From Fragilaria crotonensis (Eukaryota > Bacillariophyta > Fragilariophyceae > Fragilariales > Fragilariaceae), in NCBI GenBank assembly GCA_022925895.1, contig JAKSYS010000881.1:62001-126000 (forward strand): a DNA stretch of 64,000 nucleotides. The letters are read 5' to 3'. The notes beneath the pieces are model-generated. The model saw nothing but the letters and a program-made list of their open reading frames with translations, had not been told where the DNA came from and made no database searches. Position 1 is the stretch's first letter. Every line of letters begins with the position of its first letter. The position numbers were made by a program, and so were the translations under genes. Shown here piece by piece: positions 1 to 64,000 of the stretch.

Positions 1-2
1 AT

Positions 3-251
3 TCCGAACCACCTCTTCCCATAGTTGATCAGGCACAGCAAAATGAATGCTTCATCACTTATGGACAGGATTTTCTTGCTCCATACTTTTCTGTCAGTTG
101 TTGCACAGTGGTTCTCCATGTTGATAGTGTTATTCCACTTGCTGCTGCCGACAATGCATGGGGCATAGGTGTCTATGATTTGGGCATAGTAGCAGATATT
201 ATCCCTCATCTTGAGGAGGTAACTGGTTTCTTCCTCGCTTCCACTGTATAG
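3..251 (+). other. Open frame running in from the left edge, unidentified
   Basis: A frame open from the window edge encodes about 82 residues before a TAG stop. It is rich in hydrophobic and acidic residues and ends near an LEEVTGFFLAST segment. It could be the 3' end of a gene or transposon ORF that begins outside the window. I do not recognise the sequence, and chance openness cannot be excluded at this length. Confidence 0.2.
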
Positions 252-1163
252 GCTGTGTTCATACGTTCCTAAATTGGAAGTGAATCCCTCTGGATGCAAG
301 GTGTTTGATGTTGAATGCAAGTGAGTGTGAGTATGCTCGGCTTTGGCAAAGTACACTCACTTCAATTCCTCACCTTTGAATTTCGTTTGCATGTTTTTAT
401 TGCATTGTTCGAAGATCAGTGTGTGTTTTACAACTATTCTCCGCATCCCAAGCCACCAGTTTTCGGTTCCTCGAATGTTTGTGTGCTTCATGATAAAGCC
501 ACAAAGTGTTTTCTCATCTTCACTGAAATGAGAATGATAGTCTTTTGATAGAACTTCCAAATAGAGAACACGTGTTTTTGATGCAAGTCTTGATCACACT
601 GATTTGATTCTCTTCTGTATTTTCCGTCATGCTCATGTCCACTATGCTGCTTAGCCCTGGAACCGATGATGTTAGTTGGCTGTCACTTGATTTCCGACTT
701 TAATAGTTGAAGGTAGGGATGGTGGATTTCCGTATGCATGCTTCTGTCCTAGTTTTGCATCCATTTTCCGTGGCACTTCTTCCTCCTCCTCCTCCTCGTT
801 GTCACTTTGAATCAGATCATTGGGATCTGTGGTCACTCGTTTCACGCCTCTTATGAAGTCTCTCCTTTGTTTCCTAGAGCTGGGCTTTAAGGCAGTCATG
901 CCTGCTGCTGTTTGGTGTGCCATTGATGCCATGGTTGTATTTGTGGTGCTTCCTTGTTGTGTGAAAAACTTTCCGATTGTGCGCCAAATTTTGAACACTG
1001 AAAATCCTGTTTGTGGGATAGTCTTTTTTGCCACCATTTGAATTTCATACCAAGTACCAAGTTGGTATGTAGGTTCTACACATTCATGCAGGGTTTTCAA
1101 ATTTTGAATTCATACCACACCCCCCTTCATTTTTTACATACACCAAAAATGTACCGAAAGTAA
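252..1163. other. Intergenic stretch with no supported gene
   Basis: No convincing gene is seen. A 142-residue minus-strand open frame (1100 to 672) has a non-ATG first codon and a Glu run near its C-terminus, encoded by the TCC-rich stretch around 780-800. I do not recognise it. A T-rich region lies just before the transposase-like frame. Confidence 0.3.
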
Positions 1164-3178
1164 ATGTACAATTTGAATGCACGCTTTCCGAACTTCTGTT
1201 TAGTGAATCTGTGTCCTGTCAATTTCAACACCTCATTTTCACTTCACTCGTCCTCTTCAAAACCCTTTCTTCAAAACCTTCTCTTCAAAATGTTGTCCTC
1301 GTCTGCTTCCTCAAAGGCACCCCTGCTCTTCTGTCAAAACCCCTTCTGCCTGAATTTCAACAAGAAACCCTTTTCCAATCAAGCAGCATATACACAGCAT
1401 ATTGATAGAAACATCGGGTGTTATAATTTCATTGTGAAGAAATCACACCATGCAGCAACACATGGGGCTTCTGCTTCACACCGTCGCCGTCTTCATGAGG
1501 ATGGGAATATCACATGCACAAGTAACAAGAGGCCTGCCCTTTTAAGGCGACATATGGTGAATGATCCCCACATGGATTTTGATGGCACAGACAACCTTCT
1601 GCAGTTTCCGGCTGGCAATGGTGTGGAAGTTGAAAGCACTTCTTGTGAGGACATCGAGGACTGCAACAAAAGTGATGATTTGTCCGTGTTAAGTGATGAC
1701 CCAAACATTCTTACCTGTACGAATTCTGCACTTGATGAAGATGTGGAAGCCCCATCATTTCGTTCAAACTTCATGTATACTACCGATCAGAAGTGGACTG
1801 TTTCTCTCCTCAAAATCCTGGACCATGCCAATGCACCCGACTACACTTTTGGTCAAGTCCTGGGTGGGCACGCTCTGCATCTGCTGATAATTATTCTTAC
1901 AACCCAGTGGGTGGACTCTGCGTGCCAAAAATGTTGATGCCCTAATCAACTCAGTTCGTAATGGGAAAAGACTGCTTCCCTTTGTACGAAGAGTGGATGT
2001 ACATCATGGCTCTCCATCAGATGTGATTTGTTTTGACTTCGCTTCACAGTTGCTAAGTTTGCTGCAAAATCCAAGCATTATGACTGCAGAAAACCTTGCC
2101 ATCGATATCAATGATCCCCTGAAGCCCTACCACAAATTGAAAGGCAGCAATGTTTTGGGTGAGGCACTGTCCGGGAATGTCTATCGCAAGGCGTATGATC
2201 GATTAATCACAGATCCTCAGAAGCAATTGTTTGTTCCAATCATCCAATGGATTGATCGTACCTCTGTAACAGGGAATGATCGCTTTTCACTTAAACCCTA
2301 CATGTTCACTCCAGCCATTTTTACAGAAAAATTCAGAAGGAGTATCAAGGCATGGGGCTATCATGGCTTTCTCCCAAAGAGGAAGTCCTCATCAGCTCAG
2401 AAGCAGACACTTCGTATGGGCGATGCCATTCGTATCTATCATAAGGAGCTGGATGCTGTATTGGAGACCTTTCGAAATGTTCACCACAACTGTGTGGTGT
2501 TCATTTGCCAATTGGTCCAAGGGTAGAATCTGTGTCGACATTGTCACATGTGTGTTGTTCATCATTCAAGATATGCAAGAAGGAGATATGCTGTGTGGTC
2601 GGTATGGTGTTCACACCAGTGGAATCAAACGCCCTCATCGGTGCTGTGATGTCAATTATGATGATCTGAAGAACTGTGATGTCCATTGCAAATACCTGGT
2701 AGCCTCGGATATGGGTTTCATTGCCAGGAGTAATGATGATGATCTCAGGAAGCGATGGTCTCAACATAAACTTGAAAATGCATTTGAACACATTGCCTTT
2801 GCTGACCCTGAGCGTGGAATCTTTGGGGCCGCTCCTGTGGAGACAATGCATGCATTTCGGAAAGGTGTCATCGAGAAAGTAACAAAACTTATATTGGACA
2901 GTCTTCCAGCATCCAAGAAGGCTGCCTTTGATGACCTTGCAATAGCATTTCACAAGTCTCATCGCCAAACCTACCGAAAGGAGTATCCATCAACAGATTT
3001 CAGCAATGGGGTAACAAATTTGACAAAGATAACTGCATCAGAACGCGTTGGCCTCGTTTTTTTGTTTGTCATCCTCTTCCAATATGAAGCAGGATGGCAA
3101 ATGATCCAAACATGTCTTGAGAAAAGAACAAATAAGAAGGTTCCTGAGGTCCTTGAAGTACTTGAATCTTGCTACCAT
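1164..3178 (+). mobile_element. Remnant of a zinc-finger DNA-transposon transposase (Plavaka/KDZ-like, CMC-type)
   Basis: Three overlapping + strand frames read as one transposase: 1164-1937, about 1910-2526 and about 2500-3178. The N-terminal part, probably from ATG 1290, has a C2HC-type finger (CQNPFC followed by TQHIDRNIGC), common at the start of transposases that recognise terminal repeats. It is followed by an acidic linker. The middle frame has FVRRVDVHHGSPSDV. The last frame has a cysteine-rich HRCCDVNYDDL block and then APVETMHAFRKGVIEKV, where Plavaka-like transposases have a conserved region. At least two frame breaks, near 1890-1925 and 2490-2520, separate the pieces. Coding sequence ends abruptly near 3178, where antisense coding of the neighbouring GNAT-like gene begins. 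I found no terminal repeats, so the element's limits are unknown. The family assignment is by general resemblance and is tentative. Confidence 0.5.
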
Positions 3179-4364
3179 CATTCCGTGCACTGACTGTCTC
3201 ATTGTTGCTCTGCACAATCTCCAAAACATCACTGCTCACGAGGGAAGGGGAACCACCACTCGATTTTGCGACTACATTGATCTTGCTTTCTTCCTCTGAC
3301 TCCACAACAGCACGCGGGGAACCATCATTTGTTGCACTGATCACATCACTGTTGCTTTCAACAACCTCGACAGCAGCACTGTTAGCAGCACTGTTCAAAA
3401 GGGAACCGGAAGAAAGTTTCATCAGAGGGATAATGCAGTGCTCCTCAGACTCTGGTACAATCCATGCAAATCCACCTGTGGTCTCGTCCATTAAGGTGTC
3501 GGCAATTGTCTTGGGAAGAAACTCAATGCCAGTTGTGTCTTGGAGATTGATTTGACGGAACCCACAGGCTTGGTAGAATTCCTTTGGCTCGTCATGGGGA
3601 CACTGCAAGTAGATGTCCACACCATGTAGGCTCTCCTGACATTGTGACAGCTCACGGTGAGACAATAATAAAAAAGTTGAATGCTTGATGAGCATTACTA
3701 ACATCAGACGTCCAAACCCTTGCCGTCTCCAGGATGTAAGACCGGATGGCTTCCGTGATTCAGATTCTGCAATCAACAGCCAAAGCACCAACGACGCACC
3801 AACTTCATCTCCAATTCCACTTCGAAATGTAATGCATGCAATAACAACAGAGTCTTGGCACCCTATGACAGATTTCTTGAAGGGTCATCTTCTTTTCAAG
3901 AGGACGTCCCACAATCATTATTGATGGATCAGAATTCACAGCACGATCGATAGAGCTCAAATCAGCTTCTGTAGAATTGAATGATGTGCTGTAGAATTGC
4001 CTTGCAGCTTCTGTCGCCCACTTAAACCTTGTCGCCTCAGCTTTGTTTGTTTGGACACGTGTGGGTACAACGTAACTACCTTGAATTGCCAAATTTCATT
4101 GGAGTCCTCTCTTTCGTTCTGAGTCATAATCTTGGACAACGGGAGGTCTTGAAACCAAGAGCTGAACATGTGTAGTGGAAACTCTGAAACAGCACGAGCG
4201 GGTGATGATAAAAAGACTCGAACTTGCGATCTGAATTGTCTATTGACCTTTGTTCCTGGAGGTGGTGTGAATTCATCCATACCATCACGGAACAGGTACG
4301 CCTTATCCATAGGGACTCCTCCTTGCTGACGAGAGACAGGGGACAGTGATGGAACCTCTGCCAT
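3069..4364 (-). pseudogene. GNAT-type acetyltransferase-like protein, frame-broken
   Basis: The likely start is ATG 4364 (MAEVPSLSPV). Three minus-strand frames join smoothly if one-base shifts near 4085 and 3830 are allowed. The C-terminal frame has the hallmarks of a GNAT fold: a SWRRQGFGRLMLVMLIK helix-turn resembling an acetyl-CoA-binding motif A, a VDIYLQCP strand, and FYQACGFRQIN, the typical C-terminal FYxxxGF motif. The tail holds two related blocks (VVESNSDVISATNDGS and IVQSNNETVSARNDGS), suggesting internal duplication. The 3' end runs antisense into the transposase remnant, so the gene was probably truncated or invaded there. Substrate is unknown. Two frame shifts plus the damaged end favour a pseudogene, although the shifts could be sequence error. 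Confidence 0.5.
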
Positions 4365-4754
4365 TTTGTTGGTTGAAATATGAATAATCCTCCAACTGGT
4401 GTGCGTGTATACAACTCTTGAGCATGCGAACAGACAACTGACAAAAAGAACCAATACCGGTAGATCAATCTGGTTTGATTCACTCAAATCAATGAGAATC
4501 TCTCGCAGATGACCGAATATTGGATTCTAGATGACAGATTGCCTTACAAACTCAATCGAAGCACGCACACAAGACGAAGTACTTATTCCCTCAATTAACA
4601 ACAAAATGAGAAGCACAACACTTGTCGACAAGGATCCTAATTATGAAAGGAGAAGAAGAGGAGGATGTGAGATTGAAAGCTGGAAAATACAATCATGTGC
4701 AATGACACAACGTCAACAAGAAAGACTGGAGTACAGTACCAGCACAATGTTGTA

Positions 4755-5690
4755 CGGAAGCCTCCAAGGTACTGTCGTGGTGCGAACTCGTCCCAGTACT
4801 TGACAGTACCATGAGTACAGTACGTAGACAATGGTACAGGCACAACAGGAGTACCTCAACAAATCAATCAGTTGCTCACAATGATGGAAACGACGATTCA
4901 ACACAACATTCTTGTGTTGATAGGACAAAACAATCAAAAACTCACGAACAAGAACGACAGTTAAGTGCCCTTGTTAGTGGAAAGGAAGAAGAAGCAAAGG
5001 GCAAAGGGCAAAGGGGACAAGCACAGAATGCAACATTCAATGCGGTGTTGGGCATGACACCAAGTTGTGACATCGACAACCGTACAGCAGGCACAAGGTA
5101 GTATTGTAATAAACCGTAGCGTCCACCAAGGTACTGTCATACTCCCAGTATTTGATAGCAACATGAGTACAGTACGTAGACAACAGTACATGCACAAGGT
5201 AGTGTTGTACCGTAGCCTCCAAGGTACTGTCGTATTCCCAGTACTTGGCAGTACCATAAGTACGGTACGTAGACCACGGTACAGGCGCGACGTAGTGTAT
5301 TACCGTAGCCTCCAAGGTACTGTCGTACTCCCAGTACTTGGCAGCACCTAAGTACGGTAGGTAGACGACTGTACAGGCGCGACGTAGTGTATCACCGTAA
5401 CCTCCAAGGTACTGTCGTGCGAACTCGTCCCAGTACTTGACTGCACCCTGAGCACCGTACGTAGACAACGGTACTGGCACAACGGGAGTACCTCAAAACT
5501 CATTCGACCATCACCATGATGGAAACATTCAATCAACACAACAATCAACACGAAAAAAAGCACATTTGCAGTCTTACCACTTAAGACTGCAATGTCTTGT
5601 GGGTGGGAAAGGACGAAGAAGGAGCGAAGATGCCAAATAATGGAGCATCAATGTGGTGTCGGGCATGACACCAAGTGGTGGAGTGCTCAA
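4755..5690. repeat. Two-level minisatellite: about 90-bp unit plus about 200-bp linker
   Basis: A unit of about 90 bp (CTCCAAGGTACTGTCGT ... CCCAGTACTTG ... GTACGTAGAC ... GGTACAGGC) occurs once at about 4755-4850 and then four times in tandem at about 5113-5497. The first and last copies share a variant (GTGCGAACTCGTCCCAGTAC), and both are followed by a related linker with GGAGTACCTCAA, ATGATGGAAAC, CAACACAAC and GGCATGACACCAAGT. So the whole unit-plus-linker block is duplicated at about 4755-5075 and 5397-5690. The copies are full of GTAC palindromes. No coding function is supported; the open frames through them follow from repeat length and composition. Confidence 0.75.
5567..5591. other. 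Perfect 10-bp stem hairpin
   Basis: TGCAGTCTTA and TAAGACTGCA form a perfect 10-bp inverted repeat around a 5-nt loop (CCACT). It lies in the linker after the last 90-bp minisatellite copy and has no counterpart in the first linker. Function is unknown; there is no U-tract that would suggest a terminator. Confidence 0.55.
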
Positions 5691-5699
5691 CGAACGAAG

Positions 5700-6570
5700 T
5701 GTGAGATGTGACACTTCCCGCAAAAAAAATCACGTACGATTCTACTAAAGACAATACTGTGGCTGAAAAAGAATTAATTCCTTGTAGAAATATACAGCAT
5801 GCACTGGTATTGGTGCCAAAGAATTAATCAGTACATACTATCGCCTACAATTCTACGGTTTGTTGTTGAAAACACAAGATCACGTAGTACGTAGCATAGT
5901 GTCATAGGAGTACTCGCATGATACAATACTGTACTAAAATTATACGCTACCACCATACCGTAGTACACAAAACACAGCGCTATAGTAATGAAAGTACCGT
6001 ACACAGTACCACACTACCATACACACAGACCACGCCGTAGCTACCATACTGTACACCACCGCACCATACTAAACGTACTGTAGCAGGCACCGAACACCAT
6101 GCACCATGCACCAGACACGCCCATAGCTACTTGTACAACGTACAATGTACAGCGTATAAGCAACAACGAACCATTGCGCTAGTACGACGGTAGTATCCCA
6201 GCTGACAGCACTGTAAAAAACGCTGTATCCTGTACACTGTACGGCACAACCAATAGTCCACCCACGATACACCATGCTACTCCAGTATTTCGTACAAAAC
6301 ACGTACAGTACTCGGTGTTTTATGTGCATCGAAATAATGAAGAAAAAAGCTCAGGAATAATACAGCGGTAGTTCAGGAGCAAAAAAAATTCTTCATAAAA
6401 ATGAGGAAACAGCAAATGTCGGAATCCTGAACTAAATAAATAAACCTGAAAAAAACTTCAGGAATCCTGAACTAAATATGGGAATCCTGAAATTTTTCCA
6501 ATAAATATGATAAAAAATTCTTGTATCAACTATGGTACTTAGTTTTGGCACCCTTAGATGTCTTCTAAGT
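5700..6570. other. AT-rich, GTAC-rich intergenic DNA without a gene
   Basis: Dense in short GTAC, TACGTA and ACCATACCGTA motifs. Near 6390-6500 there are repeated CCTGAACTAAATA and GGAATCCTGAA motifs (several copies within 110 bp). Open frames here have repeat-like composition and no recognisable domain. Confidence 0.4.
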
Positions 6571-6574
6571 GACG

Positions 6575-7110
6575 GCGGCATTAGTGGTAGAAAATAACCC
6601 ACTAATGCTGCTCTAGTAGCATTCATACCAGGTACCTGGTACCTGGCATGCATACTCCCCCGCTCTTGTACGGGACGGCAACATTAGTGGTAGAAAATTA
6701 TCCACTAATGTCGAACTTGTACGGGACATCGACATTAGTGGTAGAAAATTATCCACTAATGTCGAACTTGTACTGGACATCGACATTAGTGGTAGAAAAT
6801 TATCCACTAATGTCGAACTTGTACGGGACATCGACATTAGTGGTAGAAAATTATCCACTAATGTCGAACTTGTACGGGACATCGACATTAGTGGTAGAAA
6901 ATTATCCACTAATGTCGAACTTGTACTGGACAGCAACATAGTGGTAGAAAATTATCCACTAATGTCGAACTTGTACGGGACAGCGACATAGTGGTAGAAA
7001 ATTATCCACTAATGTCGATCTTGTACGGGACAGCGACATTAGTGGTAGAAAATTATCCACTTATGTCGAACTTGTATGACATACGGGACAGCAACATTAG
7101 TGGTAGAAAA
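6575..7110. repeat. 51-bp tandem array, each unit holding a hairpin
   Basis: About eight copies of a 51-bp unit run from about 6671 to 7110, with a degenerate first hairpin at about 6575. Each unit contains ATTAGTGGTAGAAAATTATCCACTAAT split as two inverted 8-nt arms (ATTAGTGG, CCACTAAT), followed by GTCGAACTTGTACGGGACA. Successive starts (6683, 6734, 6785, 6836, 6887) are exactly 51 bp apart; later copies lose a base or gain an insertion. Because 51 is a multiple of 3, the array is open on both strands, but the peptide is pure repeat and I do not call it a gene. Confidence 0.85.
6614..6659 (+). repeat. Left 46-bp direct repeat flanking the 51-bp array
   Basis: TAGTAGCATTC, then a palindromic CCAGGTACCTGGTACCTGG core, then GCATACTCCC. 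It recurs in the same orientation at 7119-7164 with only a few substitutions, so the two copies bracket the hairpin array. Confidence 0.75.
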
Positions 7111-7118
7111 ACTTGCGG

Positions 7119-7164
7119 TAGTAGCATTCGTACCAGGTACCTGGTACCTGGTGTGCATACTCCC
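7119..7164 (+). repeat. Right 46-bp direct repeat flanking the 51-bp array
   Basis: Same-orientation partner of 6614-6659, with the same CCAGGTACCTGGTACCTGG core. The pair may be an outer layer of the repeat or traces of an inserted unit. No terminal inverted repeat or target-site duplication was identified. Confidence 0.75.
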
Positions 7165-7444
7165 ACACTCCCACAGATCGCAGTATCGTATACATGTATG
7201 CACAAATTGGATGCAAATTGAATTTCAAACAAACATTTAAAACCACCCACATGAACTGTCATAAATGATCTCTACTATCGGTAGTAGTATAGGTCTACGT
7301 TTGAATTGCTGCTGTCCTGACAACAGGCTGGGCCGGCGCATTGGAAAACCCATGAAAGAAATGAGAAACAAAGATTCCGTGCTTTCTGCGGCCTACACGT
7401 GTCACGGGTGCTCTACATGATTGTCCCACGCAGCTTTATTACTG

Positions 7445-7464
7445 TGACGTAAATGTTGACGTCA
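7445..7464 (+). promoter_or_regulatory. Paired CRE/bZIP-like sites upstream of a small ORF
   Basis: TGACGT (7445-7450) is followed 6 bp later by the perfect palindrome TGACGTCA (7457-7464), 65-85 bp before ATG 7529. TGACGTCA is the classic bZIP/CREB site, and TGACGT-type elements are known in diatoms as CO2/cAMP-responsive elements. Function at this locus is inferred only from sequence and position. Confidence 0.35.
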
Positions 7465-7528
7465 TTTCCTTGCATTCTAATCGGATCCCCCCCGACACCC
7501 GACTCACCTCCCCGAACGCGAGCAAAGC

Positions 7529-7927
7529 ATGAAGTGCGGTGTTGTTGGATATCGTCCATATCATCCCTGGCTGCCATACGAGGGCAATGATGTTTTCAAA
7601 ACGTCGAATGGCGGTTCTGCCTCGTTGTATGCGAGCAGCACGTGGTATGTGGTATACAAGTCGCGTGTAGAGTACCAGTATCGTCGAACAACGCGTTGCA
7701 GCGAGATCTATACTTCAGTACAGACAGATGTGCCTTCTCTGAAGCACTTGAGCACTGATACTGCGACTACAGTAGCGATACGGTGCAAGATCAACCCACG
7801 AGCCCACGAAGGAGATTCACTTGTTAGCTTACCCGAACTTGACCCGCGTATCTTTTCGTCTGATGTATCGAGTGTCGTCGTGTGTGATCTTGGTTCGAAC
7901 TCGATGTCGGACCTGAGCCATATCTAG
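7529..7927 (+). CDS. Hypothetical 132-aa protein
   Basis: ATG-initiated frame of 132 codons ending in TAG. The product is rich in Ser, Thr, Tyr and Val, has five scattered cysteines, and has no signal peptide, membrane segment or motif I recognise. Support is modest: a start codon, a length unlikely but not impossible by chance, and the paired TGACGT/TGACGTCA sites just upstream. It faces the 3' end of the 985-aa gene. Confidence 0.3.
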   Translation: MKCGVVGYRPYHPWLPYEGNDVFKTSNGGSASLYASSTWYVVYKSRVEYQYRRTTRCSEIYTSVQTDVPSLKHLSTDTATTVAIRCKINPRAHEGDSLVSLPELDPRIFSSDVSSVVVCDLGSNSMSDLSHI

Positions 7928-8454
7928 GTTTGGGTAAGTGGTGAGGGTTGAGGGTAGATAATTGTTTCAACTTTTGGGTGATGGAGGCGATTCGACCGGA
8001 CTCTCTTGTGACATGGTGGGTGTAGTACTTTTGCGTTTGGTCACACTTCGTGTGCTCCGACAAGGGTCATCTCCGTTTCCCGACATTGATAAAGCCAATA
8101 CCCAACAACATCCTCTTAAGTCCGCTGATCCAAAAGGGTCTCCTACTCATATATAATAATACAAACTAATTATTGGGTTTCTATCGCCTCCAGTCTTTTA
8201 CCAAGACCAGAGCATGTACCCCATCCTACTCATATATAATCACGAACTATCGCTGCGAGCCTATCGCAACTTGTGTGCTCCTGTTAATTGCTCGTAACGT
8301 TTGTTCCTACGTGTGCTGAATACTATAAATCGTGTCATGCGCAAGCTGATGCGTTATTTGCGCTGTCCCGTGCTCTTGTCTTGGTTACGGGATGGCCGTT
8401 GAATCTTTCGCTCGTGCTCTCTCGAAGAACCATACGGGCGCAAAACGCGCCATG
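7928..8454. other. Intergenic region between convergent genes
   Basis: No gene is supported. TCCTACTCATATATAAT occurs at 8141 and again at 8224, both preceded by short pyrimidine-rich sequence, making a small direct repeat about 83 bp apart. It may lie in the 3' region of the minus-strand gene that ends at 8455. Confidence 0.35.
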
Positions 8455-11412
8455 CTACACATACTGGTTCTTCCTCTCCTTGACGATTTCATCTCTATTG
8501 GGTCGCCGGATACTGCTCTTAAAGACATTGCGTACCTTGGCACCATCCTTCAAAATCACAACATCCACGTGATCACCGTCCTCATGGACGTCAACAATCT
8601 TACACTGACGAAACTTCCCGTTGGTCGAGTATTCCACCTTCTCACCAACACCAAATGGCACGTAGGCACGAATTGACTTTCTGGGAATGTAACTGGATCT
8701 GCCATTTGGAAATCTGATTGTGAACCAACCGGAACTGGATATTAACTCCACAGTCCCGTAATACCATCTGTGTTGTTTCTTCGGAGGTCGTTGCTCTCGA
8801 GCTTCAACCACCTCACCTTGCATCAGCCATGCACCAGGCGAGGGTTCTCCAGGAATTACACCCACAGAAAGATTGAGAGGCCGTCGCACAAACCTTGAAT
8901 TGCAGCTTGGCTTTGAAAGGAAAGAACGAACCATTAGCGTACTGTTTGAGCTAGCAAGAATACCCTCGGATTCCTCGGACGACAAAGGGCGAACAATATT
9001 CAATGGGGACTCTTTTTCAACAACACGCCTGACCATCTTGTCTCTAAGAGCAGTGATATAAGGCACCAAATCGTAGCGAGTCATACTAAAATCTCGTAGG
9101 TGACCTGTTTTCATGTTGGAGATGATATAATCACATGCCGTGTAAACGTGTCGAAGGACCGGATTTGAAGCAATTTGAAGTTGCTTTTTGTTGTATGCCA
9201 GGGCATCTTGTCTGGACATGAGAATCCACTGAGGATCTTGACTTTGGTACAGAAAACGTCGATTCTGACTTTCCATCGAACTGACAATGTGCTCAGCCAA
9301 ATGTTCGCGAAAGATAGGCGGAAGTCCACGGTATGCGACGTAGAGTGGAGCCATACTATCTAGGAGTGGCTTCCACTCCCGATTGCCGGGATGTGCCATG
9401 ACGTAATCGTTGTACATTGCCAAAGCATCAGTCTTGTACCTAGTCTCGATCAAGACATCATTGCGATGAGGCCAGGCGGTGAGCCCGTGATATTCGTCAT
9501 CATACTTGTAAAATGGATTTGTAAAGCGACGTCCAGCCGTGATGTCTCGAGCCCATTGGGTGTTGTCAACGTGTTTAATAGATGCCAAGTAAAGGCCGTA
9601 TACAATGGCGTGCGTAATCACAAGGCGGACAATCACCCATCCGAATCGCCGAAGAGATCCACCTTTGCCGCCCAAGGCTAACCCCACCAACAGAACTAAA
9701 GACTGCAACAACATGTAAGCCCCAAGCGCCACCATGTTGACAGTTTTGAAAAACTCTTCGCACTTGACAAGGGTCGCGAGATAAAACTCACGCCACCCCT
9801 CCTTTTCGGTGTCAATTTCGCCATACAAGAATTTGGGGAGAATACCTAGACCCTGTTCCATGAATTCTGGAAGTTCATCCTCTCTGAAGCCATTGTCAGT
9901 ATTAGCAATGCGCATACTTGCTCCACTAACATAATCGACTCCCCAGGCAGCATCCCTCTGTTTATAAAGTCCAAGGGCACGGAGAGTGGCCCACGGCTGA
10001 GACATTCTGGTATTAGCCTTGGCCAGATCATCGAGCGTGTGACCCCACATGTCCCATCGTAAGGAAAAGGTAATCCCTTGTGCCATTTGACGAGATTCTG
10101 CGTGGGTGCGTGGCTGCGGGACAAAGGTCAAAATGAGCATGACACGGTCTTCGCCGCCCTCCAAAACATGCCGAGCTCCGCGGTGGTAGGTATTCATGTT
10201 CATCAACAGAGCATCGCCTGTCCTCCAGTAGCCTTCCTCGTTGACGACTTGAAAGCCATTTTCCTCACAAAATGATGATATCTTGCCGGCTGCACAAAAG
10301 TGAGTACCGGGGCAACACGCGGTAGCCCCCATTTCCTTGGTTGTGTTTTGTAGCTGAATGAAAACACTGTAGGAAGGTCCGAATGCCCGTCCGAATTGGA
10401 GAGCGGATGCTGTGGGAATAACGTCGTCATGCCAGTGCTGATCTTTGGCACCGTAGGTCGAAGTGATTGCTGTCATTTCGATCAATGCGGGATTGGGGCC
10501 CAGAATTTTCTCAAGAGCTGGCTTCAAGCGTTCGTGCGATGCCAGCTCCATGACAGCCGTGGTAACCGACGGCTCCTCGGTTCCAAGACCAAACGAATAT
10601 CGATTATTGTTTTCAATGACAAAGATGGAATCCTTCTCCGGCAATTTGAAGTTCTTCGATCGTACGTAATTTCGCAGATCCGTCGCAGTCTTGTCCGAGA
10701 GAACGGATCGAAACACTGTCAATCCGTGTATGAGCTGATGCTGGTAGGCATCATCGGTCGTTGCATTCATGGGTAGGAATAGATCCGCACCATCAAAGGT
10801 GCTTTGATCTGCGGCATCGCACACTCGCTGGTAATAAGTTTCTTCCGCGTACATTCGTTCTTGATCCCAAACCATGGCATTGATTTGAGGCTCCAAATAC
10901 AAATCATGCACGCGATGAGTCCAGACGGCAGCAAAGTAGGCAGCAAATACAAGAGCGAGGGGCAGATCCAGAAGGACCGTTCTGAATAAGTATCCAAAGA
11001 GGGTGAAGATTCTAGAAACGACTCCCTTCTTTGTTTCCTTTTTCTTTTTCCCCGTCGAATCTGAAATCTTGTGAAACTTTAGTTCTCGACCAGTGATAGC
11101 CGGATCGCCGTCAATCGATGACGGCGGAGTCACGATGGTTGGACTGGACTCAGCGGAACAGACTGGCTCAACCGGCGGCACTTTGATAAACCCTTCATCC
11201 ACGGTGGCCAGTCCATCTAAAGCAGCCTTCACTGCAGCGCTGTCAGGAGAAACATAAGGACACATGCGTATATATTCCTTCATGATGTCGACATCATTGC
11301 TAGTATTCGCCTTGGACTGGAGCAACGCAAACGCCGTCATGGTGATGCGTGTAGACACCCGAACAAGCTCGGCTTCGTCCAGCTCTTTGACGCCGTTTGA
11401 GGTTGGCGACAT
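8455..11412 (-). CDS. 985-aa membrane protein with phytanoyl-CoA hydroxylase-like domain and Tudor/SH3-like C-terminus
   Basis: The first ATG is 11412 (MSPTSNGVKELDE); the frame is open 14 codons further but without ATG. Residues are counted from it. A hydrophobic segment at about 145-166 follows a lysine-rich stretch. The central domain (about 225-440) is a 2-oxoglutarate/Fe(II) oxygenase of the PhyH type: HWHDD gives HxD (H328, D330), YHRGARH gives the distal His (H410), and EDRVML gives a possible 2OG-binding Arg. Two more membrane segments follow (near MVALGAYMLLQSLVLLVGLAL and FGWVIVRLVITHAIVYGLYL). The last about 130 residues contain two small barrel-like units (WYYGTVELISSSGWFTIRF and GEKVEYSTNGKFRQCKIVDV) resembling Tudor/SH3 folds. 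The Fe ligands look intact, so it may be an active hydroxylase in an internal membrane; the substrate is unknown. No intron is needed. Confidence 0.75.
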   Translation of the reverse strand: MSPTSNGVKELDEAELVRVSTRITMTAFALLQSKANTSNDVDIMKEYIRMCPYVSPDSAAVKAALDGLATVDEGFIKVPPVEPVCSAESSPTIVTPPSSIDGDPAITGRELKFHKISDSTGKKKKETKKGVVSRIFTLFGYLFRTVLLDLPLALVFAAYFAAVWTHRVHDLYLEPQINAMVWDQERMYAEETYYQRVCDAADQSTFDGADLFLPMNATTDDAYQHQLIHGLTVFRSVLSDKTATDLRNYVRSKNFKLPEKDSIFVIENNNRYSFGLGTEEPSVTTAVMELASHERLKPALEKILGPNPALIEMTAITSTYGAKDQHWHDDVIPTASALQFGRAFGPSYSVFIQLQNTTKEMGATACCPGTHFCAAGKISSFCEENGFQVVNEEGYWRTGDALLMNMNTYHRGARHVLEGGEDRVMLILTFVPQPRTHAESRQMAQGITFSLRWDMWGHTLDDLAKANTRMSQPWATLRALGLYKQRDAAWGVDYVSGASMRIANTDNGFREDELPEFMEQGLGILPKFLYGEIDTEKEGWREFYLATLVKCEEFFKTVNMVALGAYMLLQSLVLLVGLALGGKGGSLRRFGWVIVRLVITHAIVYGLYLASIKHVDNTQWARDITAGRRFTNPFYKYDDEYHGLTAWPHRNDVLIETRYKTDALAMYNDYVMAHPGNREWKPLLDSMAPLYVAYRGLPPIFREHLAEHIVSSMESQNRRFLYQSQDPQWILMSRQDALAYNKKQLQIASNPVLRHVYTACDYIISNMKTGHLRDFSMTRYDLVPYITALRDKMVRRVVEKESPLNIVRPLSSEESEGILASSNSTLMVRSFLSKPSCNSRFVRRPLNLSVGVIPGEPSPGAWLMQGEVVEAREQRPPKKQHRWYYGTVELISSSGWFTIRFPNGRSSYIPRKSIRAYVPFGVGEKVEYSTNGKFRQCKIVDVHEDGDHVDVVILKDGAKVRNVFKSSIRRPNRDEIVKERKNQYV

Positions 11413-12439
11413 TTTCAGCAAAAGTGACCAACTATTGCAAATGAAGCCATGCAAGGATCAATGGTGATGATGTGATGATTCTTGATTCTTCAGTTTACGT
11501 CGGATTCCAAAGAGGCAAAAATGCGAACCGCTGCGGTCCGCGGACTCGTGTCCTAGCGGTTTTCAGTCATCAACATACATGCGAAACAAAACAATGGTCG
11601 GCGTCCGTTGAAACCGTGAGATACGGTTATCCATACTCTCTACGGGAGTAAGTCTGGTACCAACCGTAATCAAATCTCAACTCCGCTACATAGTCCGGTA
11701 AATGACGGTTTGTTACGTAGCAAAGTTAACTAAATTTGTGGATAGTCCATAAACGATACTTCAAGTATTGAGTACTCTGGCAGTCCCGTCAACAACATTC
11801 GTGACGAATCTTTACAATATGGGCGTTGAAGCACTTTGTACTGGTGTACTGTGCGAAATACAGGGAATTGGGAATCAGGCGAGTATTCTTTGTTAGGGGT
11901 AAGGATTTAATTTTCCGGGTGCTGTTGTTCGTCATTACGCACCTTGCCTGGCTGGCGATTCGTGGTGGGGGGGAGAGTGTTAACACAACGGTTCTGCCTT
12001 TTCCCCTTTCAAATAGCTAATTCGTTCGACTTGTTGTCACACAATACCCGTTGTTAACATTCATATTCCTCATAAGTCAATATAAGTATTTCAATAATCA
12101 TTTGCTTCGCAACATCAACCCCTTGAAGTTTTAGGTTTTGGTTTGAATTCCTTCACCCATCTTTCCCCGTGCTTTGTTCAACATCGTGCAGCGTCCAGCC
12201 AGTGCACTCGCCCAATCAGGTTTATTCTCCCAGACAGCAACATCTTTTGACACCTCACGTTAACTTACCGTATGGTTAGTACACACATGGAATAAAATCT
12301 ATACTCCGATCAGTTCCAAACAATACAACCAATAGAAAGCAATAAGTCCACATCATCTTGACTGCAAACACACGCCTTCCCTCCGACACCTCAGACACCT
12401 CAGACACCTCAGTTTATCATTCCAAACTACTTCATATCC
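11413..12439. other. Shared upstream region of divergent genes
   Basis: About 1 kb between the divergent 985-aa gene and the 111-aa gene, presumably holding both promoters. No TATA-like element or conserved gene was identified. CTCAGACAC is repeated three times just before the + strand start (about 12390-12412). Small open frames here look random. Confidence 0.4.
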
Positions 12440-12965
12440 ATGATTTTAGAAGTCCCATTGGCAATGATGGCCTGGGTCAGCGTCGTGCTAATCCAAGCCC
12501 TCGTTCACTTTGGAATGTTTGGCGCACGACGAGATCCCAATTTAACAACACTTGCTGCTGGCGGCGGCGGCGGTGGTAATGGTGTGGCTGGTCTGGAAAG
12601 CAGTGACACCTATCAACTTGATGACGAAGACATCGATGACGACGATGAAGGACCACCAGAAGGACTCGAAACTCTTCTGTCGCAGACCGGTGACGATGTT
12701 ATAAGCGTAAGTATCAATCGATCGATTACAGGATATGCAATGATTGACATTTGTCGTTGATATCGCCCCGGCCTACTGCTACCGGTAGTTTCAATGGAAC
12801 TACTGAAATGCTAGCCACGTTACAGCTCGTTCGACATATTCCAGCCGTTCGTTATTCTCATTTATTTTGTTCTTCTCCTCGTGTCATTCTTTACAGATTA
12901 TAAGGTCAAATTCCTTTATTGAAAATCGAGCCAGAAAAGAATTGGACCGTGAAAAAGAAGACTAA
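12440..12965 (+). CDS. Spliced 111-aa single-pass membrane protein, unknown function
   Basis: Exon 1 is 12440-12706 and exon 2 is 12897-12965, with a 190-nt intron bounded by GTAAGT and a pyrimidine-rich TTCTTTACAG. The junction is phase 0, and splicing replaces a chance read-through with a compact C-terminus ending RARKELDREKED. An N-terminal hydrophobic helix (about residues 6-26, AMMAWVSVVLIQALVHFGMF) is followed by a Gly-rich linker (six consecutive Gly), a strongly acidic patch (DDEDIDDDDE) and a charged tail. This suggests a membrane-anchored protein with a short cytosolic or lumenal acidic domain. Nothing in it names a family; the clean splice supports that it is real. Confidence 0.6.
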
Positions 12966-13403
12966 TGTGCCGCGCATGCAATCGCCTGCAGTTACACCTT
13001 TCATTATGGAAGGGACTTGCTGTGAACAATTGCTAGCGCATATCAAAAGCAATCTACTTTGGAATGCTCTCTCCATCGCTACTACTACTGAGCACCACAT
13101 CATCATCTACTACTACCACAACCACCACCACACATCCATTCATCCATCCAGTGAGCCACAATCATGATCTATCGAAACTTGTCCCCTCCCTGGAGTATTA
13201 GCCAACAATTGGCAAGATATATGCGTACCGAATTATATTTACATGTGCATGGACACGAACGACGCCGAGCTGAATTCGAAACAATGCCGATTTGGAACTA
13301 TCCGCTCGATTGCTTTTATGAGTGTACCTTTTTATGTTACCGCATACTCCTGGTATGTAACCTATTCGTATAATAGTTCATCTTCTACTACCCCCAAAAC
13401 CTA

Positions 13404-14620
13404 CTACTCTGCTGCTCTTGTTATCTGATACACGACGGCTCGATCCAAATCTTCTCGAGGACAATCTTGAATGGTGTGCCGTTGTTCTGTTCCAAACCAA
13501 TCATCATCCTGCTTCGCAATGCCAGGATGGTCCTCAAATACCAATGACGCTCCTGCCGATACTGGGACCATGGAGAAGCCTGCAGCGGCAGCGGCATCCA
13601 TCACCACTTGATGAGTTACCGTCGCTCGTGGGACATGACACAACCACAACACACCTCCTGTTCGGCTCAAATAACGCTGTACTGTTTGGAAAAATAACAT
13701 GGGTAGTTCTTGCTTGTACATGACATCACCAGCCAGAATAATATCGAATTCAACGTCCATAGTGGTAGCAGTATCACCGTCCATGTCGTCTGACCGATGA
13801 GATTTAGCAGTAGATGCAGCAGCATCAGCAGTTGTTGATGTTGTGGAACTGCCTCCAACACTCGACCGACGACACCAGTCATCAAATTCGTCCAATTGTT
13901 CATTCCATCGTAAGAATGTAGCCTTGACTCTACTGGAATCAATTCCGTTGTACGGATCTGCTAAATTTTGTTGCAGTAAGCGCATGGCTTCCTCATCACC
14001 ATCCGTCAAGACCATGATCGAATTACTCGTAGTTGGAACAGAGGTGGTTGCAGTAGTACTAGACCCAGCCTCGTCGTCATCGTCGACGACATCATGAACA
14101 CCTGCGTCGTCGATGATGAGTTTCGATACCAGCATCCCCACCAAACCAGTGCCTGTCCCTAGTTCCAGAATTCTGAGCATACATGAGGAAGAACAAACAA
14201 CAGCGCGATGATGAATAAAATGTGTTGGATGAGTGGAATACTCTCGGCCCACTCTCCACAACAGTGCACTACGGGCACTGCAGAACAACCCATCACGGAG
14301 TACCATCAATATCGTAAGTATTTGTTGACTAACCTTTTGCTTTTGAAATAACTTGGATCTTGTTGATCAACTAGCTGTACTAACGCATGAGCCAACAACA
14401 AAGATCCACACCAAACTTGACGGCCTGATATTTCTTGTTGTGTCGAATGCAACGACATCATGTATTCCAATGGTGGTGGAACTACTGCCAACAGTCGAAT
14501 GTGGTAACGATCTGCAATGGTGAAACATTCCACTTCGTATTCCGGCTCGTAGCACTCCTCATCGTCGGAAGACGAATCGACCGGCAACAATACTGCTGAT
14601 GCCAATGGTGAAGATGTCAT
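13404..14620 (-). CDS. Family-16 lysine methyltransferase (METTL21/EEF2KMT-like), 351 aa
   Basis: Two exons: 14620-14334 and 14172-13404, intron 161 nt (GTTAGT ... TGCTCAG). The splice joins FKSK directly to RILELGTGTGLVGML, exactly where family-16 methyltransferases place their SAM-binding motif I. Upstream, GRQVWCGSLLLAHAL matches the family's W-xx-S/A-xx-LA segment before motif I. Downstream, FDIILAGDVMY is the post-motif II D-x-x-Y-type signature, and GGVLWLCHVPR resembles a following strand. Ser/Thr/Asp-rich inserts (STTATTSVPTTS and TTSTTADAAAS) enlarge it beyond the usual about 250 aa. Relatives methylate lysines on elongation factors and chaperones; the substrate here is unassigned. 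ATG 14620 starts MTSSPLASAVLLP. Confidence 0.85.
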
Positions 14621-14740
14621 TCTACTATCGGACGCAAGGGTGTGTTATATGTGTGCATTCAAATGTTGTTGGAAAAGTTGCCAAGAACCGATGGCGCAGA
14701 GACAACCGTGCCGTGATTTCTGGTTCTGGGATCGAGCGCA

Positions 14741-15100
14741 CAACGATTACCTCGTACGAGTACCTGGTACCATGTACCATACCATGTACGTGGTACTGGT
14801 ACCGCAGTACTACTACCGTTGTTCATTTCGAGAGAGTATGACATAGAATAGCGGTACAATAGCGAAGTACTAAAATTCCAGTACAAGTAGTAGCACAGTA
14901 ACTCGAAACTCAGAATTCAAGTACTGTGGTACTAGTATTACGTATTACCTGGTACAAACAAAATCTCTATTCTCTTCGCTCTGAAATGGCAAGCAAATCA
15001 GTACCTTCTCAACCGGTACAGAGCCAGTACTACAAGTAGTAGCTATAGTCGTACACAAATTATCAACGTGAGATCGTTGCATCGATTGAAACACGTATAA
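14741..15100. repeat. GTAC-palindrome-rich intergenic spacer
   Basis: Very dense in GGTACC, CATGTAC, GTACTGGTACC and AGTACTACTAC over about 350 bp between two divergently oriented genes. The motifs overlap and are imperfect, so it is not a clean tandem repeat. The same texture recurs across the window's intergenic DNA. Confidence 0.5.
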
Positions 15101-15156
15101 TACTGTATGAACAAAAATGCCGTGTTCCTAGTCGGAGGGTCTAATTGCGCATAAAA

Positions 15157-16593
15157 ATGCTCAACTTGAACCCATTGATGCGTCAAGTACGTCGACGCCG
15201 TTTCTTCGTTGGACTGATCCTGGTCAGTGTCACTACCGCACGAGGCTGTTCCGTGTGTGGCGTTGGATACATAGTTGGCAGTCCTTCTGCCATCACCAGC
15301 ATCCGCTTTCCAGAGCAGTCAGACACTCAATATACTTGCAGCGATCTCGAGTTCGCTGGACTTGAAGGGTTGATTCCAAGCGAAGATTGCTCTGTCTTTC
15401 CTTCATTGATTTTTGAGACATGTGATTGTCAGGAGGACAGTAAGAGTGTGCAGAGCAAGCACGAGGACTCCGATTCTCAGCATGGATCAGGTCACTCCTC
15501 CCAAAGACAAATGAAGTCCTGGTTTGCGTCACCTGCTCCAGGAAGCACTTCACCCCCAGTCAGCGCACCCATCGTTGCAATTACTTCACCTCCAGTTGCC
15601 ACACCATTCTTGTATCGTCCCAGTGTTTCTGGGCCAATGTTGGCACCAAACTTTGTTCCTGCTCCGGTCGCCACACCACCTCGGCCATCCGCGCCAAGTA
15701 ATTCATACGGACAGCGTCCCACGTTTACCTACAACCCACCAATTCCAAAACCAACAGAACCCCCGGCCGACCCAGTTGCTTATGTTGTTGTGCAAATTAT
15801 GGGTTCCATGATTCTCTTCTGTTTTTGTATAGTGATGATGAATACCGAAACGCGCGGCACATCACGGAGTTCGCCGGCACAGGGAAATAGACACCAAATT
15901 CAAGCGACAACAACAACAACAACAACAACAAGGATGCCAACAACAACGACCTCGTTGCCGATGATTCCTGCATCAACACCACCTATGCAGTGGAAAGAAG
16001 AGGCTCTGGCACGACGTCCCCTTGTTTTGGCAGTACTGTTTCCTGATGAAGGCAACAAGGTAAGCAATCTCGCGCGCGTTTATGTCGTCGATCGTGTTGT
16101 TATTGCTGTTCATAGGGAGGGTGTCATCTGTTTCTGACTTTTTATCTCATACCCTCGTGTTCAACTCGCTCAAGGTTGAAGGAGATGACGGAGGACCCAT
16201 TACTAGCGGGCGCAGCTTGAAATACGACGCGCAATCGAAACACTACATATTCTGCGACGACCCCGGTGTCGAAGCAACCACGTGCTCTATTTGCTTGGAA
16301 ATTCTTGGTAAGCAGGTGGACGAGTGTCAAAACGTTCTATTAATACTTGACAATATTTAACCATATTCCCCATCTCTGATCTTGCAGTACCTGACGATGA
16401 CACGGTGACCGGTTTGTGCTCACATGTTTACCATCGTGAGTGCATCATGAACTGGTTGCAAGATTGTAATGATGCGTGCCCAAATTGTCGTCAACCAATG
16501 TGGGATCCCGAGACCTACATGATGGTAGACCAACAAATCAAGGACCAGAACAGTGGAAGCCCATCTCCTCCCTCGATGATGTTATCGCCGTGA
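15157..16593 (+). CDS. Membrane RING-H2 E3 ubiquitin ligase-like protein, 413 aa, three exons
   Basis: Exons 15157-16059, 16175-16307 and 16388-16593; introns of 115 and 80 nt have GTAAGC donors. ATG 15157 (MLNLNPLMRQ) gives a basic then hydrophobic N-terminus (RRRRFFVGLILVSVTTA), a likely signal peptide, and a Cys-rich lumenal part (CSVCGVGY, CSDLEF, CDCQED). A Pro/Ser/Thr-rich linker precedes one membrane helix (VVVQIMGSMILFCFCIVMM). The cytosolic part ends in a RING-H2 finger split by intron 2: CSICLEIL joined to VPDDDTVTGLCSHVYHRECIMNWL, then CPNCRQPMW, that is C-x2-C, C-x-H-x2-H-x2-C, C-x2-C. Splicing is essential to complete the finger, which supports the model. The likely role is ubiquitin transfer at the endomembrane or cell surface; partners are unknown. 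Confidence 0.8.
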
Positions 16594-17278
16594 GCTGATC
16601 AGTCCCAAACTCTGGCAGGCAGCAAGTGTGAGAGGACAAATCGAAGTAGCTCTATAGTTGTTGTATCCATATTCCGGATTAGGAACGAGGATTGCTTAAT
16701 CTGGCTATTGAACGAACGGAGTCGAAGCAACTTCATGAAAGACTTTTGCCGATCAGGAGGAAACGGGGCATTCACCTCACCAAGTTTTCACACCCCGGAG
16801 AAAATAACTATCTCTTAATCGCACCCTTACCCTGTACCAGTAAGTGGTGGCCCTGCCTGAAGTCAAGGGTGAAGAGGTCTGAATTTTCTGATGTCAGATT
16901 GGAGAATTATGTAAACAAGTTGCTTTCCAGTTAACACCAAAAGACTGAATTTGTACCTTAACAAAATGATGGGAAAAGTTTGTTGTCTGAGCGAATACCC
17001 CTCGACCAGACTCTGCTGTACAACCGCGGGGGAGTTGCTGTTTTTTGCTTGGTCCAGGCAAAGTGAAAGCAGTAGGTGGTAGGGGGAAGTAGACATTGGT
17101 GTATCGATCGAGATTAAACAACGAATCCATTAAAAACGTTAAAAAAGGGGAAATTGCTAAACCATCTTCTGTTTTCTCTTTGCAAACAACACAGAAAGCG
17201 TTTGTTCACATAGTTGAAAGGAACAGTACATAGTACCAGGTAGCAACTTCCTCAAAATATAAACTCACAACATGTCCT
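16594..17278. other. Intergenic region between convergent genes
   Basis: About 690 bp between the RING-H2 gene (+) and the oxygenase-DOMON gene (-), serving as 3' flanks for both. Short open frames are present but none has recognisable content. Confidence 0.4.
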
Positions 17279-19270
17279 TTATTTCGTTGCGTCCTTGGTC
17301 AACTTCTGTTTTGTCCCATTGCTCACCTTCTTCTTCTTCGGCTTTTTGGCTCCCTTCTTGACAGGCTTTTTTGTCGGCTTTGTGACAGGCGTCATCTTGG
17401 TCACCAGCAGTGCGTTTCCGTAACTATCTACGGCGTTGCTCGTAGTCCAATCAATGGCAAATCTAAAGCGATTTGCACCATGATATCCAGCGTAGTAGTC
17501 AGCTCCATTTGCAGCCCAAAGGAGTTCGTCACTGCCTGTCACGTTGAACTTGATGTTGTTAATGTTATCGGTCTTGAAGGTGATGGCCGTGAAGCAATCG
17601 TTGACTTCCACAGCATATTGCTTGGTTGAAACAGACCGAGTCTCGGAAGTTACGGGGGTAGACCAATGGCGAAAGGCAGTTTTAAAGGGATCAATGTGGT
17701 ACTCGTTGACATTGCTTCCGACGGTAAGGTCCAATCCATCAGCAGCGTTGTAGTTACCACCTGGGAGGGCCATGATGATTGACGCCCCAAGCATGCCGTT
17801 GAGTATACCCGTGGGGTTGGCCATGCCAAATGCAAGCCAACCAAAAAGTCCGTTGAAAGCGAGGCGTCCATTGAGAACTCCGTCGACAAAAGTCCAGGAA
17901 AACGTTCCAGTATCGTCGCCCATGACCAGCTGGTTTTCATACCAAGTGTTGGACGCGAACGTGTTGTAAGCAGCGAGGGTGCATTTGTCTTCGTTTCGCG
18001 GGGCGCCTTCAAGGGGTGGATAATCAGTTACATTGCTGGCAGTGGAGGCGTCAATGCAGGCTGGGTAGAAGTCGCCGTGGCCGTCGACGTAAAGTTGGTT
18101 GCGAGGATTGATGCATCTCAGGTCCAAACCTTGAGCGGCACAGATCTCGTCGCTGACGGAATATTCAGTGGCGTCCATGCATTGATGCCAGCAATAGATG
18201 CTGTTGCCCGTGCACTCTGTTTCCTGAAGTTTGCGGGCCGCCGTATTGGCTGAGCATCCTAGATCAAGCTGAGTGTCACCCCGTCCCTCCATGAGCCCTT
18301 GGCGAATCTCATCAAATGTAACGCCATGCTCGGGATGGATGGCATCGGATGGAGGAAGGACCATGCGACCATACCAGACACGTGCTTCATCAACGTCATG
18401 GTAAGGCATGGTCAGGGCATGTGGGGCCGCACGAAGCCTCGCGCTTTCCTTCGAGAGTCTTGGGTTGATGAATTGGTTGACGCCATCTCCAAGCATAAAG
18501 ACGAGGTCGTCGGTCGCGTCGAACTCGACCGTGGCGCGAGAGCCGTCTTGCAGCTCAATATAGAAGCCGTCGGACACGCTCAAGACTCCCTTGTTGGAAT
18601 GCTCCGTATCGTCTTGTGCGCTGACGAGGAGAGCAGGAGTAAAGGCGATGAATAAGCCCTGATCAACATGGATATCAATGGTATTCTCCGTTGTATCAAA
18701 CGATGTCCTCTGGTATGAGTGGAAGTGCTCGAGGTGCTCTCCGCTCTCAACCACGTGCACAAGAGACTTGAAGGGGTAGTTTTGGATCGTTGCCAAGAGA
18801 GGAGTTGACTTGTCTTCAAGTTCAAGAATGGAGTTGAGACGAAATGAAAAAGCCTCAGTCACGTCGGCGACGGTCTGACGAAGCTCATCGCTTGCCTTGG
18901 AGAAACCGTCACATGCCATTGTAGCGTGCGAAATTTTTTGCATGCCACCTGGAACAGTATGTGTAGCCATGGTATGGCGAATTGTGCCATCGTTGAAGGT
19001 GTGCTTCAGGGTAGCCGCCGATTCATGAGAGCACCTGTGGAGGTTGAGAAAAGTCTCGTACTTGCTAGCGAAAGGAATGTTAGTCACAGAGACCATGCCA
19101 ACTTGGCTCAACGCATCCATAAAGGAGGTTTTGACACCCAGAAAGGAATCATCATCCGTGAGGTCGGCGAAATCAACACGGTATGGACGGAACGTCGCCT
19201 CCGTTGGGGAGATGGCGGCTGACACAGAGCCCATGCACACGAGCACGACAGAAGCGAAGGTAAGGTTCAT
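17279..19270 (-). CDS. Secreted 2OG-Fe(II) oxygenase-like protein with C-terminal DOMON-like domain, 663 aa
   Basis: ATG 19270 gives a signal peptide (MNLTFASVVLVCMGSVSAA); the frame is open upstream only through a GTG. Residues about 25-310 resemble the isopenicillin-N-synthase branch of 2OG-Fe(II) oxygenases: YRVDFADLTDDD start, IDIHVDQGLF giving HxD (H201, D203) and RAAPHALTM giving the distal His (about H284). A Cys-rich linker (CTGNSIYCWHQCMD, CAAQGLDLRC) leads to a DOMON-like beta domain (about 455-600): TFSWTFVDGVLNGRLAF, GWLAFGMANP and NRFRFAIDWT. The tail is Lys/Pro-rich (KPTKKPVKKGAKKPKKKK). DOMON domains bind haem or sugars, so a secreted redox or hydroxylating role is plausible. 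The pairing is unusual, but I recall similar proteins in diatoms. No intron. Confidence 0.75.
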   Translation of the reverse strand: MNLTFASVVLVCMGSVSAAISPTEATFRPYRVDFADLTDDDSFLGVKTSFMDALSQVGMVSVTNIPFASKYETFLNLHRCSHESAATLKHTFNDGTIRHTMATHTVPGGMQKISHATMACDGFSKASDELRQTVADVTEAFSFRLNSILELEDKSTPLLATIQNYPFKSLVHVVESGEHLEHFHSYQRTSFDTTENTIDIHVDQGLFIAFTPALLVSAQDDTEHSNKGVLSVSDGFYIELQDGSRATVEFDATDDLVFMLGDGVNQFINPRLSKESARLRAAPHALTMPYHDVDEARVWYGRMVLPPSDAIHPEHGVTFDEIRQGLMEGRGDTQLDLGCSANTAARKLQETECTGNSIYCWHQCMDATEYSVSDEICAAQGLDLRCINPRNQLYVDGHGDFYPACIDASTASNVTDYPPLEGAPRNEDKCTLAAYNTFASNTWYENQLVMGDDTGTFSWTFVDGVLNGRLAFNGLFGWLAFGMANPTGILNGMLGASIIMALPGGNYNAADGLDLTVGSNVNEYHIDPFKTAFRHWSTPVTSETRSVSTKQYAVEVNDCFTAITFKTDNINNIKFNVTGSDELLWAANGADYYAGYHGANRFRFAIDWTTSNAVDSYGNALLVTKMTPVTKPTKKPVKKGAKKPKKKKVSNGTKQKLTKDATK

Positions 19271-22200
19271 GATGAGGGGCTTGGGGTTCAAAAATGAAGA
19301 ACGTTGACACACTTTAGGGTACGCTGTCGACCTAGGACTTCTGCTGGATTTATGACTACTTCGAAGGCGACCCTGAGAAGCAAATGGAGGATTGCCTTCG
19401 GCACTTTTTTTCACTATCACCACACAGCAATTCTATGAAGGTTATATGTATGTAGAGGAGTATGTGGTGGGTGGTAGCTCGTATACTCGTGAAATTGCAA
19501 TATTGGATCTTCCTTCTGTTTCCTCTGTGCAGTTTCCGTCCAGAGATACAGGGCCGCTTCAGCTATATTTTTCGCCACCAGCCATTTGTTGGCCAACACT
19601 TAGAGAGAAAATGGCCTTCGAAGGCCTTAAGTGTTCAGCCTAAATCTAGTCCCGCCGCAGTAGATACATGTGCATCCACTGCAAGTTTTTTTTTAAGGGT
19701 CATTCCCACCCGGCACTGGATTGCCGGCGCGCACAGTGGCCGAAGGACAGAACGTGTGGGATTGACAGATTCGAGATCAAGAGCACAAATGATTGGTTGA
19801 GATCAAGGTCGACGAGGGCCCCGATCCCCGATGTTCCGAGTGGGTTCATTCGAAGTACACTGCCGGTAGTCCGGTAGACTCCCGTGTCGGCAAACTACGG
19901 ACTGAACCTGTGGGCATCCCGGACTGTATTCAATGGATGATATCATCATATCCCAAAAATGCATGTCAGAATCCAAGGTTGTGTGCACATCCAGCACCAA
20001 GAGTAGCTAAGGCATGATTAAGTAGTGCCTGTAGCTAGTGACTGCATTGCACTGCATGAATCATGCAGAAACTATTGTTGCAGTTGTGGACCAGTTTCAC
20101 CCTTGTCCATGTACTACATGGTATACTACTCACAATGGTAAGCACTCCTCCCTAATAGTAGCATGACACTAGATATCAATCCTTTGCATGTTCAATAGTA
20201 TGCAGTATTGCACTGAGCTTTCTTGCCAAATTCCCTACAAACAGTATCACACGACACCAACATAGTACAAGGCCAGTTGGGTCGCTCCTGCATAGATGAT
20301 GCTGGTGATACCGTTGATGAAGTTGCTGATCTTGCTGTACAATTTGAAGGTTTCCCCTGCTTGGAAGGGTTCCCTCTTGTGGCTTAGCTATGTTCACTTC
20401 TTGACTAGGATAACCAACGACAATCTTGCAATGTTTTGAAACTGCCTCTGAACCTTGGCTTTCAAGTCTAACAGACGATGCCAGTATTGTTGCCAACTTG
20501 CATTCATTTCAGACGTCCTTAACGCATCCACTGCCAAGGATGCCATCCCGGACAGATGGTACTTGTAGCCATTGCTCCTCTCCAGTGGAGTTCATGAATT
20601 CTTTAGCATTTTGAAGCATGAACCAAGTAGTCCCTGGGGCTTTGTTGAGCGAATTAATCCAGATTTATATCACCAACATTCAATTGCTCCCAAGCACCTC
20701 ATTCAAATGGCTGGTGTTTTGACATCCTTTGCAAGGATGGGTGCCATCTTCTGTCGTTCTTTTATTTCTATTCCCCAGAATTTGATAGCTCCTCATGAAG
20801 AGACGGCGGTGTACTCGTGGGGAGTGAGATCCCCCATATTCCACTGGTTGGGTTCTTCGCTTGGCTGCTGCGTGGCTACCATGATCTTCGAATGAAATTC
20901 ACAGAAAGCAACGAGAAGAATAGGTCCAGTTATTGCAACTCTATCTGTATCAGTTGAGCGTGACAGGATCGCCAGTTTTGCCCCGACCCTAGAGGAATGG
21001 CTGATGTTTGGACCTCTTTACTACCTGCTATGCAAGGCACAGGCCTTGTTATTGGCCGACATCCGGGATCATGAAATGAAGCTACATGGCATCTCAAGAC
21101 ATGGCTCACCATCAACGCGTCCGTTTTAAGAGCAAGTTATAAGAGGGTTAAACAAATGGCAATCTCGGGAATGCGGTCGCTACGCCATTATTGGTCAGGC
21201 AATAAGCAGATACGTGATGGGTTCTCACAATAAGTGGAGTCCTGTCTCCTCCAACAAGGCACGGGTCCCACCGTGCGGGTCAAATATCTATGCACACAGG
21301 AGATCGCGGCAGTACTTGAAATAGAATTGAGGTTTTTTACCTGCCACCATGCAAAAGCAACGCGATGCTCAACCTTCGAATCCTTGGAGAGTACAGAGTA
21401 CAGGGCAGCCACAAACGAATTCAGATCCAATGTCGAAGGTGAGCTGTTAGGAGTACCCAGAACTGAAATTCTGCATTGAAATATCATCAATCAACATGGT
21501 CTGTGTACTTCACTTTGATATCCGTACCTGCTGACGGATCATGGAATTCTCATGTAAGTTGTCCGACATCAGCGATTCACGCGTGCAAGGTACTATGATG
21601 ATAGGCTTTCAATGCTACAATTCATGATTTGTTTACATTTGCGACACAATACAGAGCACCAGCATGCTTTTATTTACGCCCTTTGCGCATGTTGCGAGCT
21701 TTCTTGTCAGGCTCGTTGCCGCTCCTTGTCCTGGTGTGGCTCACATTTCCTCTGCTGTTGCTTGTCAGTGACATGAACTTTCTCAGTAGTCGATGATTGT
21801 GGCATATTTTGACCGACGCTGACCTCCTTGCTTTCAATTTTCAGGGCTTTCGTTGATTGACATCGACGATCTCTGCAGAGAATTTTTGCGGCTTTGCTTC
21901 GTTGCTTGACGATCTCTGCAATGAATTTTCGCGGCTTTTGTTGACAGAGATCTACGATTGCTGCATTCGATTTAGAGGCTTTCTCTTACAACTAACTAAC
22001 TGCATGATTTTCACCTTCAGACTCGGAAAGAACTTTGCCAATGTCGATTCTACCCACCATCGTATCGAAGCGTTAAGTAACCTTCTCGATTTGGGGATCC
22101 AGAACTCCATCTTCAACAGGTGTCGGCCCCCGGACTATGCTTGAATGTTCTTTATCAAGTTTGTTTGTGAATCAATGCCTTCTCGCTCACTACAAACCTC

Positions 22201-24539
22201 ACATTATGCAAGCGCCTGACAAAAAGCAATCCCTGGCTTGCTCGATTTCATCGATCACTGATACGTTGGAATGTGAATGGAGTGACTAGCTATCTACAAC
22301 TTTTGAAATGAGGCAATTCCTTCACAGCTGGACCTGACATTCTTCATCATTCATTGCACTTTCATAATTTTGCTTTTTAGAACAACAAGTCAAACTATTC
22401 CTCGGCAGACCTTGGTCCATGATGGCCCGCATAGCAAACAACCAGTAGATGCTTGCCTTGCTTTAGAATCACCCAAATTCAAAGCATTTGAGAAGTCAGT
22501 GAGATTCTCACTAGTTGGTAGCAGCACAGCAACTAAGGCCTGGTGTCATTGTAACCGCAAGCAACCATCCATTGGATGTCACGTCCGGGGAGCCATCCTT
22601 TGTCTACCTCTTGATCCTTGATTGATCAATAACAAATTCTGTATAACCTCCAAGAGCTGTGGGCGTCATAGAACCCATTCGAAGGTGGGTTCTGTTCCTG
22701 AGTGGACACGCTGCAAAAGGTCGAACAATGAACCAACGACACGGCAACAGTCAACTTCCAGTACACAGCATGCACGCATTCTCAGTGCATAGATGTGGAA
22801 CAAGAAACCCCCCAACATGAGCCCTCCCACTGTCTTTGGATGCCAAACAAGTCTTTCATTGCATAAAAGCATCCTTCTTAAGTATCAAAGGTCCAAGACT
22901 TTGGTCTCACAGGACATGGAAACAATGGTTCAGAAAGCTGGACTAATTGGTCATTGGGTCCAGAGCTCATGGTAACTGATCAGTGGGTACTTGGACGTGG
23001 GCGACAGTTAGCATCCAAAAAACGTCCGTATTGACAGTGTTGAAAGCCACGACGGAATTCTTGTCCGAGATCGAAAGAAAAGGCTTCTGGGGGGACAGGT
23101 GTCACGAGAGGTGCTGGTGTGAAGCCTTGAGACTTGAGAGAACAGCAATTACAAGAAGGGTCAGTACTGCTGGCGGAGAAGGAAAATGTTGCCAAACTTG
23201 AGCGGCCGAGTCAAAACATTTGCATGAGGGAGAAGTTTGACAAGTTCCCAGTATTGCTGTCAAATTTGCATCAACAAAAGCAACTCCACACTTCAAAATG
23301 GGATGACAGCACCTTGAGTCAAACTCCACCCTCAAACATCAAACATAGAAGCATCTACTCCAGTAGTAGCTCTGAATCAATTCCTTGGCTCTCCTTCAAC
23401 AGGTTTTGTCCAATGTTGAGTGGCGGTCATCAACCAAACAATATGAAAACATGATGTTCGCGATTTGCGATTCCGGGTGAGTGCTTCCTGTACTGGAGTA
23501 CGCGGAGTATAGCTACGACGCTAATGCGTATGTACCAGTCGAGGTACAGCAGCTTACGGTTGTTGTTTCATACCATTCTTGGTGCTGGGATTTCATCATC
23601 GCCGGAAGCTGAGTCCCACTTAGTATTGGCCACGCAAATTCCTACAGACACAGTGTATTGTAAAATGCCCATACAAAAACTACAGTTGTTCTGATATACG
23701 TCCCTTCAAAAACTCAAACTTTTACAACAGCAAGTTCGTCGCATCAAAACCTTTGAATGCAACAGACATCACCCTCCATGTGACAACAAATTTCTAACAT
23801 GTGTCATGCACAATATTTGTTATGTGCATTCATGTTGGAACTGTTGCTGTAGTAGCACCAGGTTTTCAAGTGGAAGCAACATCGGAGCTGAGACTTCATT
23901 GCCAGTATCAATGGAATGACGACTCTAATGCTCAATCCCACAACATTTTGGCTGCTTTTGCGAAAGCAAACCTGCAAGACTCAATCAAAACCTGAATTGA
24001 ATCAGTTCTTTCAATGTAACTCAGAAATAGCTTATAAGTTAAACTACTCCCGGTAGTAGAGCTTTACAATTCTACAGGACTCGTTTGACCGATTCCGGAT
24101 TTTCACGAACTACTTGTACCGGTGTCATACAAGTAGTACACAGCCTTGATCACGCCGTGTGCCTTGGATTACTACGGTAATTACCAAGTACTCCGAGTAC
24201 TAGTACTCCGGCTACTGTAGATGCTACTCTCGGTCAAATATGCGGAGTCCTACTACTAGTCGTCGAGTACAAAGTTCACTACCTTGTAGAAGTACTGTAT
24301 TACGAATGGCGATGAATTACTGTAGCGCGATTGTGTTGTATTGGTCGTCGTTCCGCCAACGAATGACCACCGTCCACCGATGAACCATCCCATCATCAAC
24401 CATCCCTGCGTCCATTTACAACAGTCAACAAAGCATTCACACAACATCCTGCATCTGGTCCTCCTACACTCCTGCAAACGAGGAAAGCAACGCGTTTTCG
24501 ATCTGGGTCGACTGCAAGGAGGGCTGATAATTGTCTCTC
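19271..24539. other. 5.3-kb region with no supported gene
   Basis: Only short open frames (up to about 112 codons) on both strands, none with a domain or clear initiation. Parts near 20.4-20.9 and 22.4-22.9 kb carry longer open patches in changing frames, which could be a decayed transposon, but I cannot name one. GTAC-rich palindromic patches occur near 23.5 and 24.05-24.3 kb (CCGAGTACTAGTACTCCGG-type). Confidence 0.4.
21815..21985. repeat. Degenerate about 42-bp tandem repeat
   Basis: Roughly four imperfect copies of a unit built from GACGATCTCTGCA, an AATTTT core and GCGGCTTTCGTTGA. The two middle copies are the most alike; the outer ones have drifted. No function suggested. Confidence 0.45.
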
Positions 24540-26072
24540 ATGAGCAGCAACTTGGTTGCCGCAGAAGTCAATCTGGAGTACGATCCCTTGTTTGACGACC
24601 ATGAAGATTCCGTCGAATCCGTAGTCCAGGAAGGTCACTGGATCATATTGCACTTTGCTGATGGCAGACAAATCTTTGGACAATGCCTGTCGAACTCGAG
24701 AGGAAAAACGCCACCCATCAAGATTAACAAACGGAGCTATCCCACCTTCAATCTAATTGGCCTCCACTACGGCACTGTTCTGGAGTTGAATAAGAATAGG
24801 CTGGTGCCCCTGCCCGATGGGGAGGAACTTTTACCAGACATTATGATGTCGACAGATGGTGATCCGTCAATGACTGCGAATACTACGACACTTAGCATCG
24901 AACAAACAAACGACAATCGTAGTCTCGTCGATGACAATCAGTCACAGGCACTCAAATCTGACGATTTGCGAAAACTAGTACAAGATGGGACGGATGGGTC
25001 CAAAATCATCCAATCTCTCATTGAACATTCATCCACGTTTGAAACCAAGACAGACTTTTCAAAACAAAAGTACATTATGCGAAAACAATTAAAGTATCAA
25101 CCACGATGTCGCATCGTTAGGTGCACGGGACGAACCATTTGTGAGGCCATGCATTGGAAGGATTCTCGTAAACTCATGAATTTGAGAGAAGATACGTTGG
25201 GTCAAATGTTGTCATACGCCAACATTTGTGCCGGTCGACAAGTTTTGGTCTACGATATGGCCATGGGCATTGTCACTGGCAGTTTGGCACAACGCATGGG
25301 TGGGTATGGGAAGGTCCTGAGTCTGTACAGTGGTCAGCAACCAGCGTGGTTCGATACTCTAGATCGATTCAACCTGTCGTTTGGAGAGAATCATTCCATC
25401 AAATGGCTGCACTGTGAGGATGTTTTCGCTGCGAAGGATACCATTCCTGAAGATGAAGAAGACGTGGATGCCAAGGATCGTGACAGTCTCACGTGGCCAT
25501 GTCCACTCCAGGAACACACACGTCAATTCCTCTCCACCATGAAGGAGGATGAAGTTAACACCTTTCTGGCCAAACGATGTTCGCGCTTTACACGAAAAAT
25601 GACTCGAACATCCCCCATGGAAGCACGAGCGATGCTCAATGCCAAGCCATGTGACTCGGTACTCGTGGCGACCAAGAATGATCCCACGGAAGCGCTCTTG
25701 CACATGCTTCCCCATTTGGGTTCATCATGTCCCTTTGTGGTCTTTTGCGAATACATGGAACCGTTGGCACACTGTTTCTTGGAACTGCAAAAGAATAATT
25801 TGGCCATCAACTTGCGACTCACTGATACTTGGATGAGAGAGTACCAAGTTTTGCCAGGGCGAACACACCCACACATGACCATGAGTCAAAATGGTGGCTT
25901 TCTCCTGACTGGCATCAAACTGGACCCTGTACACGGCACGAATGTGATGGACGATGCAAAGCGTCGTGAGATTCGAGAGCAAATGGGGGGCCGTAGAGGG
26001 AAGAAAAAGAGGGCAACTCCGGATCCCGACGAGCAGATAGGCAGTGATACGAAGCGATCAAAAGCTAGCTAG
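24540..26072 (+). CDS. TRM6: tRNA (adenine-58-N1)-methyltransferase non-catalytic subunit TRM6, 510 aa
   Basis: The ATG at 24540 (MSSNLVAAEVNLEYD) is the first in frame. The Gcd10/TRM6 layout is visible: an N-terminal beta barrel (VQEGHWIILHFADGRQIFGQ), a hydrophilic acidic linker, then KQKYIMRKQLKY, typical of the family, and a degenerate Rossmann methyltransferase half with VLVYDMAMGIVTGSLAQRMGGYGKVLSLY in place of a true SAM motif. The C-terminal half includes SCPFVVFCEYMEPLAHCF and LTDTWMREYQVLPGRTHPHM, a strongly conserved TRM6 segment, then a basic tail. With its catalytic partner TRM61 (not in this window) it makes m1A58, needed for initiator tRNA stability. Length fits family members (about 480-500 aa). 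Intact and intronless, it converges with the FAD oxidoreductase gene only 22 bp away. Confidence 0.9.
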   Translation: MSSNLVAAEVNLEYDPLFDDHEDSVESVVQEGHWIILHFADGRQIFGQCLSNSRGKTPPIKINKRSYPTFNLIGLHYGTVLELNKNRLVPLPDGEELLPDIMMSTDGDPSMTANTTTLSIEQTNDNRSLVDDNQSQALKSDDLRKLVQDGTDGSKIIQSLIEHSSTFETKTDFSKQKYIMRKQLKYQPRCRIVRCTGRTICEAMHWKDSRKLMNLREDTLGQMLSYANICAGRQVLVYDMAMGIVTGSLAQRMGGYGKVLSLYSGQQPAWFDTLDRFNLSFGENHSIKWLHCEDVFAAKDTIPEDEEDVDAKDRDSLTWPCPLQEHTRQFLSTMKEDEVNTFLAKRCSRFTRKMTRTSPMEARAMLNAKPCDSVLVATKNDPTEALLHMLPHLGSSCPFVVFCEYMEPLAHCFLELQKNNLAINLRLTDTWMREYQVLPGRTHPHMTMSQNGGFLLTGIKLDPVHGTNVMDDAKRREIREQMGGRRGKKKRATPDPDEQIGSDTKRSKAS

Positions 26073-26094
26073 CACGTTATTCGCTATCCAATTT

Positions 26095-27618
26095 TTATGA
26101 TAGAGAACCAATACCGACCTTGTCTACAGCAGTAGACGCTTGAAATCTCCCTTCAAGTCCAACTGATGATTCGGAATCGGATGCCATGAAGTGTGCCAGT
26201 CGCCTTCCACTTTCCCACGCACCTGCCAAAGAGGCATCCAAGAGCCAATCTCCACAGGCTCCAACTTTGTATTGAGAATCGTAAAGAAAGCCACGCGACA
26301 TGTCGTCATCCTCCCTTGGAATCCATGTATTGAGTGGGACACCAGCGCCCCAGAGCTGCAAACGACTTTCCAGGACACAACTGCTGTGCGGATCTCGATA
26401 CAATGATCCCGGAGGAAGTACCAAGGATTCTTCGAGGGATTGAAACAAGAGATCAGTCACTTCTTTGACTAAATCATCTGACAAATTCTCCTGTGCACCC
26501 TTGTACCGTTTTCCAAACTTGGCAGATGATAAGACAGTCCATACTTCAATGCCTTCTTTTTTATCCGTCGTGGTGGCGTGCTTTCGGGTGTTGCAAGATA
26601 TGAATCTCAGATTTGGATGATTCTTTATGAACCCACAAACAAACTGATTGGCAATCAGAGTCTTGGACAACACAGAGTCCGCAGGAACTGCAAACGACAA
26701 GGAATACAGAGAATTTAACGTCATTTTGTTACCACCGTCCCTGGGAACAAATGGCGCAAAGTTGACTTGCAACAGTCGATGAAAGTCCTTGGCGGGTGTT
26801 GAGCTCATCAGCCGATCCGCACATTTTCCATTATGGGCAATAACGAGCCTATCAAATTGACCCACCACCTGTCCCTTGGCCTTGACTTCCCACTTTTCCC
26901 CACCTTGGCCGTTGACAAGTCGAACCCCATTGCTGGGAGAGACCCACACATCTTGCTTGACATCGATCCCACGCATCATGGCCATGGGAATGGATTGCAT
27001 CCCGTTGACTCCGTAGTACATATCCCCCTTGATTGGTTGAATTCGTATTTTAGTTTTGTCATGTTGCTTAGTCTTCGGATTTACCGGGTTGCCTATCGAA
27101 CAGACGGAGCCCGCTTCGAACTTTTTAACAATACCTCGGCGTTCCCACTCTTCGACTTGAGTTCGAAATTCTGAATAACCAGGAAGAACAGTAAGTATTT
27201 GCGCTGCATGATCGATGATTGTCGATCCCAGGATCCTGAAGTCCTTATTGTCATCGTCCTTGGGCCGATCGTCTGGCAACCGCGAAGCACATCGGCCACC
27301 GGGACGCAACCGTCCAGTATCAAAGACGGTAGGAATAAAGCAACCCGATGATACCAAGGCATTCGCACAGGACAAGCCAGCAATACCACCACCAATCACG
27401 GCAACTGTTTTCTTCTGCTTCATGGTGCCCCGGGTGGAGTGGCGATCCTCGTCGTTGACACTAGCAACAAGCGATGACAACGATGATGATGATAACCTTG
27501 GAGGTTGTCGGATCGCTTGAGTGGACTGTCGAGCCACTGATAATGATGTTACAGTTCCTAATCGTAGTAACACCATCCATGCTACTGCAACGCTGACTTG
27601 GCGACGAGTCTTTCTCAT
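26095..27618 (-). CDS. FAD/NAD(P)-dependent oxidoreductase (renalase-like), 507 aa
   Basis: ATG 27618 (MRKTRRQVSVAVAWMVLL) yields a basic-hydrophobic leader ending near TSLSVARQ, possibly a signal or organelle-targeting peptide. A Ser-rich stretch precedes the dinucleotide fold: KTVAVIGGGIAGLSCANALV (residues about 69-88), then a second-strand TVFDTGRLRPGGRCASR typical of renalase-like amine oxidase relatives. Also visible are GVNGMQSIPMAM, RLVIAHNGKCADRL (GD/ATG-like motif) and VGACGDWLLDASLAGAWESGRRLA, the C-terminal FAD-binding motif. The substrate cannot be read from sequence; homologues in plants and algae are often plastid-associated. It is intact and intronless. Confidence 0.8.
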   Translation of the reverse strand: MRKTRRQVSVAVAWMVLLRLGTVTSLSVARQSTQAIRQPPRLSSSSLSSLVASVNDEDRHSTRGTMKQKKTVAVIGGGIAGLSCANALVSSGCFIPTVFDTGRLRPGGRCASRLPDDRPKDDDNKDFRILGSTIIDHAAQILTVLPGYSEFRTQVEEWERRGIVKKFEAGSVCSIGNPVNPKTKQHDKTKIRIQPIKGDMYYGVNGMQSIPMAMMRGIDVKQDVWVSPSNGVRLVNGQGGEKWEVKAKGQVVGQFDRLVIAHNGKCADRLMSSTPAKDFHRLLQVNFAPFVPRDGGNKMTLNSLYSLSFAVPADSVLSKTLIANQFVCGFIKNHPNLRFISCNTRKHATTTDKKEGIEVWTVLSSAKFGKRYKGAQENLSDDLVKEVTDLLFQSLEESLVLPPGSLYRDPHSSCVLESRLQLWGAGVPLNTWIPREDDDMSRGFLYDSQYKVGACGDWLLDASLAGAWESGRRLAHFMASDSESSVGLEGRFQASTAVDKVGIGSLS

Positions 27619-28117
27619 TTTGCCGCAGCACAATTTGTTTTTGCAGGGATGACATACATCAATGACACATCAACCTTCTTCGCACAACTCGAAATCGATA
27701 CACGATCATGATCAGAACACGTCATCCGATGCATCGCCTTGAGCCGCGACAGTCTGCCTGTCAACCGTCGGTCTTTGTGTCCCCCTGTGATTACCATTGC
27801 CATGACATCACAGATGGGAAAAGCCTTCGGCACTACGTATCTTCGGTCGATTCCGAGTCAGTGGCATCGACAGGCCTAAAGGCGCAGTGAGAGTTAGCGA
27901 GAAAGGGAAATCGGTAGTTTGCCTTGGTGGCCGGACCATGCCAGCATCCAGCAACACCTTGAGCGAGGGTCACCTTTAAGTCACGTTCGCAAAATCTGTG
28001 TTATCACAACATTGATTACTGATACAAGTTAACTGCACAAAAGTCGAATTCGAACATACAAACTCCCCTACTCTTGGGAATGTCGACAATGCACAACACT
28101 GATGGTTGACAACGATA
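27619..28117. other. Intergenic region
   Basis: About 500 bp upstream of the FAD oxidoreductase gene and downstream of the CCZ1-like gene, both minus strand. One short + strand open frame (27708-27890) has no supporting features. Confidence 0.4.
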
Positions 28118-30427
28118 CTACGCAAACTTCGTGGCTTGGTTGAAATAGAGCTGTCGGATGCGCTCTCCGGTCTGTTCAACATCGTTGATCGTTCCGTGTT
28201 CGGCTGGATCAAACACCATGTACAGCTCCCGATCTCCGCTTGACGCAGCCCATACCCAACCATGGGGTAGAAAAGTACATAGCTCAACGCCGTCACCACC
28301 TGATTTGCCGTGGATCTCATTCATCATGTCATCAAATGCCGCGACGGCATCAGGCGCCAACCGCGTCAATAGCTGATGCCGAAGATCTGATGCAAGGGGA
28401 CCATCGTCGCTCTCATCTCGTTCCGTGGATATTCCACGAGTGGATTTCGCCAAACGCCCCATTCTCTCACTTTGGTTCAATTGCAAGACCACATCTTCCG
28501 TATGTCTGTCAATGTAGACCACATCGATCCCTTTTTCCTGCGATATTGCTGTGGGAGGCGTTGGCGCGGAATCGTCTTCTGCGACGGCGGCGGCTTCGTC
28601 GACACACACGGATAGAATCCACGATATCTTTGCAAGCAACTCAGCAAAAGGTTGTTGGCTCTCCGCATCAGTCCCTGCCTCAACTGACGCGGTCTGTGTC
28701 ACAGCTGCTGGGAACGCCATTGCCGAGAAATAGTCTTCATAAAGTGCGTTTGCGCTCCTTTCGAATGAATCTGATGATACTCCAATCTCACCACCAGCAT
28801 CGACGTAGACCAAAAAGGTGACGTCTTTGACAGTGTATCTGGCCACCTTCACTGGATAGTGCTTTCCGTCGACCAATACGTAAAACAGTGGAGTCCAGAC
28901 ATTTCCGAGGCCGGAATCGCTAATATCGTACAGCTCGTCCGCAATGTTTAGCATAGACAGCGGTGGTGAAGAAAGGTAGCTACCGAACGTTACAAGATCT
29001 TGCTGTTCGGTCTCGATCACGGTTCGATCCGAAAGGTTAAGCTGCAACAGCGAATCTTGAATGCTCTGTTGAAGCCTGCTAGTGGAGGTGGTTCGCCTTC
29101 GTAGTCGTAACGGCAGTTGCTTGCTTGGTTGGAGCTGCATCCTTTGTTCGTAGTAGGCCATATACCTCATGATTTCGCTAGCAGTTTTGTTTGGTATTCC
29201 GCTGTTGCTCGTCGAGTCCTCTTTCAGGTCCAAGAGGGACTGATTGAACAGCAAATTCCCTCGGTAGAATGTGCTGATCGCCACAAGATGCGGGTATGTG
29301 GTATCGGTTCCTTGACAGGAGTGCTTCAAGAGCGAAGAGATTGTTTGATGAATGTTATCCATTTCCGGAACACCCAGGCTAGCCGAACAAGTCGACTCGT
29401 CGATCGGACGAGGCACCATTTCCACAAGACACTTGTTGGACAAGGAGGCTTGCTGAAGAAAGTCATCGTAATGGGTTGTCAAGTCTCGACGGATGGATGT
29501 TATGGGTAACAACGAGCACAACTTGTTCAGGGTCAATGTGACGTTCTCCAGTTCCTCCTCAATCGTGTTTCGTTTCATTTCCATAAGGGAGGAGAGCTTG
29601 GATAAGCTGCTTGTCTTCTTGCGCATTGCCTTACGCAGCTGATACAACGTCTTCATCCCTGGGAATATGCACCCATCATTCACTAAGCATTCGTCGTTAC
29701 CGCAGCAGTTAGGGTTTTGCGCCTCCTGTTGAGGAAAGTCGGATTGAAATCCGGCATTGTCCTCCGACGACTCTGGCGGCGTGATATTGTCGAAATCAAT
29801 GTCAAATGATCTCTTGAACATTTCAAAAAAAGATGGTTGTGCAAGAAACTTCCGCTCTGCATCAGGTATGTGGTGTGAGGACTTGAGACGAGGCAAAATG
29901 CCACCTCCCCGAAGCAAGCAGAACATATCATGCGATCGTTGGATGGAAGTACGAACTGCAAGAGGACTGCTACCGTTTGAAACCTGAACAGCCGCCAGAA
30001 TCTCCCCATCTTTTTCAAGAGGGCAGAAGATGATAGTACTGTTCCCAAATCGGACTTCTCTTGTCCTATCGTCCTGGTCATCGCAAAAGGCGCAAGGAAA
30101 AGTGAGGAGCGCCTCACAAAGACCAAGGAATTGGACTGCTTGTTCATTTGAGTAAGCAGCAGTGTGAATACCTCCATCACCATCCTGAGGCTCCATGTTC
30201 CAGCAAACGCCTCGGTCTCCGGGGTAGAAATACAGGACGTGTTGCGTCAGCTCGTCCAAAGAACTAGATTCATCCATCGTTCCTTCACAAATTGTGGGCA
30301 AGTCGGGATAAAATATCAGAAATTTCTCCACGAATGGGTGCTGCTCCGCAGTGATCAGATTCTGCACATCTGATGATGATGGCACTCGTTGTTGCCTCCC
30401 TTTACCTCTCGATAGCATCCTTGTCAT
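28118..30427 (-). CDS. CCZ1-like vacuolar fusion protein (longin-domain Rab7 GEF subunit), 769 aa
   Basis: ATG 30427 (MTRMLSRGKGRQQ). The N-terminal region matches the first longin domain of the CCZ1/INTU/HPS4 group: FVEKFLIFYPDL near residue 33, HVLYFYPGDRG, then a VQFLGLCEALLTFPCAF helix, and an FGNSTIIFCPLEKDGEILAAVQVS strand pair. A low-complexity middle region follows. A second region (TPLFYVLVDGKHYPVKVARYTVKDVTFLVYVD) and a C-terminal block (GVELCTFLPHGWVWAASSGDRELYMVFD) look like the later longin domains. CCZ1 pairs with MON1 to activate Rab7 on late endosomes and vacuoles. Length exceeds yeast and human CCZ1 (about 480-700 aa). The identification rests on motif pattern; another HPS4-like longin protein is possible. 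Confidence 0.65.
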   Translation of the reverse strand: MTRMLSRGKGRQQRVPSSSDVQNLITAEQHPFVEKFLIFYPDLPTICEGTMDESSSLDELTQHVLYFYPGDRGVCWNMEPQDGDGGIHTAAYSNEQAVQFLGLCEALLTFPCAFCDDQDDRTREVRFGNSTIIFCPLEKDGEILAAVQVSNGSSPLAVRTSIQRSHDMFCLLRGGGILPRLKSSHHIPDAERKFLAQPSFFEMFKRSFDIDFDNITPPESSEDNAGFQSDFPQQEAQNPNCCGNDECLVNDGCIFPGMKTLYQLRKAMRKKTSSLSKLSSLMEMKRNTIEEELENVTLTLNKLCSLLPITSIRRDLTTHYDDFLQQASLSNKCLVEMVPRPIDESTCSASLGVPEMDNIHQTISSLLKHSCQGTDTTYPHLVAISTFYRGNLLFNQSLLDLKEDSTSNSGIPNKTASEIMRYMAYYEQRMQLQPSKQLPLRLRRRTTSTSRLQQSIQDSLLQLNLSDRTVIETEQQDLVTFGSYLSSPPLSMLNIADELYDISDSGLGNVWTPLFYVLVDGKHYPVKVARYTVKDVTFLVYVDAGGEIGVSSDSFERSANALYEDYFSAMAFPAAVTQTASVEAGTDAESQQPFAELLAKISWILSVCVDEAAAVAEDDSAPTPPTAISQEKGIDVVYIDRHTEDVVLQLNQSERMGRLAKSTRGISTERDESDDGPLASDLRHQLLTRLAPDAVAAFDDMMNEIHGKSGGDGVELCTFLPHGWVWAASSGDRELYMVFDPAEHGTINDVEQTGERIRQLYFNQATKFA

Positions 30428-30875
30428 GATAATATGTTTGATCGAATCTTATAAAATCCGTTGAGTAGGCGCTCAGTTATTTCGCATTTTCTTTAATGCA
30501 GTGCAAAGCGAAATCCAAAATTGTCAGTGAGCATTCGATCAAGACCACTCCTCTGCATTTGACTACAGTCTATCGAACTTGTGATGTCGAAATCCGAACT
30601 ATTGCTGCACTGTCTGATGATGTGATGAACAAATGCGAGCATCTGACAAGTTTGATGAGACATCTGATGACTGTGTCATACGGTGTACTCGTACATTGCC
30701 CAGTACCGAGAGTATGCTATTGTCATAGTGAGTAGTAGTACGTCGTACTTGTACCTGGTCGATTCTAACAATGACTTATCCTACGCGCATAAGTGTACGC
30801 TCTAGTATACTGGTCAGTGGTCAGCCGTCAGCCCGTCGGCCCCGTCGCCCCCTCTCTTCAAACGTACAGGACTAC

Positions 30876-30898
30876 TACGAGTACTAGTAGTACTCGTA
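30876..30898. other. GTAC hairpin, 9-bp stem
   Basis: TACGAGTAC and GTACTCGTA form a perfect 9-bp inverted repeat with a TAGTA loop, in a GTAC-rich patch upstream of the CCZ1-like gene. It is the cleanest single example of the palindromic texture that marks intergenic DNA here. Confidence 0.5.
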
Positions 30899-31384
30899 CG
30901 GAGTACCAGAATGGTTGACGACAAGACCTGCGTCCAGAGATCCTTCAGAACGCGGATTGGAGCAGTCGCCCATGATGATGCGAAGAGGCAACGAGGCTTG
31001 AAATGAGACAACGAGATTCGACAAACTGAAAAGAAATAATTTGATATCCCGGAAGACGAGAAGGCCGATATGTAGCTGGCAATCCCTTCTATTGGCTTTG
31101 CAATACGAACGCACGTCCTCGACTGAATGATGCACTCTATTCCGAGGCACCGAGTAGTCCGTACAACTCAGGAGAACGGTCGGAAAAGGAGTATTGACTC
31201 TACCAGTATGCTCGACTGTTACAAAAGTACAGTGTATTTTAAAGGACCTCGATCAGAATGCAATATTTGCCCTCTCCTCAGCCGCTGCAGCAGCACCTCT
31301 TACAGCCATTGAAGTTATTTGCATCACTGGATCACAAGTACATTCCATTCTCGCCCGCTTCTCAACCAGTTCCTGTCTACCATC

Positions 31385-31652
31385 ATGGCCGTTGTCCCAG
31401 AACTCAATGAACCTAACAACAGCAATTCACCCCTCGACCAAGTGAATGCTGCTGACTCTCAATTAAAACGTTCTAGAGCGCCAGGAACGGAAAAAAGATG
31501 CGAGAGCGCTCTCTGCGATTGTCGCTCAGGAATAGGACCGACCGATTGAAATGGAACGAACAATCTTCGACATTGACGGACATGGCCTTTCGGATTTTGC
31601 AACATGGATGCATTATGTCCTTTTTGGATATGATTCTGGGGACCATGACTAA
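31385..31652 (+). pseudogene. Possible small coding relic
   Basis: An ATG frame from 31385 (MAVVPELNEPNNSN) gives way near a six-A run at 31490-31500 to another frame reading ERQERKKDARALSAIVAQE, then after one TAG, DRPIEMERTIFDIDGHGL and FATWMHYVLFGYDSGDHD to a stop at 31652. The second frame looks protein-like (charged helix, then a globular-looking stretch), but it needs one shift and a stop to be ignored. No family recognised. Confidence 0.2.
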
Positions 31653-32742
31653 AAAGAAGTCGGAGTCCCTCGTTGAATGTGGTATATCTTGTTCGATGGG
31701 GCCACAGTCAGATCAATTCTTTGATAATTCACCCTGGTGTGCATGACGAGTGAATTGTAAAGACGAGAAACAATAAGAAGCGAATCTCCACTGAGAAACT
31801 GCTTTAATGATGCAAACCATTCATCTTCGGTTCAGTTGCAAGATTACCGACCTCATTGTGTGACCACGTGGCGTTAGCTTTTGGAAGAGGTCATTTTCAC
31901 AGAGAAATATCCCCGGGACTTACAGTGCCGTGAGCAAATCAAGCAGCAACGGATTGTACGGATGCATAGTTGAGTTCGGGCTGCTTTCCTTTAGACACAG
32001 GAGACTTCCTGTACATTCCCGTCTTTACTTTTTTCAGATCCATTAACTTTGGTGAGTCGGGTCTGATCACCTTTTGATGATTGTCCTGTGCATCGAAGCT
32101 TGCGAGCTGAACATGCTGCTACGATTGATTAGCCCGCTTCCTTGGATTCCATGGGCGGTTGTTCGTTTAAGCCGGGATTTGTGAAAACAGAAAGCGAGGT
32201 GGTTGTCGGATTGGGAGTTAGGTCGGAATGTTGTTTTTGTTGTTGATGTGAGGAGAGTCTTTCATTGGCATTCGTCTTCTTGAGTTTGCAAATCATACTG
32301 GCTTTCCGATGATGAAATGCAAACGATTGAGGCCGATCGTCATCCTTCTTTCCTGTTGACAGCTTCTGCCGCTGTACGATGATTGTTCAATCTGGCTTGC
32401 CTGCCATCGAAGCGTGAAATTTCCCAAGAGTCATCGAGCCCGTTGTATTCACGGATCGATCAGACTGGTCGAAGCGAAGAAAGCATCCCCCTTTAGGAGC
32501 CCTTTTCAATGATGCTCATACGCATCAAGTCAGAAACAGATGGGATCACGCACTCTTTTGTTGACATGAAGACACACCGTTGACCGAGTCTTGCCAATCG
32601 TGTTGCTGTTATTTTGTCAGTGTCGAGAAGTGAGAGTGGCTGCGGTCTTGTCGCATTCGAGACACATTCAATGAGTATCTGTGCAAGATGACCTGTGAGG
32701 AAGTTATAATGTTCGACGAGTTTGTGTTGATTTAGTTGCTGA

Positions 32743-33003
32743 GAATTGAATGGCTCGGATCAGAAACGCATGGAAATATGCGACAATATGCAGGGACGCT
32801 CCGCTGTTACTTGGATCATCTGTTCACACCAGAGACAAATTTGACTACTCATTCTGTATGACTTGCAAGAGATAATGGAAGTGTGTTCATTCCATGAATG
32901 TGTCATGATTCAATGTCCGGGGATTGAATGGCTCTGATCAGATGCGATCGAACTCTGTGACAATATGAGAGGACGTTGCCCTATCATGGGGGGCATTGAT
33001 CCT
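32743..33003 (+). repeat. Diverged direct duplication of about 80 bp
   Basis: GAATTGAATGGCTCGGATCAG ... GCGACAATATGCAGGGACG (from 32743) is echoed by GGATTGAATGGCTCTGATCAG ... GTGACAATATGAGAGGACG (from 32921). Spacing is about 178 bp; both copies end near a TGATC-containing sequence. Conserved blocks separated by drift suggest an old local duplication. Function unknown. Confidence 0.5.
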
Positions 33004-33224
33004 CTAAATATGTTGGAAGATAAATGCAATTTATCCGAGAATCGATCTCAGGGTGAGGCTCGAGATGTATTTGCTACGAAACCGTGATCCGTGCTGCTTA
33101 GGTTCTTAAGATGAAAAGATTTCATATGCACGTTACACTATCCAATTATATTGACGACGAATCTTGACGATCATCACGGCTTTCGGCGACTAGGGCTCAT
33201 TCCATTGGCGAGAAGGCTCGCGCC

Positions 33225-33813
33225 TCACTGGCAAGGGTCCTCAAGTGTCCTGTTCGTCTCAGTTACGGTGACCACGACTTTTGCGACGCTATCTTCATAT
33301 AGACAGAAGTCTGGATCATTAACGAAGGTGGTGCTGATCATGCTTGTCAGGTCCAGAGAAGCCAGGTAGGCTGCTTCTTTCGTTTCATTTCCTACGACGA
33401 GTCTTCGAACCTTCGTGTCGGGGGCACAAACGCGGCATGCTGAAATTGAAACATTGTTAGATTTGGGAATGCAAAAACAATCCTCGAGTCTACGACTTAC
33501 TTGCACGGCCTGTCCATGTGTAGGACCTGATGAGAAGGAGGTTGCGATGCCAGGTACTATTGTTAGCGCAAATGTCTCCGCTAAGTTCCTTAGTCGCCCC
33601 GCCGGACGCGGTGACATTCATGTTTGTCAATGCATCATTGATGGTATCGCGTAGAGCAATTACTTCATCTTCATTGCAAGAAGCGTTCGCTCTGTGCAAG
33701 AGTTCGACGGTTAAGCCGAAGTACGACGTTGAGTTCATGGAAGCCTCCGGACAGATCTGCGCAGCGGCGAGAAGGACAGAGAGAATGAGAAGGAAGATGG
33801 AGCGGGCGTACAT
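33225..33813 (-). CDS. Small secreted protein, 175 aa, two exons
   Basis: Exon 1 is 33813-33501 and exon 2 is 33439-33225, with a 61-nt intron (GTAAGT ... TTCAATTTCAG). The splice converts TGRA plus a split codon into TCRVCAPDTKVRRLVVG and keeps the frame to TAA-free coding until the stop at 33225. ATG 33813 begins MYARSIFLLILSVLLAAAQ, a textbook signal peptide. The mature part has about six cysteines (CPEAS, SCNEDE, DICANN, TCRVC, FCLY, PCQ) and several N-glycosylation sequons (NST, NAS, NVT, NET, NRT). Upstream ATG-free sequence makes this start the best choice. No family recognised; it looks like a disulfide-bonded exported protein of beta/alpha character. Confidence 0.65.
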
Positions 33814-34680
33814 GATGTTGACAGGGCTCGGAGGAAGCAAGTGAATCTTGGGTCAAGGCACAGCAATTGTCTTGACAGGGCTTGAAAGAAGTGAACCTTT
33901 GATCAAGGAACAGCGAACGAATTGCTGTTTTTTGTTTCATTCGATGCAAATCTGCAACAAGGGAACATTCTACGGTGCTTCTACAGGAAACGAATTTTCG
34001 AGCTAGTTCGATTTGAGTGCTCCGTAGAAAGATACGCATAATATGTATAATATATACCAAGAGGTCTAATATAGATCTTGAACAAAAAATTCTCATGAGA
34101 TCAACTGCGATTTCCTCGCACTCGATCTCGGTCTACCGGTAGTTGAACTTGGAGAACTTAAGGCATCGCCCCAAGAGACGCTATTTTTTCGGAACTCTCA
34201 GACAAGTCAAATTCACCATTAGAGGATATACGGACATTTTAGCAAAACGCATACTTTACGCATGGTGCATGGAGCATGATGTCGTCGGCACGTTGGACAT
34301 ATTGAGAATTATTATCAAAAAGCGCAGCGCTCGGCCAAGCCGGCCGGGTCAATTGAGTGCGTCGCTTCGTTTGGACGACTCGTTAGACCAAACATGCTGA
34401 GTTTCTCCGAGTGTAGTATTTTTCCTTTTTAAGTTTCATTTCTTGTCCGGCCACGTTGGACATTATGCCAGGGACATGCGGCATTCCTTCTTAACCTTAG
34501 TCGGCAGTCAATTCGGGAGTTATTCGATACATAGAACGGCTACTTCAACGTTATTAAATAACGTCTTGAAGGTAATCTTGCGTACCCAGAATCCCATCGA
34601 GCTCGCCAGTCACACCCCAACACCGTTCTGAGAGACAACAATCTTCAACACGCTTCGAGCGAAGTGGACGATTTGCAAAC

Positions 34681-34915
34681 CTTCTTCGGACGAAGACGAC
34701 AAGCGAAGAAGGTTTTGCAGTGACGCACACAATAATATTCTACGTTGGTTCAGTGTGCATTATGTACCAGACCAGACTTTTATGTGAACACCTTCTTCGA
34801 TGAATTAAGTAGAAAACGACTTCCAACGAAGAAGGTTTCTTCACACGAAGATGATTAGGAAGCAGGCTTCTTCGGGCGAAGAAGGTCCTTTCAACATTCT
34901 TCGTTCATAAGAAGG
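34681..34915. repeat. Cluster of CTTCTTCG / CGAAGAAG inverted motifs
   Basis: The octamer CTTCTTCG or its complement, alone or as a near-octamer, occurs about eight times in 235 bp. At about 34869-34886 two octamers face each other with a 2-nt gap, making an 8-bp stem. Others are spaced 15-60 bp apart in mixed orientation. It is not a regular tandem repeat. Confidence 0.55.
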
Positions 34916-35957
34916 TTTCGGAAACGCGCAAGCCAAGCTCACGAGCGCGAGTCTGACATTTTCGGTATGCTCAAAAACATTTTGCCGTTATCCATCATTG
35001 GTTTTAAAAACAGTCAACGGCAAAAGACGGTTATTCTTTCCGTCTTGAGAAGAATTTCCGCATGTCCCAGGTTTGTCGAGCGTGAACACGCGAAGAAGCC
35101 CATGATGACGCTTCCTGACGTCGTTTTGAGTAGGAATCTTATCGAAGCATACAAATCCCGTTTTCCCCTCGAACACGGTTTTGTTTTACATACAATTTAA
35201 GTATGCATTTTTGGCGGTGGCTACGGTGTAAGACGTACCGACTACTAGCTGGTAGTAGTACCACTGCAACGTAAAATGACAAGGACATCTACTTCACTAC
35301 TTCAATAGCATGTGCTGGAGTACTCCGGAGTGCTACTACCTGATACTGTACTAAATATGAACGCAGGCAACGCGAAGCCTTGAATCCAGAGTAAAAATAG
35401 CTAAATAACTCCTTTTTCTAACGTTCGAAAATCAGTTCACGCCGAGTACCCTACACTGGACCAGTAGTCAGTAGAAGTCAGTTTCCCGTACATGACGTAT
35501 GCCCTGACATCTGTTATTTACTACTGTGTAGGGTAGACGTTAGAACTCACCAGAATCCTTGAAAAGTCGTGTGTCGTGTACTTGTACTGTACGTAGTAAG
35601 TAGGTACATGTAACGAAATGTGCACTACGCTACTACACCACCGGTACCGTCTGCAGAATAACTGCAATTAACTACGAAATTCTCGAAGGCTGCTAAAGGA
35701 AAGGATTTCCGTAGTTTACTGTTGTCCGAAGTCCTGTCGTATGGACATCATTCCTCTGATAGCTGTAGCCTTGCTTAGCGCGTTGAAGGGTTGCCTTAAT
35801 CAATGGTGCAAGTGTATATCCAGCCAATTTCTCGTTGCCCAACCAGGCTTACTTAAGTGTGTCTCCAGGTCGTCGCACAGTAATTCCCTCACCCTAGGTT
35901 CGAGTTGTTCCTTGACGTCGTAGACTTCTCGAAGGTCCCGTCGAAGAGCTCTGGTGA

Positions 35958-36287
35958 GTGCCAGGCGTTACTGTTGTGCAGTTGTTCCATGTAGGTCTTG
36001 ATTTCGACTGGTCCAAAGTTTTTTCCCCATACCGACGTCGCGACCGACCCCTGGGGTTAAATAGTGTTGAGGAAAAGGGAATCGATAATACACATGATAC
36101 CGCGCCGACAAATAACACGTCACCTTCCCATGAAGTAAACGGTAAAAAGGAGACAAGTAGGATCACGTGGGCCGACGTAGTGAGAGGACATGTGGTCGAG
36201 AATGAAGCGAAAACAGAAAGTAGAAATAAGGGATTGTGCACGAGCGCACTTTCTCGAAACAATCCCGTTAGTTGGGACCGAAGTTAA
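35958..36287 (+). other. Weak open frame with retrotransposon-ORF1-like motif
   Basis: A 110-codon frame without ATG contains SRITWADVVRGHVVEN after a charged Asn/Thr/Lys stretch. (S/T)WADVVRG-type strings occur at the C-terminal end of some non-LTR retrotransposon ORF1/gag-like proteins, so this may be a LINE fragment. No reverse transcriptase is nearby. Chance is a serious alternative. Confidence 0.2.
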
Positions 36288-36542
36288 GACAAACGTCCGA
36301 CTACTTCCAGCATCGTTAGGTTCCCCAGGGCAAGATATACTGAGTTGAATGCTCCATTACGTATCCAAGGGAATTACTACTGTACTATATTGCAACAAAT
36401 AGCTGCATACTACGCGGCCGTCACGTAAAAATAGAAACGTAGTTTAGCACGAGTCCTTGACCTGTCCATCGCCCGCACCGAAATCCGCCGCCATTCGATC
36501 TGAAAAATCTGATTTACAATTTGACTCGTAACGAACGCAACG

Positions 36543-39500
36543 ATGGCCGACGAACTAGATGCGCTCTTTGGAGCCATTGATGGCGACAATGATAACGAGG
36601 AAGCTCTACCACAGCAGAAGGGCCCTCTGGATGAAAAGAGTGGCCAGCACACGGATAAAGGTATTGAAAGCGATGACAATCAAAATCCTTTGCTCTACAC
36701 GGCAGTAATGTCCATCCCGACGGCTTCTCATCTGAAAGAGAAGGAGCAAGAGGAGGAAACAAAGAAAAAAGATGAGGCGGTGGCGATAGAAGACAAGATG
36801 ATTGCGACTGGTACTGCACATGATAAGTCCGTGCGGTCCTATTCATCCTATCCTAAAAATCTGCCAGCTGACATGCAACTACCGAAAGTTACTCCTCCAA
36901 GCGAACCTTCCAAGACTTATAACTTCAAACTCGACCCCTTTCAGGCTCAAGCCGTCGGCTACATCGATATAGAAGAATCCGTGTTGGTTGCTGCTCACAC
37001 CTCTGCTGGAAAGACGGCCGTGGCGGAATACGCAATAGCAAAATCGCTCAAGGCCGGACAACGAGTCGTTTACACCTCTCCCATCAAGGCCCTATCCAAT
37101 CAAAAATTCCGCGATTTGCAAGAAGAATTTGAAGATGTTGGTCTCATGACCGGAGATATCACGATCAATCCCACTGCGACGTGTCTCGTCATGACGACTG
37201 AAATTTTGCGTTCCATGCTTTATCGAGGCTCGGAACTTATGCGCGAAGTGGCTTGGGTCATCTACGATGAAGTGCATTACATGCGTGATTCTGAGCGTGG
37301 AGTTGTGTGGGAAGAATCCATCATTTTACTTCCACACAAAGTGCGCTTCGTTTTCTTGTCAGCGACCATTCCCAATGCGTCTCAATTCGCGGATTGGATT
37401 ACTGAAATTCATCATCAGCCATGTCATGTCGTGTATACCAACTATCGTCCTGTACCACTTCAACATTATATATTCCCTCAGAATGGCGAGGGATTGCACT
37501 TGGTGGTAGATGAGAGGGGAAAGTTTCGTGAGGCCAACTTTCAAAAGGCCATGGCGACTCTGCAGTCGAGCAGTACGGACGGAGCCACCGCTGAAGCAAT
37601 GCTATCGTCGGGCAACGGAAAAGGGGTCAAGCGCAAACGAGCTAGCAATGGTCAGAAGAAGCAAGGTTCCGATTTGCACCGCATTGTCAAGCTTATCATG
37701 GAACGGAATCTCAATCCCGTTATCGTGTTTTCGTTCTCGAAGAAAGACTGCGAGCGTTATGCTATCGACTTGCACCGAGAGGATTATACCGATGAAGTGG
37801 AGAAGGATTTGATTAGTCAGGTCTACACAAGTGCAATCGAATCGTTGAGTGAAGATGATAGGCAGCTGCCTCAAGTTGTCGCGCTCTTGCCGCTCTTGAA
37901 ACGAGGCATTGGAATTCACCACGGTGGTTTGCTCCCGATTTTGAAGGAAATTGTTGAGATTCTTTTCAGTGAAGGTCTTATCAAGGCATTGTTTGCGACA
38001 GAAACCTTTTCTATTGGAATCAACATGCCCGCCAAGACTGTTGTATTTACCAACACAAGAAAGTGGGATGGAAAAGATTTTCGCTGGGTAACATCTGGCG
38101 AGTACATTCAAATGTCTGGTCGTGCCGGTCGTCGCGGTAAGGATGACCGTGGTATTGTGATCCAAATGGTAGACGAAAAGATGGAACCTGCTGTCTGTAA
38201 AGGAATCCTCTATGGAGATCCAGATCCTTTGAACTCGAGCTATCGCATCTCGTACAATATGTTACTCAACATGATGCGAGTTGAGGATATTGACCCGGAG
38301 TACCTCCTGCGGGCATCGTTCCACCAGTTTCAACGTGAGAAAGAGGTTCCTTCTTTATTAGCGCAAGCAGATGATCTGGAGCAGCAAGCATCGCAGATCG
38401 ATCTCGGCTCACCTGAAGAGGCTTCTTTGGTCTCGCAATATTACCAAATGGACCAGCAGCTTCTATTGACACGAAACAGCATGATGAAAATAGTCAGTAA
38501 ACCCGAACATATTCTCAAATTTTTGCAGAAGCCAGGTCGATTCCTGGACGTGAGCATTGACGGCGAATCTTACGGATGGGGTGCTTTAGTGTCATGCTCG
38601 AAGAAAATGGGAACTGGAACTGCTGGTGCTGCAGGCAAACTTGCGGAACAGACCAGTCAGCCCACTTGGAGTTTGGATGTCCTTCTCTTTTGTGTTGATC
38701 GTCAGTATGATTCTACGGTAAATGTTGGAAAAGTTGAAGATACTGAGAATGCGTCGATGCTCTGGCGGGGTACAAGTGGGAATTGCCGTCCTGCCTTACC
38801 TTCAGACGACCCGAAGGTGGTGTCCATGAGGGTCTTTACAATTGGGCTTGACTCGATCGATCGCATCTCTGCCGTTAAGCTGTTCATCCCGTCAGATGTT
38901 CACCCACACGAAGCTCGTAAGACCGTTGGCCTCTCAGTCCGGGAAGTACACAAGCGTTTCCCTGACGGTATTCCTCTCTTGGATCCAATTAAGGATCTGG
39001 GCGTCAACGCTGCAGAGTTCAAGTCTCTCATGGAACGAGCACAAGAGTTGACGACGCGCATGGCTAATCACAAGCTCGCAGCTGAAATCAGTGAGAAAGA
39101 GCGCATTGCCAAGGTTCAAAAGTTTGAACAACACTCGGAACTCTTGGAGCACGCGAAGCTCATCCGCCTGGAGGCCAAATCGTATGAGACCATTGCTATG
39201 AAGGAGGATCTCAAGAAGATGAAGAAGGTGCTTCGACGATTGGGACACGTTGATGCCAATGGGGTGATTCAGACCAAGGGCCGCACTGCGTGCGAAATCA
39301 ACACAGCCAACGAGCTCGTAGTGGTGGAACTCATCTTTACGGGAGTGTTCAACGATTTAGCAGTTGAGCAGTGCGTGGCTCTCCTTTCTTGCATGACTTT
39401 CGACGAGCGTAACAAAGACGACGATGACCCATTGAAGGGCCTCAAACCTTATCTCAGCAATCCATTTCTCAAGATGAAAGAGGTCGCACGCTCCGTCGCC

Positions 39501-40061
39501 AAGGCCATGATCGCCTGCAAAATCGAGGTTGACGAAGACGAGTTTCTTGACAAGTTCAACCCTGGAATGTAAGTGCCCAAGGTTCATTTGCGACGAATCC
39601 TGTGTTGATTTTGTGCGACGATTATAGATTATTACATGTCGTTCTCCGCGCATTGTTTGAGCCGCGGTCCTCACGGGCTGGAGCTTGCAATGTGCAGCAT
39701 GAGGGCGATCCGAAGAATTTCGCTGTGGATTAAAATGCGACCATACTCTCTGAGCACCCAATTGTTTGTTTCGGCGTTTTCATAGTTCTGACTGAATTCT
39801 CACCGAGTTTGGATTGTCTCCTCTCTTAGGATGGAAGCTGTGTTCGCATGGTGCAAGGGAGCCAAGTTCATTGAGGTCCAGAAGTTGACCGAGACCTTTG
39901 AAGGTACGACCATTCGAACCCTGAGGCGCTTGGAAGAATTAGTTCGACAAATCGCGAATGCTTCCGCAGCTATCGGAAACCAAGAGCTCCAATCCAAGTT
40001 CGAGAAGGGCTCCGAGCTCCTGAAGCGAGACATCGTGTTTTGCAGCTCTCTGTATTTGTAG
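36543..40061 (+). CDS. MTR4: Exosome/TRAMP RNA helicase MTR4, 1085 aa, two exons
   Basis: Exons 36543-39568 and 39830-40061; the 261-nt intron (GTAAGT ... CTCTCTTAG) splits an ATG codon and joins KFNPGM to MEAVFAWCKGA, restoring the family's conserved C-terminus. After a hydrophilic acidic N-terminus, helicase motifs are intact: Q-like FKLDPFQAQAV, Walker A AAHTSAGKT (about 150-158), TSPIKALSNQKF, DEVH (242-245), SAT (273-275) and motif VI QMSGRAGRRG. YRPVPLQHYIFP and LHLVVDERGKFRE are MTR4-type rather than SKI2-type. The arch region and DSHCT end (RRLEELVRQIANAS, KRDIVFCSSLYL) are present. Length fits yeast and human MTR4 (1073 and 1042 aa). MTR4 unwinds RNA for the nuclear exosome, alone or in TRAMP. 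RRP46 and TRF4 genes follow on the same strand. Confidence 0.95.
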
Positions 40062-40521
40062 GGTAGATCTTGTAATCAGTATCATACAAATAAAGGCCGC
40101 CTTTAGCTACAGAGTGTCAATTAAGCTGTCACATAACTCTGTGAAGAATTATGGTTTTGGATAGGGCGACGCGATGAACATCGTTTGGAAATGATTGACC
40201 AACCTGATGCGATATCATCATTTGATCGAGGTGAAAATGAATTTGCTATAACTCGACGATGACATCAGTTTTGATTCCAGTCGTGCAGTGCTACTGGAGT
40301 ACTTGTGTACTAACGTATGTGTACTGTAGTATGGTGAAGCGTGTATGCGTATGGAAACTGATACATACAGTACCAGTACCAGTACCAGTACCAGTACAGA
40401 TGTTACTGTACGTTTTCCCAACCACCACCAACACCAATCCATCCCTCAGAATTTGTGGAGACAAACTATTCACTGTGAGCGTATTAGTCGGTTCCATCCA
40501 TCGTTTGTCGTCGTGATCAAA
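40062..40521. other. MTR4-RRP46 spacer with CAGTAC hexamer run
   Basis: A 460-bp spacer. Positions 40368-40397 hold five uninterrupted copies of CAGTAC. The frame through it is open and in phase with RRP46, but the protein-like sequence starts only at ATG 40522, so I treat it as upstream, noncoding DNA. Confidence 0.5.
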
Positions 40522-41237
40522 ATGGCGGGACCTTCATCGACGTTTCGTCCAGACGGACGATCTAGTGGAGGATCCCTGCGTCCACTGTCGTGTGAAGTGT
40601 CTCCACTGCAGCGAGCCGATGGATCAGCGCTGTGGAAATCGAGATCGACACACGTGTTGGCAGCTGTCTACGGCCCCATTGCGCCTCAGAGACCGTCTGT
40701 CGAAAAGTCAGATTCGGCTGTCATTTCCATCATTTTCAACGGCCGTCGTGAATACGAATCTTTGTTGCAGACCGTTTTGGAGGGATGCATATGTGTGGAG
40801 GAGTATGCTCGCTGTGTCATCGAGGTCGTTCTGCAAACGATCCGCGATGATGGATCCGTTCTGAGCTGTGCCGTGCATGCGACTGTCGCGGCACTCATGG
40901 ATGCGGGCATTGCCATGACGCGTATGCCGTTAGCAACGTCAGTGGCGCTGTCAGTATCAGGGGGTCATGGGGTGATGATGATGATGACGCAGTGCTATTG
41001 TTGGATCCGAACGAGGAAGAAGAGCAACATCAAACGAGTTTGACTCTCATAACATCGAATTTAGAACCGGATTGTTTGCTTGGATCTATGTGTGAGGGGA
41101 AGCTATCCTTGGAACGATTGCTGGCATGCCAGGAGGCAGCTTCAAGAGCAACTCCCGCGGTTTTGGCCTTTATGAGACTCGCTATTGAACAGAAGGTCAT
41201 GCGCCAGTCGCAGACCCTTTGGGCAGATTCGAATTAG
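40522..41237 (+). CDS. RRP46: Exosome core subunit RRP46/EXOSC5 (RNase PH-like), one frame shift
   Basis: ATG 40522 (MAGPSSTFRPDGRSS). The RNase PH fold of RRP46/EXOSC5 is clear: LRPLSCEVSPLQRADGSALW, THVLAAVYGP, ARCVIEVVLQTIRDDGSVLSC and ATVAALMDAGIAM. The first frame drifts into Met/Lys-rich nonsense after SVSGGHG and stops at 41043. The next frame supplies the expected C-terminus from about 40980: a DDDDAVLLLDPNEEEE start, SLERLLACQEAASRATPAVLAFMRLAIEQ, ending at 41237. One extra G in the G run at 40969-40972 would join them. No intron gives the join. RRP46 is a ring subunit of the 9-subunit exosome core. An essential gene is unlikely to be broken, so I suspect a sequence error or an allele; translational frameshifting is less likely. 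Confidence 0.8.
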
Positions 41238-42265
41238 GGGATGTGTAACACAGATTTTATGAAGAATATTGCGCATGCACTTCACCCAGGCATAATCGAA
41301 AATGTGAAGTGGGACCAATGCTCAAATGCATTCAAGATTAATGCCAATTGTTGGTGATTACCGGTAGTTTCTATAAAGGCTAGCAGGATGTGGCATTCAT
41401 TGCAGATTTTCACCTCGCAGACTTGATAACGTCGTCCGTCAGAAGAATCCCAGCAACTTACTCTCGTGCTAAACAACGATTCTAGATATCGGATTCGCCC
41501 CTCGCCAGGTGGCAGACGCTTGAATGTCCGCAGGAAATGAACCATTGAATTAGGTCCTTTGCGGATCCTTCATGACGACGCATCACGTGCAAACGCCTTC
41601 ATTCATAACAAGGCGGACCCTGGTTATCAATCGCTTTCCAGGCTTGCAATAATCAATTATGATTTCACCGCCGTCAATAAAAATGCCTTTGCAAACTGAC
41701 AGATACCGCGCAAGTGTGGGTTGCTGGGCGGATTTATTGTGATCTGCCTTTTCGTACTGGTTGGTGTGCTCTACGAAAATGCTTGTAAAGCCATGGGACC
41801 TTCGAATTCAGTGCAACAAAATGTTTAAGTTTTGACCTTCGATGGGATGAAGGCTGAAGTACATCTTGATATATTATTTTCGATTTGGTCGCGGGTCGCG
41901 GTGTCGCGGATCGCGGATCGCTTCCTATTTCGACCTATAGATGCATCTGGAATGTGGAGTGCAAGTTGACGGTAAATGGGATATGCACATGGCATATGCA
42001 TACTACCATAGGAGGGTTTATAAAACGAGCAACTACTAGGCGTCTAGTAGAGCATACTACCTATGCATATGGCAAAATATGGTACGTAGTACTGTAGTAT
42101 GAAATCTATCAACGTTGACACGTTGACAGACAACTGTCGACGTTCTACGCTCGCCCTACTAGCTAGCAATAGGTTATGTGGTGCAGTGGATACTGTAGTT
42201 GCAGTTCTACCGTGAGATACTGTTACCAGTCGTAGACATCAAACCTCTCACAGGCTCCGACAACG
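41238..42265. other. RRP46-TRF4 spacer
   Basis: About 1 kb without a supported gene. A small GC-rich simple repeat (GGTCGCGG/GGATCGC) lies at 41887-41925, followed by TAGTA/GTAC-rich DNA up to the TRF4 start. An 87-codon minus-strand frame has no recognisable content. Confidence 0.4.
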
Positions 42266-43651
42266 ATGACGGCTCCAGCGACGACGAATGGCGTTGACGA
42301 GGACTGGCGCAATGCGGACTTTTTGACATTCAGCGGAGACGAAGAAGACAGTGACGAAGTGGATGAGGATCAGACTTCCAGTATCAACAAACGACTGCCC
42401 CAAGGAGACCCTCGCGCCTCGTCAGATTCCAAAGTGCCCTCCGATTTACCTCCTTGGATGACAGTCGCCGCGTCGAAGAACATCAATCCTCTGGTACGAC
42501 TTCACAACGAAATCGTTGATTTTTGTAAGCTTATGGAACCGAAACCGTCGGAGTTGAGTAAGCGGGAAGAATGGGTCGTGAGATTGCGTGCCTTGGCACA
42601 ATCGTGCTTCGGGTCGGACTGCAAAGTAACTGTATTTGGTTCTCAAGCTACCGGTCTTTTATTGCCAACATCGGATGTCGATGTAGTCATTGAGCTTCAA
42701 GAAGAGGACCATAACTTGACGGAAGGTGAAGGAAAATCACAGGAGCAAGTCGACATGGAGAATTGGACCGTGACAAATTCCAATTCGACCAAATCGCCAT
42801 TGCAGCGACTCGCGAGTGCGATTCGCGACGAATGGTTTGAAGAATTGGAGTATCTTGAAGTGATTGAGAACACCCAAGTTCCTCTTGTGAAATTCACCAC
42901 CCTCCAGTGTCTATCGATAGATGTGTGTTTCAATCAAGACAATGGTCCCAAGGCTGCGCAATTGATGACCACGTACCTGCAGGCCATGCCACCCCTCCGT
43001 CCCCTCACATTTGTGTTGAAATACTTTTTGGCGTCTCGTGGTCTCAATGAGCCGTACAGTGGAGGAATCGGTAGCTACTTGCTCCAACTCATGATTGTTT
43101 CATTCTTGCAACATCGTGAACGTGATGCCTACAACAACAATCGTGGCAGCGTCTATAATTTGGGATGTCTTTTGTTGGAATTTCTGGAGTTATACGGAAT
43201 GGACATGAATTACATAACCGCTGGAATATCAGTCCGGCATGATGGCTTTTACTTCCGCAAAGGCGCCCTCGATCGTAAAGAAACCTTTTGTTATCCCAAC
43301 CGACCCTTCTCGTTGGCGATGGAAAATCCTCTGGATCCGACCATGGACGTTGGGAAGGCATCGTTCCGCATTGGGATTGTACAGCGGTCCATGGATGTGG
43401 CGTACAAGGTCTTGTTGGCACATGTCGCAGAACCGTTCCATACTTTCGACGGCGCTGTGGCATCGTCAATTCTCGCCACCATCCTCCCAATATCTCCCGA
43501 AATGCTGGCACGAGCAGCAAGACCAGCAACAACTAGTGGCAAGGGAGTAGCATCAATGTTGACGCGAGGTATTGCTGCAAAGATGGACAACGATGGCGAC
43601 GGATTGCTATCTCCACCGCGAAAACGGCGACGTCGAGAAGCTGATTTATAA
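42266..43651 (+). CDS. TRF4: Non-canonical poly(A) polymerase TRF4/PAPD5-like (TRAMP), 461 aa
   Basis: ATG 42266 (MTAPATTNGVDED). The nucleotidyltransferase signature is intact: VFGSQATGLLLPTSDVDVVI, with G125-S126, the first two catalytic Asp at 137 and 139, and the third in LSIDVCFN (D219). The central domain reads PLRPLTFVLKYFLASRGLNEPYSGGIGSY, then the PAP-associated domain with FLQHRERDAYNNNRGS, LGCLLLEFLELYG and a GISVRHDGFYF block. The C-terminus is basic (PPRKRRRREADL), a likely nuclear signal. TRF4 adds short oligo(A) tails to aberrant nuclear RNAs so that MTR4 and the exosome degrade them. No RNA-binding domain is present; yeast Trf4 relies on zinc-knuckle Air proteins, none of which is seen beside it. 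Intronless. Confidence 0.92.
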   Translation: MTAPATTNGVDEDWRNADFLTFSGDEEDSDEVDEDQTSSINKRLPQGDPRASSDSKVPSDLPPWMTVAASKNINPLVRLHNEIVDFCKLMEPKPSELSKREEWVVRLRALAQSCFGSDCKVTVFGSQATGLLLPTSDVDVVIELQEEDHNLTEGEGKSQEQVDMENWTVTNSNSTKSPLQRLASAIRDEWFEELEYLEVIENTQVPLVKFTTLQCLSIDVCFNQDNGPKAAQLMTTYLQAMPPLRPLTFVLKYFLASRGLNEPYSGGIGSYLLQLMIVSFLQHRERDAYNNNRGSVYNLGCLLLEFLELYGMDMNYITAGISVRHDGFYFRKGALDRKETFCYPNRPFSLAMENPLDPTMDVGKASFRIGIVQRSMDVAYKVLLAHVAEPFHTFDGAVASSILATILPISPEMLARAARPATTSGKGVASMLTRGIAAKMDNDGDGLLSPPRKRRRREADL

Positions 43652-43789
43652 TACGCATTTACTCTCAGTAACGCAGTGTGCTAAACTCCTGTTACAAAGT
43701 CCCTGATCGACATCCTACTATTACAGTTCAATATCTAACATTGTTCTTCTCACCACACTAGTACTAGGCGTATCTGAGCTTGAGCATAC

Positions 43790-45220
43790 TTATAATTCCT
43801 CCCATGTGATGAGTTGCCTACACACGGGGCATTCTTGAGATTGCTCCTTCCATTGATAAAGACAGGGCAAGTGAAGGTATGTCCTATTCGTCCCGCATCC
43901 ACAAAGGGTTGGAATGCGAGGATTGTCTTGAGAAAACCCCTCCAAACAAATAAGACATTCATCACTATCGACGCTTGATGCCACAGCGAGATCGTCGTTC
44001 TTATCGTCCACCAGCCGATTGTCTTCGCGTCCTGCGGGCTTGCCTTTAACCCACTGTCCGACGAAAAACAAAGTATCATCTGGATTGCGGCGCTCTCCGT
44101 AACCGTGAGGGAGTCCCTTCTCGTACTTCCCAACGTAACTACTGCCACACGCAAACACCTCCTCTCCGTAACCGTGACGAAGGTTGCGCAAGAATTCGCC
44201 TTCGTATGTGGCTCCTGATGCTGATATGAGAACCCCATTCGAACCTTGCATGAGACCATACTTGAAGGGTCCTTTGTATACTTCCTCGTCATCAAATACC
44301 AAGAAGCCTGTACCATGCGGAATATTACCATTCAATGCAGTTCCAGTATATCGACCTTTGCGTCTATGAGGGGCAGCTATTGTCCATTCGATGTTGCTGA
44401 CATCTTGCGTTGTGATGTCCTCATTAGACTTGACCGAGTTCGTTGTCGTCACTCTCGCTTCAACATTGGTCACGGGAGAAGTGAATGGCGTCGATGGAAC
44501 CGAAATGACCGTGCTCTCCCTTGATCCTAGGGTAATCGTGTCGTCTTCTCCTATCCCTTCTCCCGCAATTCGCAAATCTTGTATGGCTTGATCAAGTTTC
44601 CTGCGCTCATCCTCGAGGGCTTCTAATTTCTTCCGACGAAGAATATCAGATGCTGATTCTTCCTGTTGATCATCAATAGTATCATCATGATCGTGATTGT
44701 TCTCATAATCATGATGAATGTGAACCTGCACCACAGGAGGTGGGGGCGAATTGGCAGGGTTCTCGGACTCTAAATCGAAACTGTTGCAAGCTGTTGTTTC
44801 GATCGTTGGTGTAGTCGTAGTCGTCGTTGTTGCAGCTGTTGTCGTTGGTGTTGTGGAATGCTTGCTATCCACCGAAATCACTTTCGAACCAGCTAATTTG
44901 GCCATCGCCTGCGACGAGGATTCGTCTGTCCTTGAGATGCTAGCATCACGACTGGTGGTGGTACTCTTCTTTCCACCAACGGGGTCTCTCTTATTAGACT
45001 GGCGCAATGACTTGGTTGCCGCTCGGGCATCTGGAGTCGATGGTTTTTGTACAATTAACCCTTGGACGTAGTTGTTTCGAGAGAAGCCCTTTCCTATATG
45101 ATCTCTCGCAGTAGAGTTGCGCAATGACTTGGTCGTCGTTTGGACTACTGGAGGCGATGGGTTGTTCGCAATCAACCCTTGAACGAAGTAATCTCGAGAG
45201 CAGCCCTTTCCTTTAAACAT
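43790..45220 (-). CDS. MORN-repeat protein with C-terminal RING-CH-like finger, 476 aa
   Basis: ATG 45220 (MFKGKGCSRDYFVQG). The N-terminus contains a tandem duplication: GCSRDYFVQGLI...TTTKSLRNS and GFSRNNYVQGLI...AATKSLRQS (about residues 5-36 and 44-76). A Thr-rich and then acidic/coiled linker follows (EDERRKLDQAIQDLR). Residues about 289-395 hold about four MORN repeats (YKGPFKYGLMQGSNG, YEGEFLRNLRHGYGE, YVGKYEKGLPHGYGE, FVGQWVKGKP). The last 55 residues are a C4HC3-like finger: CLIC, CGC, then TYLHLPC and CPVC. MORN repeats often bind lipids or serve as protein scaffolds, and the finger suggests E3 ligase activity. It is tail-to-tail with TRF4, 138 bp apart. A shortened relative lies at 53564-54337. 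Confidence 0.8.
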   Translation of the reverse strand: MFKGKGCSRDYFVQGLIANNPSPPVVQTTTKSLRNSTARDHIGKGFSRNNYVQGLIVQKPSTPDARAATKSLRQSNKRDPVGGKKSTTTSRDASISRTDESSSQAMAKLAGSKVISVDSKHSTTPTTTAATTTTTTTPTIETTACNSFDLESENPANSPPPPVVQVHIHHDYENNHDHDDTIDDQQEESASDILRRKKLEALEDERRKLDQAIQDLRIAGEGIGEDDTITLGSRESTVISVPSTPFTSPVTNVEARVTTTNSVKSNEDITTQDVSNIEWTIAAPHRRKGRYTGTALNGNIPHGTGFLVFDDEEVYKGPFKYGLMQGSNGVLISASGATYEGEFLRNLRHGYGEEVFACGSSYVGKYEKGLPHGYGERRNPDDTLFFVGQWVKGKPAGREDNRLVDDKNDDLAVASSVDSDECLICLEGFSQDNPRIPTLCGCGTNRTYLHLPCLYQWKEQSQECPVCRQLITWEEL

Positions 45221-45607
45221 GGTGAAAATGTATGATTAGTACGAATTCCACAAGTGACGTCGATTAAAAAAAGCGAACGCGTACAGGGCTGTACTGCATG
45301 ATTCGTACCTGGCATCTGGCAGGATGGAATGAAACAAAGATTCGAAAGCATGTATCAAGTCGAATCTCTTTTTTTTTTTATTCCGCGAATTGAGAATCCC
45401 AGAAAATTCTCAACCCCAACCCCAACAGACATTTTAGGTCTACCGAAAACCTGCCCGTACACTGTACATATACTGAATACTGAATGGTACCATGGTACAG
45501 CTGTACACAAATTATGCTATGACCTCACTCACCTTTTGACTCTCTCTCCATGACACAATGGAACGGATGGAAGGTCTGAATAGAAAACGCTCACTCAAAT
45601 CTACGAC

Positions 45608-45618
45608 CTTCACACGGG
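45608..45618 (+). repeat. Left target-site duplication of the MULE
   Basis: CTTCACACGGG lies directly before the element and is repeated exactly at its right end. Eleven bases fall in the 8-11 bp range known for Mutator-like elements. Confidence 0.75.
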
Positions 45619-45622
45619 AATA

Positions 45623-45694
45623 TGCCTAATGCGCTTAGAATTAATGCGCTTATAAAGCACTTGCACCAATCAAAATTGTCCGGGACGTCATCAT
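45623..45694 (+). repeat. Left terminal inverted repeat of the MULE
   Basis: Begins TGCCTAATGCGCTTAGAA and ends GGGACGTCATCAT. It is the reverse complement of 52736-52807 with one mismatch (a T/C near base 55). It contains a second-level repeat of AATGCGCTTA, which may be a transposase-binding site. Confidence 0.9.
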
Positions 45695-45926
45695 TTTTGG
45701 GAGGGGTTGCCTCTACAAAAAAGAGTCATTTGACCTCGTCTGAAAATATCAATGGATTCAAATCAGGTTGGATTCAAATTTCCCACCTGCCGAACGAGCG
45801 CGCTAACCTTCACGGATATGTTCATAAAATTTTCAAAACGCAAATTTGCACTCCGATAGCTAGCTACACCGGCAGTGCAATTCACCAACTTACAGAAACC
45901 CGACTCCTGTTTCAACTTTCAGCACC

Positions 45927-48900
45927 ATGGACGAAGCTACCACTGACCATAATCATGCTGATGACCTCTTCTACTCTGATGCAGAGATGGGAAATCTACT
46001 CCACATCAAGAGTGAGTTCGAGAGCGAGTTTCCTGTAGGGACTGTGTTCCCAACCCGAAGGCAACTTATTGATGCCATGCGCGATAAAGCATCACAGCTT
46101 GGGTTCTTTGTGATTGACCGTGGCTATTCTGTTCTGTGCTTTGAAACAACAGCACGAGACTCGGAGAACGAAAGGAGACAGAAAGCTCGAGAAGAACTCT
46201 CGAGAGAGAATGGCAAAATCTATGTACCAAGAAAAGTTGCAAAATCCAAGTGTGGATGTGAATTTAAGGCCTCATTTGTTCAAAAGAGAGGCACCGCACA
46301 GGATGAATTCAGGATCTCAAAGGTGCAATACATGCATGGAAAGGGGTGCAAGCCTTCAGGGGAGCAATTCAAGGCAGCATGGAGGAGTGGTGGACATGCA
46401 TCAAAGTATGTAGCTCGCACAAAGAATTTAAAACTGCACACTATTGTTCAGCTGCTGGCTAGCGGTCAAAAGCCAAGTACAAAAACAATGAGGGCTATGC
46501 TTCGTGATATGCTACCAAAGGGGTTTGACGTGTCCAGCAAGTTCATCAACAATGTGCAAGCAAAGGTCAGGGCAAAGATATCTGATGGAGCATTTGATAC
46601 ACTCCTTGCACAAGGAACCGTGTCGAATGAAGAAGCTGATTTCATTTTAAGTGACAACCTACCCCCAGAGTACCTCTCTATTGCTGAGGAAATTGCCAGT
46701 GATACCTTGAAGGATGCTCTGTCTGACCCGGGAACCAAATGCTTGGTTGTTCACTACCTATGTCAACTACACAGAAAGGATCCATCATTTCTCTTTGATA
46801 TCCAGCGCGATGAAAATGACACAATTGTTGGTATTTGTTGGCAAACAGCCACAATGAGGTTTGATTGGGACTCATGTGCATCTTGCATTTCGTTGGATGG
46901 TATGAAACGTCAACTCAACCATTTCTCCTACCCATATATTGCGGTTACCTCTTTGGATGGCTATGGCAATATGGTTGTATGCGCTGAAGCCATCGTCATC
47001 TCTGAGCGGATAGAGGCATACGCATGGCTGCTTAGGTGCTGCAATAACTTCTCCTCCAACCGAAAATTGGATGGCCTTCGAGTTATCTATGGTGATGGGT
47101 TAGTAACATGTGACAGTCTGCTAGTATCCTCGGCATTCAAGACTCTTGTTCACTCCTTGATGATATACACCATCTTTTGTCGGCAGACTGTGGCACATGG
47201 TATAAACAATTCGGTGTCGACAAGTGGAATTATTATGGCGGAATGCTGAGAGCTCTGGTGCATGAGTCATACACTTTGGAAGACTACGAGAAGACAAGGT
47301 TAATGATTCTTACAACAATGGAAAGTCGGGATGAGCCCCAAAGCTTGAACAATTACTTCAACAACATTGTACATGCGGGAAGGCATAGATTTGCACGTTA
47401 TTCAGTGTGTGCAACACCCTGCAATGAGGAGCTTCTTGGATCATCAGTTGCTGAGTCCAACCATGCTTCCTATGTTGCTCGCATTGGTGGTGGCAGTTGG
47501 GATGACCCAGCAACGCAGGTTAAAGATTGTATCCAGAGGATGTCAGAGCTTTCTAATAAGAGGGCAAGGCTTCGGGATCAATACAGGCGACAAAGTGCTG
47601 CAAATAGTCATACTGCATCGGATGAACAAATCAAAGTTATGCTCCTCAAGCTATCAAAACGCGGTTTCAAAATCTGTGAGGAACAGTACCGGAAGTCTTC
47701 TGAGTATTACACTCCCCTTGCGGGTACCAGTAGCGAGCATCAAGATGCAGCACCAATGATGGAAGTCATATGGCAAGGCAAATCATCAAAACCTTCTCGT
47801 ATCATTGATGGGCGCAAGTGTTCATGTAATGTCTTCATTGCCTACCAACTGCAATGCAGGCATCTCTTTGCCTACCACAAGCGATCATTTCAGTTGGATC
47901 TGGTCCATCCAAAGTTTCACGCACAGCCACTGACTATTGCAGCCCCAAATCCAGAGTTTACCAATATTCTTTCGATGTGGGTGATAGACAGGGATACATA
48001 TATTGGAAGTATTGGTGATAAGTTGGAACTCGAGTCCTGGAACATCATGAGGGTGCAATTTTGAACGGTGAAATTCCTAGTACAGAGTGTTCTATCAGCG
48101 ATGGCGGTGATGATGGAGATAAAGAAAATGATGTGTACTTTGGAGAGGAGGGTAAAGAAGGTGACGATGCAGCTCAGGAAAGGACAATGGAAGGAATAAC
48201 TGGCAATTTGAAGTCAACAAAGAGGAATGTGACCTATCGGGACTTCACAGATGTGGCAAATAGTGTTGCAAACCTTGCATTAAGCCTTCCCAGCGAAGAC
48301 TTGCGTTGCGAATGCTTAGGGGTCTTAGTTCGCATGCGAGATGCCCTGAGTATGTCTGCTTCTTCTGGCAACCAGTCATCTGTACCATTGGTTGGCTTCA
48401 TGTCAGACGCTGATGCATTTCTGGCGGCATTTGGGCCAAATGCTGAGTTTAGGAGAGAAGGCATCTTTGCACCACTTGCTGGTGGTGATCCTGGCAACAA
48501 CTTCGAAATGCAGCGCCACAATTCTGGGAAGGTGCGGCACAAACGCTTGACCTCCATGAATGAGAGAAATGCACGGGCATCAAAAATAGCAGATGCCCGC
48601 AACAGGCCTTCTCAATGCTCATTTTGTGGTTCGACACAGCATACCATTAAACGATGTTCTGTTATGGACAAGGCGGCTTTTGTTGGAAAAAAGAATAGTA
48701 TGGGGTGGAATAAATGGTATCGAACTTTGGGCAATCAAAATTGCCATGAGGTTACGTTGCCAAGTGCTGGTAATGCCTTGAAACTCACTCGCGAGCTACA
48801 AGACAACCTTCCACCTCCCTCTCATACCATTCGCCATCTTTCTATAAGGTCAGTCCACTTCTCCAATGAGGCCATGGAGTATATTTCACGTCCAAACAGC

Positions 48901-49080
48901 ATCTACAGACACAAGAATTCTGAGCACTCGCAGATTCCATCCCCAGACAACAATATTGTGGGAGTTCAGCTGATTGAGCGAGGCGGAAACTTTCGGAGGA
49001 AAGACAATGAAAGCAGTGATGAAAACATCACATTTTATGTACGAGCAAAACAGTCCAAAATGGATGGAAAAGGCATTTAG
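45927..49080 (+). CDS. Mutator-like transposase, in three successive frames
   Basis: ATG 45927 (MDEATTDHNHADD). The first frame (to 47249) has an N-terminal domain resembling a FAR1/WRKY-GCM1-type zinc-binding fold (SKCGCEFKASFV), then the start of a DDE core (CISLDGMKRQL, VIYGDGL). The second (about 47150-48064) supplies the catalytic glutamate segment (GSSVAESNHASY) and a SWIM finger (CSCN...CRH: KCSCNVFIAYQLQCRHLF). The third (about 48061-49080) ends in a CCHC zinc knuckle (CSFCGSTQHTIKRC). That order matches MULE transposases. Frame changes near 47150 and at 48061-48064 break an otherwise continuous protein of about 1,050 residues. No convincing intron fills either break. Either the copy is dead or the sequence has small errors; the first two frames overlap. 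Confidence 0.85.
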
Positions 49081-49234
49081 TGACTCCCAACTATTTGTCT
49101 ACGTCAAACAAAAAGAACTGTGAATGAGCAGGAGAAGCAGCACGATATACATAAGAAATTGTAAGGTTGTCAGAAAACAATTCATACGCTATGGAGCAAT
49201 AACGTTATAACGCTTGTGTATAACGTTTTTGTGA

Positions 49235-51217
49235 CTAAGGAAAACCGTAGAATATCTTCGTAATAGTTATGAAAATGATTATCGTCATACAAACTTTCAT
49301 ACCAAGCGCTTTCTCCTCATCCTTTCCAGCTACAAGCTCAACACCTTTGAGAGCCTGCTTCTTAGTGCACAAATCCCTACCAGCACTTACAACCTTCTCT
49401 TTGGCGGCAGTGAAAGTTCCATAGAGATTGTTCTGAAATTGCTGTCGAGCCCCCTTCATAACTCTCTCACCGTTTGGACCATCAGGCATGGAAATGGAAG
49501 TACAGTGACGCAATACTCTTCCATCCCATGATATTGCCACTCCATGACAAAGACGAACTGCAAGACCTGAAAAGATCGCCCCATCCGGCTTTACACCATG
49601 GACATTTGGCAGGATAAAGTACCAGTTAAAGCCCACTGACGGGTTGTCTTCTGTCCAAACTGCATACCCCTGTGAAGCGTCATGGATATCATAATGCGAA
49701 GCATTACCCAGATTGACACTCATGTCAATCGTATATCCAACACGTTGAACACCATCTCCATTCATTGGTTGCACAGGTTCCAATCCAGAGTCAGCCTCAA
49801 GACCCAGGATGACACCAAGGACATCGGGGAAACATGCCTTCCCAATCGAATGCAATGCGACAACCATATCACGAAGCACGCCCTGATGAACACTCCGATT
49901 GGTAGCGTACGGGACAGGGTTCATGTCACCCTTTGTGATGTTTGTGCCAAGGGCATGCATGGACCCAACATCACCCTTTCCAGCACGTGCATTAGAAGTC
50001 TGAACACCACTGTGGATTGCCAAATTACAGGTTGTTACGTCATCTAACCATGTACCAGCCCCTGGGTGGAGGGTTTGGACATGCCGAATGCTAAGGACAG
50101 TCTGCCTGTCCTTGCAATTCCCCTCATCGTCAATGGCAATAATCACATCAATGACAGGATCACAAGTCGGGTCAAGGATCCAACATGTTGGCGGCATGTT
50201 GAAATGATGGCAACCGAGTGCATAGTGGCGCCCCCCTTCCCTGGCTGAGGTGGCCGATGCTAACTTGCAATTGTACAGAGCTGCAAGCTCTGCCTGTGGC
50301 CATGTCCCAGCATCCTCACCAGAGAATACATCTGGGGCCATCTTCGGACCCATCCGATCGGAACATTGGTGCGCATGGTATATCTTTCGTGCATGGCCAT
50401 TATGGCAAGTGGACCTCAAACCAATTCTCCAGATGGAAACCAGCTGACCGTCATCCATGAACAACCTCTTCACATAACCGTCCCCAAAATTGTAAAGTCC
50501 TGACCCATCGCAATGATGGCGATGGTGGAGACGAAGCCAACTCATATCCAGGGGGATCAAAGTATTATCGACACCCGAATCAGGGTGATGTCTTTCCCTT
50601 GCACAGTAAAAAATCCCAGCATCAGGAATGAAAGCCAAGCATGTCCGGAACTTGAAGTCAACACTGTCCATCAAGTCATCGTCCTCAAAGCACCTCATCA
50701 CAGCCACAATGTCTGGATCAATAAGAACTCCTTCTCCAGCCGATGGTGCAGGGGATGAGGAGGGACTCATCGATCGGTTCAAAATCACATCCATGAGGTA
50801 CACCTTCTGCACAAAATCGACAGATGCTCCAGCATTAGCATTGTGTTCCAGGAACATATCCGAAATTGAAGAGAGTTGCAGGACATCGTAATCATGTTGG
50901 TAAACAGTATTAAGTGAATTCAGAATGAAGGACATAGGAGTGCCACAAAGCTTCACATCACCAGGTTTACGACAATCATTCTCAACATCCAGGCGGAACG
51001 TCTTCCTGAATAGTATTTCGTCAGAAGAGCCAGGCACAAATGCCAAGCCCTTAACAAGCAGAGCCAGCATTTGTTCCTGCGATGGGAGGAATTCACGGGG
51101 CATGCGATCAGGAAGTTTGTCGGCATTCTCAATGCTGCTGTCCCCCTTCGGTTTCTTCTTGTTGACATATTCCGCGTCAGGAGTGTAACCATCACTATCA
51201 TTACAATGGCTGTCCAA
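49235..51217 (-). CDS. Transposon-borne protein with putative 2OG-Fe(II) dioxygenase core
   Basis: A 660-codon frame whose first listed codon is TTG; the frame is open further upstream, through a basic RGKKRRARKKR stretch (likely nuclear signal), to about 51320, but no ATG was found there, so the start is unresolved (another frame upstream offers an acidic Asp/Ser-rich lead-in and a frame shift is possible). The C-terminal part shows a double-stranded beta-helix pattern: ASHYDIHDASQGYAVWTE with HxD (H508, D510), NWYFILPNVHG, then LCHGVAISWDGRVLRHC with a distal His (H558) and a following Arg. Spacing (about 48 residues) fits Fe(II)/2-oxoglutarate oxygenases. The N-terminal 450 residues are Cys/His-rich (RLHHRHHC, CHNGHARKIYHAHQC) and not recognised. 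I recall similar multicopy proteins in diatoms and haptophytes. Function is inferred. Confidence 0.6.
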   Translation of the reverse strand: MDSHCNDSDGYTPDAEYVNKKKPKGDSSIENADKLPDRMPREFLPSQEQMLALLVKGLAFVPGSSDEILFRKTFRLDVENDCRKPGDVKLCGTPMSFILNSLNTVYQHDYDVLQLSSISDMFLEHNANAGASVDFVQKVYLMDVILNRSMSPSSSPAPSAGEGVLIDPDIVAVMRCFEDDDLMDSVDFKFRTCLAFIPDAGIFYCARERHHPDSGVDNTLIPLDMSWLRLHHRHHCDGSGLYNFGDGYVKRLFMDDGQLVSIWRIGLRSTCHNGHARKIYHAHQCSDRMGPKMAPDVFSGEDAGTWPQAELAALYNCKLASATSAREGGRHYALGCHHFNMPPTCWILDPTCDPVIDVIIAIDDEGNCKDRQTVLSIRHVQTLHPGAGTWLDDVTTCNLAIHSGVQTSNARAGKGDVGSMHALGTNITKGDMNPVPYATNRSVHQGVLRDMVVALHSIGKACFPDVLGVILGLEADSGLEPVQPMNGDGVQRVGYTIDMSVNLGNASHYDIHDASQGYAVWTEDNPSVGFNWYFILPNVHGVKPDGAIFSGLAVRLCHGVAISWDGRVLRHCTSISMPDGPNGERVMKGARQQFQNNLYGTFTAAKEKVVSAGRDLCTKKQALKGVELVAGKDEEKALGMKVCMTIIIFITITKIFYGFP

Positions 51218-51750
51218 ATTGTCGCCACTTCTGGCAGCCCTGATCCTCTTCTTCCTAGCACGGCGTTTCTTACCCCTGGTGCTCTGTTGTTGCGGTTCTT
51301 GCTTCTCCTCCCGAGCATTTTCGAATTTTTGTCATTATCAGAATACAAGGTTGCAATATGCATATCCACATCGCTTCCTTGGCCAGAATCGTTGCAAACA
51401 TCATCGCAACCAATGCCACAACTGTCCCTCCCGACACGTCTCCCACTCTTTGAGGCAGCTCCACAGGATAAACCCTTGGGATTGCCCCAGGTTGAGAACT
51501 GCAGTTCGACTTGAAGAGGTCTTCCTCTTGGCACCAATCAAAGCACGGTCATGTGGTGGGTTGGGATGCATCATCACAAGAACACCACAACCACCCACGC
51601 CTGACAAGAACACACCACTGCTTGCCACTCCTTACGGCAACAATCAGCCAGCACCAAGTCAGGTACTTGATGCAATTCCTTGTCGCCCCCCTGGCCTAAG
51701 CACAACCACCACTTACAGAACAAGTCAAGAGTCGAGTCCTTGTCACCTCG

Positions 51751-52064
51751 CCTGAGCGCAACCGCCGTTTGTCGCTGTATGGCAACAAGCAGCTATCGCC
51801 ACGTCAGGTAGTTGACAATCCTCAACTGTGATTCCTCGGCAGCTGGCTCCAGTGCCGATCACTTGTCACCTGGCCTGAGCGCAACCACCGTTTGTCGCTG
51901 TATGGCAACAAGCAGCTATCGCCACGTCAGGTAGTTGACAATCCTCAACTGTGATTCCTCGGCAGCTGGCTCCAGTGCCGATCACTTGTCACCTGGCCTG
52001 AGCGCAACCACCGTTTGTCGCTGTATGGCAACAAGCAGCTATCGCCACGTCAGGTAGTTGACAG
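51751..52064 (+). repeat. 123-bp tandem repeat inside the MULE
   Basis: CCTGAGCGCAACC starts at 51751, 51874 and 51997, exactly 123 bp apart. The first two units and the first half of the third are nearly identical (GTTTGTCGCTGTATGGCAAC, GCCACGTCAGGTAGTTGAC). Older, diverged copies may continue on both sides. 123 is a multiple of 3, but no coding use is evident. It could hold the promoter of the minus-strand cargo gene or be a simple expansion. Confidence 0.8.
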
Positions 52065-52735
52065 TCCTCGACGACTGCAGTTCCTTATTGGCGGGTCTGA
52101 GCACAAGAACCACCACTTTCCGGCACAGCAAGTCTACTACTGCCTACTGCTTGTCGACTGCTGGAATTCCTCGTTGCCTGGCCTGAGTGCAACCACCACT
52201 TTTGCCCACACAACAGCAACAAGCTGCTATTGCCACAAAATCAGGTACCAAAAGGATGAGCGAAAGCAGCAACAACAATGAGGACCAAGAAGTGTTGCAT
52301 GCAAAACAAATTTATGGAAAATGCATAATTTGCACTCGTAGTACATGTAGAGCACACATTCCAAAAATTCACAACGCACAGTGGAACATATACAACATAT
52401 ACAGACCTCCATGTATTCGCACTGTCGGTTGAATTAAATTTTGCACTTTGAGAAGACTCCAGAGCGAGTACTCTGCGTTTAGTACTCCGAGTACTTTTGT
52501 ATCATGTACAGTATCAGACATGTACTCCAAACTCCGAGTATGCTTTGTCTAGATATACTGTACTGTAGTATATGTGTATTTTGTAATTTTTGAGGTTTCA
52601 TCGTGTGTACTCTCCAACACGTGATTTGCAGTACGCTAATGATTTCGCACATTGGGCCAACGGCAGAAGCAATGTGACCCACATGGTCATAGGATGACTT
52701 AAAATTAGCAGGGGGTCGCACAGAATTAAATTGCC

Positions 52736-52807
52736 ATGATGACGTCCCGGACGATTTTGATTGGTGCAAGTGCTTTATAAGCGCATTAATTCTAAGCGCA
52801 TTAGGCA
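52736..52807 (-). repeat. Right terminal inverted repeat of the MULE
   Basis: Mirror of 45623-45694, beginning ATGATGACGTCCCGG and ending GCGCATTAGGCA. 71 of 72 bases match. Confidence 0.9.
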
Positions 52808-52811
52808 CTCT

Positions 52812-52822
52812 CTTCACACGGG
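52812..52822 (+). repeat. Right target-site duplication of the MULE
   Basis: Exact second copy of CTTCACACGGG. Removing the element and one copy would restore sequence running from the upstream flank of the MORN-RING gene into the TRF4 fragment at 52859. Confidence 0.75.
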
Positions 52823-52858
52823 TTGCAAGTTGCAATTGTACCTTCGAAAAAGAAAACT

Positions 52859-53420
52859 AGTGGAGGAACCGGTAGCCATTTGCTCCAACTCATGATTGTC
52901 TCATTCTTGCAACATCGTAAACGCGATGCCTACAACAACAACCGTGGCAGCGTGCATAACTTGGGATTATACGGAATGGATATGAATTACATACATAACC
53001 ACTGGAGTATCGGTCCGGCATGATGGCTTGTACTTCCCCAAAGGAGCCCTCGATCGTAAAGAAACCTTTTGTTATCCCAACCGACCCTTCTCGTTGGCCA
53101 TGGAAAATCTTCTGAATCCGATCATGGACGTTGGCAAAGCATCGTTCCGCATTGGGATCGTATAACGGTCCATGGATGTGGGGTACAAGGTCTTGTTGGC
53201 ACACGTCGCAGAACCGTTCCATACTGTCGACGGCGCTGTGGCATCGTCAATTCTCGCCACCATCCTCCCGATATCTCCCGAAATGCTGGCACTAGCAGCA
53301 ACAACAACAACAGGCAAGTTAATATCATCAATGTTGACGCGCGAGGTATTGCTGCGAAGAAGGACAATTACTACGTATAATTTCCATCTCCACCGGGTAA
53401 ACGGCTACATGGAGAAGTAG
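52859..53420 (+). pseudogene. Duplicated 3' fragment of TRF4
   Basis: Homologous to 43058-43651, starting in mid-codon-265 (SGGTGSHLLQLMIVSFLQ against SGGIGSYLLQLMIVSFLQ). It lacks the start, the catalytic Asp residues and half the protein. A 27-bp deletion removes the GCLLLEFLE segment, an insertion after MDMNYI shifts the frame, and a TAA interrupts RIGIV-RSMDV. Later coding resumes in frame with the original (KVLLAHVAEPFH). It is a dead fragment. The intergenic sequence downstream of it also matches the original (to 53739), showing a single contiguous copied block of about 0.9 kb. Confidence 0.9.
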
Positions 53421-53563
53421 ACATATAATGAGCATTTACTCTCAGTAACGCAATGTTCTAATCGCTGAAACAAAGTCTGTGATCGACATCCTAGTAGTAG
53501 TTCAATATCTAACATTCTTTTCCTCACCAGTCTAGTACTAGGCGTAATTGTACTTGAGCATCT

Positions 53564-54337
53564 TCATAATTCCTCCCATGTGATGAGTTGTCGACACGAG
53601 GGGCATTCTTGAGATTGCTCCTTCCATTGATAAAGACAGGGCAAGTGAAAGTATGTCCTATTCGTCCCGCATCCACATAGGGTTGGCATGCGAGGATTGT
53701 CTTGAGAAAACGCCTCCATACAAATGACACATTCATCACCTGCTTGTTGTTCAATCGATTCGCACATTTTCGTAGCCATGGCCTGTTGCAACGCAGATCC
53801 TGGCAATACAATCTCTTCCATCCGAATCGTCAAAATATCTCTGCTGGAATCAAAAGTCTCTGCCGTCCGCAGAGGTGACTTGTTGATGCTGGCGCTCGAT
53901 GTCGAATACTTCCGCATGGACGGTTCCGAGTCCGTATCACCAAACAGTGGTGAGGAGGGATACTCCACCATAACATGTGTCTCGGTCTCTAAATGTTGGT
54001 AATTCTGTTTGTGCAGATTTCGCCAAAACTGAGCCCACGGCGGAGGAGATGGATTACAACATATATGACGGTCCTCCTCGTGTTGTTCGGTTGATGAGGC
54101 TGCGACGACAGCACGATCCATTGAGACATGCGCTTGTGAAGTTTCGTCCGAAGGATCGTAATTGCCATTATCATCATGACCATGGTTGTTGATGGTATTA
54201 CTATTATTGTCCTTGTTGTCGAGACATGATCGAATGCATTGCAATAACGCACCCATGGTAGTGGAAACACAAGTGCCAACACTCGATCTGGATCTTTCGT
54301 CAGAGTTGGCAATTAGGATCTGGTGAGTCACAAACAT
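53564..54337 (-). CDS. RING-CH-like protein, 257 aa, partial paralogue of the MORN-RING protein
   Basis: ATG 54337 (MFVTHQILIANSDERS). The C-terminal 57 residues (DECVICMEAFSQ ... CGCGTNRTYFHLPCLYQW ... CPSCRQLITWEEL) differ from those of the 43790-45220 protein at six positions. All finger Cys and His residues are kept. Nucleotide homology stops just upstream of the first finger cysteine (53739, matching 43965), and the N-terminal 200 residues are unrelated: Asn/Asp-rich and Ser-rich, with WAQFWRNLHKQNYQHLE, and no MORN repeats. It therefore looks like a chimeric gene: a copied RING end joined to different 5' sequence. Intact frame, no intron needed. Whether it is expressed is unknown. Confidence 0.65.
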   Translation of the reverse strand: MFVTHQILIANSDERSRSSVGTCVSTTMGALLQCIRSCLDNKDNNSNTINNHGHDDNGNYDPSDETSQAHVSMDRAVVAASSTEQHEEDRHICCNPSPPPWAQFWRNLHKQNYQHLETETHVMVEYPSSPLFGDTDSEPSMRKYSTSSASINKSPLRTAETFDSSRDILTIRMEEIVLPGSALQQAMATKMCESIEQQAGDECVICMEAFSQDNPRMPTLCGCGTNRTYFHLPCLYQWKEQSQECPSCRQLITWEEL

Positions 54338-55515
54338 GACAACGGTGGAGAGTAGAGTATTGCGCTATGTGAGTGAATTTGTTTGAACAATCTGATGTCA
54401 ACAGAGGGAGAGGGAGGCAGGTGGATGGAACGTCGCTGTCTCGTAACAAACGAAAGTCACAGGTTGTGGCAGTATAGAGTATATTGACATTGACACCAGA
54501 ACGGAAACTGTGTAATTCAATACCCAACACAATGGCACGATTCGAAGCATGGAGAATCGAGAATCGAGGAGAGTGACGATGTGAGACGTGACGAGCTACT
54601 CGGAAATTCGACGACGGCTGACGTACGTACGATCGCAGAACAAGACTGAATTGGAACCGAATTCTTCTTTGAAAATGGATCGCTTCGAGTCAACTTTCGT
54701 TCAATTCAACGACCCACTAAAGATCGGTTCAAGGCACGAGACGACAGCGCAAAGAGAATGGTGTGAGCAGCGACGCAATAGAGGCATGTGTATCGAGATT
54801 TCTTGTACCTTGATCGTTTCTTCCTTCTCACAACATTAAAGAATACCATCGCTTCGTTTGGTGGCAGTTTTGATGTGAATTAAGGAGAACAACTCCGGAT
54901 TCCTAAGAATTATTGAGAGTGTCACGCGCGTTGATGTGAACTATTCATGACGCGCGCAGAATCGACGAGAATCCTGACGACGAAGAAAAGCCGAACTTCA
55001 AACTTCAAACGCAGTACAGTACAAGTATGCATGTACTTGTACCGCAAGTTGAGGCCAAAGACGAGTCCGCCATCATCAGATGGTACTGGTACTGGAGTAC
55101 TACTACCTTAGTATTTAGCGTTACAGGAAAAACGTCAGTATGTACTACATGGTAGAAGTACTGGTACGAGGAACACGCCTGTGCGCTCTATTCAGTCTCA
55201 ACGAGTTATGGTACCAGGTACACCAATACTGTACTACAGTACATTACTAACATATAATTGTGCGGATGCCAAAAAGTCATAGAGCACCGTACTGACACTG
55301 GGGAGATCAAATCGAGCAAGCTGGATTTCGTCGCATTATTACTCTGATGTCGAACGCCTCAATAGGTCGTCATCATTCGTGTAGCTCGGTGACTTATAGT
55401 TGCTTCCGGATGTTGATACACTCAGCGTAAGGATTCTATCTGAAGAAGCATTACGCGGTAATGAAACAAGAAACAATTGAGTTGGTTTCGCTGTGACCAT
55501 CTGAGTATACATGTC
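54338..55515. other. Intergenic region, GTAC-rich in its second half
   Basis: About 1.2 kb. GTAC palindromes are dense at 55010-55260 (GGTACTGGTACTGGAGTAC, GGTACCAGGTACACC-type). CGCGCG and a repeated TGATGTGAA lie at 54870-54945. No gene; it likely holds the promoter of the kinase-like gene. Confidence 0.4.
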
Positions 55516-57312
55516 ATGACTGTTATTGAATCAGCTCCATCACGTCGACGGAGGAGACCTTTTGTGGAGGAGACAAGTGATTACTACGATGACTCTGATG
55601 AGGAAAAGGATCGAAGGCCCTCAACTGACAAGCTGTACAGCAGTACTTGCGGTATCGGCCAGTTTTTCTTGAACCCTTGTCTGTGTATCTTCCTCCTCTT
55701 GCGCACGAATTGCAAACGCCAATACATGATCAAGATGACGAGTAGATTAAAACCGATTCATGCGATCGTACTTCTTCCCGTGCTGATTTTCCTTCGCTAT
55801 TGCCGACTCCAATCATTGAAAGGCGTGCAGCCCCATCCTTTGAGACCACGTTCCGACGCGCAAGTCAACACCCTTCCAATCCTCATTTCTTCTCTGGACC
55901 GACCCCATGCACTGGACTTTGGCGGTTGGTTGTCGCCGATACCATTCCATCAAAAGGAAAAATTCCCGCACAACAATTATGTCCTGGCTGACTTTGGATC
56001 GCTGCACATGCGCACGCTTAACGTTGAGCACTTTGTCCGGGAGATCGACCCCAAGGATGATGAGAAGTACGAAAATCTGCGCGTGCGAGAACTAAATAGG
56101 ATGGATTTGTACCCTACTTCGGCCAAGTACGACCAGGACGACGAGGCAGATTATACCGAGTGCCGCCCTCCGAATTGGAAAAAGCTATACTTTCCAACCT
56201 GCAATTCCTTTCATGAAATCGATATAAGCCGGGGCTATGATCGAAGCATCATTTCGAATGTTGAAAAGAATTATGATTCATATGTATTTTCTCAGGGGTT
56301 CTATCGGGATGCATGGCTAGTGGAAAATGTGGAACGCAAGGAAGCAACAGTACTCAAGACGCTACGATTCAAACATGACTATACACCGAAATCCTTCAGC
56401 AATGTTCAACGTGATGCCATTGTCATGGAACGACTCTCCTTTTCTCCGTATGTGGTCAACATGTTTGGGCATTGCGCTACTTCGCTCACCGTGGAACCCA
56501 TCGCTTATGAGATTGAAGAAAGGATTGTGGTAAGTATGATACAATGACGAGTCTTTTTTCATTTCGTATCCGTCCACCTTAACATTTTCTCTCGAAACCC
56601 AGCCTGGCGAGGATACATGAAACAGGAGGATTTGGACGACAGCGACGATGTCAGGCCTCAAAACGATTACACCCCACTGGAGAAACTAGAATTCGGTCTT
56701 GCCATGGCTGAATCGCTGGCAGTGTTGCACAGCTACGTCGGGGGCCTCATTGTGCACGACGATGTCCAATTGTGCCAATGGTTGCGAACCCGCGACGGCA
56801 GGCTTGTATTGGGTGACTTTAATCGTGCCCAAATTATGGACTGGAACGAAAAGAAGGGAGAGTACTGTTTGTACAATAACGGATATGCCTTTGGAAATGT
56901 AAGTGGCGATATGATGTGTTTCTTGGCGAGTGGCTGGAACGCTTCAACTTATCCTATTTCAGTATCGCTCTCCCGAAGAATTTGCCGGACGAGACTTGAA
57001 CGAGAAGATTGATATTTTTTCGTTCGGCAACAACATGTATAGTCTAATGACGGGGCTGTGGCCTTTCTATGAAAATGAGGACGACGGATTCGTTCAGAAG
57101 GAAATTGTGAATGGGAAGACAGGCTTCATTGATAAGCGCTATCGATCGAGATCGTATGCCGAGGGAAAATGGTCGATCTGATTGAGCAGTGCTGGCGTTA
57201 CAAGCCAGAGGATCGTCCCGATATCTTTGAGGTAGTCCGCTTTCTTCGCAGCGCCATTGAAGTAGTCAAAGCTGAAGACGAAGTTGACCGACCAAAAGCC
57301 AGCAACTATTAG
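55516..57312 (+). CDS. Membrane-anchored divergent protein kinase-like protein, three exons with two apparent one-base shifts
   Basis: ATG 55516 (MTVIESAPSRRRRRP). Exons: 55516-56529, about 56603-56898 and 56963-57312 (GTAAGT donors; CCCAG and TTTCAG acceptors). Residues about 55-110 include hydrophobic stretches (FFLNPCLCIFLLL and IHAIVLLPVLIFL), suggesting a type II membrane anchor. The kinase region has EATVLKTLRF (possible VAIK Lys), an IVHDDVQLCQW loop in place of HRDLKPEN, LGDFNRAQI in place of DFG, YRSPEEF as APE, and IDIFSFGNNMYSLMTG. No Gly-rich loop is seen. Exon 2 needs one extra G near 56611 to read PGEGYMKQEDL, and exon 3 needs one extra A at 57166-57169 to join YAEG to KMVDLIEQCWRYKPEDRP. 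Both are short runs, so error is possible. Family resembles diatom-specific kinases known only from genomes. Confidence 0.65.
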
Positions 57313-58372
57313 GACGAGCATGGCTTTTTGTGGCTTGCCAGTCCACGGACTATCACGATATGCCGGACGGTCGTGTTCGCTGCTCTCATAATGAGAAAGC
57401 GAGTTTGAGTATCATGTGCGCAAGCAATTGGACTGCGGTAGTACCAGTAATATGTTCTCGGCTCTGAAGGTGAGGGTCTTCAGTCGACGCATTAGAACGA
57501 AGTTGGCATGATGGTCATTTAAACAGACTCGGCTTACTCAGAGCTCCAGGCACGTCACACATACAACATCGTAAAAAAAAAACACTCCTATCTCCTATGA
57601 ACTATCGTCCTAGAGATTGATCGGAGTATGACACAGTATTTTTTCCCCAAAAATGTTACACGCTCATTATCTTTACTCCATTGACACAAAACATATACCT
57701 GAACTTACAAGTATACAGATCTCATATTAAATGATATTGACGGTCATTTGAGTGACATTGTCAGTTTTCCGAATTAAAATATTTGATGCACCAAGTGCTG
57801 CGCGTGACGAAGACGTTTCAACCCAGGACGTCGACTTTTCGAGTGTGTCGACTTTCGGAGTGTGTATGTGACCTAACACGACCCACCCCGTCGCAATGAA
57901 GCACCTGGGATCTTGGATACTCTAGGATACAAATGGCTGCAACTCCAGACATCTGCTAAGTTCGTTCACGTGAGGTGCTTTCGCTCACATTTTCTTGGCA
58001 AAGCGATGATGCGTTGTGGAGTTCTCCGAAGTATTCTAAGTTTAACAAGTGCAGCTTAGTTTAACTCCATTACTGGTAGACTACAGTTGCTGCTATGACA
58101 GTATACTCCCAGTGTATGTGACGTCACGAGGCGTCGCGCCGTCTTGCGCCACAGGTTGCGCATGAATCAATGCACATCTGCTCGAGTTTCGGTGCAATTG
58201 CTACAGCAGTCACACAGCACTGAACTGCACTCCCTTGAATCACCCTCGCATCCATACATCGACTTTATGCAAGCCTGGTATATTTCTGTGTCAATCATCG
58301 CCATTGGTAGCAGTAATCATCATTGAAAAGACTGCCAAGCCATCCATTGCTCTCGCTTTGCAACTCCGGTGA
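57313..58372. other. Intergenic region upstream of the DDT-PHD gene
   Basis: About 1 kb with no gene. An A10-type run lies near 57571. Repeated CGACTTTCGAGTGTGTCGACTT motifs are at about 57830-57860. No other structure stands out apart from the CRE-like site at 58119. Confidence 0.4.
58119..58126. promoter_or_regulatory. CRE/bZIP-like palindrome TGACGTCA
   Basis: A perfect TGACGTCA lies 247 bp before ATG 58373, followed by CGAGGCGTCGCGCC. It matches the 7457-7464 site. Sequence alone cannot show binding. Confidence 0.3.
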
Positions 58373-61300
58373 ATGGGCAGACTTGAGATGCAGGAACCAA
58401 GCGACGATTCCGATGGCCCTCCAATGGTGCAGCATGAAAATAAGGCATCTCGCGCATTCAAGCACAAGCGTCGAAAGGTTCTTAAGCAAGATGTTCCATG
58501 GAAGAAAACCTACAAACCAAGAGCGTTCCGAGACCTTCAAGGCGCGGATCACTTGATCGCCTCGGAACTTCCGGAAGGCTTTCCAGAGGATCTCGCATTT
58601 CGAGCATTGGCCGCATATGCCTTCCTCCGGACCTTGTCTCGGGAACTGCGTCTCTCCCCGTTCACACCGAACGTGTTCCTGCGCGCATTGAATCTCCCTT
58701 ACCCCTCTAGGCTCATGGGGAGAGTTCACGTAGCTCTTTTGCGTCATTTACTTCCAACGTTAGGGTACTCATACCGACGTAGGGGAATGTCACTGTCTAA
58801 GAAGCGAAAGGTTGATGGCTTTCGTTGGGATTTAAGGGCTGGTGACAATCTGACATACCTCGATTCCTATACCTGGCCACAGTTCTATGATGATTACGTC
58901 CACCTAACCGCTGACAGTATACACGAACAACTTCATGACACGACAAGCCATCTCGATTACCGTGCCCTAGCGCTTCAAGATGAAAATGGTGACTATATTC
59001 CTTGCGATCCAGAGGAAGTCGACGATGAGGAGAAGGCGGATGCCGTGGATGTCTCTTCATCCAGAGTAGCACGAGGACGAGGATTTGGGTTGCCAATCAG
59101 AAGGGGGCGAGGAATGCCAACGGCGAGGACTCAAATGCAGGAGACAACAAGACCCATCCTGACGTCGACGACTCCTTCCCTTCCTCCCCCGCCGACGAAG
59201 AGAAAACGTGATGAAGTACTGGATTCAGATAGTGATGCGTCCTTTCAATCCGAAGACACAGATACGGAAGACGAGGACTTCAACGCACCACGATCTCGTG
59301 GGAAAGGAACTGGTCGCCGGGAAGGCCACGCAAGCGACCCCACTTGCCATTGAATAAGTCAACCGCACAATCGGCACGACAGATTTCTTACACACCAGGT
59401 AAAACGTCGAACTCGCACATGTCGATGAGTGACAACGCACCAGCGCCAGTCCCCTCGCCTCACATGACAATGCACCATGTTGTGACGGTTAATTCAACCT
59501 CCACAAGCCCAGCAACATTTCCGACAATGGCTCCTCCCGACAACTCCTTTTAGTCAGACTTACCCCTCTACCCCGGGCCCCGGAAGACTTGCAACTTCAA
59601 ATCATCAGTGTTTTGCGCGGCCCACTCCAGACGCTGCATCAGGGGCGGGCTAAAACTACGCATATCGGAGACGGCGATCACGGTTACAATGCCGGAACTG
59701 TTCCTCCTCGAATGGTAGGGATGCACATGAGAGGTCAAACACAGAACCCAGTGGCATGGAGTCCGTGGGTTCCAAAGGTCGATTGCACGCCACAACAAGG
59801 GATGCCGATGCGTGGATTGCCCTATGGTGCATCTGCAATGCACGTTCCTCATCCTAACGCGGCAACGTGGTCGGGAGGAGCAGGTGCGGAATCAACAACC
59901 GCAGGGAGGCCTGGCATGCAACTACCACGACCTTGGATCAGGAGACCGTTGATGACGCAACTGCCAAGACCGGGCATGCCATCAATCCTGCCAGTTCTTC
60001 CTCCGCGACCGAAAGTCAACATACCTCCGGCCCCCAAGATAGGGCTGGAGAAGATGAAACCAAAAGGATTATGCGTCTCCGACGCTGTTGCAGATTCACT
60101 CGAGAGCTTCCTTCACGGCAGCACTAATCGGGCCCCACCCAAGGACAGTCAGGCAGTGAACGACGCCCCTCCTGAATCTGCAAATTCGGTTTCTGAGTCG
60201 CCGCTTGATCCGTGGAGGAGTAAAACAATCCAAAATCAATGGCCCCAATTTACTCCATTGAAGACAATGCGAGAGGCGTTCCACATCATCGCCTACCAAT
60301 CAGTCAGAAAATTGAGGTATTGGAGTATCTTATCGATGAGTTATTGACCGTCGACTACATTTCCGCAGAATTTACACGTCGTCATTTCATGACCAGTTGC
60401 TATACCAACCGCTTTGGCTCGTTGCCGACAAAGCAAGAATTAGACGACTTGGAAAACGATGATGAATGTGGCGTGTGTGGCTTTGAGGGAGACTTGCTCT
60501 GCTGTGATGGATGCCCATCGAGCTATCACAAAGAATGCGTAGGCATGTACGAAATGTCTCAGCTACCAGAAGGAACTTGGTTGTGTCCAGAATGCCAAAT
60601 CACGGACCCTGCTCTCTATGGAAGTCTGAAAGGAGGTCGAAAGGCATCTGTCGATTGGTTCTGCGTAAAGGAAATCCAAACAGCCGACAGGACTGAAATA
60701 GGACAACATGTGACTTGTCAAGTGGGCTTCCATGACAAGAACACTCTCAACACATCTGCCTCCTTTCTTTCGTCGAACGATGGATCTGAAACATCGACTA
60801 ATGAAGGTGTAGCTCTTGACCATAATCCGGAAGACTCATTGATGATCGTGCACGGGTTCGTCGTGAGAAAGCCAAACCCTCTCAGCGGCCTTGACTTGCT
60901 GAATGCGTCAAGGACGGAGTCCCTTGTCTACAAAGTTGTCAAACCAACAGAGCTTTTCCCGTTTATTCAACAGCTTGGCATGGCTCTCGTCTCGCGATGG
61001 CCATTTGCCCAAATTCCGATGGACTCATCCAAAGTTTGGAATTGCTCCCTTCCTCAATCCGCGGTCAAATCCATTGCAGCGTTCTTTGCGGCGGAACCGT
61101 CGTATGACCCATCGAAGTATCAGAGTGCTTATAATCTTGCGCCACTTCCTAAGGTTCTCAGTGCCATTGCTCCTGTTAAAGACCCGGCGTTTGTGACGAA
61201 GGACTATGAACACTTCTGTTATCATGCTGACACCAAGATGTTGAGCCTTCATCTCACTCAGGACATGTCCAACGATAAACCATTATCGTCGGCACTACGA

Positions 61301-63977
61301 TGTGAGACAAGTCTCTTCTCACCATACAGCATGATCGCTGGGTATCTCGAAAAGTTGGAGGGAGCCCTATCCAGGGCGGGTTTGCTTTCCGAGCTCTGGA
61401 GTCACCGAATCAAGGAGTCCGGACATGCCACCTGGATCCAGAAAGTAGCTCGTTGCCGCTCTATATACCGGCTAGCAAAGCTTCTTGTGACCCTTGTTGA
61501 TGCTGTGCATCCGCTGGCATTCAATGATGACTGGTTTCAGTCTCCCATAGCGCGCTCTGGGAGGGCTGCTCGTGACGATACATCTGGGGACGACAAGCGT
61601 GCGTATCGGTCCCTCCCAGTGGATTGGTCGGCAGCAAAAGAAAAGGAGACGAGAAGGTGGGAACAGTGCACGGAATCCAATATCCTTTCGTTGCTTGCTG
61701 CTGACTCGAAGTGCCTTGCTGAGTTTGTTGACGGGACCCGATTGCGAGCCAGGCTGATTGGTAGGAAACGAAAAGGGGGGAAGTCAAGTTCGATCGTATC
61801 GGAAGACTCATCCGACGCCGCCCGTCAAGTACCTGACGCCATGGAACCGACAAGGCTCGACTGCGAAAGTAAACCTTGTTCGCAAAGCGTGATAAGGTCT
61901 CAAAGGCCAGAAGGTCAATCGCAGCAGGGGTCGCAGGAGTCAATGAATTCTGCCCCAGAGGTGACTTCCGAACACGTGCCATGCTTGAACACCGAAGGTG
62001 TCACAGAGGATACTTCCCCCGCAGATATTTCTAGTCAAGAAGATGCTGCGAGATCACGACGGAGTCGCAGGCAGACACTAGGCAATGATGGAATCAACGG
62101 GAAACAAGTCGGTGTCGGGATCGATGGCACCCTTAACCACATCAAGGCTTCGAAGATCAAGGATTTTGTGGCGATGCTCGCTCATCCGATTGAAAAAGAT
62201 TCATTGGCCAGTGTGCGGGCGCTGGTTTTTCGATCCTGTTGCATATATTGCGCCTTCAGAAATGAGACGCCTCGGTCGAAACGCTGGGACGGTCGTTGCA
62301 CCTTACGTTACATATTCGAAGAGTTATGAAGTTGGACAAGGTGGCGCTTGTCATATTTGGCGCAAAAGGTGCCTCGACTGTGTCTCGCTGGAAAGTCTGA
62401 TCCTTCAAATTCGAACGTTACGTTCGTTCCTCGAGGATGACGTTATTTTCAGTTGTGAAACAGCTATGCGACGATACGGCGGAAACAAGTCGTCTCTCCA
62501 GAAATCAATAGTGTCTTCGCTTCGCGACTTGTCAACTGGTGAATTGAACTATTTCGTATATCATAAAGGCCGCCATCGGGGATGTTGGCTTCCAGCTAGC
62601 AAGATCGATGCCGCGTCCTACGTCGTCGAACGCGAAAAGCGGAGAGCGAAGATCCAAGCGGAACGACAGAGGAAGGATCTGGCTGAGAAGATGCGTTTAC
62701 AGGCGCTCGCTGAGACGAAGCGTTTGGAAACGCTGGCAAGAGATTTCGATATTACCAAAGGGCTGCCGCAGCTGCCGCCACTTTAGCAAACAAGACAAAA
62801 TTATTGGTGGCCGCCCGCTCCACGTGAACATGCTATTGTTGCCACCAACAAGAGGGCAGAGGCGCTGGAGCGACGAAGTCTTCAATCACTGATCGGAGCG
62901 TTGCTGGCGACTCCTTCGGGAGACGGCCAGGGATCGCAACCTCCGCATCGAGTCTACCAAGGAAGGACTATACATGCAATCCGCTACAGCTACATTCCCT
63001 CAGAATCGCGTCACAGGCCCAGAGGAGAATCGACAGCGTGAGGTCCAGAAGTGTAGGGCCGATTTGGAAGTCATACTCAGGAAGCATAAATCAGACACGG
63101 GTCGACTCTTGTTGGAATGCATGTCGTCAGGTCTGGGTAGCATCCCGATCCGGCGATGTTCGATTTGCGCTCTAGGCACCTCGCTCAGCTACGAGGCGTC
63201 AACGCACATATCGGCAGGCTTGCTGGTCCCAACTTCAGTCTCTCCGACGAGAGGCTAAAAGCACTGATGATTGATACTGAAGGGCTTGCACGACGGAGCT
63301 TCGAAGCTGCAGTCGCCGTTTCGCGTGATGGGAATAACGGTAGCTTGGGGCAGCAGGGGATGCAGCAGCCTCAGAGCCGTTATCCTGCTTCCTATCAGCA
63401 AATGCCATCTCAAGCCTATGAATCCCAACAATACAGGCAAACTCAAGGAGCACCCGCGCCACACTTACACTTAAGTGGACACAACCAACAAGACAATTAC
63501 CCCGAGCAGGACTGGCTGGCTCCCCGTGCACGTTAATCGAGTCTAGCACCGGCACCCCTTTCTAATCCAATGGGAGCGGCTTTTCTAACTGAAGCGATGC
63601 ATCAATCTGGAATAGCTCAGTCTCAACCAGCATTTGCCCCTGCGCCCCAGGCGCACGACATGTCAACCCATAACCCATATGGCTTGTTTGGGCAGCAGCT
63701 GCCACAAGGTGTCCACTTTAACGACTCTGCTCAAATTCTGCAGCCGCAAGCACTGCATCAACAAAATCAGCACCTCTACCAGCTCGCTCATGGGCAAGAT
63801 CTGTCGCACTTAATGTCACAACAGCAACAACAGCAGCAGCAGCTACAACACCAACAGCTACACCACCACCAGCAGCAGCAACCGCTACATCGTCATTTCG
63901 AACGCAGAACCGAGTCAGAGTTTGAGCCCAGACCTCTGGAGGAAATGCCGCCTCAGTACCATCGACAGTGGAAGTAG
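58373..63977 (+). CDS. DDT/AT-hook/PHD-finger chromatin protein, interrupted by several frame changes
   Basis: ATG 58373 (MGRLEMQEPSDDSD). In order: basic KHKRRKVLK; a DDT domain (about 58560-58780; AFRALAAYAFLRTLSRELRLSPFT, HVALLRHLLPTLGY); an acidic tail; in the next frame SPGRPRKRP, an AT-hook (about 59314); a Pro/Met/Gly-rich linker (59590-60310); QKIEVLEYLIDELLTVDYISAEF, WHIM-like (60302-60370); a C4HC3 PHD finger (60470-60600; CGVCGFEGDLLCCDGCPSSY ... CPEC); a RWFFDPVAYIAPSEMRRL block (62220); a coiled coil (62600-62760); and a Gln-rich C-terminus to 63977 (Q8 run). DDT plus PHD suggests an ISWI-type nucleosome-remodelling partner. Frames change near 59312, 59550, 60310, 62220, 62770 and 62820-63160, and an in-frame TAA lies at 63534. 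Some changes sit in short G or A runs. It is either a decaying gene or poorly polished sequence; the number of breaks makes me unsure. Confidence 0.6.
63815..63895 (+). repeat. CAG/CAA/CAC run encoding polyGln-His
   Basis: A short-codon repeat (CAACAGCAACAACAGCAGCAG...) encodes about eight consecutive Gln, then mixed Gln-His-Leu. It is in the last frame of the DDT-PHD protein; glutamine runs are frequent in transcription and chromatin proteins and are prone to length changes. Confidence 0.7.
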
Positions 63978-64000
63978 ATTTTCACCGTAAATATTGTGGA

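Follow-up and report, generated by a model that had tools for sequence, protein, structure and literature searches.

In the genome of the diatom Fragilaria crotonensis, three genes that serve the breakdown of faulty nuclear RNA follow one another on a single strand, and the locus raises the question of whether they are held together by selection or have come to adjoin by chance. The window analysed is a stretch of 64,000 nucleotides of contig JAKSYS010000881.1 (C108 in our labelling), and at positions 36543-43651 it carries MTR4, RRP46 and TRF4 head to tail, all on the + strand. This adjacency is real. The reading that we prefer, with confidence barely better than even, is a lineage-specific adjacency of independently transcribed MTR4, RRP46 and TRF4. 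All three belong to the housekeeping machinery of the nuclear exosome pathway, are unrelated to one another and share a strand. Each would be transcribed from its own promoter, and their products would act together as in other eukaryotes, with TRF4 adding a short A tail, MTR4 unwinding and feeding the RNA, and RRP46 serving as a structural subunit of the exosome ring. The adjacency itself would most likely have arisen by ordinary genome rearrangement in a stretch that harbours mobile elements, and no regulatory device would be common to the three genes.

Identity and order of the three genes

The tandem arrangement described in the earlier note is borne out in place, order and identities by Pfam domains and by matches to solved structures, which set each gene apart from its own paralogues. 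The genes are functionally linked, non-homologous and adjacent, as the members of a functional cluster should be.

MTR4 (36543-40061, +) is the first in the row and has two exons. Exon 1 (36543-39568) encodes the helicase core, the stalk, the beta-barrel/KOW and the first part of the DSHCT domain, and exon 2 (39830-40061) encodes the rest of DSHCT and the conserved C-terminus, ending in RDIVFCSSLYL and a stop at 40061, for a spliced product of 1085 aa. A separate DSHCT match at 101831-102043 of the contig (39831-40043 of the window) supports exon 2. The intervening intron (39569-39829, GTAAGT...TTAG, 261 nt) holds an in-frame stop at 39570-39572, where the frame had previously been taken to end; the true end lies 489 bases further. 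The helicase motifs AHTSAGKT, DEVH, SAT and GRAGRRG are present, DEVH and GRAGRRG being those on which the gene had first been named, and Pfam finds the MTR4_beta-barrel (137.7 bits) together with the MTR4-like stalk and DSHCT. The top solved-structure match is human MTR4 at 947.5 bits, as against 505 bits for human SKI2, so that the protein is closer to MTR4 than to SKI2, with an arch that includes the beta-barrel (KOW). As a control, a paralogue on C186 scores 785 bits with SKI2 and 634 bits with MTR4/DOB1; it was rejected as a second MTR4, the match being SKI2. No second MTR4 was found in a search of the contigs of this 62.1-Mb genome, which carries silicon transporters, as befits a diatom. 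A DSHCT match of 61.9 bits on C809 is, at a guess, perhaps ISE2-like.

TRF4 (42266-43651, +), the third in the row, is a TRF4-type non-canonical poly(A) polymerase of 461 aa in one exon. The GS...DVD and LSIDV motifs noticed earlier recur here as FGS, DVDV and SIDV, which we take to be the catalytic motifs with the three catalytic aspartates. The top match is yeast TRF4 (structure 3nyb, under the name Poly(A) RNA polymerase protein 2) at 113 bits, followed by URT1 at 50.7 bits; among non-canonical polymerases the protein is thus nearest to TRF4, in the TRF4/5 (TENT4) group. A candidate second TRF4 near 52859 was rejected as a broken partial copy: 52859-53739 (+) is a frame-broken duplicate, 85% identical to 43058-43965, of the 3' part of the gene and the DNA downstream. 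The genome search yielded no second intact TRF4; besides this copy on C108, its one other hit was a weak match (24%) on C575.

RRP46 (40522-41237, +) lies second in the row, with RNase PH domain 1 in one frame (RNase_PH, 76.3 bits) and domain 2 in another (RNase_PH_C, 22.7 bits). The first part matches best a rice protein named only by its locus (76.9 bits), followed by human RRP46 (59.2), archaeal Rrp41 (54.8), human RRP41 (42), yeast RRP46 (30.5) and human MTR3 (29 bits). By score, human RRP46 leads archaeal Rrp41 only modestly (59.2 against 54.8 bits); the single Rrp41 model of NCBIfam gives 70 bits, far below its cut-off of 318.7. For the second part, residues 164-236 of human RRP46 rank first, weakly (E 0.014). 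The gene product has the RNase PH fold and is closer to RRP46 than to RRP41, RRP42, RRP45 or MTR3. The remaining RNase PH genes of the exosome were placed elsewhere: RRP41 is on C6 (117 bits with human RRP41 and 42 with RRP46), an RRP43/Rrp42-like gene on C871, RRP45 on C483 and a piece resembling MTR3 on C321 (31.8 bits). With the four further exosome-type matches thus resembling other subunits, no other RRP46 was found. By exclusion, the predicted identity of the gene as RRP46, proposed earlier from its RNase PH core, is firm.

Chance, rearrangement and selection

MTR4 and RRP46 are separated by 460 nt (40062-40521; AATAAA at 40089, 28 nt past the MTR4 stop; longest stop-free run 91 codons), and RRP46 and TRF4 by 1028 nt (41238-42265; AATAAA at 41676; longest stop-free run 95 codons). 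Gaps of this length, each with an AATAAA, do not suggest an operon and fit separate transcripts. None of the other matches to RNase PH, DSHCT, ECR1_N, RNB and PMC2NT lies on C108, and domain searches of the genome found no further exosome or cofactor gene on the contig of the three. The rest of the exosome machinery is therefore dispersed, and clustering is no rule for such genes in this genome. An interspersed repeat and an LTR-like fragment lie just upstream of MTR4, and the neighbourhood also holds an element with 72-bp inverted ends; together with the partial TRF4 duplication, these show that the neighbourhood has been rearranged.

How often such a triple would arise by chance depends on the set of genes considered. 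With points placed uniformly over 62.1 Mb, and regardless of strand and contig ends, three loci from the exosome/TRAMP set alone fall within 5.7 kb with a simulated probability of 1e-5, 4.5e-5 and 5e-5 for 16, 18 and 22 loci (analytically 1.4e-5, 2.1e-5 and 3.9e-5), the set being a natural one although fixed after the cluster had been seen. For sets of 200 and 400 genes, a triple this tight occurs in 3% and 23% of simulated genomes. The cluster is beyond chance for the narrow gene set, and not clearly so for broad sets, and chance remains a good explanation of the adjacency. Lineage-specific adjacency of independently transcribed genes is favoured by the gaps with AATAAA, the dispersed machinery, the rearranged flanks, the 142 genomic copies of the upstream word GTACTGTAGTATG and the 3% and 23% of simulated triples; against it stand the rarity of the triple for the narrow set, the single strand, the membership of MTR4 and TRF4 in one yeast complex, as described in PMC4731217, and the words shared upstream of RRP46 and TRF4.

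The chief rival, to which we give somewhat less than an even chance, is a selected functional cluster, in which the genes would be co-regulated through a shared chromatin domain or by distant promoter sharing, as at yeast MPP10-MRX12. Besides the low chance for the narrow gene set, it could draw on the 13-base GTACTGTAGTATG, the longest word common to the upstream regions of RRP46 and TRF4, which starts on the same strand 201 bases before the RRP46 ATG (40321-40333, +) and 177 bases before the TRF4 ATG (42089-42101, +). These two regions have seven ten-base and three twelve-base words in common, a degree of sharing reached by 0.9% and 0.5%, respectively, of 1000 random stretches that match them in length and do not overlap, coding DNA included. 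The 12-base core of GTACTGTAGTATG has three matches in the window at up to one mismatch, against 0.08 expected. However, GTACTGTAGTATG occurs 142 times genome-wide (16 for the reversed control), which led us to reject it as a promoter word private to the cluster. Twelve of these sites were read, all on the + strand and on the downstream side only: a frame of at least 110 aa lies on the same strand at 10 of the 12 and on the opposite strand at 9, compared with 76% and 81% in a sample of 1000 random stretches. Long frames near GTACTGTAGTATG are thus no commoner than at random, and nothing marks it as a gene-start element. Nor do the upstream regions of MTR4 and RRP46 have a ten-base word in common; no word of nine or more bases is common to all three regions, and GTACTGTAGTATG was not found upstream of MTR4. 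Two further 12-base words, each common to two of the three regions, occur twice each in the window and are absent from 234 kb of other loci of the same genome.

Precedent bears on a selected cluster from both sides. Genes for ribosome biogenesis occur in adjacent pairs significantly often in S. cerevisiae, C. elegans and P. falciparum, and less strongly so in T. thermophila (Table 2 of PMC3500266), and adjacency-dependent promoter sharing has been described at MPP10-MRX12 in yeast (PMC6001612); the same table gives no significant pairing for human, fly, Giardia or Arabidopsis (P 0.069).

A stronger form, a selected MTR4-RRP46-TRF4 cluster conserved among diatoms, where adjacency would couple the dose of helicase, ring subunit and polymerase, perhaps in a wider neighbourhood with TRM6, seems unlikely. 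Mutation of TRM6 in yeast creates a well-known TRAMP substrate. Were the order shared among diatoms, selection would, unusually, be keeping genes of nuclear RNA surveillance together, and the locus would offer a handle on the balance of TRAMP with the exosome; were it not, the trio would illustrate how chance can yield tight functional clusters when many genomes and gene sets are read.

The interrupted frame of RRP46

RRP46 is not readable in one frame. The change falls near 40955-40992, where a run of G gives way to GAT repeats, and it may be a sequence error, an allelic lesion or a very short intron. A scan by script (GT/GC donors, AG acceptors, at least 26 nt) found no convincing intron, and, judged by eye, no candidate keeps the conserved residues at a usual length; the one that comes nearest has 29 nt. 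The lack of a single frame would suit a decaying copy, in which case the cluster would not be a functional trio, but this is decidedly improbable: the gene gives the highest-scoring RNase PH-family match in the genome, where no other RRP46 was found, both domains keep a detectable RRP46 likeness and abut at human residues 163/164, and one slip at the run of G and GAT repeats would fit an error in sequencing or assembly. Least credible of all is an operon-like unit, with a single transcript or read-through over two or three genes, which the shared strand and the 460-nt spacing of MTR4 and RRP46 would allow, but against which stand the AATAAA so soon after the MTR4 stop, the second one between RRP46 and TRF4, and the gap of over 1 kb between the latter two.

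Relatives and comparable clusters

Neither the MTR4 protein (25 stretches) nor an alignment of MTR4 and SKI2 (89 stretches) found a relative in the viral_contigs collection. The same alignment matched at least 592 stretches of genome_contigs, of which 582 were confirmed; the best 80 of these, which were kept, are all bacterial or archaeal by title, with at most 42% identity.

RRP46 is a standard member of the nuclear exosome, as MTR4 and TRF4 are standard members of the TRAMP and nuclear exosome system in PMC4731217, and at the protein level we noticed nothing unusual in the three genes against that system. The earlier view that eukaryotes seldom have functional clusters of this type goes too far as a general statement, adjacent ribosome-biogenesis pairs being significantly frequent in some of them (PMC3500266); nothing in the open-access literature searched contradicts its narrower part, that no such cluster of TRAMP/exosome genes has been described. 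The RRB regulon (PMC3500266, PMC6001612) is alike in that functionally linked genes are directly adjacent, in tandem, divergent and convergent orientation. It differs in consisting mainly of pairs, with co-regulation measured in yeast, whereas the diatom arrangement is a triple that may be co-regulated; the words exosome and MTR4 are absent from the main text of both papers.

Exosome genes also stand side by side in archaea. The archaeal cluster is a prokaryotic operon of Rrp4, Rrp41 and Rrp42, which is not known to include TRF4 or a eukaryotic MTR4. In contrast to that operon, the diatom genes are spaced, and the first of them, MTR4, has a GT-AG intron.

Identity and structure of the three genes

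MTR4, RRP46 and TRF4, genes of nuclear RNA surveillance (TRAMP/exosome), are consecutive on the + strand at 36543-43651, as the earlier note had observed, with two corrections to the gene models. MTR4 is located where that note placed it, but the stop at 39570-39572 taken as its end falls within an intron (39569-39829, + strand, 261 nt, GTAAGT...TTAG). Splicing to 39830-40061 recovers the conserved DSHCT end, the halves of which were matched separately in the family search, and gives a product of 1085 aa with MTR4_beta-barrel, stalk, DEAD and DSHCT matches. Against solved structures it scores 947.5 bits with human MTR4 and 937 with yeast DOB1, compared with 505 for human SKI2. Three DSHCT genes were found in six-frame searching of the genome (on C108, the contig of the window, and on contigs C186 and C809), and among these there is no MTR4 besides that on C108. 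The C186 gene, considered as a second MTR4, is SKI2 instead (785 bits vs 634 for MTR4/DOB1), and the C809 gene is more distant still. Two degenerate fragments resembling MTR4 residues of about 934-1019 occur at about 4749-4975 of locus L129 (C108:38768-38979, - strand) and about 4701-4927 of locus L130 (C237:20695-20867, + strand); their frames are broken alike, and they are perhaps a piece of MTR4 copied along with a repeat.

The second correction is a change of frame in RRP46. RNase_PH domain 1 is encoded at 40522-40974 (76.3 bits), and RNase_PH_C at 40935-41234 in a different frame (22.7 bits). The named solved matches to the first part are a rice protein that carries only a locus name (76.9 bits), human RRP46 (59.2) and archaeal Rrp41 (54.8), followed by human RRP41 (42), yeast RRP46 (30.5) and human MTR3 (29). 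The second part matches human RRP46 164-236 weakly (19 bits, E 0.014). The two matches abut on human RRP46, and therefore little or nothing is missing. The frame switches where a run of G is followed by GAT repeats; a GT-AG gap of 29 nt, very short for an intron, could also connect the frames. As a control, the other exosome-type RNase PH genes of the genome were likewise compared with solved structures. Those on C6 and C483 are RRP41 (117 bits vs 42 for RRP46) and RRP45 (139 bits with the human protein), respectively, the C871 gene resembles archaeal Rrp42 (70 bits) and human RRP43 (64 bits), and the C321 piece is closest to MTR3, at 31.8 bits over 70 residues only.

TRF4 (42266-43651, + strand) is a single exon of 461 aa, with yeast TRF4 as its best solved match (113 bits) and URT1 as the second (50.7). 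No further full copy was found in the genome, the only other matches being a weak one on C575 and, some 10 kb downstream, an incomplete copy with a broken frame. The latter belongs to a direct duplication (43058-43965 and 52859-53739, 85% alike) of the 3' part of TRF4 and the 3' end of the adjacent RING gene. Stops interrupt the TRF4 part of the second copy, the second RING gene (53564-54364, - strand) retains a long frame, and a transposon-like element sits between the copies.

Genomic dispersal and the probability of the triple

The window occupies C108:62001-126000 of a 902 kb contig, in a genome of 62.1 Mb and 881 contigs. Six-frame family searches, which score the best candidates only and may miss intron-split genes, located RNase PH on C108, C6, C871, C483, C321 and C457 (the last a PNPase-like 1008-aa frame with two such domains), ECR1_N on C661, C669 and C875, RNB on C647, C273, C211, C694, C245 and C718, and PMC2NT, the mark of RRP6, on C150. 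The C661 and C669 ECR1_N matches have the same scores, each near a contig start, and are perhaps a single gene present twice. As none of these families has a C108 match other than RRP46, the exosome genes found are dispersed, with this single exception.

The probability that some three of a set of points spread evenly over 62.1 Mb fall within 5723 bases was obtained by formula and by simulation. For 16, 18 and 22 points it is 1.4e-5, 2.1e-5 and 3.9e-5 (simulation 1e-5, 4.5e-5 and 5e-5), for 60 points 8.7e-4 (7.7e-4), for 200 points 0.033 (0.030) and for 400 points 0.27 (0.23). The narrow-set figure is small, but the set was picked in hindsight, from one window among an unknown number examined, and by the broad-set figures a loosely defined "RNA processing" triple is unremarkable. 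For these reasons, chance may be the origin of the adjacency.

PMC3500266 reports that ribosome-biogenesis genes adjoin beyond expectation in S. cerevisiae, C. elegans, P. falciparum and T. thermophila (P 0.024 in the last), and not significantly in human, fly, Giardia and Arabidopsis (P 0.069). For the yeast MPP10-MRX12 pair, PMC6001612 describes promoter elements common to both genes and a requirement for adjacency. The words "exosome" and "MTR4" are in the main text of neither paper, and searches of open-access literature found nothing relevant on TRAMP or exosome gene clusters.

Upstream sequences and transcription units

Word sharing among upstream regions was compared with that in 1000 random triplets of non-overlapping stretches of the window, which include coding DNA. 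No word of at least nine bases is common to all three genes; the 8-base word GTAGTATG is, and 35% of random triplets have one or more such words. RRP46 and TRF4 have in common seven ten-base words, against a mean of 1.3 in the random triplets, 0.9% of which have at least seven, and three twelve-base words (0.5% have as many), MTR4 and TRF4 five ten-base words (7.2% reach this), and MTR4 and RRP46 none of ten bases. The 13-base word GTACTGTAGTATG (40321..40333 and 42089..42101) starts 201 bases before the RRP46 ATG and 177 before that of TRF4. It has 142 copies genome-wide (88 forward, 54 reverse) vs 16 for its reversed control, about nine times as many, and the 12 sites examined have no excess of long frames downstream (same-strand in 10 of 12 vs 76% of random stretches). 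Because of this copy number, and because long frames are about as common at the 12 sites as at random, GTACTGTAGTATG is an abundant repeat or element and weak evidence for joint control of RRP46 and TRF4. AATAAA is present in both intergenic gaps, at 40089 and 41676; these positions, together with the gaps (460 and 1028 nt), suggest that the three genes are transcribed separately.

Neighbourhood of the cluster

The region around the cluster has been rearranged. This would agree with an adjacency that arose recently, without dating it. Upstream is an interspersed repeat of about 0.6 kb (about 34463-35076), to which 26 of the 40 genome matches listed belong, 77-96% alike. Only 158 bases separate the MTR4 start from an LTR-like fragment at about 36063-36384; in 7 of the 11 contigs with two listed relatives, these are 5.7-5.9 kb apart, a distance that would suit the two ends of an LTR element. 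Downstream, TRF4 is followed by the MORN/RING gene (43790-45235, - strand), an element with 72-base inverted ends (45623-45694 and 52736-52807, 98.6% alike) and the partial TRF4/RING duplicate. The element contains a below-cut-off MULE transposase match (45864-47246, E 0.007) and is a probable MULE-type DNA transposon.

TRM6/Gcd10, the non-catalytic subunit of the tRNA m1A58 methyltransferase, is encoded about 10.5 kb upstream of MTR4 (24531-26072, + strand; Gcd10p 179.7 bits, TRM6 structure 217 bits). In the yeast trm6-504 mutant, as described in PMC4731217, the nuclear exosome degrades hypomodified initiator tRNA, with MTR4 acting within TRAMP. Since two long frames on the opposite strand (26095-27669 and 28118-30448) separate TRM6 from MTR4, their proximity is probably a coincidence. 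Silicon transporters mark the genome as that of a diatom: the family Silic_transp, a marker of diatoms, has 19 matches in it (best 646 bits), and one open frame of 1456 aa (C97:29749-33762) holds three silicon-transporter domains.
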